From Anadara kagoshimensis (taxonomy: Eukaryota; Mollusca; Bivalvia; Arcoida; Arcidae), in assembly GCA_021292105.1 (NCBI GenBank), contig CM037869.1, positions 42,761,990 through 42,825,989 of the forward strand: DNA of 64,000 bases. The letters run 5' to 3'. How positions within the stretch are numbered: position 1 is the stretch's first letter; each line of letters begins with the position of its first letter. The translations under genes and the position numbers were made by a program. Below are positions 1 through 64,000 of this stretch, in pieces. The notes under the pieces were generated by a model, which saw nothing but the letters and a program-made list of their open reading frames with translations, did no database searches and was not told the DNA's origin.

Positions 1-270
1 CGGAATATTAAGAACATTTGTTAAAATGAAAACAATATACACGTAAAACGAATGACTTTCCTATTCACATTAATATCATATTTTTTCTCTCTCTCGATTT
101 TTGTTTGTAAAAAAGTTTTTAGGGTCATAAGATGGATTTTCTAAACTAAGGTTTAAAATAATTAACGAAGGCGATGTTTCAGAAAAATACACCTCAAGTT
201 CAGAAGCATGATATTGTGTGATATTTTTAGAACTGGAGTTTTGTAAAATTTTAATTTGAGAATTTCAAAT

Positions 271-399
271 ATGTCGCAGAATATTGAAGAAGACGAAGAG
301 TATCATCTACCAGATCGGGCGCCGTCATGGATGTTATTCTTTGAAGGGACTTTGTATAGACGATACCTGAACTACCTCAACCAACATGATTTCTCACAA
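271..399 (+). CDS. Gene A exon 1: cytosolic N-terminus
   Basis: The exon encodes 43 residues rich in acidic and aromatic residues (starts MSQNIEEDEE) and ends at a strong donor, GTAAGT at 400. No known domain is recognised. The open frame continues past the donor into a GA-rich microsatellite (about 411-440), which is intronic. An acceptor-like TTTTTAG near 230 suggests that a 5' UTR exon boundary may lie just upstream. Confidence 0.75.
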
Positions 400-3300
400 G
401 TAAGTTACAGAGAGAGAGAGAGAAAAGAGAGAGAGAGAGCAATATATGTAATGTATTCAACAATGCAAGAATGAGAAGAGAAGTAATGGAATTTTAAGAC
501 CCAGTCTAAATTTTTTCACTTATATCGAGATATACCAGACTACAGTGGAGAAAACTGGAGTGCCCGGATAAAACTTTCTCGCCCTAGGATTTGTCCGATT
601 TTGACTAAAACGGCGGTGAAAGGTTAGCATTCTTTAGAACACTTGGCCATCGTATGCCTACAATTAATGAACGGGAATTAGTATTGAGATGATTGTTATA
701 TGCATTTATTATGTAAAGTTAATCATAATTAATAATTAATTATTACGTAACATAATCAGAACACTAGTGATATAATTATCAACACGAAGGTCATGTTAAA
801 AAATTCATTTCACGTCAATCAAAGTACTTTTATTTAATTGATATTAATTAACAAAGGTCTAAGGTACAGAAATGTCGAAAGTTTAACACTCAGCTAACGA
901 AACGGGAGTCGAGTTGCGTTGAGTAATGGTGTTTAACGTCCCAGTTAAGAATATTTCACTTATACCGAGAGTCAGACGTCGTCAGCTATAAACGAAGGTG
1001 CAGAAACTTTGCATGTGCATTGCGCTGATGGGATTTTACAGCAGAGTTCTTGATCGTGCCAAGCCCACCGTAACACGGGACCTCGTTTAAATGGAAAAGG
1101 AGTCGAGACTCGGATGCCGAGTGGCTCAGATATTAATAGCTGGTGGCCAGAAAGCTGTCGAGATAGGTTGCTGTTACTTAAAAGTTGTCGAGATGTAGCT
1201 AACGAGAAGCTGAGATGAGCTGCCGATTTGGCACCACTTCGCTTGCTTTTTGTTAAACTTTGGACAGGTCTGTACTGTAAGGTAACATACTAAACCAATC
1301 ATTGCATTACTTTGTCGAGTGCTCGCTCTGTATGTTCGAGGCCGTGGGTTCGAACCCACGATACTAATCATTGCAACTCATCTCTATGTCACTACGGTAG
1401 CTCAATGGTCGACTGCTCGCTCTGTATGTGTGAGGTCGTGGGTTCTAACCCCGTCCGGATCTGACCAAGATTTGAAAATAGGAAGAAACTGTTCTCGCCA
1501 AGCACTCGGCATTATCACGGGGTCCTTCGCAAAAAACCTGAAACTAACATATACTGACATAGTACATAAGGTCACTTCCTATAGCTAATAAAATGATGCC
1601 ACTAGAAAAAATGGTAAAGTTTTGTAAAATATGGCTACAAGTGCCGCGAATATCTGAAAAAACGGGGTTTTAGTAATAATGAACATTGTTTAGGTTAGCT
1701 TAGTGTTAAACTTTTTGACATACCTGTACTATAGATATGTTCTAGTATAACGTTAAAATAGGTAAATTCTCGTGAAATAACCGTACATTTCCTCTAAATA
1801 ATGAATGTCAAATTCAAAATATAAATTATAAACTTGTCATATATTAATTATCATGCGCTAAGAAAACCGAGTTAATTTATGTAAATTTATTCAATTTTAA
1901 ACACGAAATTCCGTAGTAGTTAAGTGGAAAAATACTTGTCACGAAACTCTTGGAATTTTATTTTATTATTAATTTTGATACAACGATAACCACAAGCATC
2001 ATTATACAGTACAGACCTGTTGAAAGGTTAATACCAGCTAACTAAAAGGAATTCAGATTCCGTTGCCGAGATGTCGAGATCAAGTTAAGATCTGTCGAAA
2101 GTTAAACACCCAGCGAAGGAAGATTGGTTGGTTGGTTAAATGTTGCTTAACGTCGCATCAGCAATTTTTCAGCTATTCGCGACGAGAACTATTTAATTAA
2201 TCTCTATGGATTAATATAATCTATGAACAATTTCGTGTATGCATGTGAAGTACGAGTGTGTTGCATGGTCTGCCTTGCACTAGTGCGCACGCAGGGCGAC
2301 TTTACCGTGCTAGTTCACAGAGTCAGTACGCCGCAGACGAGCGTACCACTCCCCCAGTCCATTATACTGATATCAGGTGAATCAGTAAAGGCCAACGGCA
2401 AGGAAAATTCACTTTCCCACATGTGGCCCGAGCGGGACTCGAACTCACAGCGGTGAGAGACCCTGGATTTGGAGACTTACATCTTATCCATTAGGCCACC
2501 GCGCCCTCTACCAGCGAAGGAAGAGGAATCGAAGCTCGGATGTCGATTAACCAAAATATGGATAGCTATTAGTAGAAAAACTACCAAGAGATAAAAAGCA
2601 GCTGTGAAAAAACTGTCGAGATATAGCTCCGATATCAGCAACAGATTCACTGTCAATTCATATAGCTCCGATATCAGCAACAGATTCACTGTCAATTCAT
2701 ATAGCTCCGATATCAGCAACAGATTCACTGTCAATTCATATAGCTCCGATATCAGCAACAGATTCACTGTCAATTCGTAAGCTTTGTTACGCCACATAGC
2801 GGTGTTGCCGCATAAACGCGCCCAACACGTCTATGCGGGGAATTCCAACGCATAAAGAGGTCCGCCATGTTTATGCGGCGGCGTTCAACGCATAAAGATG
2901 TGTTGCTTATATGCGGCGCAAGGCTGCCTTTTTGACGCATAACGATGGCTAATTTTAACGAGTTGGTATTAAAATTAAAAGAGCTGATATCTCGACAAAA
3001 ACGGTGGTGGTGACATAAATTATAACGACGACGGTGACAATTGAGAATTTATGTGTTGGTGTTGTTGATAATGGTAATAATAATACGAGGATGGGGACAG
3101 GAACGATGAGAGCGCGACGACGATGTTACGGTCGTCGTGCCGACGGCGGTGGCAATTATGACTGTAATGTTGATGATCGTTAAATTGTGATTTTGGCAGA
3201 ATTTCGACTTTTGCTTTAATAATAATAATAATGATAATAATAATAATATAATGATGATCATCAGGATGGTGGTAGTGTTTTATGTGAAGGTGGTAATAAT

Positions 3301-6300
3301 GATGGAGGTGTAAATGCAGGTGATGATAGTAATTGTTTTCTTTATGCGGCGGAATGTAGTCTTTTTGCCGCATAAAAGCTTTCTCTTTATGCGTTGAAAT
3401 TCCCCGCATAGACGTGTTGGAACACGTTTATGCGGCAACACCGCTATGTGGCGTAACAAAGCTTAGTGTTAAACTGTCGACAGGTCTGCGCTATATGGAT
3501 AGTAAGTGGCCGAATACAGTACAGACGTGTCGAAAGTTTAAAACTGAGCCAATGAAAAGAAATAAAAGCTTGAAAGTCGAGTGGTCGAGATATGGATCGC
3601 TAGTGACCGGTCACAAAACTCTTGAACTTTTATTTTATCATTAATTTTGATACACCGATAACCACAAAAATAATACACAGTACAGACCTGTTCAAATGTT
3701 AACACCGAGCTAAATTATAATTACGAAAAGGAATAAGTTGAGTTGAGTTGAGTAAAGGTGTTTAACGTCCAAGTCAATAATATTTCACTTATATCGAGAC
3801 GTCGTCAGCTATAGGCGAAAGTGCAGAAATTATGCTTGTGCGTTGCGCTGATGGCATTATACAGCAGGGTTCTTTATCGTGCCTCGCCTACTGTGACACG
3901 AGGCCTCGTTTATTTTAAGTTCCCATCTGAAAGAACCTGACTTTCAATTCGTAATGCCGAGTGCTTGGCGAAAGAACAGTCACTACCCACTTTCAAGTCT
4001 TGGGTCAGACCCGGCCGGGGTTCGAACCCACGACCTCCCACTTACGGAGCGAGCACTCTACCAATTGAGCTACCGCAGTGGTTCTAAAATAAGGCTCTGC
4101 TGCCTAATGGCCTGAAATATGGAGTTGAGTTGGGTCGAGTAATGGTAAACGTTCCCGTTAAGAATATTTCATTTTTATTGTGACGTCTCCTCCAGTTCAG
4201 CTAAAGGCGACGGCACAGAATTGTTGCCTGTTCGTTGGTCTGATTTCATTATACAGCAGGATTCTTTCTCGCGCCATGGCTTTTTTGACACGGGGCCTCG
4301 TTTATTTTAAGTTCACATGCGAAAGAACCCCGACTTTCATTTTGTAATGCCGAGTGCTTGGCGAAAGAACAGTCACTTCCTACTTACGGAGCGAGCGTTC
4401 TACCAACTGAGCTACCGCAGTGTTGACCCGAAAAATGGATCCCTAGTGACCGGTCAAAAACCTCTTGATTTTTTTTTTATTACCCGAGTGCTTGAGACAT
4501 GGATAGACCGGTCACGATACTCTTGAAATTTTATCATGTCATTAATTTTGATACACCAATAACCACACGATATGCATCATAAAATTTTATCCAGTACAGA
4601 CCTGTCGAAAAGTTAACAGTAAGCTTACGAAAAGAGGTGGAAGTCCATCTGTCGATAGCCAGAGATATGGATAGCCAGTGGCCAAAAAGCGACCGAGAAA
4701 TAGATGTACCAGTATTGATGTCTGCCGAAAACCTGTCGAGATATAAGTTACGAGGGCCGAGCTAGGGGATTAAGATACTGCCGATTCGACACTAGTTCGT
4801 TAGCTTCGTGATAATTTTTCGACAGGTCTGTACATGTTCATTATAAACATTTATGGGCAACCTTTGTTCACGTCAAGTTACACATGGTATTAAAGTATTT
4901 CACGATTGTTATAAAATTTATTGTTAACAGGTCAGGCGTCTTATGTCTCGGGGGGGGGGGGGGGGGGGGGGGGGGGGCTAAAGGCTAAAAAGTTATTCAA
5001 TTTGTTTGATTTCATTTACCAAATTAGGTATATCCACTTTTACCAAAATGTCCCAAATTTCCGATTTTGCACGGGGATTTGGAGCACATTTCTATATTCC
5101 GGTAAATTTAATTTACGGTAAAAAGAAAATATAATCATTCCGGAATTTATTTCATTCTTCCAGAATTTGCTTATTTATTCCGAACTTCGTGTAAATATTC
5201 CGGATTTTACTTTTTTTGCTCCAGATTGTCTTTTAAGTTATAATTCCGGATTTTTACGGAAATTACGGAAAGTGTCTTATTAATCCCGAATTACCCATTT
5301 ATTCCGATAACATCAGCCATCCCACCTAAATGCAAGATGTACTAAAAACCACAAGGTACCATATCAAGAGATGTCTCCCTTTTGAATATGTTGTTCTGTG
5401 TATTTTCAGATTCTTAATAACAAGATTAGTTTAGACGATAGTTTTTATGCCGGGAAGAGTTTTTACACCGATTTTCCGTCTATGCATGACGACGATATAA
5501 AGGATTTTTCAGAAACCGATGACCATTATAAACCTGCGATTATTGGAGCACCGGAAATACTACCGATATCGACAATCACAACAGAGAAATTTCTAGCTCG
5601 GGCAGACCGGAAACGGAGGGCGAAGAGAACACGTGGTTTTATATGCTTAGGGATATTTTGTATAGCGGCTTTCGCTGCAGCGGTATCGCTGTTGATGCAT
5701 TTCGTTTTCGTCAAAGGTACGTAAGCATGAAACAGGTAATCACGTTATGTAAACACGCATAATGCCACCCTACTACGCGTGAAATCAAAATCGAAAATCG
5801 AATGGAAGGAAAATGAAACTATGATACGTCAAACATTATGCCCCGGTCACACTTTCGGATCGCTTCGCCGGTTTAGCTACGTGTAACAGGAAAAAGAAAA
5901 ATTCAGTATTTGACCGGGGATCGAGCCCGGGACCTCCCTCTCTATAGTCGAGTACTTTAATTAACAACTGAGATTCCCATACTGATTCTCTCCCACACTG
6001 TTGTATTTGAGTATCCCACGGTTCTAAGTGGGAAATATCTAAATTCCCTCCGATGGACTTTATTTGGCCCGTAATCACGAATATACCACTTCCGAGAGAG
6101 GGCCTCACTGGTTACCAAACTGTAACAGGAAGGAGAAACAAAAGTTTCGGGCCGGGGATTGAACTAGGAACCTCCCTCGCGTACGTAGACGAGTGTTCTC
6201 CAATTTGAGCTACCAATACCAGACATCTACATACGGATAAAATCCGGCATCATATCGGGACCTTAGCTTTTCGTAAAAAGCCCGCCTCGGTATAAGTGAC

Positions 6301-9300
6301 ATTATATTGACTGGGTTATTAATTTGTAACCAACAATTTTACTGTTTTATTTGCTGTGAATTACATGTATTTATTTTCGTAGCTCCAATTTTAGTGGTTT
6401 TGATTGAAAGAATACCGTTTTGTGGGGATGTTAATTCGTAGTATGTGGATTCCGTTTAATCTATGTTTACGATGTATATCATTATACCATATACCATTTC
6501 GCTGATGTGTAAATTCGTAAATTGGGTAATCAAGAAAATGAATGATTTCACAGCACAGTCCAATCTGCCTCAAAGGCCACCTCTATATAAGGGCCACCTG
6601 CTTATAAAGGCCAGTAGAATTGTATCTTAATTGTACTTTATTCATATTATTTGAACCTGTATATAAAGGCCACCTGCTCATAAAGGCCACTTTTACTGGT
6701 TCCCTTGGGTGGCCTCTATAGATAGGTTTGACTGTACTTTCATTTATGTTCAAGTTTATTTATCTATTTATTTTTTTTTTATAATTTCAGATACTGATCC
6801 AATTAAAGACGGGGATGTAATACATATTGGCAATGGTACTATAAACGGGACCGATTTAAATGGTACGTGTAAAACGTCATTTGTTTCATTTTGTTCTGGA
6901 AAATCCAGGAACAGGCTCAAATTTCACAATTATTCCTGAATTTAGCATTTTCTTTATTAATAACTTGACTTTCGCATAGTTTTGGAATCTATGTTGGAAC
7001 TAGGAATGAACATTTTTTAGGAATCTAAATGCAGATTTTGTAAGGCTGAACTGATCTTCAATATGATACCTTCAATTTCTAAATATTTTTTACAATAGCC
7101 GAATTACATGTATTTAGATTTCAAATCTGCCAGATTTAGGTTGAGGAAACCTCAGTAAACTTAAGATTGCGAAACTGGGGTCAGAGGCTGAGAAATGATG
7201 CAATGAATTTTAAAATGCATTTTCAACAGCGACACAAGAGATAACATGAAAAATAATTATTTATAGTTCAACTAATTATAATCAGCCCACTAAACCCCCA
7301 TTCAAGTTTTTGACTTGTTAGGACAAACCTCCAACAAGTAAAAAATTGCAATTGGAGTTTAGTGGCCTGATAAGTCGGGACTAAATTTTATATTGCGTGG
7401 TCACGGAAAGTTCTTGAATGGACCCGCGAAAAGTATTGCGGGTTCACACGAAAAATACTGTGTGTTTATGCAAATTACTTTGCATGCTAACGCGATCTTT
7501 TGTCCTCGCGAAAAAAATTCGTGCTTGATCACGCAAAACTTAAAGCATTCTATCTAGTAAGCAGTTACTTATAGGAAGGTTCTTGAAAGCCAAAAGGCTT
7601 CAAAACAGGTTTCGTCTTATTACCTCCATGAATCTTATTGAAGATTCCATAGCGACTACCTAGATGAAGCTTATAAAATGCTAATTGAAGCCTCCATAGC
7701 AACTGACTAGCATGCCTCAGTGCTCATTGAAGTTTCCATATCGATCGACTAGATTATATTATCTAAGAGCTTATTGAAGGTTCGGTAGCGACGGACTAGA
7801 TGTACAAAAGAGAGCTCGTTGAAGATACCATAGCAACAACTATATGAAATTTTGAAACAAAAGTTTGGGCATGGACTTTTTTAGTTCAATATTTTCTTTT
7901 AATTTGCTGAGCAGTTTTTGTTAACTTTTTATGTATTTTATTCTATTAACTTCTGTTCACACAGTTTCGTGACTCATATTTGGAACAGTTTTTTCATTAC
8001 AATGTTTTATATATATTACAGGGAACCTGACAGATTTAACGAACCTTACCAGTAACATACCCGACTTTATATCAACCAATTTGGGAGGTTTTGATGGTGA
8101 TGAAATGGGTAAGACATTTACAGAGCTTATTCTTCTTGAACCCCAAGAAAATAAACCCGGTAAGACCTCTCACCACCTATATATATACATGTACAGTAAA
8201 GACCTGTTGAAAGTTAAAACTAAGCTAACGAATTGGCATCCAGTCGACAGCTTATCTCTACCCCACATTATATCAGTTATATCGCAACAGATCTCCGTAG
8301 CTGTTCGGTCTCTAGCTATGCATATTTTGACCACTCGACAGCCAAACTTCGACTCCTTTTCGTTGGCTCAGTGTTAAACTTTCGACTGGTCTGTAGTGTA
8401 GGTTTTACGTCCTTTGGGTATGTCTTAGTCTGAGAAATGTTTTTCCGTCCGCTTGTCGAATTTCCGATTGGCGGCTGAGCTTTTCTCCGAGTACTCTATT
8501 TCACGCAACCATTCATGAACCTACTGCCTCAATCCTAAATGTGTTTTAAAACACAATACCAACCATAACCAGTCTACTTTTTGAAAAGGACACTTATTCG
8601 CATGTTATACCCCTACAATGAAAGTTGGTATATATTAATTAATTAGTTCGTCCGTTCGTCGGCCTATTCATCTCTCTGTCCACTTGTCCATCTGCCCCAA
8701 TATCGTATCCGTCCATTCATCACTCTGTCCATACGTCCTAACATCGTGTCCGCTCTTATGTCTTTGACATCAATGGATGAAATTTGATCACACTTGGCTC
8801 AAATGTACATAAAAACCAACATGAGGCAATGTTTTACATACAAAACTTAAGTAGGTAAAAAGTCAAAGTAGGCGATGTTTGGCACGGGAGTATATGAATC
8901 CAATTATAGTCCACAAGCGCGGTTGCAATGTTGGTATACGTAGAGTGCTCGCTCCGTAAGTGGGAGATTGTGTGTTCGAACCTCAACTGTGTATGACCAA
9001 GACTTGAAAGTGGATAGTGACTGTTCTTTCGCCAAGCACTTGGCATCTGTAAATGATAGTCATGGTTCTTTCGGATGGGAACTTAAAATAAATGAGGTCC
9101 CGTGTCGCGGTAGCCATGGCACGATAGAGAACCCTGATGTATATAATGCTGTATTAGCGCAACGCACGGGGAAAATTTCTGCAGCTTCGCCTATAGCTAG
9201 CGACGTCTCATTTTAAGTGAAATTTTCTTGAAATTTTTGCACTGTCATCCAATTAAAATAAAATAAAAATTCCTAAACATCTCGCGAAAATAAAAATAAG

Positions 9301-12300
9301 CGGAAATCTTGAAATGTTGCTGATCGAGAAAATCAAATAACGTGAAAATTTTCCGATTAACAATATTTTAGATACCACATCTCGTCATCACCAAAGTAGC
9401 TATTAAAAGCACGCTCAATTCACACATACTTAATATTATCCTATTCCTCTGTCTTTCGAAGAAAGGGGGGATATTAAATTCGAACTTAAATAATTTATTC
9501 CGTCCGTCCAGAATCTTTTCTGGAGTAACCTTAAAAAATTATGATTAGTTATTTTTACGAAACTCGAAACTCAAAACAGTGGGAGGTCGTGGGTTCGATC
9601 CCTGGCCGGGTCTGACCCAAGACTTAAAAGTGGGTAGTGATTGTCTCTCGCCAAGCACTCGGCATTACGAAATGAAAGTCACGGTTCTTTCGGATGGGAA
9701 CTTAAAATAAACGAGGTCCCGTGTCACGGTGGGCTTGGCACGATAAAGAACCCTGCTGTATAATTCCATCAGCACAATGCACAGGCAAAACTTCTGCACC
9801 TTCGCCTACAGCTGCCGACGTCTCGATATAAGTGAAATATTCTTGACTGGGACGTTAAGCACCATTACTCACTCACTCACTTACTCACTCACTCACTCAA
9901 AACATCAACACTTATGGGAGATATCATTAACCCGGGTTGGTTTTCTCTCGTTACTAGGAGTTAAGGCCCTTCGAACCAACACTGTTTGCATATTTTCCTT
10001 TAAACATAAGTGCAAATCACAAAAAGCACCTACAGACAGGGTTCGTAATTCATTGAACTTGCTTGTATTTTATTTTTAGATAACATCAAAATGTCAAAAG
10101 GACCGTTCTACATCGGCGATAAGGACGTTAAGTTCACGTGTACTCTAACACAACTGGAAAACTGGAACTCTGTGTTTCTCATCGGAAGCAAAGTTCACGA
10201 AAACCAGACGTCGGTGTTTAATTTTAACTTTTCACGGGACCAAGAGACGGTGATCTTAAATAAACAAGAAAAAATATCAACCATTACAAAAATAAAACTG
10301 GAACAGGACGAAATACAACTAGTGTTGACGTATAGGACTATAGAATGTCCGGATGAAGAAATATATACGTGTGGAATAGAAAGTGAAAACGGAACAACCA
10401 CGAAAAGTATCCGTTTTAATGTAGCCAGTGAGTATATATTGTATTTAGGAATTATACGGCGGCACAGGCGTGACATAAAAAATATTTTTCAAATAAAAAT
10501 CATTGCATGCTCAGTGTGTAAAATTGATAAACACGCATCTGATAACTTTCGCGTGAACACGCAAATATGTTCGAGGTTTTTATAAATATATTTCTTTTTT
10601 TTCAAGTTGCCTCTGTGCCGCCGTACATTGGAGTATGCTTAAAAATGCATGTATATGCGACACAACTGGTTCACGTTCATACTTGATTCATACTGTGCGA
10701 TACTAAGCTCAACGCTAGTTGGTTGGTTTGTTGAATGTTGCTTAACGTCGCATCAGTAATTTTTCAGCTATTCGCAACGAGATCTCTACGGATTAATCTA
10801 TGAACAAGTTCGTGTATGCATGTGAAGAACGAGAGTGTTGTATGATCTGCCTTGTACTAGCGCACACTCAGTGCGACTTTAACGTGCTAGCTCACAGAGC
10901 TAGAACGCCGCAGACAAGCTTACTACTCTCGCAGTCAATTAAACGAAACCAGGTAAACCAGTAAATGCCAACAGCTAGAAAAATTCACTTTTCCCACATG
11001 TGATCTGAGCGGGACTCGAACTCACAGCGGTGAGAGACCAAGGATTTGAAGACTAATGTCTTATCAATTAGGCCACCTTTACTCAACACTAGTGCAAGCA
11101 AATTACTTTTTCTTGAAACGCTTTTAGACTCAACATGCATTGCTAGTGACGCCTGGAATCCACATACATGTTGTACATGTATTTAAAATTCCATAACCGA
11201 CTAGATGAACATCTCCAATTAAATTGGAGATTATAAGCTATTTGGTTTAAATTATAATTGCTATATTTCCCGTATATCAATTTAAAAAACTTAGAACCCA
11301 TTTTAAACTTGTACAGAAATAGGGGTCAGTTATATCTTAAATGGGGTACCCAACAATTACACAAATGCCAAAAGTACTATATACTATTGGCATTTTATTT
11401 TCTTATGAGGCCCCAATTCATAATTAAAAAAGTCATTGTTTTATATTTGCAATATTTTGTATTTGATTTTTATTTATACTTGACAGACTGAAATTTTTTC
11501 TAATTTTTTTTTATCAAAAAATTACGTGCAAGCACAGCATTATTGGCTAATATGCACGATACGCCACTGTAAGACCCCCCCCCCTTAACTAATACTTGAT
11601 ATATTTTAGCAATATTATATGGTACAACAAATCAAAAGTTTCGACAAAATTAGAATGTATTAGTATACTTAGAGTGGCCTTCAATTTGACACCAAGATTT
11701 TCCTTAACTCAGGTCTGGCAAATTTTAAATCAGAATAATTTTGTTAGTTTTGAAGATATTCATGAATTTGAGGTGTCATATTGTATATTCGCTAATGTTT
11801 GCCAAATTTAAGTTAAGGGAAATCTTAGTTTAATTAAGGAATGATTGTGAAATTGGAGCTTGAAATTAATGGATATCTTTAAAACTTTTGGATTTAAAAT
11901 ATACCAAATTTAAGTTAGGAATTCAAACTTCTGATTTCGAACAAGTTATTTAAATAAATAATTAATTTCTTAATTTTCATAAAGTCAAGTACGATGTATT
12001 TGTACAATGCTCTATTTATAACGGCTATAAATCACGGGTGTGCCATCTATCCGGAGTTTTTCAAATACGTGCTTGTAGTATGTAGATAAAAGTATACCTA
12101 AATGTGGTACCGAGCGTTACGAAAAATTAATATCATGATACCTGGTGGACAACTGTCTCGCATTGTGGAGATATAAAATGCTATTTGACCTACACGTATA
12201 CACGAGACATGCTTATATAACACGGGTATAAAATGCGTGCATGGTCATATATTTACTGTAGGTAAATTCACAAGACTTTATTTTATATAACCTACCCAAT

Positions 12301-14118
12301 TCAGGATAATAATTAATGACCGGAGTGGAAATGTGTTAGTTAACTTACATTTTATACTCCTCTTCTCTGTCCACGTCATGGCGTCTATGTCCAGTCTATC
12401 AACTGACCAGAACAAAAGGAACCCCGGGAAACCAAAACGAGGCAATTGGGTAGCTATGTATACGGTACAGACCTGGCGGAAGTTTAACACTGAGTTAAAG
12501 AATTAATATCGAATCGACAGCTCACGTCGGCCACTCGTTACCTATACCACGGCAGCTCTTCAATAGTAGCCATCTACGTCTTTGGAACTTTTCGCCCACT
12601 AACTATTCATATCTTGAATTTGCACTTGGACTCCTCTTTGTTAGCTCAGTGTTACACTTTCGACAGGTCTGTACTGTACATACAAGTATAAATCGTCTTT
12701 GTAACAAAAAAGCGTGACCCGGCGTGATTATACTCATACGGTGATACGCTTCTTACACCTATTTGTCATTTAAGTGTCATCTAAGTAGGGAAATTCAAGT
12801 GAGAACCATTTGGTTAAAAAACGTGAAAGAGGGGTACAAATATGAAATTACCTACACAAGAATAAAAATAAAGCAGGAATTGATAATTTAAGAATTTTTA
12901 AAATGTTTGTTGCATTTTTTTGGAAGTTGTGCAAAAATACACGCTCTGGGGGAAAATAGTTTTTATCTTGTATTTTCATTTCCTTTTTAAATGCTTTATT
13001 TACAGGAAAACCAGAAAATTCAATAAAGATGACTGTTCCAGTTGAAGTAGTTTCTGGAAATTTATTACGTATTTCCGCTTCCTGGAACTCCGGATATCCG
13101 GAACCTTGGGGAAATATCACGTGGGGCAATACGAGAAACGGAAGTTCAGAAATAATCGATTTCAATAATGACACAATGCAGTTTTTTACAATTCAGAACA
13201 ATACTGAGGACTGTCAAATTACATTACGCAGTTTTATAAGATTTACACCAACCATGAAAAACAATGATACAAATATAATAGCCCAAGCTACATTAAACGA
13301 AGATAGAAAGACGGCAAATAAAGAACAAAATGTTGTTGCTATAGCAACAGAAACCATGTTGGTCGTCCCAGGTATAAAATTTTACTTTTATTTTGCAGTT
13401 TATTGTCAAAAAATTTTATGTTAATAGTGAATTGTTATTGTTGTCCCCCAGATAGACTCATGTGTACCCCCAATTTTGATTTTTGATAATTTTGACATAC
13501 TAGATATATTTGTTGTTTTGTTAAAAATTTCAAAATTTGCTCTACATGTACAGAATAAAATTCACTTTCGGATGAATGAAAAAATAATTTTCGTATTAGG
13601 TCAGTATATTTTGTATGACGTTGTGACAATTTCTTTGGTAACTTTATTTGAAAATACGACTTTTTTTGCATTTTCCATGTACACTCAATTTGTGGAAAAG
13701 CAGTAGTTTTCCTGTCTGAATCGATGTAAAGTTTATATTAAAGTGTATCGAGCTAGGCAAGAGGTGCTGCTTACCCAAACTCACTTCTATAGTGGAATTT
13801 CACGTATTTTGATCGCTGTTTTCAAAGTTTTTATTTTTGGGGATTGTGATTTGAACATGGTTTGTGTTTGACCATCAACATTTAATGTCATTTAATTTTT
13901 CTGTTTTAGAGGACCATTGTATCGAACATCCGGGGCTTGAAAATGATACATTGATATCACATCCGTATACGTGCACTAAGTTTGTACGCTGTTTACCCGA
14001 GAAGATAGTTGTGTTTGCATGTCCAACGGACACCTGTTTTACTGAGGAATCCGGCCAATGTGACTACCTCACTGACCTTCAAAACAAAGACGGGAGTAAC
14101 CAGATAGATCAAGGATAA
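271..14118 (+). CDS. Gene A: type II membrane protein with two Ig-like domains and a C-terminal CBM14 chitin-binding domain
   Basis: Seven exons join in phase with GT-AG introns: 271-399, 5410-5716, 6791-6862, 8022-8108, 10080-10427, 13006-13371 and 13910-14118. They total 1518 nt, giving 505 aa and a stop. Intron 1 is phase 0 and all later introns are phase 1, as is usual for shuffled extracellular modules. The ATG at 271 has A at -3. There is no N-terminal signal peptide. Residues about 119-144 form one hydrophobic helix preceded by a basic cluster (RKRRAKRTR), so the N-terminus should be cytosolic and the rest outside. Residues 199-314 are Ig-like, 315-436 a degenerate Ig-like domain, and 437-505 a CBM14 (peritrophin-A) domain. 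Ig-Ig-chitin-binding order is that of protochordate VCBPs, which are secreted. A role in binding microbes or chitin-bearing surfaces is inference. No transcript evidence is available; the phase agreement across six introns makes the model strong. Confidence 0.85.
862..1283. mobile_element. MITE-B copy split by a SINE-1 insertion
   Basis: Left end (about 862-912) and right end (about 1087-1283) carry the inverted termini of a recurrent small element: TACAGACCTGTCGAAAGTTT on one side and AAACTTTCGACAGGTCTGTA on the other. A 3'-tail SINE-1 fragment (911-1094) sits inside, flanked by the direct repeat GGAGTCGAG, a likely target-site duplication. Confidence 0.6.
1315..1545 (+). mobile_element. SINE-1 heads, two in a row (tRNA-derived)
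   Basis: The tRNA-like head (TGCTCGCTCTGTATGT, then GTGGGTTCGAACCC as box B) occurs at 1315-1367 and again at 1393-1470. The second is followed by the SINE-1 body (CGCCAAGCACTCGGCATTA), truncated near 1545. A true tRNA gene is rejected because the head continues into the SINE body. Confidence 0.6.
2123..2508 (-). mobile_element. SINE-2 full copy with 14-bp target-site duplication
   Basis: On the minus strand the copy opens with a tRNA-like head (box A TGGCCTAATGGA, box B GAGTTCGAGTCCC) and ends with a GACGTTAAGCAACATT-type tail, with CCAACC repeats at the very end. The sequence CCAGCGAAGGAAGA flanks it on both sides (2110-2123 and 2510-2523), a clean target-site duplication showing insertion into a MITE-B element. 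Confidence 0.75.
2627..2781. repeat. 39-bp tandem repeat, four units
   Basis: The unit ATAGCTCCGATATCAGCAAC plus AGATTCACTGTCAATTC(A/G)T is repeated four times almost without change. A 39-bp period is a multiple of three, so the repeat stays open on the minus strand, but nothing indicates translation. Confidence 0.85.
2778..3465. mobile_element. Element of about 690 bp with long terminal inverted repeats
   Basis: Arms of about 85-100 bp at 2778-2880 and 3365-3465 are near-perfect inverted copies, beginning TAAGCTTTGTTACGCCACAT. Short motifs of the type TATGCGGC and GCCGCATAA recur within the arms. The centre is simple-sequence DNA (GATGATAATAAT). It is inserted into the right part of a MITE-B element. 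No transposase frame is visible. Confidence 0.75.
3735..4085 (-). mobile_element. SINE-1, near full length
   Basis: The minus strand shows the head GGTAGCTCAATTGGTAGAGT, box B GGGTTCGAACCC, the body with GCCAAGCACTCGGCATTACG, and the tail GGACGTTAAACACC. It is one of the best preserved copies and can serve as reference for the family. Bivalve SINEs with a tRNA head and a conserved 3' domain are known; I do not assign a family name. Confidence 0.8.
4121..4424 (-). mobile_element. SINE-1, internally deleted
   Basis: Same tail and head as the neighbouring copy at 3735-4085, but about 45 bp between the body and box B is missing (AACAGTCACTTCCTACTTACGG runs directly together). Confidence 0.7.
4585..4838. 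mobile_element. MITE-B copy
   Basis: Starts CAGTACAGACCTGTCGAAAA and ends TTTTTCGACAGGTCTGTAC, giving inverted termini around about 250 bp of non-coding sequence. Confidence 0.65.
4950..4977 (+). repeat. Homopolymer of 28 G
   Basis: An uninterrupted run of 28 G in intron 1 of gene A. Such a run can form G-quadruplexes and its exact length is unreliable in any assembly. Confidence 0.95.
5410..5716 (+). CDS. Gene A exon 2: juxtamembrane region and transmembrane helix
   Basis: TTTTCAG precedes the exon and GTACGT follows. It encodes an acidic stretch (SFYTDFPSMHDDDIKDF), then the basic cluster RKRRAKRTR, then about 26 hydrophobic residues from GFICLGIFC to MHFVFV. The basic residues on the N-terminal side follow the positive-inside rule and predict type II topology. 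Confidence 0.85.
5838..6226 (-). mobile_element. SINE-like element with two tRNA-like segments (SINE-4)
   Basis: Two box-B-like stretches, GGGGATCGAGCCCGGGACCT (5914) and a second form near 6155 (GGGGATTGAACTAGGAACCT), each followed by a head-like region ending in GAGCTACC-type sequence. It resembles a dimeric tRNA-derived SINE in intron 2 of gene A. Confidence 0.45.
6570..6738 (-). mobile_element. MITE-A copy
   Basis: Palindromic element built from GGCCACCTGCTTATAAAGGCC-like blocks and ending GGTTTGACTGTA. Other copies lie at 16953-17117, 33113-33298 and 41599-41779; the complete ones carry CAGTCAAACCTG-type inverted termini. Confidence 0.65.
6791..8108 (+). CDS. Gene A exons 3 and 4: extracellular stalk, N-glycosylation-rich, with alternative donors
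   Basis: Exon 3 (6791-6862) and exon 4 (8022-8108) encode about 53 residues joining the TM helix to the first Ig-like domain. The stalk has several N-x-S/T sequons (NGT twice, NLT twice, NTS-like sites). Exon 4 has two perfect GTAAGA donors, at 8109 and 8160. Both leave phase 1, so using the second adds 17 codons without shifting the frame. Confidence 0.75.
7637..7850 (+). repeat. Degenerate tandem repeat of about 45 bp, five units
   Basis: ATTGAAG followed by TTCCATAGCGACTGACTAGA-like sequence recurs at 7637, 7684, 7726, 7773 and 7818, with spacing 42-47 bp. It lies in intron 3 of gene A. Confidence 0.6.
8192..8398. mobile_element. MITE-B copy, intact termini
   Basis: Opens GTACAGTAAAGACCTGTTGA and closes TTTCGACTGGTCTGTAGTGT. 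The internal edge GACTCCTTTTCGTTGGCTCA mirrors the left edge. It starts about 35 bp after the second alternative donor of gene A exon 4. Confidence 0.7.
8911..9230 (+). mobile_element. SINE-1 copy
   Basis: Head GTAGAGTGCTCGCTCCGTAA, body TTCGCCAAGCACTTGGCAT and TTCGGATGGGAACTTAAAAT, tail truncated after GACGTCTCATT. Confidence 0.7.
9578..9898 (+). mobile_element. SINE-1 copy ending in an (ACTC)n microsatellite
   Basis: The head is truncated before GTGGGAGGTCGTGGGTTCGA. The body and tail are well preserved to GACTGGGACGTTAAGCACC, followed by about eight ACTC units (9867-9898), the simple-repeat end of this SINE family. Confidence 0.75.
10080..10427 (+). CDS. Gene A exon 5: first Ig-like domain (V/I-set type)
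   Basis: A single phase 1-1 exon of 348 nt encodes residues about 199-314. The B-strand cysteine is in VKFTCTL (C219) and the F-strand cysteine is in the classical D-x-x-x-Y-x-C motif DEEIYTC (C296), 77 residues apart, normal for an Ig fold. The C-strand tryptophan is not clearly in its usual place. A third cysteine (IEC, C288) lies close to the F strand. Acceptor TTTTTAG, donor GTGAGT. Confidence 0.8.
10718..11078 (-). mobile_element. SINE-2 copy
   Basis: Matches the copy at 2123-2508 through TTGCTTAACGTCGCATCAG, ATTTTTCAGCTATTCGC and the tRNA-like head near 11007-11075, with scattered differences. Located in intron 5 of gene A. Confidence 0.7.
11694..11822. repeat. Imperfect inverted repeat
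   Basis: AGATTTTCCTTAACTC and GCAAATTT on the left face CAAATTTAAGTTAAGGGAAATCT on the right, about 130 bp in all. Probably a small hairpin element in an otherwise featureless AT-rich part of intron 5 of gene A (about 11100-12450). Confidence 0.4.
12461..12676. mobile_element. MITE-B copy, intact termini
   Basis: Termini GGTACAGACCTGGCGGAAGT and ACTTTCGACAGGTCTGTACT are inverted copies, followed inward by AACACTGAGTTAA and TTAGCTCAGTGTTAC. This copy defines the element length of about 215 bp. Confidence 0.75.
13006..13371 (+). CDS. Gene A exon 6: second, degenerate Ig-like domain
   Basis: A phase 1-1 exon of 366 nt. The segment ISASWNSGYPEPWGNITW resembles the B-C strand region of an I-set domain (x-C-x-x-x-G-x-P-x-P-x-x-x-W), but serine stands where the B-strand cysteine should be. 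The F-strand region (NIIAQATLN) also lacks its cysteine. One unpaired cysteine is present (EDCQITL). Several sequons (NIT, NGS, NDT, NNT) suggest heavy N-glycosylation. Assignment rests on this pattern and on position between an Ig and a CBM14 exon. Confidence 0.6.
13910..14118 (+). CDS. Gene A exon 7: CBM14 (peritrophin-A) chitin-binding domain and stop
   Basis: Six cysteines at C440, C458, C464, C474, C479 and C487 follow CBM14 spacing, with the family signatures HPYTCTKFVRC and VVFACP before the last two. The first cysteine lies four residues into the exon. The protein ends 18 residues after the last cysteine at TAA (14116-14118). Acceptor TGTTTTAG. Confidence 0.85.
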
Positions 14119-14121
14119 AAG

Positions 14122-14560
14122 AAATTTAGAAGTGCGGACTTTTCTGGACTGGAGGACTTTCACATGCTTTAAGGGTTCATCGAAGATGAAGTGTAATAGA
14201 ACACAGAAGTATTTGCAAAAGAGAATACTGGTTTTTCTGGACCAAAATGATTGAGTCAGATGGCTTGTGACACAAAATTACTAGGTAAATTATGTTTTGC
14301 AAAGAAATTAAGGAGTGCTGACTTTTCTGGACTGGAGCTTTTGCTTTAAGGGTTCAGCAAAGATGAAGTAACCTGGCTTTTCTCGACCAAAATGATTGGG
14401 TCAGATGGCTCGTCACACAAAATTACAAGGTGAATTGTGTTTTGCAAAGACAGAGTTTAATAGACCACAAAAAATTTACAAAAGAGAATGCAAAGTTTTT
14501 TGGACCAAATTGATTAGGTCATATTGCTCGTCACACAAAATTTATAATTGAATGACGAGC
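14122..14560 (+). repeat. Tandem repeat of about 150-170 bp starting just after the gene A stop, probably in the 3' UTR
   Basis: Three diverged units are visible. They share the blocks TGACTTTTCTGGACTGGAG, GGGTTCA, TGGACCAAAATGATT, TCAGATGGCTCGTCACACAA and TTTTGCAAAGA. The third unit is shortened. The array begins a few bases after the stop codon, so it is likely transcribed as part of the 3' UTR. Confidence 0.65.
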
Positions 14561-14712
14561 AGTAAGTTTTCATTACTCACAGAGAACACTGTGTTACGAG
14601 TGCCATTCAGATTAAAAATACCTGAAAGTCAAATGCAAGCTTTAGTACGTGTACATGTCAAGCATATTGTTGTTCTGTTAAAAAAAGGTTAAAGTACTAG
14701 TAGATAAAAAAA

Positions 14713-15058
14713 AGAGTTGATGTAAGTAATGGTGTTAACGCCCCAGTCAAGAATCTTTCACTTATTACGTCACCAGCTCTAGGCGAATCGAAGGTGCAGT
14801 TTTTTGAATGTGTGTTGCGCTGATGACATTATACAGCAGGGTTCTTTAACGTGCAAAACCCAGCGTGACATGTACATGGGACCGCGTTTCTCTGAAATTT
14901 CCATCCGTAAGAACCTTGACTTTCATTTTGTAATGCCGAGTGTTTGGCGAAAGAACAGTAACTACCAACTTTCAAGTCTTGGTCAGACCCGGCCGGGGAT
15001 CGAACGCACAATCTCTCACTTTCGGAGCCAGCACTCTACCAACTGAGCCAACGCATTA
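14713..15058 (-). mobile_element. SINE-1 copy
   Basis: Near full-length minus copy with head CAACTGAGCCAACGC (read on plus), box B GGGGATCGAACGCAC and the tail AGTAATGGTGTTAACGCCCC. It follows the putative 3' UTR repeats of gene A. Confidence 0.75.
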
Positions 15059-15171
15059 GTCAATGAGAGCAAGTGTCACGAGTGTCATTAAAACATAAAA
15101 TGACTGAAAACCAGATACATTGTACACGAGCATGTCAAGCACTATTAGGGTTTAAATACTTTTTTCAATAG

Positions 15172-16580
15172 TGGACAATAGTAAAAAGATTGATTTATTG
15201 AATCGAGTTAAACGTCCCCATCAAGAATATTTCACTTATATCAAGACGTCATCAGCTACAGGTATAGTGTCAGAAAATTTGACATTTGCAGTGCGCTTAG
15301 CAATCTTTAAAGTGCCACGCCTGCCATGGCACGGAGCGAGCACTTTACCAACTGAGCTACCGCTGTGTTTAAACTAGGAAACGTTCAATCAACGACTGCT
15401 GTCTTTTCTAGTCCAAAATGAATCGATAATTACGAAATTACACAAAAATGTACTCTGTGCTTGTGAAAGACTTGGTTCATTTGCATAATGCTTAAGAAAC
15501 GAAGTCTTTTAAGAATATGTCGTATAACATTTTTGAATAGATTTTATGATTAAATGTTAAAAAATGGTAAATGACAGATATGCTGGATGACCAAGTAGAA
15601 CTGCTCATTTGTCCTTACAATAGCCCAGTATCAAATAAGTGCTTAAATAGACAGGAAACGTTCTTTTCTGATAATCAAGTCTAAACAGTTCAATGAACAA
15701 TGAAAATTGTTGAAAACTTCAAACTTACTTATGGTACATAAATTATGTATGAACGCAAAGCAAAATATACTTTTGCTTACGTGAGTTTTACATACGAGTA
15801 AAAATACCTAGGTATGCAATTCTCGCCGTATAAATGGGGCTTTAGACAAAGTATGTAGTGGACGAAGCTAAATTTTCATGAGAAATCATATTAATATGAC
15901 GCGCATCAGATCAAACGGAAGAATACCCTAGCGTACAATGGAATAATTCTTTTCGGGTGGCCCTCTATAAATATTCAACAAATTGAATTGAGTAGTGGTG
16001 TTTAACGTCCTAGTCAAAAATATTTCACTGATATTAAGATGTCGCCAGCTTTAAGCGAAGGTGCGGTAATTTTCCTGTGCGTTGCGATGATGGCATTATA
16101 AGGAAGGGTTCTTTATCGTGCCAAGCCCACCGTAACACGGGACTTCTTTAATTTGAAGTTCCCATCCGAAAAAACAGTGACTTTCATTTCATAATAAACA
16201 GTATCACAAATTTCCATTTGTTATTTTTGAATGTTTTATTTCATAGCACATGCCAACGGATACCCGTAATAGAAAAAAAAACTTATAGTAAAGACATAGA
16301 AGTATATTTAAATGATGTAACATCTCTCGACTTTGATGAGAAACGGACATAACTGAAAATGTCCGATTGAAATTTCGCGCCGAAAGTCTTCGGCAATTAG
16401 AAATGGAAACCACAAGTCTAAAACCCGATGTTTCGTGTCGATGTAGGCATGCATTCTACACTAAAAAACAAGCCCTTTACTTTGCTCTGAATTCACTGCA
16501 AAGATAAAAATCCTGACACTTCGTCTAAAGCTGGCGACGTTCCGATATAAAAACGATATTCTTGACTGGGCCATAAAACT
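15172..16580. mobile_element. Three further SINE-1 fragments
   Basis: Minus copy 15172-15366 has a large internal deletion joining the 3' domain directly to the tRNA head (CGGAGCGAGCACTTTACCAA). Minus copy 15987-16195 lacks the head. Plus tail fragment 16508-16580 ends GATATTCTTGACTGGGCC. Between them (15370-15985) I see only AT-rich unique sequence. Confidence 0.6.
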
Positions 16581-16952
16581 CATCGAAGCGATCAATCATT
16601 CAATAACGATATAGATTGTTTAATTCTGTAAACCGGGAAATTGTCCTTGACTTTGTTTTGTTGACTTGATTTATACATAACGAGACAGTGTGGTTGATTA
16701 CTGTATATTTAGAAATCTTACTTTAGATAAAATATCATCCCTTTAGTCTTATCTTGCAGTACACTTTGAGGAATTAGGTTAGGTTATTGGTTTCTGCTCT
16801 GTAAGTCTTGAGATAAATACTCCAATCTAATGTCACAATGTGTGAACGCGTTTTTATGTTTTATTAATTAAATTTGTTTTATTTTCAAATCGAAGTAATG
16901 CTTCGCACCTTGCAGTTTTTATTTTGAACTGAATACTTTTCAAAGATAATAA

Positions 16953-17117
16953 CAGTCAAACCTGTCTTTAAAGGTCACCCAAGGGAACCTTGGCCTTTTT
17001 GGGCAGGTGGACTTTATATACAGGTTTAAATAATATGAATAAAGAACAATTGGGATACAATTCTCCTGGCTTTTTCAGGCAGGTAGCCCGGTCTTTAAGG
17101 CAGGTTGGACTGTAGAT
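16953..17117 (+). mobile_element. MITE-A copy
   Basis: Opens ACAGTCAAACCTGTCTTTAA and ends CAGGTTGGACTGTA, with the internal ACAGGTTTAAATAATATGAA block shared by all copies. Confidence 0.7.
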
Positions 17118-17149
17118 ATTATACATGAAAGCGAAACAGCGACTCATCT

Positions 17150-17300
17150 CGGCCCCTTGTTAGCCAAATATCGAAGGTTGCTAAATATATTTCGATCACT
17201 TTTTCGTTACTTGTTATTCTTATCTCGGTCATTATGAAGCCGACCTTAAACACTTTTTCTTTTGCTCGTTGTTAAACTTTCGACAAGTCTATATTGTATT
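17150..17300. mobile_element. MITE-B right-end fragment
   Basis: Ends TTTTGCTCGTTGTTAAACTT then TCGACAAGTCTATATTGTA, the right terminus of MITE-B. The left terminus is not recognisable. Confidence 0.45.
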
Positions 17301-17516
17301 ACTAGGGCGAGTAAAAAAAAACCCAGTTTATAGCTGATTTCTGGTTGTGATCAACCTCTTCGGGTTTTTATATAATTGTTCTCTAGTGTGATGCACAAAC
17401 ACTAAATGTGTTCAAGTGCCATCAGTCAAGAACTGAAAAACCAGGGCTCTTCCTATTGGACCCACTTCTCAACTGTATTTAGGATTTTTTCGTGAGACCG
17501 GAAATGACGTCCATTT

Positions 17517-17737
17517 TTTTCAATGGGTTTCGCCTCTGTACCACGTGAAACCCTCTAATGTTTGTGCTAAACACTTATTTCCAATGGATATGGAATCGCA
17601 TAATTATAAGACGAAGTTTGTGCGTGAAAACGACGTCATTCCGGGACTGTGACGTTGACGTTTTCCAAAACGTTCCGCACAAACGTTAAGAAGTATTGAT
17701 CACGTGGTACAGCAGCGAATCCCAGTTGGGAATAGGA
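17517..17737. mobile_element. MITE-C copy (CACGTG-containing inverted termini)
   Basis: Left edge AATGGGTTTCGCCTCTGTAC then CACGTG; right edge CACGTGGTACAGCAGCGAAT then CCCA. The termini are inverted copies of each other. A second copy at 58138-58346 shares both edges. Confidence 0.65.
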
Positions 17738-18290
17738 AGAAGTTGCAAGTAGCTAGGCCAGGCGAAAAGGCAGAATGGTGTATTTATTTTTATCCGTTGC
17801 AATATCCATTGCCTTTGCATCACTAGCAATGTTTGACATTCAATATTGACTCGATACGCGTGCAATTTGGTATCCAGGTATAAAACATTTATTAATCAAG
17901 GCACAAAAATCATGACCGTGTCAGACAATCGGAAACTGGATAGGCTGGATACTTTTTGACTCACCCTCACATGTAAAACTTTAATTAAATACTCAAGTAT
18001 TTAAAAATGCAATACCGACCACATCTATATAATGACCACCTGTCTTCAATAAAGATATCTGATATATACTGATATCGTACCCATAAGTTCCAGAATGGCG
18101 TTGGAAATCAACGACTTACGGTTAGTGTTTTGACACACTTCCTCAGAAAATAGGATCTGACAGGATTGGTTCTCTGGAGACTCTTTAGATCGCTAGTTCA
18201 CCAAATGTCCTTATTTCGTACATTTTTCTGTTCTTTCTATCTTTCATTGGTACAAATTTAATAATGACTGTGTTTTTTTTATTTGAACCA

Positions 18291-18296
18291 TTTATT
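18291..18296 (-). terminator. Probable polyadenylation signal of gene B
   Basis: AATAAA on the minus strand 24 bases beyond the TGA stop of gene B, with a second one at 18278-18283. Distance from the stop is short but workable. Confidence 0.45.
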
Positions 18297-18319
18297 TGTG
18301 TAATATAATTACAATCTTT

Positions 18320-21292
18320 TCAGGTTTTTAAGTATAAAAGAAACCCCGAAAAAGAATCTTCTGATCCAAATGAAGCAGTATTGATTGGATCGGTCGTTTC
18401 AACTCGTACCCATATACTATCGCCAATATTGTAATTTACAACCGTGGCTATACTGCATGAAATATAACGCGCCAATTGACCATCGCATGTACAATGGTTT
18501 AATGGTACACCGTCCTTTACAAGAGATGTATGTATATAATCGCCAGCATCACACATCAAGTTGTAGAAGAACACATATATACCAGCGGTATTACAACTAA
18601 AAACTCCTGTTGAAGTATGGTAACAATTTCCAAAATTTACATCTGTTTTAGAAAATCGAAGTGTTTGGTGAACGCGTACATTTGTTCTGTCGACAAGGGA
18701 GCTTGTAAAAAATGCAACCCTGGGAGCATCTACAAATAAAAAATAAAATGAAAAGATATTTTTCATAAGAACTGAATTCTATTTCATCATCTCAATTTAA
18801 ACTGGAGATAAGCAATAAAATACATGGTTAAATCCGTACCACTTCCCTACGATATATAGGCCTGAAGCTCCAGTGTCCATCTAAAGTCGGAGTTTTTATT
18901 ATCGGCAGTTCAAATATATTTCAATGTCTTGGTCGTTTTATCTTTAACTCGTATTTATTACTCTTCATTCTAACATGACCTGCGTTTTCCTTCATATGAA
19001 ACATAAAGAGAGCCAGCCGTGGTATAACAATCGATATATATACCCATCGCTGTTCCGTACTCTCTTGCTTATCTTATGACGTCATGCTATGTGTCGCGAA
19101 CAATGGTTATGGCATAATTTTCATTCATAAAATCATTTATTTCAATGGAGGTAATCTCAAAAGCCGAATTGTATCAATAGACCTTTTTGCAAATAGATAA
19201 TAAAATGTACTTCCGAAGAAGGAGTTCGCAATGTTTATTTCAATCATTTTATCTTAGTCATGTTAGAATTGAAATGATCAATATTTAACTGTGGTATATA
19301 GTCAAATAATACACGAGCCGTCATTAACATGCGGTGTATATATCACTCGGCAAACCACCTCGTGATATATTCTTCCGCATGTTAACTCCGGTCCGTGTAT
19401 TATTCGACGATATACCACGGGTAATTAAATGTTGATTATTTCAAAAGGATAAACTTAAACACTAGTAAATCGGATACTAGGATATACTAATATTTTGACA
19501 TATGTTTATTGATTGGTTAATTTCATAATCATTTCGTCCCTGTTGCAGTCGTGGTTGATCGCAAATTAAGGAAGGGTGTTTTCTTGGCGTGGACTTCACT
19601 AGTATATGCTCGGCGTCAGTATAAAGGACAGAGTGATTTGCGGCGTTCAAGCAAATGGGTGAAATGCGTATGCGCCATTTTAGCGTCCTTTTCCGCCACA
19701 ACCTATTTGCGCCAGTATATCATTTCCGCCACCAACTTTTAAAAAACCCTTAGTCCTGTTGCGCCAATATGATACCCAACTGTCTTTATTGGGAGTGCGA
19801 TGGAGATATATAGAAACAATACTTATGGCATCCAGCCTCTTTTATCCGGGCTAGGAACATATAGATAAAATCCACAAATAATTTAAAAACACTTCACATA
19901 AAATTAAATCTTTCAAGACGTTAATATACAATCAACGATCATATCAATAGATGGAACTTATAGCTCATCACACAGACACGTAGTCTTGGCAACTGATTTC
20001 ACCATATTTATGACAGAAAAGTACTCTTTCTCAGTGTTGTGCCGATCCTGACAGCAGCTGTATTTGTACTTATAAAGACCTTCAGATTTTGGCGAAATTA
20101 AAACACCAGAAATTTAGTTTACTGGCGGAAATGATACCTCTAAAAATATATAATTGGCGCAAAAGGACGCTTCCCAACCAAGTGAACTAACAAAATTGCT
20201 ATTACGGCGTAAAACAACGATAATGATTCAATAAAGTCCAAAAGTGTCTTAACTTATCATTGTTTAAAAGTATGCTTATGACAAATTTTACTGTGTCATT
20301 TTACAAATAAATTCTTGACATAGGGATATTGCAAGCCTAGGCTTATCAAGGCCCTCAGGAAATTTATGGCCGTCATCACAGTATTGTTGATAAGCTTGAT
20401 GTTTCTGTGTCCAGGATTGCCCTGGATATATTTGGCGTCCCATAGTTCCATGTTACTTTCACACAATTTTGATTACACACGTAGCGAGTGTAGCTAGCTA
20501 AACGGGAGGTGCTTAACCTTCCGGAGCACCCGGCCTCAATTTTCTGGTTGAAGTTCAGGTGTTTAACCTAACTTATCAGCTTCAAGGTTTTACTTTACTT
20601 TTGGATTCTGATTCTGATATGGATCAGTATCTTTGTTTTTGATATATTGTAATTTTATACATTAGATTAACAAAAACAGTGCATTATACTATTATCCAGA
20701 ATATAACCTACATCGATGACCTATTGGGTTGAACTTACAACGCAAAAAGACCTTAGGTATACAGGGTAAATTGCCAGTAATGATATGTAACAATGAAAAT
20801 GTATAGCTGCCTACCTATTCCAACCAACATTCGTGGCAACTTGAACAAACTCTTTTGTGGCAAGATTCCTTTCGAAGATTCAAACTTATCATATTTCTGA
20901 GTCATGTATGGTATCGGGTTAGTGTTGTTATTTCGGAACCCTTCTGAAGTCTTCGGTTGACCATTTGCCTTTATAGTGTTCTTTGTACCATGTTTTAGAT
21001 GTTTCTTTAATTCCATTTCGGTTTTCTCTAATTTTGCCCTTAACTCTACATTCTGTATCTCTGCATTCTCAATAGTTCTTTCCAAATGTTCAATTTTCAA
21101 ATTTCCTTCCTGAATTTCATTTCTCAACGACTGTTCCAATGATTTAAACTTAGATTGTAGATCGGATTTGAATTTCATCATTTCGTTTTTCAGTTCCAAA
21201 AACTCATCATGGGTGACAATTACGTTGTTCCCCTCAACAACGGCCATGATCACACAGCTAATGCTTATTACTAAAGAATATGGTGATAGCAT
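18320..21292 (-). CDS. Gene B: secreted coiled-coil C1q-domain protein
   Basis: Two exons, 20815-21292 (478 nt) and 18320-18729 (410 nt), join in phase 1 and encode 295 aa. The donor is TAG|GTAGGC and the acceptor TTTGTAG. Residues 1-21 (MLSPYSLVISISCVIMAVVEG) are a signal peptide. Residues about 27-99 are a heptad-like coiled coil rich in E, K and L. A polar linker follows. Residues about 160-295 form a C1q domain with hallmarks APRVAFFT at its start, STGVFSCNTAGIYVFFYNL, NYNIGDSIWVRV and SFSGFLLYL at the end. Bivalves have hundreds of such proteins, several of which act as soluble pattern-recognition lectins; the ligand here is unknown. The coiled coil should drive trimerisation in place of collagen, which is absent. 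No frame damage is seen. Confidence 0.88.
19285..19437. repeat. Long imperfect palindrome in the gene B intron
   Basis: The left arm (ATTTAACTGTGGTATATAGT, CAAATAATACACGAGCCG, TTAACATGCGG, ATATATCACTCGG) is mirrored by the right arm down to ACCACGGGTAATTAAAT, with only a short loop near 19352. A hairpin of about 150 bp with arms of about 70 bp, perhaps a foldback MITE. Confidence 0.75.
20335..20640 (-). mobile_element. Rep-A copy (dispersed repeat family)
   Basis: Contains on the plus strand the family blocks GCAAGCCTAGGCTTATCAAG, GATTGCCCTGGATATATTTG, the GTAGCTAGCTAAACGGGAGG block, CTTCCGGAGCACCCGG and the CTTTTGGATTCTGATT end. Rep-A is the commonest repeat in the window. No coding capacity is seen. 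Confidence 0.65.
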
Positions 21293-21347
21293 TGTCTCGA
21301 CAGTGTTTTGAATAAATGAGAGTATTCCAAAGATTATATGTTATGTA

Positions 21348-21354
21348 TTATATA
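21348..21354 (-). promoter_or_regulatory. Possible TATA box of gene B
   Basis: TATATAA on the minus strand 56 bases before the start codon of gene B would give a 5' UTR of about 25-30 nt. Such motifs are common by chance in DNA this AT-rich. Confidence 0.25.
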
Positions 21355-21456
21355 TGTACCTGATAACGAACTATTTTAAATTACCAATTTATCATATCTT
21401 CAACCAATGATTGTACATTATGAAAAGCAGACGACATTGGTAGTGCAAACTAAATG

Positions 21457-22167
21457 TACAGGTCCATCCGGAAAGTTTGGACATCCCCTTCTATAACCTT
21501 TGTAAAAGAGCAATTTTGGTGGTCTTAGTACTTGGTGTTTTGTTAACTTATATTTGTTGAAAAGACTTTTTTATATTCTACCTAGAATGCGATTTAAATG
21601 GCATTATTGATAAAATTTTCAATTTTAGTTTTTAGTGAACAGTGAGTGATAAAAAAAATGAAAATATTTGGAAAAAATCCTATTTCTTCAAATATGACTT
21701 AATAAAAAGAAAATACTGGAAACGACTTTAAACACTTAGTTCCAAGTGATTATTAAGCAATTTCAAAGTAAAATATGTCATTTTATCTGTTAAAATTCCT
21801 TCTGTATTGAAAATACTAAAATATTTTGAAATACGGTAAAATTGGATTTTTAGTTAGTGTATCTAACAATTATTTACTTTTCGCATAACGTTCATTTCCT
21901 ACTGCAAAAAAATGTTTTATAGTATTATTTGACGTAGAAAAAACATTTTTACTTATGTTGTGGAATATATAAAGGAAGATAACAGTGTATTTTGCAATTT
22001 TATTTTGTCCAAGTTACATCGATTAGATCTAGTGGTATGTCACATGTAACCAACTATTAAACAAATCATTGATAAAGGGTGTCAAAAATTGTTACAAGAA
22101 ACAAATTTGTATCTAATTATGAATCACTTTTATGGGGTGCCCAAACTTTCTAGATGGGCCTGTATGT
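21457..22167. mobile_element. TIR DNA transposon of about 710 bp, non-autonomous
   Basis: The left terminus TACAGGTCCATCCGGAAAGT TTGGACATCCCC is mirrored by the right terminus GGGGTGCCCAAACTTTCTAG ATGGGCCTGTA. The termini of about 30 bp next to TA are like Tc1/mariner-type elements. The interior is AT-rich with no transposase frame. Confidence 0.65.
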
Positions 22168-22197
22168 TTATGTTATATACCGGGCAAAACCGATTAG

Positions 22198-22533
22198 TTA
22201 AGTTTAGTAATGGTGTTTAACGTCCAGTCAAGAATATTTCACTTATATCGAGACGTCGCGAGCTACAGGCGAAGGTGCAGAAATTTTGCCTCTGCGTTGC
22301 GCTGATGTCATTATACAGCAGGGCTCTTTATCGTGCAAAGCCTACGGTGACACGGGACCTTATTTATTTTAAGTTCCCATCCGAAAGAACTACCGTGACT
22401 TTCATTTCGTAATGCCGAGTGCTTGGCGAAAGAACAGTCATTACCCACTTTCAAGTCTTGAGTCAGATCCGGTCGGGACTCGAACCCACGACTTCCCACT
22501 TACGGAGCGAGCACTCCTCCAACTGACGCAGTG
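22198..22533 (-). mobile_element. SINE-1 copy inside duplication copy 1
   Basis: Near full length on the minus strand. The head lacks one base compared with its duplicate at 26043-26388 (CAACTGACGCAG against CAACTGACCGCAG). Confidence 0.75.
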
Positions 22534-23654
22534 GTTGAAAACCGATGAGAAAAAGAAGTCTTGATAATACCAGTTCAAACGGTGTCGACCATGTTTCAAA
22601 CACCGAAGCAATTAAATCAAGTAAATAACATTTTTGTAGATAGAGTGTTAACAACTGTTCAAAATAAAATGTAAATAACTTCACGTTACTTAGCCGTATA
22701 AAGACTTACTAACATCGATCCGATATAAACAAATCTCGAGTCCCAAGATGTCATTTTTGCAACGATCGAAAGGACCCAAAACAGGGTACTAGATTAGTAA
22801 CTGTTGCAAGCACAATGGCGAAAGTCATAGATGGACTGAATTTGTAACCGATTGGTAATACAAAATGTGTATACACTTAGAGTACAACATTTTTTACAAA
22901 AAATAGGCAATTCATCCTAAAAACATTACAGGTTTCAATGAAATAACCTTTTTTAATTTTATTTTTTAAATCACTATGGTAATTAACTCAAACATTGATT
23001 CATTTCTATAATAGATGGACATACTCGAGTTCACAAATGGTAAAAAAAAAAAACTGCCACCTCACTGGTGACGTCTCGATATACGTGGATATTCTTGACT
23101 CGGATGTAAAACAACATTCAGTATTCAACTGTTATGTCTGATGACGTCTTGTCGCTTGATGTATGGGCACTTTGTTTTTAAAACTTCGTAAGAACCTGTC
23201 TTTAACCCAATTGTAGTTTTGTTACATATATTTGTTTCAAAGGAGGTGTTAACCCCTCCGAAGCACCCGGAAGCTTCCCTGGTGGAATTTCACTTGTCTT
23301 ACCTGACATGTCAGTTCCAAATTTTTTACTTTGCTTCTGGATTGTAATTCGGACAGGGACAAGTACGATTGCTTTTGATTGCATGTTCTGAAAAACACAT
23401 GTTTTAGATATATTTCATTTTCTTTTATTTTCAAATGATATAATTGTCATAAATTTAGTTAATAATTTTGAAATTTAAATATTTCTAAAATATTGATTTT
23501 TTATAATGTAAAATTCAAGACAATACTCACGTATACAATAATAATAATAATAATAATTCATAATTCCAAGTCGTAACATCAGTAAGCGTTATTTATATTG
23601 TAATACAACAAATATAAAAAGAGATCGAGTTACATTTACGTCATTGAATTTTTC

Positions 23655-24095
23655 TGAGGGACTTGTGCGAAGAGAGTTTTTTCCGCCAATGAAAATGTCC
23701 GAATGATAGTTTTCACTAGTGATATAGTTACAAACGAAATTAATCCGTTGTGCTAAGAGAGTGTTTGTTGCTAGTATAATTGTCACGAAAGATAGTTTTC
23801 ACTAGTTATTCAGTTACAAACGGAATTAATCCGTAGTGCTAAGAGAGTGTTTGTTCCGCCAGTATAATTGTTACGAATGATAGTTTTCACTAGTTATTTA
23901 GTTACAAACGGAATTAACCCGTTGTGCCAAGAGAGGGTTTGTCCGCCAGTGAAATTATTCTGAAGGATAGTTTTCACTAGTGATATAGTTCCAAACGGAA
24001 CTAATCCGTTGTGCTAGAGAGTGTTTGTTTCGCCAGTAAAATTGTTACGAAGGATAATTTTCACTCGTGAATTAGTTACAAACGGAATAAACCCA
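23655..24095 (+). repeat. 87-bp minisatellite, about five units
   Basis: GATAGTTTTCACTAGT recurs at 23705, 23791, 23879 and 23966, with a diverged form at 24053; spacing 86-88 bp. Each unit also has GTTACAAACGGAATTAA and AGAGAGTGTTTGTTCCGCCA. Repeated in the second duplication copy at about 27500-27945. Confidence 0.85.
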
Positions 24096-26042
24096 TCCGT
24101 GATTACTACTCTTTAATTTCTTTTTTAAAAAAACGTGTAATCTGGAACCATTACCCGTCGAAACAAATCTACTACATTATTGTCTGGGCAGTTAAGTGTC
24201 TGAACTGAAGAAGAAGACTTTATTTGTTCTAAGAAGAAATTGTAGTAACGCAAAGTTCCGAAAGAAAACTATGATAATGTATTTTGAACATCACATGGCA
24301 CTATAGCTTAAAAAATATGTAAACACTATTATGTTGTTTTCTTGTTTTTAATCGAAATCTGAAAAAGATATGTGTTGCCGTTCGACGCCATGATATTTTG
24401 AACATTACTCTGTGGGCCTTCATTGTTTTTCCAAAGGTATACTTCACAATAGTGTATAGTGTTTAACTGTTGAGGAAAGTATACCAATGTAAAGAGAAAC
24501 TATATAAAAACTGAAGCCAAGTTATGAACATGTCTAATAAATGATATATTATTTATCATGTGATGTGCTAATTGTAGATCCTCAAGTCTAGAATCTAATA
24601 AAAAACAAACATACTAATCCATGTCCGAATCACAATCCAGAAGCAAAGTAAAAAACTTTTGAACTGACAAGTTAGTTTAGACACGTGAACTTCAATCAGG
24701 GAAGTTTGGCCGGATGCTCCGGAAGGTTAAGACATTACCTTACAACAACATGATAAACAGAAAACGTAAAAGTCAAAATCAAACAAAAATATATTGGTCG
24801 ATGTACAAACCAGAATTCAAACGCAAAAAAGCAGTTAAATATGCATGTACTTCAAACATAGAACCTAGCATTTGGTTCTTATAAAAACGTTCTAAATGCA
24901 GTGAAGATATCAAACGTTTTATCTTTTTATACTGTAAACGTTTTTATTTTCGCAGTTAACTTATTTTCGGTAATTTTGCGGTCGTTTGTTTGCGCGAAAA
25001 CTAATACCAAGCGAAAATTATATTGTTTTTTGTTATTGTGCATAATTAAAAAAACTAAATGTCATATACATAGAAAATAAATACACGATAAATTAAAAAT
25101 ACGTTACAGTACTAGTATTCAAAAATATTTCATTTTTGCCTTTAAACAAACATAAATATACTGATTCATGGTCAAACCACGTTCTAAAAGGAAACTAAAA
25201 CTTTTAAAACAGAAAAATGAATTTAAACACGTGAACTGTCACTAAGAAACACAGTCAGGGTGCTCCAGAGGGTTAGCGCCCCCTTTGTAACTAATTATAA
25301 ACTATAATGATGAAAATATGAAGTCTTGACTATATAATATTTTGACAAGTTTTCTAGAATTAACAAACGACGTTAACACAAGAGCACGCAAAAAATGAAC
25401 TATTAAAAAAAATGCAAAGTTTAGGATTCTTAATAGACAGACCTCAATCTACATATCTATATGTGGAAAGAATTGATTTGTCGAAGGTCTTCTCTCCATA
25501 TTTTACAACGTTCTTCATAAATAATTCATTCAAATAAAGATGATGCTTAGTTAGTACCCTTTGGTATACCGAATTTTTTGTTGGAAAATTATATTACCAA
25601 ACACAACAAATAAGTTGTCTATAAAAATTTAAACATTTTGTGATGATATCTTCGGTATGTTTTGGTTTGGAATCAACGTGATAAAATCTAAAACAAACAT
25701 ATTGATCTACATTTTTATCCAAATAACAATGCCAAAGCAAATAAAAAGATTACATAGTTATATATTAGGACTATGAGGTATACTTATTAGTTATACTTAT
25801 GTTGTGGAATATATAAAGGAAGATAACAGTGTATTTTGCAATTTTATTTTGTCCAAGTTACATCGATTAGATCTAGTGGTATGTCACATGTAACCAACTA
25901 TTAAACAAATCATTGATAAAGGGTGTCAAAAATTGTTACAAGAAACAAATTTGTATCTAATTATGAATCACTTTTATGGGGTGCCCAAACTTTCTAGATG
26001 GGCCTGTATGTTTATGTTATATACCGGGCAAAACCGATTAGT

Positions 26043-26388
26043 TAAGTTTAGTAATGGTGTTTAACGTCCCAGTCAAGAATATTTCACTTATATCGAGACG
26101 TCGCGAGCTACAGGCGAAGGTGCAGAAATTTTGCCTCTGCGTTGCGCTGATGTCATTATACAGCAGGGCTCTTTATCGTGCAAAGCCTACGGTGACACGG
26201 GACCTTATTTATTTTAAGTTCCCATCCGAAAGAACTACCGTGACTTTCATTTCGTAATGCCGAGTGCTTGGCGAAAGAACAGTCATTACCCACTTTCAAG
26301 TCTTGAGTCAGATCCGGTCGGGACTCGAACCCACGACTTCCCACTTACGGAGCGAGCACTCCTCCAACTGACCGCAGTGGTTGAAAAC
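26043..26388 (-). mobile_element. SINE-1 copy inside duplication copy 2
   Basis: Duplicate of the SINE at 22198-22533 and identical to it except for single-base indels. Confidence 0.75.
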
Positions 26389-27499
26389 CGATGAGAAAAA
26401 GAAGTCTTGATAATACCAGTTCAAACGGTGTCGACCATGTTTCAAACACCGAAGCAATTAAATCAAGTAAATAACATTTTTGTAGATAGAGTGTTAACAA
26501 CTGTTCAAAATAAAATGTAAATAACTTCACGTTACTTAGCCGTATAAAGACTTACTAACATCGATCCGATATAAACAAATCTCGAGTCCCAAGATGTCAT
26601 TTTTGCAACGATCGAAAGGACCCAAAACAGGGTACTAGATTAGTAACTGTTGCAAGCACAATGGCGAAAGTCATAGATGGACTGAATTTGTAACCGATTG
26701 GTAATACAAAATGTGTATACACTTAGAGTACAACATTTTTTACAAAAAATAGGCAATTCATCCTAAAAACATTACAGGTTTCAATGAAATAACCTTTTTT
26801 AATTTTATTTTTTAAATCACTATGGTAATTAACTCAAACATTGATTCATTTCTATAATAGATGGACATACTCGAGTTCACAAATGGTAAAAAAAAAAACT
26901 GCCACCTCACTTGGTGACGTCTCGATATACGTGGATATTCTTGACTCGGATGTAAAACAACATTCAGTATTCAACTGTTATGTCTGATGACGTCTTGTCG
27001 CTTGATGTATGGGGCACTTTTGTTTTTAAAACTTCGTAAGAACCTGTCTTTAACCCAATTGTAGTTTTGTTACATATATTTGTTTCAAAGGAGGTGTTAA
27101 CCCCTCCGAAGCACCCGGAAGCTTCCCTGGTGGAATTTCACTTGTCTTACCTGACATGTCAGTTCCAAATTTTTTACTTTGCTTCTGGATTGTAATTCGG
27201 ACAGGGACAAGTACGATTGCTTTTGATTGCATGTTCTGAAAAACACATGTTTTAGATATATTTCATTTTCTTTTATTTTCAAATGATATAATTGTCATAA
27301 ATTTAGTTAATAATTTTGAAATTTAAATATTTCTAAAATATTGATTTTTTATAATGTAAAATTCAAGACAATACTCACGTATACAATAATAATAATAATA
27401 ATAATTCATAATTCCAAGTCGTAACATCAGTAAGCGTTATTTATATTGTAATACAACAAATATAAAAAGAGATCGAGTTACATTTACGTCATTGAATTT

Positions 27500-27945
27500 T
27501 TCTGAGGGACTTGTGCGAAGAGAGTTTTTTCCGCCAATGAAAATGTCCGAATGATAGTTTTCACTAGTGATATAGTTACAAACGAAATTAATCCGTTGTG
27601 CTAAGAGAGTGTTTGTTCCGCTAGTATAATTGTCACGAAAGATAGTTTTCACTAGTTATTCAGTTACAAACGGAATTAATCCGTAGTGCTAAGAGAGTGT
27701 TTGTTCCGCCAGTATAATTGTTACGAATGATAGTTTTCACTAGTTATTTAGTTACAAACGGAATTAACCCGTTGTGCCAAGAGAGGGTTTGTCCGCCAGT
27801 GAAATTATTCTGAAGGATAGTTTTCACTAGTGATATAGTTCCAAACGGAACTAATCCGTTGTGCTAGAGAGTGTTTGTTTCGCCAGTAAAATTGTTACGA
27901 AGGATAATTTTCACTCGTGAATTAGTTACAAACGGAATAAACCCA
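27500..27945 (+). repeat. 87-bp minisatellite, duplicate array
   Basis: Same five-unit array as 23655-24095 carried by the 3.84 kb duplication. One unit differs by CCG in place of G near 27618. Confidence 0.85.
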
Positions 27946-29639
27946 TCCGTGATTACTACTCTTTAATTTTTTTTTAAAAAAACGTGTAATCTGGAACCAT
28001 TACCCGTCGAAACAAATCTACTACATTATTGTCTGGGCAGTTAAGTGTCTGAACTGAAGAAGAAGACTTTATTTGTTCTAAGAAGAAATTGTAGTAACGC
28101 AAAGTTCCGAAAGAAAACTATGATAATGTATTTTGAACATCACATGGCACTATAGCTTAAAAAATATGTAAACACTATTATGTTGTTTTCTTGTTTTTAA
28201 TCGAAATCTGAAAAAGATATGTGTTGCCGTTCGACGCCATGATATTTTGAACATTACTCTGTGGGCCTTCATTGTTTTTCCAAAGGTATACTTCACAATA
28301 GTGTATAGTGTTTAACTGTTGAGGAAAGTATACCAATGTAAAGAGAAACTATATAAAAACTGAAGCCAAGTTATGAACATGTCTAATAAATGATATATTA
28401 TTTATCATGTGATGTGCTAATTGTAGATCCTCAAGTCTAGAATCTAATAAAAAACAAACATACTAATCCATGTCCGAATCACAATCCAGAAGCAAAGTAA
28501 AAAACTTTTGAACTGACAAGTTAGTTTAGACACGTGAACTTCAATCAGGGAAGTTTGGCCGGATGCTCCGGAAGGTTAAGACATTACCTTACAACAACAT
28601 GATAAACAGAAAACGTAAAAGTCAAAATCAAACAAAAATATATTGGTCGATGTACAAACCAGAATTCAAACGCAAAAAAGCAGTTAAATATGCATGTACT
28701 TCAAACATAGAACCTAGCATTTGGTTCTTATAAAAACGTTCTAAATGCAGTGAAGATATCAAACGTTTTATCTTTTTATACTGTAAACGTTTTTATTTTC
28801 GCAGTTAACTTATTTTCGGTAATTTTGCGGTCGTTTGTTTGCGCGAAAACTAATACCAAGCGAAAATTATATTGTTTTTTGTTATTGTGCATAATTAAAA
28901 AACTAAATGTCATATACATAGAAAATAAATACACGATAAATTAAAAATACGTTACAGTACTAGTATTCAAAAATATTTCATTTTTGCCTTTAAACAAACA
29001 TAAATATACTGATTCATGGTCAAACCACGTTCTAAAAGGAAACTAAAACTTTTAAAACAGAAAAATGAATTTAAACACGTGAACTGTCACTAAGAAACAC
29101 AGTCAGGGTGCTCCAGAGGGTTAGCGCCCCCTTTGTAACTAATTATAAACTATAATGATGAAAATATGAAGTCTTGACTATATAATATTTTGACAAGTTT
29201 TCTAGAATTAACAAACGACGTTAACACAAGAGCACGCAAAAAATGAACTATTAAAAAAAATGCAAAGTTTAGGATTCTTAATAGACAGACCTCAATCTAC
29301 ATATCTATATGTGGAAAGAATTGATTTGTCGAAGGTCTTCTCTCCATATTTTACAACGTTCTTCATAAATAATTCATTCAAATAAAGATGATGCTTAGTT
29401 AGTACCCTTTGGTATACCGAATTTTTTGTTGGAAAATTATATTACCAAACACAACAAATAAGTTGTCTATAAAAATTTAAACATTTTGTGATGATATCTT
29501 CGGTATGTTTTGGTTTGGAATCAACGTGATAAAATCTAAAACAAACATATTGATCTACATTTTTATCCAAATAACAATGCCAAAGCAAATAAAAAGATTA
29601 CATAGTTATATATTAGGACTATGAGGTATACTTATTAGT

Positions 29640-30705
29640 GAAAAAACAAACAGACGCTTAGTAATATGTAACTATAATGAATATGGTTATAAGTAATCAG
29701 AAGATACAAGATGTTCTTGAAAAATGCGAATCACAACAATAAAAACATCAGTCGAGATTACAATATAGACAAAAAAATATTTTTAAAATAAAAAATTGTT
29801 TAAAAAAAATGTCAAAAAAGTAGATACTGGAATTTGAAAACAAAATATCAATACTTTGCTATGGATATACATGTAAAATAAAATGGATAGCAAAAATATT
29901 ATTTACAAAACAAGCTATAGGTGCAGTAAACGTGGTTATTTTCGTGTTTTAGAATTGTTCGCTATTTAAAATAAAAATGAAAATAGCGAATCCCCCCCTC
30001 CGCCTTGTGAAAAATGCAGAAAGTTATGTTTCATATGCTACACATTTCAAGAAGGGTAAACCCAAATAACAAAACAATAACCTAACGAAAAGCCAACGAT
30101 ACGATTTTGCTAAAATAACATTTACATTTATAAAAAAATAAAAACCACATTTAATCTGCAGATACAATATTCCAACGCCGGATTAAACAAATAAAAACAT
30201 GTTTTATAAATAATTGTGATTTGTGAGAAACCAATTTTATCAATTTTGAGATGCATAATCACTGGACTATCAATTATAATTTTTTCCGTAGCTTTTACAT
30301 TCTTTTCTTAGTTTCTGAAAAAAATAAAAACAAAACATGTACAAAGGCAACTTCAATTTAGTAGGCCTAGGGTTATCAGGGCCCTTAAAAGTGTTATGGT
30401 CATCATCACTGTATTGTTGATAGGTTTGATGATTGCCCAGGATACATTTGATGTCCCATACTTCCATGTTGTTCATTTCACTTAATTTGATTAAACACGT
30501 GGCGGTTGTAGGTAGCTTAACAGGATGTGTTCACCCTTCCGGAGTATTCGGCATGACTATCCTGGTGGAAGTTCACGTGTTCAACCTAACTTGTCAGTTT
30601 CAAACTTTTTACTTTGCTTCTGGATTGTGATTCGGACATGGATTAGTATGTTTGTTTTTGACTGTTTAAGTAAAAATAAAACACAAATAAACCAATAACC
30701 GGTAC
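29640..30705. other. AT-rich sequence downstream of gene C with a Rep-A copy
   Basis: 29640-30350 shows no gene. Rep-A (minus orientation) occupies about 30355-30660, with AGGCCTAGGGTTATCAGGGC at one end and TTTGCTTCTGGATTGTGATT at the other. Confidence 0.55.
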
Positions 30706-33454
30706 CTATCTGACCAATAAACATTGTTTGCTGAAAAGCTTTTACAATAGTAATTTGTTTCATCAAAAATGGAATATAAAGTATTGAGTGAAAAAAGGGT
30801 TTTATGCAATGACTCGATCCACGAAGTAAATGATTATTACTAAACCAGTTTCAATTTTGCAGCACTAGACGGCTGTTTTGAAAAACAATTCCTTATTAGT
30901 AGCTCGGACCAACATTGTGGACATTCAAAATTATAAAGAAGTTAATAATTGATTTGTACCTTTGTAAAACAATTGTGTATGACCCAAAGTTGTTGCATTT
31001 TTATAATATAATGAACGTTTGTTGCCAATTTATTCTTTATTACACACGTGGCGGATGTAGCTAGCTAAACAGGAGGTGCTTACCTTTCCAGAGCGAGCGG
31101 CCTCGCTTCCCTGGTGGAATCTCATGTGTCACTTGTCAGTTTCAAAGTTTTCACTTTGCTTCTGGAATGTGATTCGGACATAGATTACCATGTTTTGTTT
31201 GATTATTCAAAACGATAATATAAAATTAGCTCATTGTCATAATGTTAAAAAAGTTTGATATTCAGTCTTACGAGACACAGTATATATGCTGAACGCAAAA
31301 ACGCCATAGGAATGTATACAGCAGTGCATTTTTATTTACAATCAAAGTGTTTTGTATGATAAAAATACACCTTTATTATAAAAATATAAATCTTATTTAA
31401 CTACTTACTCTTTGTACTGTTTTGCTGTATGTCTTGGAATGTTTAATCGCATCTAAAATAATATAGAAACAATTCTCTCTGAATTACATGTCTGTCGAAA
31501 GTTAAATATATATTCATATAATATTAAACCTGTTTTTTTAAATAGATGTTATGGATTATTTTTTTTAATATTTTGATTTCATTTAATAGATTTTTGGCAA
31601 ACATTTAACAGATATTTTCTCATATTGTTTTTTTTTAGAACTATGAAGTAAAAGTCATCATCTCTTTACACCATCTTTGCAAACTTCATAGATGAACTGT
31701 TAAAGGTATCATTACGTTAAGATTAATTAATGTAACGGCATAATTCCTTGCGACTATACTTTAGCCTATCAATAGCGCATGTCTATCAAAGAACAATATG
31801 GGCAAAAGCACTGAAAAACAACGGGTAAAAAATTATAAATATGACAGTCTGAGAGGTAAAAACTTTTTTTTTTTCTTTTTTAATTTTAAGAGACATTGTC
31901 TCTATTTAAACGTAGAATATTACAAATTTATAATGACATTGTTGATAAACATGTTTGTGACTACCACCAATAAAAATGAAAATAATAAAAGATTATAAAC
32001 GAGAACAGCAAACAAGACTAGAAAGGACAGATGCATATTTGAATCTATGTTCCCTTCACAAAATTTTGATTACACACGTGACGGGTGTAGCTAGCTAAAC
32101 AAGAGGTGCTTACCCTTCCGGAGCACCCGACCTCAATTCCCTGGTGAAAGTTCAAGTGTCCAACCTGACTTGTCAGTTCCAAAGTTTTTATTTTGCTTCT
32201 GGATTGTGATTCGGACATGGAAAAGTATGTTTGTTTTTGTTTATTGAACATTTGACTTTTGGCTCTAGACGATTAATTTTAATGACAAAATAAAATGCGT
32301 AAAGTAAAAATCATACATTTACTTTAAAACTGATGATCCATAAATATACGCGTATTTTTTATCATCAAAAAGAGGATGGGAAAGTTACAAAAGATTAAAG
32401 AGTAAGCTATAAAAAAGACTGTTAAAGATTTTAGTAGAAATTACTTACCATGTTCCCTGAGGAACGCATATCCTGCCACAAATTACTTCTTGATGTAGTG
32501 GGCGTGCTCCTTTCTGTATAAAAATAGAATGATAGAATGTAAAATATACAATTTGTATGTTGTGTTTGGTCATTTTGTTACTTCATATTTTATTTTTATA
32601 GTGGATTTGTACAACTGTAGACAATTCACCATCGAATGACTACGAGTTTTAAAATACATGAAATATGGGTATACCCTAACTAAAAAACTATCTCAAAAGG
32701 CAAAAAGAACGTATGACCGCATGTAAACATTAACATTAATGGTTAAAAGATTACTTAACTGAATTTGTGTCAACCAACTTGATACAAACAACAGCAGCTC
32801 AGACAACTACATATTTGAATCAAGGTATTTATTTTATAGTCAATTAAATATACTTGGAAAAGTTCAAGAACAAATTTGTAATGTCACTGTCGGAACTGTT
32901 TGACATGTTGCTTCTCCTCAGAATAAAGGAATGAAACAAAACAGAAACAGAATATAACAAAATTTAAAAATAATCTCAAATGAGTTAAGTAATTGAAAAA
33001 TCAGTTAATATCAATTGATACTGCCAAATTACTGCTAGTATTGCGTGTTAAGTCAAAAGAAAAATTGTTACTTCACGTGACCTGCAGATTTTGATACATT
33101 TGAGAAACAACTATACAGTCAAACCTGTTCATAAAGGCTACTTAAGAGAATCAGTAAAAGTGGCCTCTATGGACAGATGACCTTTATAAACAGGTTCAAA
33201 TAATATGAATAAAGAATAATTGGGATACAATTATACTGGCCTTTATAAGCAGGTGGCCCTTATATAGAGGTGATCTTTAAGACATGTTGGAGTGCATGTT
33301 AAATGGTTTCATTTTTTACAATTATAACCCACAAGCATGTAGAAAGATGTATTTTCCCTGCTACTCACCATCTTCGAAATCCGACATGTACATCCATTTA
33401 CCACCACGGTAGAATAACCAGTCGTTGGTATATCTCTTTATGTGATTGGGTCTA
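30706..33454 (-). CDS. Gene C exons: cytoplasmic tail on four small exons
   Basis: Exons 33454-33369, 32513-32449, 31452-31409 and 30730-30706 (86, 65, 44 and 25 nt) join in phase. They encode about 74 residues with tyrosines in [18 protein letters not shown] and a Ser/Thr/Arg-rich part (STPTTSRSN). The last exon ends at TAG followed by a donor-like GTACCG; it is the least certain. A different acceptor at 30315-30317 would end the protein after two residues. Confidence 0.6.
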
Positions 33455-36400
33455 CTAAAATAATTTAAATTTTAATAGAAATGAGGTAAAACATGAAACA
33501 GTTAAAGTTTGTTTCTTCAAGTATCAAGAAACCTTTTTAATTCATTATTATACGAGTTTATTGTTGAGTTGAGTGATGGTGTTTAATGTCCCAGTCAAGC
33601 ATATTTCACTTATATCGAGACATCGTGAACTATAGGCGAAGGTACAGAAATGTTGACTGTGCGTTGCTATGAGGCATTATACAGCAGGGTTCTTTAGCGT
33701 GCCAAGCCCACCGTGACACGGGACTTATTTTAAGTTCCAATCGAAAAGAATTGTGACTTTCATTTCGTAATGCCGAGTGTTTGGCGAAGAAACAGTCACT
33801 ACCCACTTTCAAGTCTTGGGTAAGACCCGGTCGAGGTTTGAACCTATGACCTCCCACGTACGGAGCGAACACTCTACCAACTGAGCTACGGTAGTGGTAC
33901 GAGTGTATAGTAATTTTCCGCAAAACATTTTCAGTATGCATGTATGTTAACATCACAATAAATTTCTGTAGGAACCACTCTGTGGCAGTGAAATACTCTT
34001 CATATCCATAGAAAATCAAATAAAATTGAATAAATACGCAAAACCACACATATGTGGTTTTCTGAAGTAGCTGATCGCACGAGTTTATTGTGCGGACGGA
34101 TACATTACACGAGTACGCCCTGCGCACGAGTGTAATGTATGCGTTCGCACAATAAACGAGAATAAACACAATTATGTATTGTTATTATTGAATGATCATG
34201 GTGTATATCCATTATTGCTGTCTATTGATATGTATATATACATGTATTATATATGTACAATTATAGAATTTATCATTATGTACCTTTCTATGCCAATAAA
34301 CATAAACATTATAAATATTTAAGATTGATAAATTGATTTATGAAAGTTAGAAATTACAAAAATAAAATAACAATAATTATCCATATTTGATGCAAATACG
34401 TATTCTATTACATAAAAGTTATGTACATTTTCTATTACTGAATAGTTTTTAAATCATGGTAGCAAAATGATAACAAAATTTTAGGCATCTTGTTATTCAT
34501 TTATTAAATTTGAATAAAAATGTGTTTGAAATTTGATGTCGTCTTATAATCAATCGATGGTAGAGTGGTTAAAAGCACAGGACATAATATCACTGTTGTT
34601 TTCGAATTTATCTGGGCAGACACTATTTTGAAAAGGTTTGTTTTGAAGGAAGATATTTTCTGTGGTTAAGCAAGTTTTTCCCACCATTCTAGAACCGAAT
34701 GTTTGACAATAAGGTTCATTTTGAAATTACTTAACTTGTCAGTTCCAAAGTTTTTACTTTGCTTGTGGATTGTGATTCGGACAGAGATTAGTATGTTTGT
34801 TTTTGATTTGACTCCTTTGTAATACAATAATACTATGCTGAAGATTTAAAAGGATACTAACCTCTGAACCGAGTTGTTGTTTTGTCGTTTTTTGCCTTTT
34901 TGTCTTAGATACAGTATAATGACCAACAAGATTACCAGGAAGATTAAGATGATCAGCGACGTTGATGTTCCAATAATAGCCACCGCAAACGTATAATCTA
35001 TAAGATAGAGAATTTTCACAAATTCAAGCATAATTAAAAACATGCTCATTTATCATCTACATATTTTACCTATATAAAACCTACAACCTGTAAAAAAAAT
35101 AATTGAAGCAATGTCTCGGGTAATTTATTATCACTAAGCCTTGTGATTAACATAACATGAGACTTTAAAAGTAAAATACATATCGAAAACGTGGCTAGTA
35201 GCATGAGTTATGTAAACCGAATCCCCATTGTGATTTATGTTGTTGTTGTAGTTGTTGGATGTTACTTAACGTCGCATCAGCAATTTTTCAGCTATTCGCG
35301 ACGAGATCTAATTTATTAATCTCTATGGATTAATTTCTGAACAAGTTCGTGCGTGTATGTGAAGTACGAGTATGTTTTATGGTCTGCCATTAAGTGCAAC
35401 TTTAAAGTGCTAGCTCACCGAGTCAGTTCGCCGCAGACAAGCGTAACACTCCCCGAGGCACATTATACTGATACCAGGTGAACCAGTAAACGGAAAGGAA
35501 AATTCACTTTTCCAAATGTGGCCTGAGCGGTACCCGAATCCACAGCGGTGAGAGATCCTGGACTAGTAGACTGACGTGTTACCCATTAGGCCACCGCGGC
35601 CCCTCCGTAGTAATTGAAAAAAATCACAAAACAACAATCAGTATTCAAAGCTACTGGGCGTTCCTAGTCCTGCGTGGTCAGACGTATTGAACTCAAATCT
35701 TCTAGCTTTTTTAAAATTTGTAAAATTAACGGCAACTACAAACAATTGGTTTGAAAAAAGTAGTGGGCTGATGCTATGGAATGAATGCAGATTGAGGCCG
35801 ATGGAAAGTCACGCATTTAACTGAACTTGCGACTATACAAAGTTATTATTTTTGATTGGGTTAGAATATTAATAGGTGCGTTTGATTTGGATGATTTCTT
35901 ATTCTAAATTCTATATCATTCAACGTACCTGGTGCTAGGGTTGTCGGATCGGATGTTGTGGATGCTGTAGTTGATGTCGTTTGTTGTCGATGAACATTTG
36001 TTGAAACCGAATCTGCAGGATTTTGACTAGTAATATATGATAGAGAAATAGATGCGTCATTTTGTTTTGTAGTCTGAGTTGACGTTTCAGTGGCACTTGT
36101 CACTTCTGTTGTTGGTCCAAATGTAGAATATGAAGTAGAGGTGGATGTGTCATCTTGTTCAGTAATATGAGTTGATGTAGACGGCATGGAAGTGGTTGTT
36201 TGTTCAAACGTTGAGTCAGAAGTGGGGAGGCTGGTTCCAGCAACTAAGGTTAAAAGAAATCAATCATAAATACAGTGTATGTATATTGTTTTTATTTAGT
36301 TCAAATGTAATGAAGCATGTTCTACAAAATAATCATACATTATACTTGATGTTTTTATTCATACTTTTAGTTGGTGTAGCTACCTACCTTGCCGGGACAC

Positions 36401-39400
36401 CCAGACAAACTTTTCTCGTAAAAGTTAAGATGATTAAAAGGTATTCAAGTTTTCACTTTAATTTTTGATTGTGATATGGCCATGGGTTTGTTTGTTATTT
36501 TGTTAATTATTATTTTTTTTATCTATGAGGTGCATGTAAATGTTTGATTCTGCATTCTTTACCGACGATTTCTCTTTTGATAATTTTTTTTCAAAAAGGT
36601 ATGTAGTTTTTAACAATTTTTAATAAACCTAAATCGAGAAAACAAACCGACGTTTGTTACATTTACAGGTAAAGGCAACCTTAACTTTGTTACATTATCC
36701 ATTTAGCTTCTCATCGGCTAAGACTTGAACAAGAACAAGAATCCCACTCAAGCAGGCGATATTGCGAGAAAGATTGTTAGTTGGCTTGCTGAAGATAGAT
36801 GGATTTCTTCATGCATTCCGATTTCCTCAATTGTTATAGAACTGACCGTCTCTATATAATTGGAAAAACCTTGACATTTAACGCACTGCTACTCCACTCC
36901 AGTAAACACCTTTTTTAATAAGCATGCAGTCTATTTTGAAAGCAACATCGTCTTTTGACGATGATAAAATAACATAAGAAATAAAGAATATTACCTTCAC
37001 AAATGTTTCCACTTCTTGTAAAACCGTTGTCACACAAACAGATGTAAGAACCTATGATGTTTTTACAAACTTCATTTTCAGAACAAACTGACGGCTCCAT
37101 ACTACATTCATCAGTATCATTGTGCAGTATTGACCTGTAAAGCCTTTTCACAGACACATCCGTTAGTTGCATCACATCTCTCTGTACCTTCTCCGCATCC
37201 ACATTGATTAGCACAATTTGGCCCCCAAGTCCCTACTCCACATGCTTACATTAAAAAGTAAACAAGCAAAGTCAGTGATTTAAGAACCCCACCGGCATGT
37301 TCTTTTTCATGATATGGACTTATCTTCAAAGGGCAATAACTCAGAGAAAATAAGCAAACCAATACATGTTAATAAAATGCACACCTCCTGTCAATTTTGA
37401 TGTTTTGCATTAAATTTCGTAAAATAGTTCTACATAGTTTTGGAGAATTGCTCCGGCCAAAGAATATCTAGTCAACAGAAAATGAGTAACCATTTTTCGA
37501 GCCAAATTCTATTTCAATACGAATAAACTATTAGTTTAAGACAATAGAGAAGCTAAATATCACAACTTAATTCCAGTCATGAGTTTAAAAAAGTAATTGT
37601 TTTGGTATTTCAGTCAAAGGCCCATAACTCCCAAAAAATGAGCAAACCATATCAAGGTAATGATACGCGCATTTGCTATAAACATGGATGTTTTACTTCA
37701 AGTTTTGTGAAATATTGCTTCTTAGTTTTATATAATTACTCCGAACTAAATTTTGTCTGAACAATAGATAATGAAGGGATTTCCGAGCAAACTTAACAAC
37801 ATTAATAAATTATTAGTTCAAGACTATATAGAAGGTAAACATCAAGTTAAATTCGGCTCCAGACATGCGTTTTCATAAAATTTAACTAGTTTAGGTTTTT
37901 CATTAAAAACGTTATAACTCGAAGGAAAACAGAAAACCAAATCTGGTTACCAATATGCGCTTTTCCTATTAATGTTTTGTGAAAAAGTACCTCATAGTTT
38001 TGCAGAATTGTCACAGATAAAAAAATTCTGACGGACGGACGGACGAACGGACGGACGGCAAAGGATAAAATATATGTCCATAAAAGCTATTAAACACTTG
38101 ACCGAGAAAGGATTAGCAAAAATTTATTTGTAACAAAATATATACGTATTTTATGTTTGGAAATCATCTGGAAATATTTAAACCTACATACAAAGAAATT
38201 GTGATATACAACCAGACCAAGGAGATGTTTAGATTTTTGTATATAATATTTGTTCAACTTTACAAAGCTATTTCAATGGCAGAACAGACAATTTTGATAT
38301 GGTAATAAATTCAAGATGCAAAAAGATGCAGTATGGACAGGTCTAAGTTCATTGTAGCAACTTCATTACTAATAAAACCTATTGGTTCAAGGTGGTGGAT
38401 CTCTTCTGTAATTAATGTAAGCCATAAAATGTTTAAGTGCCGGAAAAAAAAAATTAACAATTTTACATATATGATTTTAGAAAATTTTATAAAGAGTTGA
38501 GTAATGGTGTTTAACGTCACAGTCAAGAAAATTTCACTTATATCAAGACGTCGCAAGCTATAGGCAAATGTGCAGAAATTTTGCCTGTGCTTTACGCTGA
38601 TGGCAGTATACAGCAGGGTTTTTTAGCGTGCCAAGCCCATCGTGACACGGAACATCGTTTATTGTAAGTTCTAATCCGAAAGAACCGTGACTTTCATTTT
38701 GTAATGCCGAGTGATTGGCGTAAGAACAGTCACTACCCACTTTCAAGTCTTGGGTCAGACTCGGCCAGGGCTTGAACCCACGACTACCCACTTACGGTGC
38801 GAGCACTCTACCAACTGAGCTACCGCAGTGGTTAAATAATATAAAGGAAGAAAATTGAAATAAGGAGGCCTTATAGATACAACAGCATTGAAACTATATT
38901 TTAATGTATGATATAATGAAAGAACTCAAGAAGAGTACTAAGGAAGCAAACTTAAATTAGACGGATAAATTATACGTACGACTGCAGTTTATGTTATCCG
39001 CTTCTAAATAATACCCGTCGTTACACGAACATTTGAAGCTACCAACTGTATTGTTACATTTTTGGTCACAGATGTTCAATTTGCATTCATCTTCGTCTGA
39101 AAAAACCATAAACTGTTTTAATTATGTTCATATTAGAATATTCAGAATATACTTCCTGCTTTTTAGCATGATGGTTTCACATTAACGCTGATTTGATTTT
39201 ATTCTTTAACGTCTAACGAGCTTAAAATATCCTTAGCATAAGCTACAATACCCGTGCCTATTGAATAAATTACAAAGACGTATGAAGGTTTGAAACGCAT
39301 TTCATTTTAAAGACAACGTCAGATAAATAAAACGTGAACGTGAACAAAGTATTGTCAACCTTATTTTATTTTTAAAAATAATAAACTGAGCGTAAATTTA

Positions 39401-42400
39401 TGCAAGTCATTGCTAAAGGAAAAATTCTATCCTTTTTGTTATAATACATATTAACAAAAACACTCGGGATCAATTTTAAAATACCTTAAAAACTAAGCTC
39501 TGTTTTATCTTTCAACGTATTGCCTTAGGTGGGTTTGCTGAAATACATTTTGGTTAATTTATTTTCTAATTTCATTTGGATTTCAATTACCTTGATCCTA
39601 CTGATGAGGGATATTGTTCTGAAAGGCCGTTTAGTGCTTGCAAAATTAAAAGGTTAAGTAATATTACATAGCTTATAAACAAATTGTACAGAATACACAC
39701 TGTAATGTGGAATTGTTATTCTTGCTAACCTTCACAAGTAACTCCATCTGATGCTAATATTTCTCCTGCGGGGCATGTACAACTGTAGTTTCCAGTGCCA
39801 GAGTCATTGACACAGGCATATGTACAATTTGGTCCTTTACTGTCGCATAGGTCGCGTGCTAATCAAAATAAAACGCAAAATCCAAACCATTAAATGTGAA
39901 TATATACAAATACAGACATTTAACAAATCATCAAATATTTTATTCAGGTAGTACATAAAATACAAAACACTATTGTCCAATTGTATTTTATTGGTAATTT
40001 GGATTAGCTCAACATAACTAGCAATTGTTATGCCCTCGAAAGCATTTTTAAAAATAATTGTTAAATTATATACATTGAGAGGACAAACAGTATGTGTTCT
40101 TGTAGATGTTGATTTACAAAAAGAAATACAGAATATGTGATATTAAGTGTAATTTACAAATTTTTGATAATAAAGACATTGAATAAACGCAGGCTCTTCA
40201 TTTTCAAAATGTGATATATATCACATGTGACAGAAATATATTTATGTCTATGGAAAATAATACATCTAAGTGTTTCAGACCCCACACAATCTCATTTGTG
40301 TGAAATTCCTTTTTGAATCAACCGCATTTTTGAATAGCCCACCGACTTTTTTTGTAAATATTGGTAAAATGCATTTGGTCTCTATTGATCTCATTTCAAA
40401 TTTTAAAAAATATTTGGATTTTTGCCATTTTGATTGAATTTTATTTCACACAGCCGTCTAGTATTTCAAGATTGAAACATGTTTAGTTATACTGTAAATA
40501 TACTTAATTTCACGAGTTCAAATTTTCGAAGTTTCATGATTTCGGACTTTTTTTGGAGTGTCGTATTCGCGAATTTGTGATACTGACTATCAGATCGACC
40601 ATGATATAAAAGGAACAAGTACACCAACAGCAAACATACACTTACAGCAATTAGGTATATATTATATGAACCCTAAACTATGAGAGTGTACTAGACCCTT
40701 TGTTGCCCACCAATAGTAAATAAGAATAAATACGAACTTTTATTGCAAGACTTTCCATCTGTCAAAAGATCAAAACCATCAAAACAGGAACACATATAAC
40801 TCCCATCATTGTTTTCACATTTCTGTTCACAACCATCAATCTTCTTGGTACATTCATCTACATCTGTTCATTAAAAGCACAACAATGTTAAAGCAGACAA
40901 TTAACGTGAAATGCGACATGAAACTTATACCTTGATAATTAAATAACGTCTGTAATACTCGATAATAGTAACGAAAGGCTATTTTCTTTGGTTTTAATCG
41001 ATCTAAGGAAAATCAGTGTGTGGAAAGATTTCTTAGTTTGCTTGTCAACAATCGATGACTTTCTTAGAAAAAAACTTAGGTTGCTTCCAGCAGCCTTAAA
41101 CAGTCTGCCACGATATAGGCAAAACAAATCTCGATTGATATGTATATTGCTATATTTTCACGGTGTCAAATTTTCGAGGTTTGACGAAGACTAGTGTATT
41201 CGCGGTGTCATATTTTCACGGTCTTATCAGCTTAAAGGAAAACGACTCTAGGAAGATTAATTGGAATGTAACACAAGTGTCTATTCACGGTGGTTTAATT
41301 TTCGCGGGAATACACTTGACCGTGAATATAGCGAAAATAAAACCACAGCGAAATATAAGCAGTATACAGTATATAAAACACCACTACAAGTGATACCATC
41401 CTAATATATCGTTTAGGTTAAGCCATGGTAACGGATACATGTTATTTAGGAACACTTAGAAACACTTGTATATCGATAAAATCTATGAAAAATGTATATG
41501 TTTTCTCAAATTCACTTATCGAGACGCCTCGTCTTATCTAAGTTTGGGGAATATATCGATTTATGCAAGTATTATTCTGTATTTTATTTCTTACTTCAGT
41601 CAACGCTGTCTATAAAGGCCACCCATGAGAACCCAAAAAGCGGACTTTATGGACAGGTGGCTTTTAAATACAGGTTCAAATAATATGAATGTAGAACAAT
41701 TGGGATACAATTTTACTGGCCTTTATAAGCGGCTGGCGTGGCCCTTGTATAGAGGTGTTCTTTAACGCAGGTTGGACTTAACTCATAAAATCTACGGTTG
41801 TAATAAAGGATCAATTTTGAACACTTTTATTATTTATAACACCTACCTATGCATTCGCTGCCATTTACCAGTTTGTATCCACTCATACATGTACAATAAT
41901 AACTTCCTACCGTATTGGAACAATTCTGACTACATCCGTGATTTGACTCTGTGCATTCATCGATATCTAAAATAGAGTTTAATGATTGAAGTAAGTCAGT
42001 CGAAGATATGTCATTTTATGGAAAGTGAACATAATCAAACAGAAACAAATATACGAGTCCATGTCCAAAAAAATTAATAAAAGCAGCGCAGTACTTTGAA
42101 CACTTGAAAATTACGTTACACGCGTAAACCTGTACTAGGGAAGTTAGTCCGGGTTCTTTGGAAGTGTAAACTTTTCCTTGTTTATATACTAACTACACTT
42201 GTCACGCGTGATTTAAAATTGAAAATGCAAGGGATATGGAAAAAATGAAATGTCAAGTATATCAAGCGTAAAAAACTAATAAAAAACATACATACTAATC
42301 AATGTCCGAATCACAATGCAGAAGAAAAGTAGAACTTTGGAACTGACAAGTCAGGTTAGACACGTATCTATAAGGGAAGTGAGGCTGAGTGTTTCAGGCG

Positions 42401-45400
42401 GGTAAGCACCTCCTGTTTAGCTAGCTACAACTGCCATGGGTGTAATCAAAATTGTGAAAGGTACATGGAACTATGGGACGTCAACCCTTGACACAGAGAA
42501 ATAAAACTTATCAACAATACTTTGATGACTGCCATAAAACTTTTTGAGGGCCTTGATAAATTACATATTATACCAGTTTAAATTTTACGGCACTAGACGG
42601 CCGTTTCGAATACAATTCCTCATCAGTAGTGCTTGGATCAAAAATATGAAACCAAAATTATTTTGAAGATGTTGAAAATCTATCCAAAGAATCAAAATAT
42701 ATTTTACCAAATTAAGCTAAGGAAATACTTTGCACGAGGGAGTATACCTTAGTTTTTGAGAAATTTCAAATTTTAACTTGCAGGAAATTTAGACAATTAT
42801 AGTAGTAATCTGGCCATAATAGGAAATTATTGCCTACTGAGTTTGCGATATCCTCGGGGCTCCAGCCACCAGCAGAGATATCGGGCCCCAGTTTTTAAAT
42901 TACATATTATACCAGTTTTAATTTTACAGCACTAACGGCCGTTTCGGAAAAAACCTACTCTTGCAATATCCCTGAGTCAACAATTTATTTTCAAGCAGCC
43001 TGCAAATGTTTTTGTTTTATTTCGTGTTAATCTACAGACACAAACCGTTAAATAAGAAATCTCAGTAGTCGGACTTTTACATCGCTCTTTTTATTGGAAT
43101 GTAAAAAATGATGACCTTAACCTGAAGAATAGGTGGATTACATACCGAGTGACATAAGATTTTCTGGCCATTGAACAAAAGAAGAAAACAAAATGGTAGC
43201 TATATACACCGTTTAAAAGCTTCTAATTACTGAGTTTGAGAATATAATTTAACCTTTTCAATTAAACTAAAAACAGTCTACATATATCCCTACTGTCGGT
43301 TCTACTCATATTTTTCTGGCATTTAATGAAAAAAATATACAAATATTGCTTTAAGTGTCTATAACGAAACCAATATTTAGCATTTGGGTTACATAAGTTT
43401 TTTGACAAACAATTTTGATTCCCTAGTCTAATAAAGTTAGCTTTTTAGTTTGTCTACTTAGAAGTCGGTTTTTATAGATTTGATTATCATATTTAATGAT
43501 AAATATAAATGGCTGCAGTAGTTTAAAAAAAAAATTAAAAATGCAAAACAGTTTTGAAATGTCTTCAGTTTTATTAAAAATAGGCTAATGATAACACACC
43601 AAAGATTTTTGGATGATTACGAATCAATATGCCCACCAGTATGACCGTTTTGCTCTACAGTATTCCTAATTTTGTTCCATAATGTCAAGTCTTATTGATA
43701 GATTTTAATCAAACAGGTTACAAATATATATCAACATGAGATGTCATATCCCATATCAACTTCATTTGTATATGCAAAAGTTCAAGGTCAAGCGATTCAA
43801 ATAATCATCTTGGTATATCTTGAGATGGGGGTAATTTATTTGTGCATGTTTTTATCATGAATAATGAACGCGATATCAATAACCAATTTGATATATGTTG
43901 GGACGGAGGTTAATTGATTGGCAGTCTGCGCTAGTTTTACTATGACTTATCAATTTATACTAACCATCACATTTTTGTCCATTTTCGACATACCCTTCTC
44001 CACAAGATGAACAATTGAAACTCCGTCCTAAGACTAATTCCTCGTCTGGTGATAAGTCGGTACATGTTCTATTATTAGAACACGGAAAACCTGCACATCC
44101 GTCAACTTCATTATCACAAAAATCCCCTGTAAGAATAGAAGCTTGTTTTAAATAAACAAGAGGCCCATGGGCCTTAACGCTCACCTGAGGAAGAGTACAT
44201 ATCTTATGCAGAGGTTCAATGGTCAATGACATTAATAAAAGAGAATATCAAAATTTTCAGCAGTAAGGGCCAATAATATGCAAGTATTTTGCAAATTAAT
44301 TATAATAATTATTATATAAGTATGCTATATATAACATATTTAAAGTCTAGCTACACTATATTATTTATAAACAGCTAAAACATCTGTATATTAAAATGTG
44401 CATTAGGCCAATACATACAATATTCCAATATACATGCCTATACAAAGAGTTTATAGTTTTTAAGATAATTAACCATTTAAGTATTCGTTTGCATCTATGA
44501 CCTTGACCTTTGAACCTATGAACTTCATTCATATATCAAAATGATTGTTGTGCAAATGCCTACAATATTCCAATATACATGCCTATACAAAAAGTTTATA
44601 ATTTTTGAGATAATTAACCATTTAAGTATTCGTTCGCGTCTATGACCTTGACCTTTGAACCTATGACCTTCATTCATATATCAAAATGACCGTTAGGCCA
44701 ATACATACCTTATTCCAATATACATGCCTATACAAAAAGTTTATAGTTTTTGAGATAATTAACCATTTAAGTATTCATTTGCATCTATGACCTTGACCTT
44801 TGAACCTATGACCTTCATTCATATATCAAAATGATTGATAGGCCAATACCTACAATATTCCTATATACATGCCTATACAAAAAGTTTATAGTTTCTGAGA
44901 TAATTAACCATTCAAGTATTAGTTTGCATCTATGACCTTGACCTTTGAACCTATGAACTTCATTCATATATCAAAATGATCGTTGTGCAAATGCCTACAA
45001 TATTCTAATATACATGCCTATACAAAAAGTTTATAGTTTTTGAGATAATTAACCATTTAAATATTCGTTTGCAGCTATGACCTTGACCTTTGAACCTATG
45101 ACCTTCATTCATATATCAAAATAATCGTTAGGCCAATATCTACAAGATTCCGATATACATGCCTATACAAAAAGTTTATAGTTTTTGAGATAATTAACCA
45201 TTTAAGTATTCGTTCAATTCTATGACCTTGACCTTTGAACCTATGACCTTCATTCATATATCAAAATGATCATTAAGCCAATACCTACAATATTCCTATA
45301 TACATGCCTATACAAAAAGTTTATAGTTTTTGAGATAATTAACCATTTAAGTATTCGTTTGTGTCTATGACCTTGACCTTTGAACCTATGACCTTTATTC

Positions 45401-48400
45401 ATATATCAAAATGATCGTTAGGCCAATACCTACAATATTCTAATATACATGCCTATACAAAAAGTTTATAGTTTTTGAGATAATTAACCATTTCAGTACT
45501 TGTTTACATCTGCGACCTTGACCTTTGAACCCATGACCTTTATTTATATATCAATATGACCATTGTGCCATTACCTACAATAGTCTGATATACATGCCTA
45601 TACAAAAAATTCATAGTTTTGCAGTTAATTATTTTTTTTGGTATTCTTGGACATCTGTGACCTTGACCTTTGAACCCATGACCCTAATCTATGTATTAAA
45701 ATGATCGTCATGTCAATACCTACAAATAACTGAAAATCCTACGCCATTATCACAAGAAATGTTAAAAAAATAGCATTTTTTATCAAAGGTCAAAAACACG
45801 GACATGACCTTGACCTTCGACCTTGACATCAATTGGAAGAAAATTGCAAGACAAGATCAACAGTGAAAACTCCATACAATTATCTTCAGCCGTTATGAAG
45901 TTATAACAATAAATGTCTCATTTTAAAAACTACGTAATTTTACACAAAAAACGCGTAACCTATTTTTCGTCTAATTTTCATGAAAAACACAATTTTAATG
46001 TTCCTAGGTATGCTGAATCCAAATATCCAATCAAAATTTGCCTGCACCTTTTGGTTTCAGAGAAGAAGATTTTTTCGTCTTTTTGCTATTTTTAGTAACA
46101 GCGGCCATCTTGTTGGGCGTGGCCAAATCCCGAACACAATTTTGAAAGGCTGTTACCCAGGCATGATAATCACCAAGTTTCATCAAATATAGCCTAGTAG
46201 TTTTGGAGGAGAAGATTAAAATGTAAAGTTTACACACGACGCACGACGCACGACGGACGACGGACGATGATAGATTGCAATAGCTCATCTGAGCCTTTGG
46301 CTCAGGTGAGCTAAAAAGCTAATATTTACAATTATAAATCTTATATTCTTCCGATGAGAAGATCAAATCACTCGCTTTTATCCTGATGGAAGTACTATTC
46401 GTGTTTATAATTTGTCTCAAACACAAACACAATCAAACACAGAACAATCCGTCCATGTCAAATACTAGTATGGTGTTGTTCGCAATATGTTAATGAGTCT
46501 ACGTATTTGCAAGACTAGAGTAGAATGGTTACTATGAATATAATCGGACCCTTACAGTTTTAACAAGTTAGACGAAATTCTTTAATACACAAAGAGACGG
46601 CAAGCATTTGGTTTTATTTATCATTTGGAGTTTTGAGGGAAATAGATTTCAAAATCTTCTATATTGAAATCCACGATTGTAACATTTTAGTATTACTAAG
46701 TCTATGTAATAAATGGAATAACTACGATATTCAACTTGATATACAGTACAATACAATTGAGTTTATTTAAGATGTTCCTTTCTCTGAAACTATCGTGTTT
46801 GTGGTTAGATTGTCCATTGCATGGTTAAAAGTATGTATTCAGCTGCAAAATTATTTGCTCTACTTTAATTTATACACTTCGTAACAGCTAATACAATCTA
46901 AAACGCGACACAACAACAACAACAACAAAGAGCAGACAAGAAAAAAACGTAATTACATTATGAAACATTATTAAACGCCTTACATGGGATAGACACTTAA
47001 TTTATCCGTGTGCGGACAGTCGTCAACTGCTTCCCTTATTTTAGAAACAGTCAAAAATATTTTGTTAAAAAACTACCTGTCCATCCAACAGTACAGTTAC
47101 AAACAGCATACTTGTAGTAAGACGTATTTGAATCTCTTGTATCATCAAACAAACAATCTCCATGTCCACTACAGTTGTTACATACAACTACAATGACATC
47201 GAGGGCTGGAGCAGCAGCACCGCTATCATCAATAGCAGTTATACTGAAATAAATCATTATAAGATAAATTAACAATACCATACTCTTGCTTAATACGGAA
47301 TAAAAAACAATTACATAACTACAAAAACTGTAAGCCACAAGCTCACAAAAATACCCCCCGCTCCCCCCACATAAAAATATCAATCGGATAAAAAATTTTA
47401 ATAGGAGGTGCACATCTACATTATATCACAAAGATTGTGTAAAAGTTTCATGAAAATTCATTAAAGGGTTTAGGAGAAGTTGCGGATAAGAGATAGGTAC
47501 TCTAAAGTGTAACGGAAGGACGGACGGACAACCCTATCACTATATACCCCCCACTTTTTAAGCGGGGGGTATAATAACTGTACTTCAATCAGCACTTAAA
47601 TGCAGGATTTTGTTATATGATTGCTTAGTGCTTTCCATTTCCTTTCTTTTAACTCTCAATTTTAATTACACATGTGGTGGGTGTAGCTAGCTAAACAGGA
47701 GAACCCAGCGTCATTTCGCGCTGGTGAAAGTCCACATGTTTATTCTCACTTGTCAGCACCAAAGTTTTAACTTTGTTTTGGAACTGTAGTTTTAGCATGA
47801 ATTATTATATCTCTATTTGATTGGTCAATTCCAGTAATATATATATATATATAACGGTATTCAATGAAAAATGTCTCAGAATAGTTAAACAAACAGTTAA
47901 TCACTAAAACCAGAGCTTTGGCCTACCAGTTTTCGACCAAAACTAGAATGAGAGACGGGGACTTTCCAAGAATTTCTAACTTAATGTTAATGAAATCATT
48001 CAAACGATAAAATGCGTCGTCGTTCTTAATACAAAACAAAAACTTTACAGCATGTAACATGTATTTTTGTTTCTAATTTAGGTATAATGTGGACGAATCT
48101 TTATTTATATATGAAAATAATACCACAAAACAAGTACAAACTAGAATAGTCATTAAATAAAAACCAAACATACTAATCCATGTCCGAATCAAAATCCAGA
48201 AGCAAAGTAAAAACTTTGAAACTAAAAAGTAAGGTTAGGCACATGAACTTCCACCGGAGAAGTGAGGCAGTGTTTTGGATGGGTAAACACCTCCTGTTCA
48301 GCTAGCTACTCCCGTGTGTAATCAAAATTAAGTGAAAGGAGCATGGAACAAAGGAACGTCAAATATATCCTGGGCAATCCTGGACATAGAGAAATCAAAC

Positions 48401-51400
48401 TTATCAACAATACTGTGATGACGGTAATTAAAGTTTTTGAGGACGTTGATAAGCCTAGGCTTGCAATATCAGAGACAGCAAATGCAATAAAAACCAATAA
48501 CCAACACACAATGACATACTAAGACATTAGAAACATTACTTATTACATTAATAATTACGAAAAGAGAACAATTCTTATAGCATAATGGTGTATAGTTTTA
48601 CGATCTAAGCACTTTCTGAGTTCATTTTCATTTTTATGTTATGATGTCATTTATGAAAAAAAACCGTTCTATTACCTGATTTTGACAGGAGTCATATCCT
48701 GAGGTGTCCACTGGTATTCATTTCTGTCTGTTACTAATGTTAAACTGGTATCGTTAGGGCCAGATATAACTTTATATGTAAAGTTACCATCATCACTACC
48801 GTTGACAAAAATGCTCACAGTTTGCCCAATAACCGCGTGGACAGTTTGAGTTCCTGTGATTTCTGGGATTTGATTTGCTGTGTAATAAAATATATTTTCG
48901 AAAAACATTGTCTAAATCAAGTGGACACATGGTAATGATAATTCCCCTTTACTTAATTTAGACAATAATCTTTTATTTTACTTTTGGTTGTTTGTTGTTT
49001 CTCTTAATATTAAATGTAATTATGTACATATTTCAATCATTTTAAATCATATATGATGGGACAAACTGTGCTATATATCTCCCTTAAAACATATTGCCTT
49101 TTCAAACGATTTGCTTTAGCAAACTCTCCTTTGGATCATGATAAATATTGAATTATTTAAATGTAGCCTTGGAATGACATTAAAACTTTTAGGATATTGA
49201 CGTTTTTCTTTTGCTTTGAAAATCCACAATTTTATTTAAAAAGATTACTTAAAAATTAGTGTTAAATACCCTCTTAAATGATCTTACATTTACATTTGTG
49301 ACAGGTATTTACATTTAAAATTAAAACATCTACCTGCTTCTTTTATTGTTTCGGTAGAAGTTTTATCAACTTGTCCCGAAGACAAACCGACCGATTTGTC
49401 CTTCGTCAGCAGATAGTCAAAGATACAAGCAGTTGATGCCTGATCACCACCACATATTTCTTTCGCTTTTTGTACGTCTCCATCAGGAAATTCATCGATG
49501 AATAAAGGAATGAATTCCGGATGCGAGTAATCCTCTGCCGATGTTCCATTTGAGTAGTTAAATAGCGATGTTGATTCATTTATTGCCCCTTGAATGTAAA
49601 CAAAACATAACTACACGTGAATCTATAATGGATTAAAATGTTCATCTTTAATCAAATTGAAAATGAATAAGCTGCAGTTCTATAATCAAACACTTTGAAA
49701 CCTTCACTTTTATCATACGTGCAAATGATTAAAAGAAAAACAAGGAGTATGCAACTGACTCAGAATGCTAGTTCGGTGCTTGTAAAAAGATAATTAACCA
49801 TAGATCCAACAAGGGAATCTTGAGTAATTCTATCCAGAGATACATATTTCCATTTACAAGTATGTTATATTTATTATTAGAGTTGGTATAACAGTAGTAG
49901 CAAACTAACCAATGATGTCAATTAGTAACCTTTCGTAATACATCTATATTGTTACATATCATATAACGTATTTTGATATTTATTTTCATTTAAAACATTC
50001 ATATGTGCTGCTTATATGTAAATGCCTAAACCAATTTTCTTGTAATAAACACAAAAGTTGTAAAACAATCTTCTTTTCACTGTTAAATTATGTTTTTATA
50101 ATAAACGTTTTTACACATTAAATATGTTAAAAAGTCTTGTGAATAAATGTATTTGTGTATTGTTTTCTTACAATGAACTCCGAAGTTGTAAAAATCTTCT
50201 TTTCAGTGTTAGTATCGTTGTTACTTAGCATTGTTCCGTTTGGGAGAATAAAGTCATTATCTTTGTTTCCGTCAAAATTACCAACAAGCCCATAAGTACT
50301 GCCTTGGAATTCATTTGGAACAGTCAAAGAGAACGTTAGCATTCTGATACCAAGTGTCACATTAAGTTGTAAACCTAAAATATAACAAAGAAGCTAGCAA
50401 CAAAAACAAACACATCAACAAGAATTCTAAGGGCTTTAATGCTCACCTGAGAATCTGGTATATTTCATGCAGAAGTTCAACGTCAATTACATTGACTTCA
50501 TGGACACAAATACTTGCAATTTACCTAAATTCCTACCTTAAATCTAAAATATTTAAGGTCTAGTAAAAATATATGTATAAAAATCTAGTATCCGATCAAA
50601 GCTTTATCGTTTCTATCTTCAGAGATAAAGATTTAAAAACAGTTCACTGTTTTCCCCTTATTAGGCCCTAACAGGATATGAAATTATTTGTGTAAATCTT
50701 AAAGCTCTTCACCAAAGCATTAATTGTCAGCAAGATTTATCGTATTTGTCAGAATTTTTCAGAGATGATAAAAAATCAAAATGTTAACGAACAAAGGACG
50801 ACGCACGACAGACAACGACCGGTGAACCATCACTATAGCTCACCTGAGCTAAAATAATTTATTATAATAAAAAGAATAACATCTTAAGGTATATGAATAG
50901 TATTTACCTAATAACATTCCAAACAATTCTGATCCAGAATTTATTTCATTGATGTATCTTTTAGAAAAAGATATAAAGCGTTTTAAAACCAAATTAGAAC
51001 AAGGAAATAAAATGCTGTGCATTATTTAAATAAATAATTTTTAATTTGATTCTTTATGCTTTAGGAGCTAGATAATCATTTTACCAGTTGCGCCGAAAAT
51101 AACCACAAGTGTTGAGTTGTGTCTGGACATTGAAATGTCTGTATGGAATACAATAAAGTTGTCCTCATCTCGAAATCTTGAGGTGTACTCGTAACCATTG
51201 GCAAATATAGCAATATCTAAAAAACATTAAATCGAATGAATTGGAATTATACAAATCATTCAGTAAATAAATTTAGGTTGAACAGTGTCAAATGTATTTA
51301 ATAATTCTTGTGAATGCTTGAGAATAAACACTATACACTATTACCTAATGGTTATGGTCAATCAAACAATGATAAAAATCGGTTTTTATTGTTTTTTTCC

Positions 51401-51427
51401 TTCAGTTTTACTATTTTATACTAACGC

Positions 51428-51475
<48 letters not shown>

Positions 51476-54400
51476 GTAGATTACAGAGTTTTCATATATA
51501 GAAATTAATAAAAAGTGTGTCTTGTTTTAATCTATTAAATAAATCAACCTAGATTGAAAAAAATCTTATGATGTTTAATTTTTTAGGATAATTTTGTTCA
51601 ATGATACTGAAGCACAACACACATTTTGCCATTTTCAGACTTTTTATGTTGAAATTCAATATATAACAATGTAAGGCTTTCGTCTGTTAAAGCATTCCAA
51701 ACATGCTTAAGTCATCATTTACTTACGTTTTCTGTCTTCAGTCAATTCTACTTGAAGTGTTGCGTTGTTTTCCTTTGCAGCAAACGCGCTGAATATAGTT
51801 GCGTTACTGTAAGTTCCATTTTCACTTATTATAAGATCTGTTCTAGCTTGAAGTCCAAATGTAACATTTTCGTTCTGAAATCCTAGAAGTTGGTATTCCC
51901 CAAAACCGTTGAATGTATATTGCAGTCCATCAAGTGTTTCTATATGAGGATCACCCCAAAACCATCCTACAAAAAACCAAAATGTCTGCTAATGACAAAT
52001 AGAAAAAAATTATCATTTAGCCCTAGTTAAATAAATGTGGAAAATTCTGTAAAGAAAGTGGAACATAAAATTTGTAAAATGTATTTCAAAGTCATAATTT
52101 TATGCGACTGCAAATGTAAATAGTTGTAAATAGTTGTCAAAAAATGTAATAAAGATATATACTTACGAAATGTGAAGGGAATTCTACCATAGCACCACCC
52201 AATAGGTCGCAAAGCATAATATAAACGACATAGGTTGGACTTATAGCAGCAGTATTCTTTTGGTAAGGATTCTTCCGTTATAAATGATCGCGGTGAGAAT
52301 ATTGGGTGATGGAGATGAAATGATCCCGCTGATGGTGTAATCCGTATATAGTCACCATAGAAATCGTTATAGCAACAAGTCTACAATAGAATGATAGTAA
52401 ATGTCAGATTAGCAATGAACACAAAAGATAACATGGATAAAACACTGGGTGAATACTCTTCTATTTCATTTTGGAAACAAATATTTTTCTGAATAGACAT
52501 TGATAACGAAAAAGGGATGTCATTTCTTATATTTACAATCTTCAATTTAAAAAAAACCTAAATACGTAATACTTTGTATGCATTTTAAAACATACCTCCA
52601 CATCCACAGTCGGAAAAATAAAAGCGCCCACAACCATTTCCGAATCACAATCCAGAAGCACAAACAATAACAAAAAATAGTTTTTCCACTCGCCATAAGT
52701 TTTATTTGTACTACTTCGAGAAAATCAAAATGTCATGTTAAATCGCATGTTAATTGAAGGATAACATTCCTTATTGTTATTAACCGTAAATAGTTAATGT
52801 CAGAAGGTACTTAGTGATTGTAGTGTATTCAACGCGGATTTGACGACGTAACAAGTTAATGACGTATTTACATGATGACGCCAATCATTATCTATAGCGC
52901 TATGACATACAATTGCTCAAATGTTTCATAGAAGGAAAAACAACGACAATTGCAAATACATGTATATAGTAATGTAACTAGAAAGAGTTTTATATCGGTG
53001 TTCATCTAGTCATTATGAGAAATAATCTTGACTTGAAACTTGTGATTACTCTACTTGTCTAGCGTAAACATTCAGTTTGGCTTTGTAATGATATAAGAAA
53101 TGATTTAAAGATAAACCAAAATATTTTCTGGTATTTCAAAATTACACTTTCGGACATATTTTACATAATTTTAGTTACTCAAGTCATCATCATATCAATG
53201 GTTTGGCAAGCCTTATACAGCCTCCAGGTAACTAATTGATAACTTACCACCTGGTCATTACATGATATATGCACCTTTCTAATTTCCATGTACAGATCTT
53301 TGGTCAAAAGTTCAATCATGCTCTTCCCCTCTTTTATCTAGCAGAAGAGTATATAAGGCTTTCTTCAACACACACACAGACATACTTGGACACGCACCTG
53401 GACATCTACACACGGACACAGCAACATATACTATGCATTAACTTCGGAGGACACAAGACTCCAAATATGCTTCAGTTATCATTACAACACCAATTATGGT
53501 GCAAAATGGCTTCAGTATAGCGAAATGTAAACAAAATAAAAAACCATTAGTATTTTGAATGATTTATGTAAATCGATTTGTAAAAATTTACCCTTGTTGA
53601 TGGCAATAAACGACTGGCAAATAGTGCATAACAAGAAACACCATTTTGATTTGATTTTATTTTCATCCATCTCCAATCAAATCGAATGCTTCTTAATGAA
53701 CAAGGACAGTTATATCTTGAACTGTACAGATGGTGAATATAAGATGTCTGGCTGCTGTATTTGTTGTACCATTGATAACAGAGTTGTCTGTAGTTTACTT
53801 TTTTGTATCTGTCATCTGATAATTTGTATATATAGAAACCGTCTATGCCAACTACAACAAACAAAAATAGAACGTTTTTACATTCTATGGTACAACATGC
53901 GTGTAACAAATTTGAATACTAAAAAACAGGAATGTAATTATTAATTAAAATTTTACGAATATGCAAAATTTAACAAAGCGTAGTTGTGACATTATTAAAA
54001 TTAACATAAAAATGAGGGTGAATTAACATGGAACTCTGAGACGTCAAATATATCTAGAGCAATGCTGAACACAAGCCATCAAACTTATTAACAATACTGT
54101 GATGACGGTCATACAACTTTTTGAGGCCTTAATAAGCCTATGCTTGCAATATCTTATGTCAACAATTTATTTGCAAGCAGCCTGCTTCGCTCGCATACAA
54201 AGCTCTACCAAAGGGTAATGAATCTAGAACTTGTCAGCTTTCATCATCATGATGCTTCAGATCATTGCTTTTAAATGATAGTATATAATAATTTTCACAT
54301 TAAGAAAAAAGATCTTGTATCAGATATTAATATACAAAATAGGAGAGAAAAATTTGCAACCTAAACAAAACATTAACTTGAATAGACCACACAAACGTTG

Positions 54401-57400
54401 ACACAGCAAAAGTAACCATAAAAGTAAAAGGCAAAGACATGTTTAAAACCTGACTAGAAAGACTAGTTTTGGATATTTATATGGAATAAATCACATGATT
54501 TTAATATCATTCGAAATGATCCTTTAAAAGAGATGTAAAACAACCCAATTCCTTGTCACAACAGGCGTGGCAAATTAAAAACCTGCCTGTATATTTTGCC
54601 TTCAATGATCTAAATTTTTGCCACTTCACCTTTAGCTGGTGACGTCTCGATGTAATGAAAATACTCTTGATTGGGGCAGTAAATCTACTTATGCAATGAA
54701 TTACTTAGACCTGTAACACTCACCATTTCCTCTGAGTGTGCCAATTTTAAATGCTTCATCATGGAAAGAGAACTCATTTTGTTTATAATTATACAATCGG
54801 TATCCCATGGCTGCTTTGTTCCCTGCGTATCTTTGTACCATGTATATATAATTAAACATGACGAAGGAGTCAGATCCATCTGTCACCAAAACACATTGGA
54901 ATGAAAGTCCTAAATAGAACAAGGAAATAAAATAGCTTTGTATCATATTCAAATCCGTTAAGAGAGTCTACAAAAGATAATTTTTATTTCACTAATGCAT
55001 CCCCCTATTTAAATGTAAATAACGTATTTTGGTGTTGATGTGGGGTCGTTTTTCCCTAACCCCTATCGTACTAATCAGCAATGAAAACAATGTCAATTTG
55101 AAGACAGATCAGAAATTGAATACTTTCTTGTAATACAAACACAAACATTCCAATCCATGCCCAAATCAAGGCTCTAAAGGAAATTAAAATGTTGAAACAG
55201 GCAAATTTACAAACTAGGTAAATTCCACCAGGAAGTGAGTCCGGGTGCTCCAGAAAGGTAAGCGTCTCCTGTTTAGCCACAGTGTATTTAAAATTGGGAA
55301 TGAAAGAACATGGAACTATGGATCGACGAAATATCATGGGTTAGTTAATACAGAGGCATCACTTATACTGTAAAAAATGATAACTGATTACATAATAAAA
55401 CGGTTATTTCATAGGACTTTCTTGGATATTTTGGAACAATGAATTCATTTTCTATCGAATCATTATGATCTATGTCACGAAATACCTGATAATTTCAAAA
55501 ACAACTAGAAATTCGTAGCCCAACATATTTCGATATAGGAAAAAAATATAAATTATGATATTGGCTATTTTGTTTCGTTATAACAAGATACAATCTTGAT
55601 TGGTGGCATTTATATATTGTCTCGGTCGGATATCAACGGATTTTTCTAAATACGTATTCTTTATTATTGATGATCCAAAATGTGGTTTAATGATAAATGT
55701 GTATTAGCATTAATGTTACTTTGGTACATAATCAATGTTAAACCTAATTTTAGATATATTGCTGACAAACATCAACATACCCGATAAGTAAAAAAAAATA
55801 TTATATACCTCAGATTTCTCCAAATTTCCATTAATACCAACATTATCCCACGTCACTATTAAGACCCATTCAGCATGAAAGTTGGATATTCCATAAAAAT
55901 GTCTGACATCTCGTGTAGCTGTTGTTAAAATGTTATACGTCTTGCCATTGTCGTGAAGTATATTTTTTCTATCGTAAGCCTGATAGTATATATGGGAATT
56001 TGCATACCGAGTGTCAATATCGGTCCAAAATGGTGCAATAAAATCAATACCAGCTAACTGATTGAATGGTATTGGTTCTGGTGGATTAAAATTACGTGCA
56101 ACTGTGAATGATATCAGACCGTTTGATCCAATCTGAAAAATGTAATATAGTTTCAATTTTTATATAAACAGCTGGAGCTATCCTGAATATCCTGCGCTAC
56201 TAATGTATAGTTGCTTTTATTCCCTTGCGATTTAATTTCGCTATATTCGTGGTTTGACTTATAGCAGGAAATTAAAAACCAATTGCATATTTTCATGTAG
56301 CATTAATTTAACTGATAATCCGGACAGAAAATTGTTTACACTGGCTACTGCACCACGAAATTTCACACCTGTGAATACGTTCTAGTGTCTGAGCCGCGAA
56401 ATTTTATCCCCACAGAATGAAAGAACTATACAGTATTTATAGTTGCATAATGTTGTCATTCACATAAACAATCCATACAAGTTCATGTCCCACTTACAAT
56501 TTGAAACCAAAGTCGAAACTTCGAAAATGACAAATTAGGTTTAATACGTGACCTTCCACCTACGAAGTGAGGCAGGGTTTTCTGGAAGGTTATAATCAAA
56601 TTAAAACCGTCATCAATCAAGTTTTAATTTTCTGTGGTATGATGAAAGGATGTCGCCTGTTTGTATTGTCGGATATCTTTCATCAGAAACTGGAAACTCT
56701 TTTACAATTGAATGATTTGCATGATGAAATGACATTTAAAATTGGATTGATTCTTATTCAGGAGTTCAAAAACGAATTGCATGCTTAGACACACTAAATC
56801 TTGTTGACATTAAACTCAAAGTGCATTTGTTAACGAAATAATGAAAACAATTTAGGACAACTACAATGTTTATTATATTGAATAAGCTTATATCCTTTAG
56901 TCAATTCCATGGAAACTAAAGATGTCATTTATATCAAAAATATTAATCTGAATTATTGATAAAACATAAACGAAGGCTCATATGGAAATAAATACATAAA
57001 AACGGCATTAACCCTTAAGAATGGATAATGTTCAAACGTTCGCGCGACATGTCCGATATCTAACAATATATACAACCTTTTATACATATGAAAACATACA
57101 CGGTTATAAAAGATGTACATGCATTTATAAATAAAGATAAATGTGAACACGTACTTGGAGAAAATCGAAAAATCTGTTAACAGTTGGAAAACCAATCGGT
57201 ATAGATATTCGTGGTGACATAACCTCATCTCCTTCCATTAAAAAATCGCCTGACTGTAATCCGTATGGATAAAGACCTGTAAATGGATTTAGAAATTAAG
57301 TTAAAGTCTGTCCCGAGCCATTAGGCCCATCAGGCCGGAGCTTATCCCGGTTTCAGTAGCGTTAAGCGACTGAGAGTACAAGACTCTCCCCTGAATGGGA

Positions 57401-60400
57401 CGCCGGTCCATCGCAGGGTTAACCCCAAGCATTTTGCTGGTACTCATTTATTTTTCAGCTGAGTGAACTGGAACAACGTGAAATTAAGTAGCTTGCTCAA
57501 GGACACAACACATCGCCCGGTCCAGGAAACCCACGACCTTCGAATCATGAGTCCAACGCCTTAACCACTAGGCCACGCGCTTCCACAAAAAAGATTAATT
57601 ACTGTAAATGTATTTAATTTCGTGTTCATTTATTTTCGCGGTATAACAAATTTAGACATATCCGCGTAGTTATATTTTTTTTTACGTTTTTTGAGATATG
57701 CACTATAATTTTCGCGCAAAACAAACGACAGCAAAATAAGCGAAAATTAGTACACTTCGAAAAAATGCGTTTACAGTAATTGTATTAAAAACTAGAAAAA
57801 CTGAGCCACAAACTCACAAAAATACCCCCTGCTCCCAAAAATCCATCAGATCAAATTTTAAATAGAAGGTGCACATCTACATTATATCACAAAGATTGTG
57901 TGAAAGTTTCATGAAAATCCACGGAAGGGTTTAGGAGGAGTTGCGGATAAGAGATAAGTACCCTAAGGTGTAACGGAAGGACGAACACAAGGACGGACAC
58001 ACCTATCACTATATACCACCCACTTTTTAAGCGAGGGGTAAAATAATAATAGCATAAAACAAATATAACTGGGAATAGATAAGATAGTTTTTCAAGACAC
58101 TTGACGCTTAAAAGAAAAATAGTCGGTTATATCAAATGATCAATGGGGTTCGCCGCCGTACCACGTGATCAATACCTCTCAACGTTTGTGCGGAATATTT
58201 TAGAAAACGTCAACATCACAAATTCTCGGAATAACGTTGTTTTTACGGGAAAACGTCATATTGTGAGATTCCATGTCCATTGGAAACAAGCGTTTCTCAG
58301 ACTCGTTAGAAGGTATCACGTGGTACAGCAGCGAACCCCATTGTTAAGTGACATTAATCAACATCATTAATAATCATGACTTCTGTTCTTGAGTTAAGTT
58401 AGCACAAAGTCTTGCTAGACCAATTTTATCAAATGTTTGTTTACCGACCGTCAATATTAATAGCTCAATATCAATTCAAAAGGTTTTCCAAACAAACAAT
58501 AACTAAAAAAACTATGTTTTTCAAACCATGCGCATGCTCAAAATACCGATATACAATGTCAAATCTATCTACTGTCCCGCTGTGTTTTTCTTTTTCTTTT
58601 TTTTTTCATGTGAAGGTATGTATAATGACTATTTCAAACATTTACCTGTTTTCGATGACTATATTTTTCTCTGAGAGAATTTGTTACATATTTAGAGTCA
58701 AGTGGATTAACGGTGTTTTACACCCAGCTAAAATTATTTTTTTACTTATATCGAGGCGGTCTTTTGAGGAATGTTGAGGGAGAATGTAACTAAACGTACT
58801 GACAAAATTCCTCACACCAAGAGCTGTTAAAAATTGTGATTTATAAGCGCGTTTTAGATCACTTGATTGTATACTGTAAAACAGATTATCAAAGTCATTT
58901 CGCGGCATGGAATTTTCGCGATATTCCGTTGTGAGCCCGATCCCATCGTGAGCCCCTCATGTAAAAGTTGTAGGTATGTACGTAAAATTGCCTGTTCTCT
59001 CGTTATGAACAACTCCATCTGTAATCACATGTGAATTGCGTTTTATAATAAAGTATTTGAGTGTTTAGTACTTTTTAAAATGGATAATGGATCTTGTATG
59101 GATTTTAATAAATGTGCGTAAAACTATTTCTTTCCATTTTTTCTTTGCTTTAGATATGCTTCAAGACAAAAAAACCTAGTGTGTTCCGAACAGTTACTTA
59201 CACGTTATTACTTTCTCAGTGTTTACATGATTAATATGTATTTATACCGTTGCGATCGAAAACAGTCCATTCATATTTAATCGATCAAATTTATTTTCGC
59301 GCATATTATTTTCGCGATTTTTTACGAACTCGCGAATCACGCAAAAATAACATGCACGCGAAAATTTCATGTTTTACAGTAGACCCTACATTTTGATTTA
59401 GATTTTGTGTTTACGGTAATTGTTTTGTAAAATATTTTGACTTGATGAAGGGATCATTGTTTTTATTATAAAATGATATTTTTCATGCAATTTTATTGGG
59501 CTAAAAGTTGTCACATGATCAAATTAAATAATGTAATGACCTGGCACGTGCAAGAAAAGTTGATTGAAAAAATGCTATTGACCGGAGATTGCTTATCTTC
59601 TTTGGAGTTAATTTTGATCTGAAAAGAAGCTACTTATTTACTCCAGTTAATGGTGCTTCCAAAATAGGAGGAAGATTTGGAAGAACAACACATTTTAACA
59701 ACAATGGCAGCAGGTGGAAAATTTGTGTCATTGTCGACTGAAGAAAAAGACGCTTTGTAAAATTGTCAAAAAAAAAAAAAAAAAAAAAACAATAAATTAC
59801 ACAAAAATTCAAAGTGAAGTGATTTTGCATTTTCATAGCTTTTTTTTTATTTTTACCTATAATAAAACAATTAAAGCACCAATTTGAGGTCAATATATGT
59901 TTAATTGACCACTGAATAGCGATATTGATCTCGGGCAAGCCCTCGGTCAATATTGCTATCCAGTGGTCAATAAAACATAGACCTCAAATTTGTGCCATAA
60001 TTATATAATATTAAGTCTGTCGAAAACTGGTAAAAAACAACTTACTGCCTGGTGATAAACTAGAAGTTGGAATCGGGTATGGTTTGCCTGTACCGGTGAC
60101 TGAAATGGTAAAAGGGAAAATTAATAGCTGTTAAATCTAATATAAAACACAACATTGAAATTATATAGCGATTTGAATAAATAGCATATTATACCAGTAT
60201 CAATTTAACATCACTTGGCAAGAAAAAAAGTTTTACAAGACAAAGTGTTAACCTTATTTAATAAAGCATTTATTCTAAAACATGGGTAAAATGCGTTGTT
60301 ACGTATAGGGATTTCGTTTACGTTGTTACGAATAGAAATTTTGTTTACACTTTTGATATTTACCCAATTAAGTTAAAGCCTAATACTTATGATTATCAAG

Positions 60401-63284
60401 AATCACTTTTTAACTAGAACCAGCAACTTAGAAATGCTTATTCAAACGGAACTTTAAAAGATTCAATTTAACTATGTGCACTATATTGCATATTTGTCAG
60501 TAGAAATAGAAATTTTAATAAACACCATATTATAAGAATTAAAATTAAATATCTGTACAAATAATAATTTTTGATGAAGATCTATGTTTAATACGCAAGA
60601 GAGGCACACGAAATAATCCATACCATGGTTATTTTAGAACACGAAAAACTTTTTAAACCGGGGATTAGTTTGGGTATTTACAATAACATTGCTCAACGAA
60701 ATACTAATCAATGCCCGAATCATAATACAGAAGCAAGGTAAACACCTTGAAGCTGACAAGTAATCTAGACCCACAAACTTCCACCAGAAAAATGAGGCAG
60801 TGTGCTCCGGAAGAGTTATCACCTTCTGTTTAGCTAGCTACACCCGCCGCGTATATTATCATAATTGAATGAAAGAAACATGGAACTAAGGGACGTCAAA
60901 TATATCAAGGGCAATCCTGGACACAGACACATATGTGCTTAATTTTAAAAACAAATTTTAGAGTGAGTAAAAATATTGAAGGTGTTTACGTATTAAACAA
61001 TTTAACAGTATCGCGCTAATAAAGTTTATCTATTTGCAAATTACATACCGTTTATACATTCCATCACTTTGTCTCCGATGTGTTCATGCAAGAATTTATA
61101 ATTAAAGTCTAATGTTGAGGCCATTTCCGTAGAACTGCACCTAAAATATCTTTCCTGATACGTGTTCATGTAGTAGAGGATAATATTGTCAAGCTCTCTA
61201 AAAGCATTAAATTATAAAGCTTAATTTGCAAATCAGTTCTAAATATAAATAAATATAAATTAAAACAAATATTAAAATTTCGATTTCTTATTTATTATAT
61301 CCATGTTATTGAGTAAAATTGTAACTTTTTCTAAAATTCACAAATTTTTAAGGTTCCGCCCGTTATTAATCAAAAACGAACATAATGATCCATGTCTAAA
61401 TCGCAATTTAGAAGCAAAGTAAAACTTTTGAGACTGAGAAGTTAAGTTAAAAACGTGAACTTTCGCAAGTGAAATAAGACCGGGTCCTTCCGATGGGTAA
61501 GCACCCCCTGTTCAGCTAGCTTCACCCACCACGTGTATGATCATAATTGAATGAAAGGAACATAGAACTATGGGACGTCAAATATATTCAGGGCGATCCT
61601 GGACACAGAATATAGCATTTTATGAGTGTATCAAAAATAAATGTAAAGAAATAAGTTAATAATTGTTTATGTTTTAAAAAGACTGGGTAGTGCAACTCAA
61701 TAGGAACTTACTGGCAAATTGAACTGTTTGAATTTCGCATGTTGGAAATACGTTCTCTGGATACAAACTCTGATACACCAAACAATCCGACAAATTTTGC
61801 AACATCATCATCGCAATAAGTCGCGTTATTTTCTACTATATCTAAAACAAACCATATATAAAAATAATAATAGTAATAATAACAACAATAATAATTTTAT
61901 ATCATGACATCCAATAAATTTATTATGTATTGAAAATATTTAAAAAAAAAATGGAAACGGTAGTCATGCCTTATTACAGAAATGAGAATCTTCATCAATG
62001 AAAAAAATCGGAGAATTCGAGTTAAAATTAACAAGGAGGTAATTTAAGTAAATTTGAGTACATGACAAATTATTGAAAGGATCCTATACAATTTGTTTAT
62101 TACTGGTGCCACGCACGGATGTGCAACTTGAATTCTACGTGTGAATAGAAGAAATGCATTGTAAATGTAAAAGGGCCGCCTGTTGCCAATTAAAAAAGGG
62201 AACAATTTAACGAGACTACTTAAATATTTGACTCTTGGTACTTTGTCATCATTGTCATCTTTGCTAACAGTTTAATGCCAAACTGTCAATGTGCGTATCT
62301 TGCTACGCCTAGATAGGTTTTTGTTTTGAATTGTTAAGAACTTCAGGGATAATTGAAATCCTGTTAGGTAAATGTCAAGGAATTGGCAGACAATAGAATT
62401 TTGAATAAAGTGAAACGTGGGAACCATGTACCAACAACACTTTAATCTTTATGTCTAAAATTTGGTGATTGATTAGTGCTTTTTGTAAATTGTAGAGCTT
62501 AACAGCAACTTTTGTTTCAATATGTTTTAAATAGGTAAATGGTCGAGAAAGTACACATATCACTAAAAGGGCATTACTTTAAACTTTTTGGCATTTCAAC
62601 GTGAAACCTTACAATACACTATTACAAGGTTTTCAATAGATCAATACATAGAAATGTAAAGCAATGTAACGTAAGATTGCAACACTAAATGAAATCGTGT
62701 GATCTTTTTTTTTTATGAGATTCTGTTTACCAAGAATATTCAAAAGAATAATAAACACAATGCCTTTTTACTAGATTACATAGCAGTTTAAACAATTTTT
62801 AGAAATTTCAAAATTTTAAAACAGTTGCTGTTACGACATGTGGCCAATTTTTGAGTTAATTTTAGAAATGAAAAAAAAAGATTTAGAATATAAATAAAAA
62901 TACTCGATCTGGAACAAGTTTTGTTATGAATTTTACATTCTGTGACCATGGTTATCTACGACTAGTCACTTGGGAGAACTTTGCCTTGAAAGTGACGTCT
63001 ATGATATCTTGATCTTGTTAAATATTTTAAAAGAAATGTTTAAATTTTACAGACGGACAATGGAAGACATACGGTTAACCGTAACAACAATTCCTCTGGC
63101 AAATGTGCAATTTTATTTAGAATTCTGACCTTCACAGTTTTGGACAAGTTCATATACTACAGATCCGTTGAGGACTTGGTCTTTGAACCAGTTGTGTATT
63201 GACGATAATCCGCATTTAACATAAGAATGACCATAATTGTTATAATAATATTCCCTTGTGCATTGAAGAAGATGTCGATAATAC
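30706..63284 (-). CDS. Gene C: MUC4/Mesh-like NIDO-AMOP-VWD-EGF type I membrane protein (5' end outside the window)
   Basis: 27 minus-strand exons with GT-AG borders: 63284-63130, 61841-61712, 61197-61049, 60099-60046, 57276-57155, 56132-55809, 54909-54724, 53815-53592, 52380-52167, 51966-51727, 51216-51085, 50374-50172, 49588-49334, 48877-48676, 47243-47077, 44126-43965, 41966-41847, 40863-40738, 39858-39730, 39096-38980, 37244-36995, 36243-35929, 34997-34862, 33454-33369, 32513-32449, 31452-31409, 30730-30706. They sum to about 4.33 kb, about 1,440 residues. The order NIDO, AMOP, VWD, EGF, TM is that of MUC4 and, apart from EGF, of insect Mesh, a septate-junction protein. A role as an epithelial surface mucin or adhesion protein is inferred from the family. 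Reading frame fails by one base at 55809/54909 and 50172/49588 and twice within 36995-37244. The first exon begins mid-codon, so the signal peptide and start lie beyond 64000. Confidence 0.82.
31035..32245 (-). mobile_element. Two Rep-A copies in the cytoplasmic-tail introns
   Basis: Copies at 31035-31205 and 32045-32245 both carry GTAGCTAGCTAAACA(G/A)GAGGTG, the GTGTC ... CTTGTCAGTT block and TTTGCTTCTGGA(A/T)TGTGATTCG. The stretch between them (31210-32040) includes exon 31409-31452 and otherwise AT-rich unique DNA. Confidence 0.65.
33113..33298 (+). mobile_element. MITE-A copy
   Basis: CAGTCAAACCTGTTCATAAA at one end and ACATGTTGGAGTGCA at the other, with the shared CAGGTTCAAATAATATGAAT block. 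Confidence 0.65.
33564..33897 (-). mobile_element. SINE-1 copy
   Basis: Near full-length minus copy, from GAGTTGAGTGATGGTGTTTA to the head CCAACTGAGCTACGGTAGTG. It lies next to the exon at 33369-33454. Confidence 0.75.
34076..34165. repeat. Imperfect inverted repeat of about 90 bp
   Basis: GAGTTTATTGTGCGG and ATACATTACACGAG on the left are mirrored by GAGTGTAATGTATGCG and CGCACAATAAACGAG on the right. Confidence 0.65.
34730..34805 (-). mobile_element. Rep-A end fragment
   Basis: ACTTGTCAGTTCCAAAGTTT TTACTTTGCTTG and TGTGATTCGGACA match one end of Rep-A. It stops about 55 bp before the TM exon. Confidence 0.55.
34862..34997 (-). CDS. Gene C exon: transmembrane helix
   Basis: A run of about 27 hydrophobic residues ([20 protein letters not shown], then LLVIILYL) followed by RQKGKKRQ, a stop-transfer signal. 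With EGF domains upstream this predicts type I topology. Phase 1 acceptor, phase 2 donor. Confidence 0.85.
35245..35604 (-). mobile_element. SINE-2 copy
   Basis: GATGTTACTTAACGTCGCAT at the tail and a tRNA-like head ending CATTAGGCCACCGCGGCC (plus strand). About 25 bp in the middle is lost compared with the copy at 2123-2508. Confidence 0.7.
35929..36243 (-). CDS. Gene C exon: Ser/Thr-rich mucin-like stalk
   Basis: About 105 residues dominated by S, T, Q and P (for example [20 protein letters not shown]), with a loose repeat of the type T-E/K-Q-D/N-D-x-S. It lies directly before the TM exon and is likely O-glycosylated. In MUC4 the large Ser/Thr region is N-terminal instead. Confidence 0.8.
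36995..37244 (-). CDS. Gene C exon: two EGF-like domains, frame broken between them
   Basis: The first domain ([20 protein letters not shown] ... NGCVCE) is laminin/MEGF-like and the second is calcium-binding-type ([13 protein letters not shown] ... [11 protein letters not shown]). As written the first frame reaches a stop near the junction. Adding one A to the A-run near 37151 and one to the A-run near 37123 gives the expected GFTGQYC link and also restores phase 1 at the exon end. Two such single-base losses within 40 bp, both in A runs, look like assembly error. The acceptor is AAG, not CAG. Confidence 0.7.
37300..38060. repeat. Diverged tandem repeat of about 290 bp ending in a GACG-rich tract
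   Basis: Three diverged units share GGGCAATAACTC-like, GAGCAAACCA-like, ATGCGC and GTTTTG(T/G)(A/G)GAA-like blocks. The block ends in GACGGACGGACGGACGAACG GACGGACGG (38033-38058), a tract also seen at the ends of other elements here. Confidence 0.45.
38494..38832 (-). mobile_element. SINE-1 copy
   Basis: Near full-length minus copy between exons 38980-39096 and 36995-37244 of gene C, with head GAGCTACCGCAGTGG and tail GAGTAATGGTGTTTAACGTC. Confidence 0.75.
38980..41966 (-). CDS. Gene C exons: four EGF-like repeats, three of calcium-binding type
   Basis: Each phase 1-1 exon is one domain: 41966-41847 ([16 protein letters not shown]), 40863-40738 ([16 protein letters not shown]), 39858-39730 ([16 protein letters not shown]) and 39096-38980 ([14 protein letters not shown]). 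D-x-D-E-C starts mark calcium-binding EGFs. The donor of 40863-40738 (AAAA|GTTCGT) is weak but gives the only phase that fits the next exon. Confidence 0.8.
41599..41779 (+). mobile_element. MITE-A copy
   Basis: CAGTCAACGCTGTCTATAAA at the left and CAGGTTGGACTTA at the right. It ends about 65 bp before exon 41847-41966. Confidence 0.65.
42050..42580 (+). mobile_element. Rep-A copies, a partial one then a fuller one
   Basis: The fuller copy (42285-42580) runs from ACATACTAATCAATGTCCGA through GGTAAGCACCTCCTGTTTAG, CTAGCTACAACTGCC, ACATGGAACTATGGGACGTC and TTATCAACAATACTTTGATG. The partial copy (42050-42190) has lost much of the middle. Confidence 0.65.
42585..43960. other. Intronic sequence of gene C with fragments of one more repeat
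   Basis: TTACATATTATACCAGTTT with a CGGCACTAGACGGCCGTTTC block occurs at about 42562 and again at 42895; diverged relatives lie near 30845 and 60185. From 43000 to 43950 I see only AT-rich sequence. Confidence 0.4.
43965..44126 (-). CDS. Gene C exon: EGF-like domain
   Basis: Reads [20 protein letters not shown], then [18 protein letters not shown], phase 1-1. It supplies cysteines completing the EGF-like unit begun in exon 47243-47077. Its acceptor lies only about 30 bases from the end of the mobile element at 44159-46316. Confidence 0.72.
44159..46316. mobile_element. Mobile element carrying a 145-bp satellite (pearl/Helentron-like organisation)
   Basis: The left end begins with the palindrome AGGCCCATGGGCCT (44161-44174) and GCTCACCTGAGG. 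The right end is a hairpin, TAGCTCATCTGAGCC TTT GGCTCAGGTGAGCTA (46281-46313), followed by AAAAAG. A satellite fills the middle and a CGACGCACGACGGACGACGG tract precedes the hairpin. Non-autonomous bivalve elements with a tandem-repeat core and a 3' hairpin are known (pearl, Helentron-related). The short inverted CTCACCTGAG ends would also fit a TIR element. No transposase is seen. Confidence 0.6.
44398..45730 (+). repeat. 145-bp satellite, nine units
   Basis: TGACCTTGACCTTTGAACC recurs with exactly 145-bp spacing: the preceding TATGA-type pentamer is at 44496, 44641, 44786, 44931, 45076, 45221, 45366, 45511 and 45656. Divergence rises in the last two units, yet the spacing stays exactly 145. 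Each unit holds several TGACCT hexamers. Confidence 0.92.
47077..48877 (-). CDS. Gene C exons: cadherin-like (dystroglycan-type) module leading into EGF-like domain
   Basis: Exon 48877-48676 ([20 protein letters not shown] ... EYQWTPQDM) and the start of exon 47243-47077 ([20 protein letters not shown]) together read as a beta-sandwich module of dystroglycan/cadherin type. The rest, [10 protein letters not shown] ... [10 protein letters not shown], is an EGF-like domain of the tenascin pattern. Phase 2 and phase 1 borders fit. Confidence 0.65.
47331..47572. mobile_element. MITE-D copy
   Basis: Left end GCCACAAGCTCACAAAAATACCCCCCGCT and right end AAGCGGGGGGTATAATA contain inverted copies of ATACCCCCCGCT. 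A GGAAGGACGGACGGACA tract lies near the right end. Second copy at 57800-58045. Confidence 0.65.
47645..47810 (-). mobile_element. Rep-A fragment
   Basis: GGTGTAGCTAGCTAAACAGG and TCACTTGTCAGCACCAAAGT match the family; the centre is shortened. Confidence 0.55.
48165..48475 (+). mobile_element. Rep-A copy, nearly complete
   Basis: Runs from ACATACTAATCCATGTCCGA to AAGCCTAGGCTTGCAATATC and is the best copy for defining the family at about 310 bp. The end carries the 12-bp palindrome AAGCCTAGGCTT. Confidence 0.7.
49334..49588 (-). CDS. Gene C exon: post-VWD module (MUC4/SUSD2-type)
   Basis: Encodes [21 protein letters not shown] then a short C-x(n)-C segment ([20 protein letters not shown]) like the region after VWD in MUC4 and SUSD2 relatives. 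The acceptor is AAG rather than CAG/TAG. One carried base is required but the preceding exon ends at ATT|GTAAGA in phase 0, so a single G is missing somewhere at the junction; a GGGG run sits at the exon start. Confidence 0.65.
50172..51966 (-). CDS. Gene C exons: VWD domain
   Basis: Exon 51966-51727 begins [20 protein letters not shown], the classical VWD start (G-D-P-H-x-x-T-x-D-G). Exon 51216-51085 is the middle strand region. Exon 50374-50172 has [17 protein letters not shown], the G-L-x-G-N-x-D-G-x-x-x-N-D motif that binds calcium in VWD folds. Phases agree internally. Confidence 0.85.
50420..50852. mobile_element. Second copy of the 44159-46316 element, without the satellite
   Basis: Starts AACAAGAATTCTAAGGGCTT TAATGCTCACCTGAG and ends ACTATAGCTCACCTGAGCTA AAAT, with an ACGACGCACGACAGACAACG tract before the end. 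It is in the same orientation, about 45 bases before the acceptor of exon 50172-50374. Confidence 0.6.
51431..51472 (+). repeat. (AT)n microsatellite
   Basis: About 20 uninterrupted AT units in an intron of gene C. Confidence 0.95.
52167..53815 (-). CDS. Gene C exons: AMOP domain
   Basis: Exon 53815-53592 supplies the first half: [11 protein letters not shown], then [13 protein letters not shown] (the C-P-C ... D core). Exon 52380-52167 supplies the second half: [31 protein letters not shown] and WCYGRIP. The two join in phase 0. AMOP occurs in MUC4, ISM1, SUSD2 and Mesh and is thought to serve in adhesion. The plus-strand frame over 53555-53944 is a shadow of this exon. Confidence 0.82.
54025..54195 (+). 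mobile_element. Rep-A fragment, and SINE-1 tail at 54619-54690
   Basis: Rep-A: ACATGGAACTCTGAGACGTC, AACAATACTGTGATGACGGT, AATAAGCCTATGCTTGCAAT. The SINE-1 tail has TAGCTGGTGACGTCTCGATG and GATTGGGGCAGTAAA. Confidence 0.55.
54724..56132 (-). CDS. Gene C exons: NIDO domain core
   Basis: Exon 56132-55809 encodes [23 protein letters not shown] (the A-P-F-W-x-D-x-D signature) and [11 protein letters not shown]. Exon 54909-54724 continues [20 protein letters not shown], the F-Q-x-V-L-x-x-D-G and F-x-Y motif. The junction is odd: exon 56132-55809 ends in phase 0 at GAG|GTATAT, while the next exon needs one carried base. An upstream GTATTA donor (about 15 residues earlier) would restore phase but shorten the domain; a one-base assembly error is the alternative. 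Confidence 0.78.
55130..55330 (+). mobile_element. Rep-A copy
   Basis: CAATCCATGCCCAAATCAAG, CCGGGTGCTCCAGAAAGGTA, AGCGTCTCCTGTTTAGCC and ACATGGAACTATGGATCGAC align to the family with more changes than the copy at 48165-48475. A weaker fragment lies at 56460-56600. Confidence 0.55.
57155..60099 (-). CDS. Gene C exons: Pro/Ser linker and start of NIDO
   Basis: Exon 60099-60046 encodes a short linker ([17 protein letters not shown]). Exon 57276-57155 begins [18 protein letters not shown], the usual opening of NIDO regions (L-x-P-Y-G ... G-D), and continues [19 protein letters not shown]. Phases 1-1 and 1-0 fit their neighbours. Confidence 0.72.
57303..57586 (-). mobile_element. SINE-3 (different tRNA-derived family)
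   Basis: On the minus strand it opens with a tRNA-like head (GTGGCCTAGTGGTTAAGGCG, box B GGTCGTGGGTTTCCTGG). The body has GTGTCCTTGAGCAAGCTACT and GCGATGGACCGGCGTCCCAT. Elements with this body are widespread in animals. Single copy in the window. Confidence 0.65.
57800..58045. mobile_element. MITE-D copy
   Basis: Shares AAGGTGCACATCTACATTAT, ATCACAAAGATTGTGTGAAA, GAGTTGCGGATAAGAGATAA and the terminal CACTTTTTAAGCGAGGGGTA with the copy at 47331-47572. Confidence 0.65.
58138..58346. mobile_element. MITE-C copy
   Basis: ATGGGGTTCGCCGCCGTACC ACGTG at the left and CACGTGGTACAGCAGCGAAC CCCAT at the right form inverted termini. The open frame across it starts in the terminus and is not a gene. Confidence 0.65.
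58350..60045. other. Gene C intron without a gene
   Basis: A weak SINE-1 tail may lie at about 58700-58770. From 58900 to 59600 several TTTTCGCG-type motifs occur in both directions, plus a 24-A run at about 59767. No exon is needed here: exons 60046-60099 and 57155-57276 join in phase. Confidence 0.4.
59866..60004. repeat. Long imperfect palindrome
   Basis: AATTTGAGGTCAATATATGT, TTAATTGACCACTGAATAGC and GATATTGATCTCGGGC are mirrored by GCCCTCGGTCAATATTGCTA, TCCAGTGGTCAATAAAACAT and AGACCTCAAATTTG. Arms of about 65 bp with almost no loop. Confidence 0.8.
60700..60925 (+). mobile_element. Rep-A copy
   Basis: TACTAATCAATGCCCGAATC, GTGTGCTCCGGAAGAGTTAT, TTTAGCTAGCTACACCCGCC, ACATGGAACTAAGGGACGTC. 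Another copy lies at 61380-61605. Confidence 0.65.
61049..63284 (-). CDS. Gene C N-terminal exons: cysteine-containing module not recognised
   Basis: Exons 63284-63130, 61841-61712 and 61197-61049 read in phase. They encode about 144 residues that look helical, with cysteines spaced 15-50 residues apart ([55 protein letters not shown]). Pieces such as [10 protein letters not shown] and [11 protein letters not shown] could be related, suggesting an internal duplication. No named family comes to mind. The module precedes NIDO. Confidence 0.6.
61380..61605 (+). mobile_element. Rep-A copy
   Basis: ATAATGATCCATGTCTAAAT, AAGCACCCCCTGTTCAGCTA, CACCACGTGTATGATCATAA, ATAGAACTATGGGACGTCAA. It sits between two N-terminal exons of gene C. 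Confidence 0.6.
61860..63125. other. Gene C intron, nothing further recognised
   Basis: AT-rich, with a short AAT/AAC microsatellite at 61863-61895 and poly-A or poly-T tracts. I find no exon with acceptable borders. Confidence 0.5.
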
Positions 63285-63321
63285 CTGAAAATGAAGAAGA
63301 AGTAAACTAAGATGATTTGTT

Positions 63322-63640
63322 GATTAAATAGGTGTTTACGTCCCAGTTAAGAATATTTCACTTATATTGAGACGCCACAAGGATAAAGAGAACATGACAG
63401 ACATTATTGCATTCAAAGTACACCCCAAGTAATGAACAGGGTGGTTCTATAACGTACCACACAGGCCATTGATTTCGATTTTTGGTGTCTGCACCGTAGG
63501 GCTTCGCGACTTTCATTTCTGCTGAGTGATTGGGGACAGAACATTCATTTCCTATCTTCAAGTCTTGGTCAGACTTGGCCATCTTTCGAACCCATGACGA
63601 AGCGCACATTCTACCAACTTAGCTACTGTAGTGGTTGTTT
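63322..63640 (-). mobile_element. SINE-1 copy, diverged
   Basis: GGTGTTTACGTCCCAGTTAA GAATATTTCACTTATATTGA at the tail and ACCAACTTAGCTACTGTAGT at the head. The middle is more diverged than in other copies. It lies just upstream of the first gene C exon in the window. From 63641 to the end nothing is recognised. Confidence 0.6.
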
Positions 63641-64000
63641 AAGAGACAAGAACACGAACAAATTAAAATAAGTTGTAGGTTAACAAGTACTTTTCAATTG
63701 CTTACAATGCTTCAAAGCAGAAAATACAAAAAAGAGGTGAACAAGACAAAAAATGGTCTGTAGCTCTTTCCCTGTCGTAATAAATTTGGATGATGTCCGA
63801 TAAGAAGAAAAGGCATGGATAGAGATAGTGTTAAGGTAGTTCCATACTTTACAAATCGCCTGAAAACACATATTGAAATTTTGATATGTTGTACATGGGC
63901 ATAAACCATTCAACATGCCAAAATTTCAGGGCAGGTATTCGACTTGCTTCTGAAGCGCCACCTGGTGGCCATTTTCACGACATAAATGATCAAATTTTAA

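Follow-up and report, generated by a model that had tools for sequence, protein, structure and literature searches.

Proteins that combine Ig domains with a chitin-binding module have been described for amphioxus and tunicates, and one review, in its available text, also names an echinoderm. VCBPs are described as secreted proteins that have a leader peptide and a pair of V-type domains (PMC7947342, PMC4757023). According to the available sections of two papers (PMC9334734, PMC8878817), the Ig domains of gastropod VIgLs are hard for automated tools to detect, and Heterobranchia alone are described as having bona fide FREPs, GREPs and CREPs; a figure legend presents Aplysia FREPs with a signal peptide. 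Here we analyzed a 64-kb stretch of DNA (the window), in which a predicted gene appears to encode two Ig domains and a C-terminal CBM14 domain within one type II membrane protein, which is the architecture as read from the sequence. The predicted domain order matches that of VCBPs, in which a tandem pair of Ig domains precedes one chitin-binding domain at the C-terminus (PMC7947342, PMC4757023, as far as their available text goes). In contrast to VCBPs, the protein is predicted to be anchored as type II with a tail of 118 residues, and its second Ig domain is probably C2-like and without the core disulfide.

Structure of the predicted gene and its surroundings

The seven plus-strand exons between 271 and 14118 (Table 1) join into a spliced open reading frame of 505 codons and a stop. 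All joins have GT/AG borders and the intron phases (0, 1, 1, 1, 1 and 1) are compatible, which confirms the chain of seven phase-consistent exons proposed in the initial annotation. Exon 1 has an in-frame stop immediately 5' of its start codon (ORF 247-474) and a GT donor at its end. On the plus strand of the window, no other stop-to-stop frame is as long as the open reading frames of exon 5 (178 codons) and exon 6 (154 codons); in first-order Markov sequence, frames of at least 154 codons occurred 0.1 times per 64-kb strand on average, and 2 of 100 random sets reached 178 codons. A codon model was trained on 983 codons from other ORFs of the window, and each exon was compared with 3000 intron segments. 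Codon usage favored exons 3 to 7 (P = 0.0043, 0.0030, 0.0040, 0.0003 and 0.0063, respectively), and the bias was weaker in exon 1 (P = 0.099) and exon 2 (P = 0.064). By simple splice scores the weakest donor is that of exon 6 (0.5). The introns reach 5 kb, but just 538 bases separate the end of exon 6 from exon 7. A splice scan of plus-strand positions 1-18300 with an acceptor threshold of 3 found no better-scoring extra exon; the same threshold would also miss exons 4 to 7, and thus this is a weak negative.

A single phase 1-1 exon accounts for each predicted Ig domain, and the exon encoding CBM14 is entered in phase 1, which suggests that the gene was assembled by exon shuffling, of which phase-1 domain exons are the usual sign. 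A tblastn search with the whole protein found no paralogue within the window (best non-self E = 0.75), and an NCBIfam search assigned the protein to no family. Among viral contigs, two stretches fit a pattern, and neither codes for a relative.

Table 1. Predicted coding features of the window (positions count from its first letter; residues are those of the predicted protein)
Feature	Position	Strand	Content or basis
Exon 1	271..399	+	Start codon and first part of cytoplasmic tail, residues 1-43
Exon 2	5410..5716	+	Remaining tail with its basic cluster, then the TM helix (residues 44-146); AG/GT borders
Exon 3	6791..6862	+	Stalk with N-glycosylation sequons, residues 146-170; phase 1-1
Exon 4	8022..8108	+	Stalk with N-glycosylation sequons, residues 170-199; phase 1-1
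Exon 5	10080..10427	+	V-like Ig domain, residues 199-315; Cys219, Cys296, extra Cys288
Exon 6	13006..13371	+	C2-like Ig domain without B/F disulfide, residues 315-437
Exon 7	13910..14118	+	CBM14 (peritrophin-A) domain and stop, residues 437-505
C1q-domain exon	18320-18778	-	Pfam, E = 2.3e-19
Coiled-coil ORF, upstream of C1q exon	20753-21340	-	May begin with a signal peptide (by eye)
NIDO, VWD, MUC4-type C8-3 and EGF exons, with Thr/Ser-rich stretch	~35861-56159	-	Pfam

The downstream neighbors were identified by a Pfam scan of 10 of the 50 listed ORFs, all on the minus strand. The NIDO, VWD, C8-3 and EGF exons probably form one MUC4-like gene. Since the recognized downstream coding sequences (C1q and MUC4-like) are on the minus strand, no alternative host gene for exon 7 is evident among the ORFs scanned. 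A mollusc is plausible as the host: C1q genes can be numerous in bivalves, 321 having been reported in an oyster (PMC4346834, available text).

Several repeats were observed in the window. The segments 22191-25791 and 26035-29639 form a 3.6-kb tandem duplication with 99.7% identity (0 mismatches and 9 gap openings), which is either very recent or an assembly artefact. A satellite array of 9.2 copies of a 145-bp unit (44387-45725) is located within the span of the probable MUC4-like gene. A dispersed repeat of about 190 bp occurs at 3746-3936, 22200-22390, 26045-26235, 38495-38685 and elsewhere, including the introns of the gene described here; there are also inverted copies (for example, 9683-9871), and the better copies are 86-92% identical to the reference. 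Intron 1 contains a run of 28 G at 4950-4977, which is likely hard to sequence.

Membrane anchor and domains of the predicted protein

The TM helix of the initial annotation corresponds to one hydrophobic segment, at about residues 119-144, and it is the sole region reaching a hydropathy of 1.6. Windows of 19 residues with a mean of at least 1.6 start at residues 117-128 only, with the peak (2.65) at 120-138, and the N-terminus is not hydrophobic, the best such window starting within residues 1-40 having a mean of -0.08. Eight K/R residues are found in the 15 residues before the helix and two in the 15 after it, the following flank is acidic, and all 13 N-X-S/T sequons are C-terminal of the helix. 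Because the single hydrophobic segment, the charge bias and the side of the sequons concur, a type II orientation is supported, in which the N-terminus would be cytosolic and the helix would act as a signal-anchor. The predicted tail (residues 1-118) has seven tyrosines, one YxxF motif, and a basic cluster at its end. A motif scan of the tail found no ITIM, YxxL/I or hemITAM pattern, and we therefore rejected signaling by such motifs; with one YxxF motif and none of these three, capture or uptake suits the tail better than tyrosine signaling. Release by furin was also rejected, as RKRR and RAKR (residues 110-116) are on the predicted cytosolic side.

The three C-terminal domains fared differently against Pfam profiles: CBM_14 is above its cut-off in exon 7, but exon 5 matches I-set and V-set below threshold and exon 6 alone has no Ig match. 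Exon 5 had been noted as an Ig exon with the motif C...DEEIYTC. The motif and the cysteines (Cys219 and Cys296 with 76 residues between them, and an extra Cys288) are present, but the Ig profiles remain under the cut-off; the exon alone gave I-set with E = 9.3e-4 (19.6 bits, cut-off 23.7) and V-set with E = 0.07, also below its cut-off and covering profile positions 12-108 of 109. In a PDB sequence search with exon 5, two of the three rows were Ig-containing muscle proteins, titin and KIAA1556 (which we take to be obscurin), with E values of 0.65 and 1.5.

The single-sequence AlphaFold models of exons 5 and 6 are both poor, and the fold matches of the exon 6 model were uninformative. The exon 5 model (mean pLDDT 38.8) gave 1377 Foldseek matches at E up to 10, of which the best 50 were examined, none having E of 0.001 or less. 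The top of these 50 was catfish NITR10/11 (E = 0.014, probability 1.00, TM about 0.54). Classed by entry title and not by individual chain, 46 of the 50 were antibody, nanobody, T-cell receptor, CD8, NITR, CRIg, MPZL1 or sodium channel beta-4 entries, all of which bear V-type domains; the four not so titled were 9zz6_K, 2wy3_B, 2ij0_C and 5ks9_E. These model-based matches support a V-like Ig fold for exon 5, as support and not as proof. The exon 6 model has low confidence (mean pLDDT 49.6), and its fold search gave 303 matches at E up to 10; among the 50 listed, the best E was 0.63, with probability at most 0.18 and TM at most 0.33. Antibody and nanobody chains make up many of these 50 rows, to which we give little weight at such low match quality.

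The second Ig-like exon of the initial annotation has, taken alone, no Ig match in Pfam. Exon 6 contains a single cysteine, Cys384, and so cannot form the canonical B/F disulfide. The best Pfam row was ANTH, with E = 0.0076 for the unchanged exon and 0.0018 for a changed copy; ANTH, DUF5650 and the other sub-threshold rows are all under their cut-offs and were treated as chance. Exon 6 alone against PDB gave three rows, one of which was an antibody chain (E = 1.6). With exons 5 and 6 in tandem, all eight PDB rows were IgSF chains (E = 0.019-1.5): Dscam (0.019), neurotrimin (0.044 and 0.046), IgLON5 (0.075), OBCAM (0.69), an antibody heavy chain (0.85), CD276 (0.98) and nectin-2 (1.5). Four of these rows are IgLON relatives and are thus not independent. 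The exon 5-6 junction is spanned by seven of the eight ranges (three as alignments, four from the ranges only). The reversed exon 5-6 control gave two rows, neither of them an animal IgSF chain, namely an enzyme activase (E = 0.1) and a bacterial attaching-and-effacing protein (E = 2.1), which itself contains Ig-like domains. In the PDB search with the whole protein, two type II secretion proteins (E = 0.078 and 0.15) scored like neurotrimin (0.14).

In the neurotrimin alignment, an alanine of exon 6 is opposite the first core cysteine. A second alanine was picked by eye, both were read as cysteine, and Pfam was rescored. This changed exon matched C2-set_2 with E = 4.3e-4 and 20.7 bits (cut-off 21). 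Of eight other cysteine placements, three gave an Ig row (C2-set_2 at 0.0068 with a position shared, C2-set_2 at 0.078, and V-set at 0.13 with a position shared), and no Ig row was obtained for the other five or for the unchanged exon. Added cysteines tend to favor Ig profiles, and thus only the contrast among placements counts. The most fitting reading of exon 6 is a C2-like Ig domain whose core disulfide would have been lost. A V-type domain was rejected for this exon, because the unchanged exon has no V-set match and the cysteine test favors the C2-like form. Taken with exon 5, Ig folds are supported for both exons.

Membership of exon 7 in the CBM14 family is secure at the level of profile matching. 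Exon 7 alone matches Pfam CBM_14 with E = 2e-9 and 37.9 bits (33.3 bits in the whole protein; cut-off 22.1), and in PDB it matches 8in3, a 25 kDa polyphenol-binding protein (E = 1.3e-6), 7bwe, chitin-binding beak protein 3 (E = 0.029), and 6g9c, a chitinase (E = 0.029). The six-cysteine CBM14 exon described at first stands as to the count and the family, but the six cysteines are not those of the canonical CBM14 six-cysteine pattern. The match reaches no further than profile position 48 of 53, short of the canonical last cysteine, which is absent here, and the extra Cys479 is opposite a non-cysteine in all five aligned domain copies (three PDB chains). Consequently, the disulfide set must differ; perhaps Cys479 replaces the missing partner. 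Two positions past the fifth canonical cysteine the domain keeps an aromatic residue (Tyr489), a feature shared with 7bwe and 6g9c.

Possible functions and rival explanations

The product is most likely a recognition or adhesion protein at the cell surface that arose by exon shuffling. Within this range we tentatively favor, while giving it somewhat less than an even chance, a single-gene type II glycoprotein used for recognition at the cell surface. The N-terminal 118 residues would be cytosolic and the helix at about 119-144 would anchor the protein, with a presumably glycosylated stalk projecting the V-like and C2-like Ig domains outward. The CBM14 domain at the far tip would bind chitin or related GlcNAc polymers, and epithelial cells or haemocytes might thereby capture chitin-bearing particles, such as fungi, arthropod or algal debris, or chitinous mucus with its microbes. 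The Ig pair could set the reach and add protein contacts or dimerization.

The same domains might instead serve as a structural tether, by which an epithelium (mantle, gut lining or larval shell field) holds a chitinous matrix (periostracum, shell framework or gastric shield), with the Ig pair as a spacer and no immune role; we regard this as possible, if on the unlikely side. A membrane anchor with an outermost chitin-binding module suits the holding of a matrix, and the tail lacks immune tyrosine motifs. A comparison of five conchiferan shell matrix sets showed ChtBD2 domains in every one (PMC8700984), and such domains also occur in Pinctada shell proteins (PMC4660305). In a clam, Ig-domain proteins were elevated in the extrapallial fluid, from which the shell is formed, although the authors class them as immune (PMC8902148, each according to its available text). 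However, a V-like domain is unusual as a mere spacer, and the literature searched, as far as its text was available, contained no shell protein uniting an Ig domain and ChtBD2. The missing last cysteine and the extra Cys479 raise the question of whether the CBM14-type domain is degenerate and has lost chitin binding, leaving an ordinary adhesion molecule with a V-C2 layout, akin to nectins or B7 proteins but with inverted topology. The resemblance of the exon 5-6 tandem to Dscam, IgLON, CD276 and nectin-2 would fit, but a score well over the cut-off and the retained aromatic Tyr489 make such a loss unlikely. Mis-joining, with the Ig and CBM14 exons in different transcripts or exons 1-2 from another gene, is quite unlikely in our judgment. 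The exon chain was predicted from genomic sequence alone, across introns of up to 5 kb, with weak codon bias in exons 1 and 2 and a weak exon 6 donor, but frames and phases agree at all six junctions, and exon 7 requires an upstream plus-strand partner, which exon 6 could supply 538 bases away; the scan of 1-18300, despite the threshold that misses exons 4-7, offered no better extra exon.

The initial annotation had left the choice between a distant VCBP and a convergent fusion. The former, a genuine if distant kinship with chordate VCBPs followed by the gain of a TM anchor, would account for the shared order of two Ig domains and a C-terminal chitin-binding domain and for the V-like exon 5. 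Nevertheless, we consider it highly improbable. Of three VCBP features, the single C-terminal chitin-binding domain is found here (CBM_14, 37.9 bits, in the last exon, with binding itself predicted), but two tandem V-type domains are not (exon 5 is V-like below the cut-off and exon 6 is best read as C2-like), nor are a leader peptide and secretion (the N-terminus is not hydrophobic and the TM segment is internal). With one feature present and two absent, we did not file the protein as a VCBP. Furthermore, none of the PDB rows for the whole protein (7), exon 5 (3) and the tandem (8) names a VCBP, and neither does any of the best 50 of the 1377 fold matches of the exon 5 model. A convergent fusion fits better, given the anchor, the lack of a leader and a second Ig domain that is not V-type, and the architecture was probably assembled independently of VCBPs.

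Comparison with other known systems

The Ig-Ig junctions of nectin-2, CD276, IgLON and Dscam align to exons 5-6. These proteins are type I or GPI-anchored, without a chitin-binding module. Pif177 (vWA and ChtBD2) and chitin-binding beak protein 3 have the CBM14/ChtBD2 module in common with this protein, but no Ig domain or membrane anchor is seen in them in the material available. As predicted for this protein, oyster CgIgIT2 and other membrane Ig receptors have membrane-bound Ig domains; they are reported to recognize microbes; however, CgIgIT2 differs in having five Ig domains and an ITAM, and the available text mentions no chitin-binding module (PMC11999971). In the open-access literature searched, no Ig-CBM14 membrane protein is described. 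The initial remark that a type II anchor with a chitin-binding domain at the tip is undescribed holds provisionally for this literature.

In a manner comparable to the architecture predicted here, gastropod VIgLs (FREP, CREP and GREP, and the related QREP and HREP) have one or two Ig domains with a carbohydrate-recognition or C1q module, and the available sections describe no type II or CBM14 form (PMC9334734, PMC8878817). Their partner domain is, in the same sections, fibrinogen, C-type lectin, galectin, C1q or H-type, whereas here it is CBM14; no fibrinogen, C-type lectin or galectin domain is among the six Pfam rows of this protein (E up to 10), which therefore does not qualify as a VIgL on this point. 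Although not filed as a VCBP, it may work similarly to VCBPs. A bolder proposal, which we hold to be speculative and rather doubtful, is that a mollusc or other protostome independently built the logic of VCBPs (V-type recognition with chitin binding) as an inverted cell-surface receptor, which would have the chitin-binding tip outermost and a tail able to drive uptake, for chitin-sensing at a host-microbe surface. If the gene is real, expressed and non-chordate, the fusion of Ig and chitin-binding domains would have arisen elsewhere too, in a membrane-bound form rather than as a secreted opsonin. Under the same conditions, the protein would offer a clear way to decide whether Ig proteins bind chitin for immunity or for building a matrix, and the series of Ig proteins with carbohydrate-binding partners (FREP, CREP, GREP, QREP and HREP) would be extended to CBM14.
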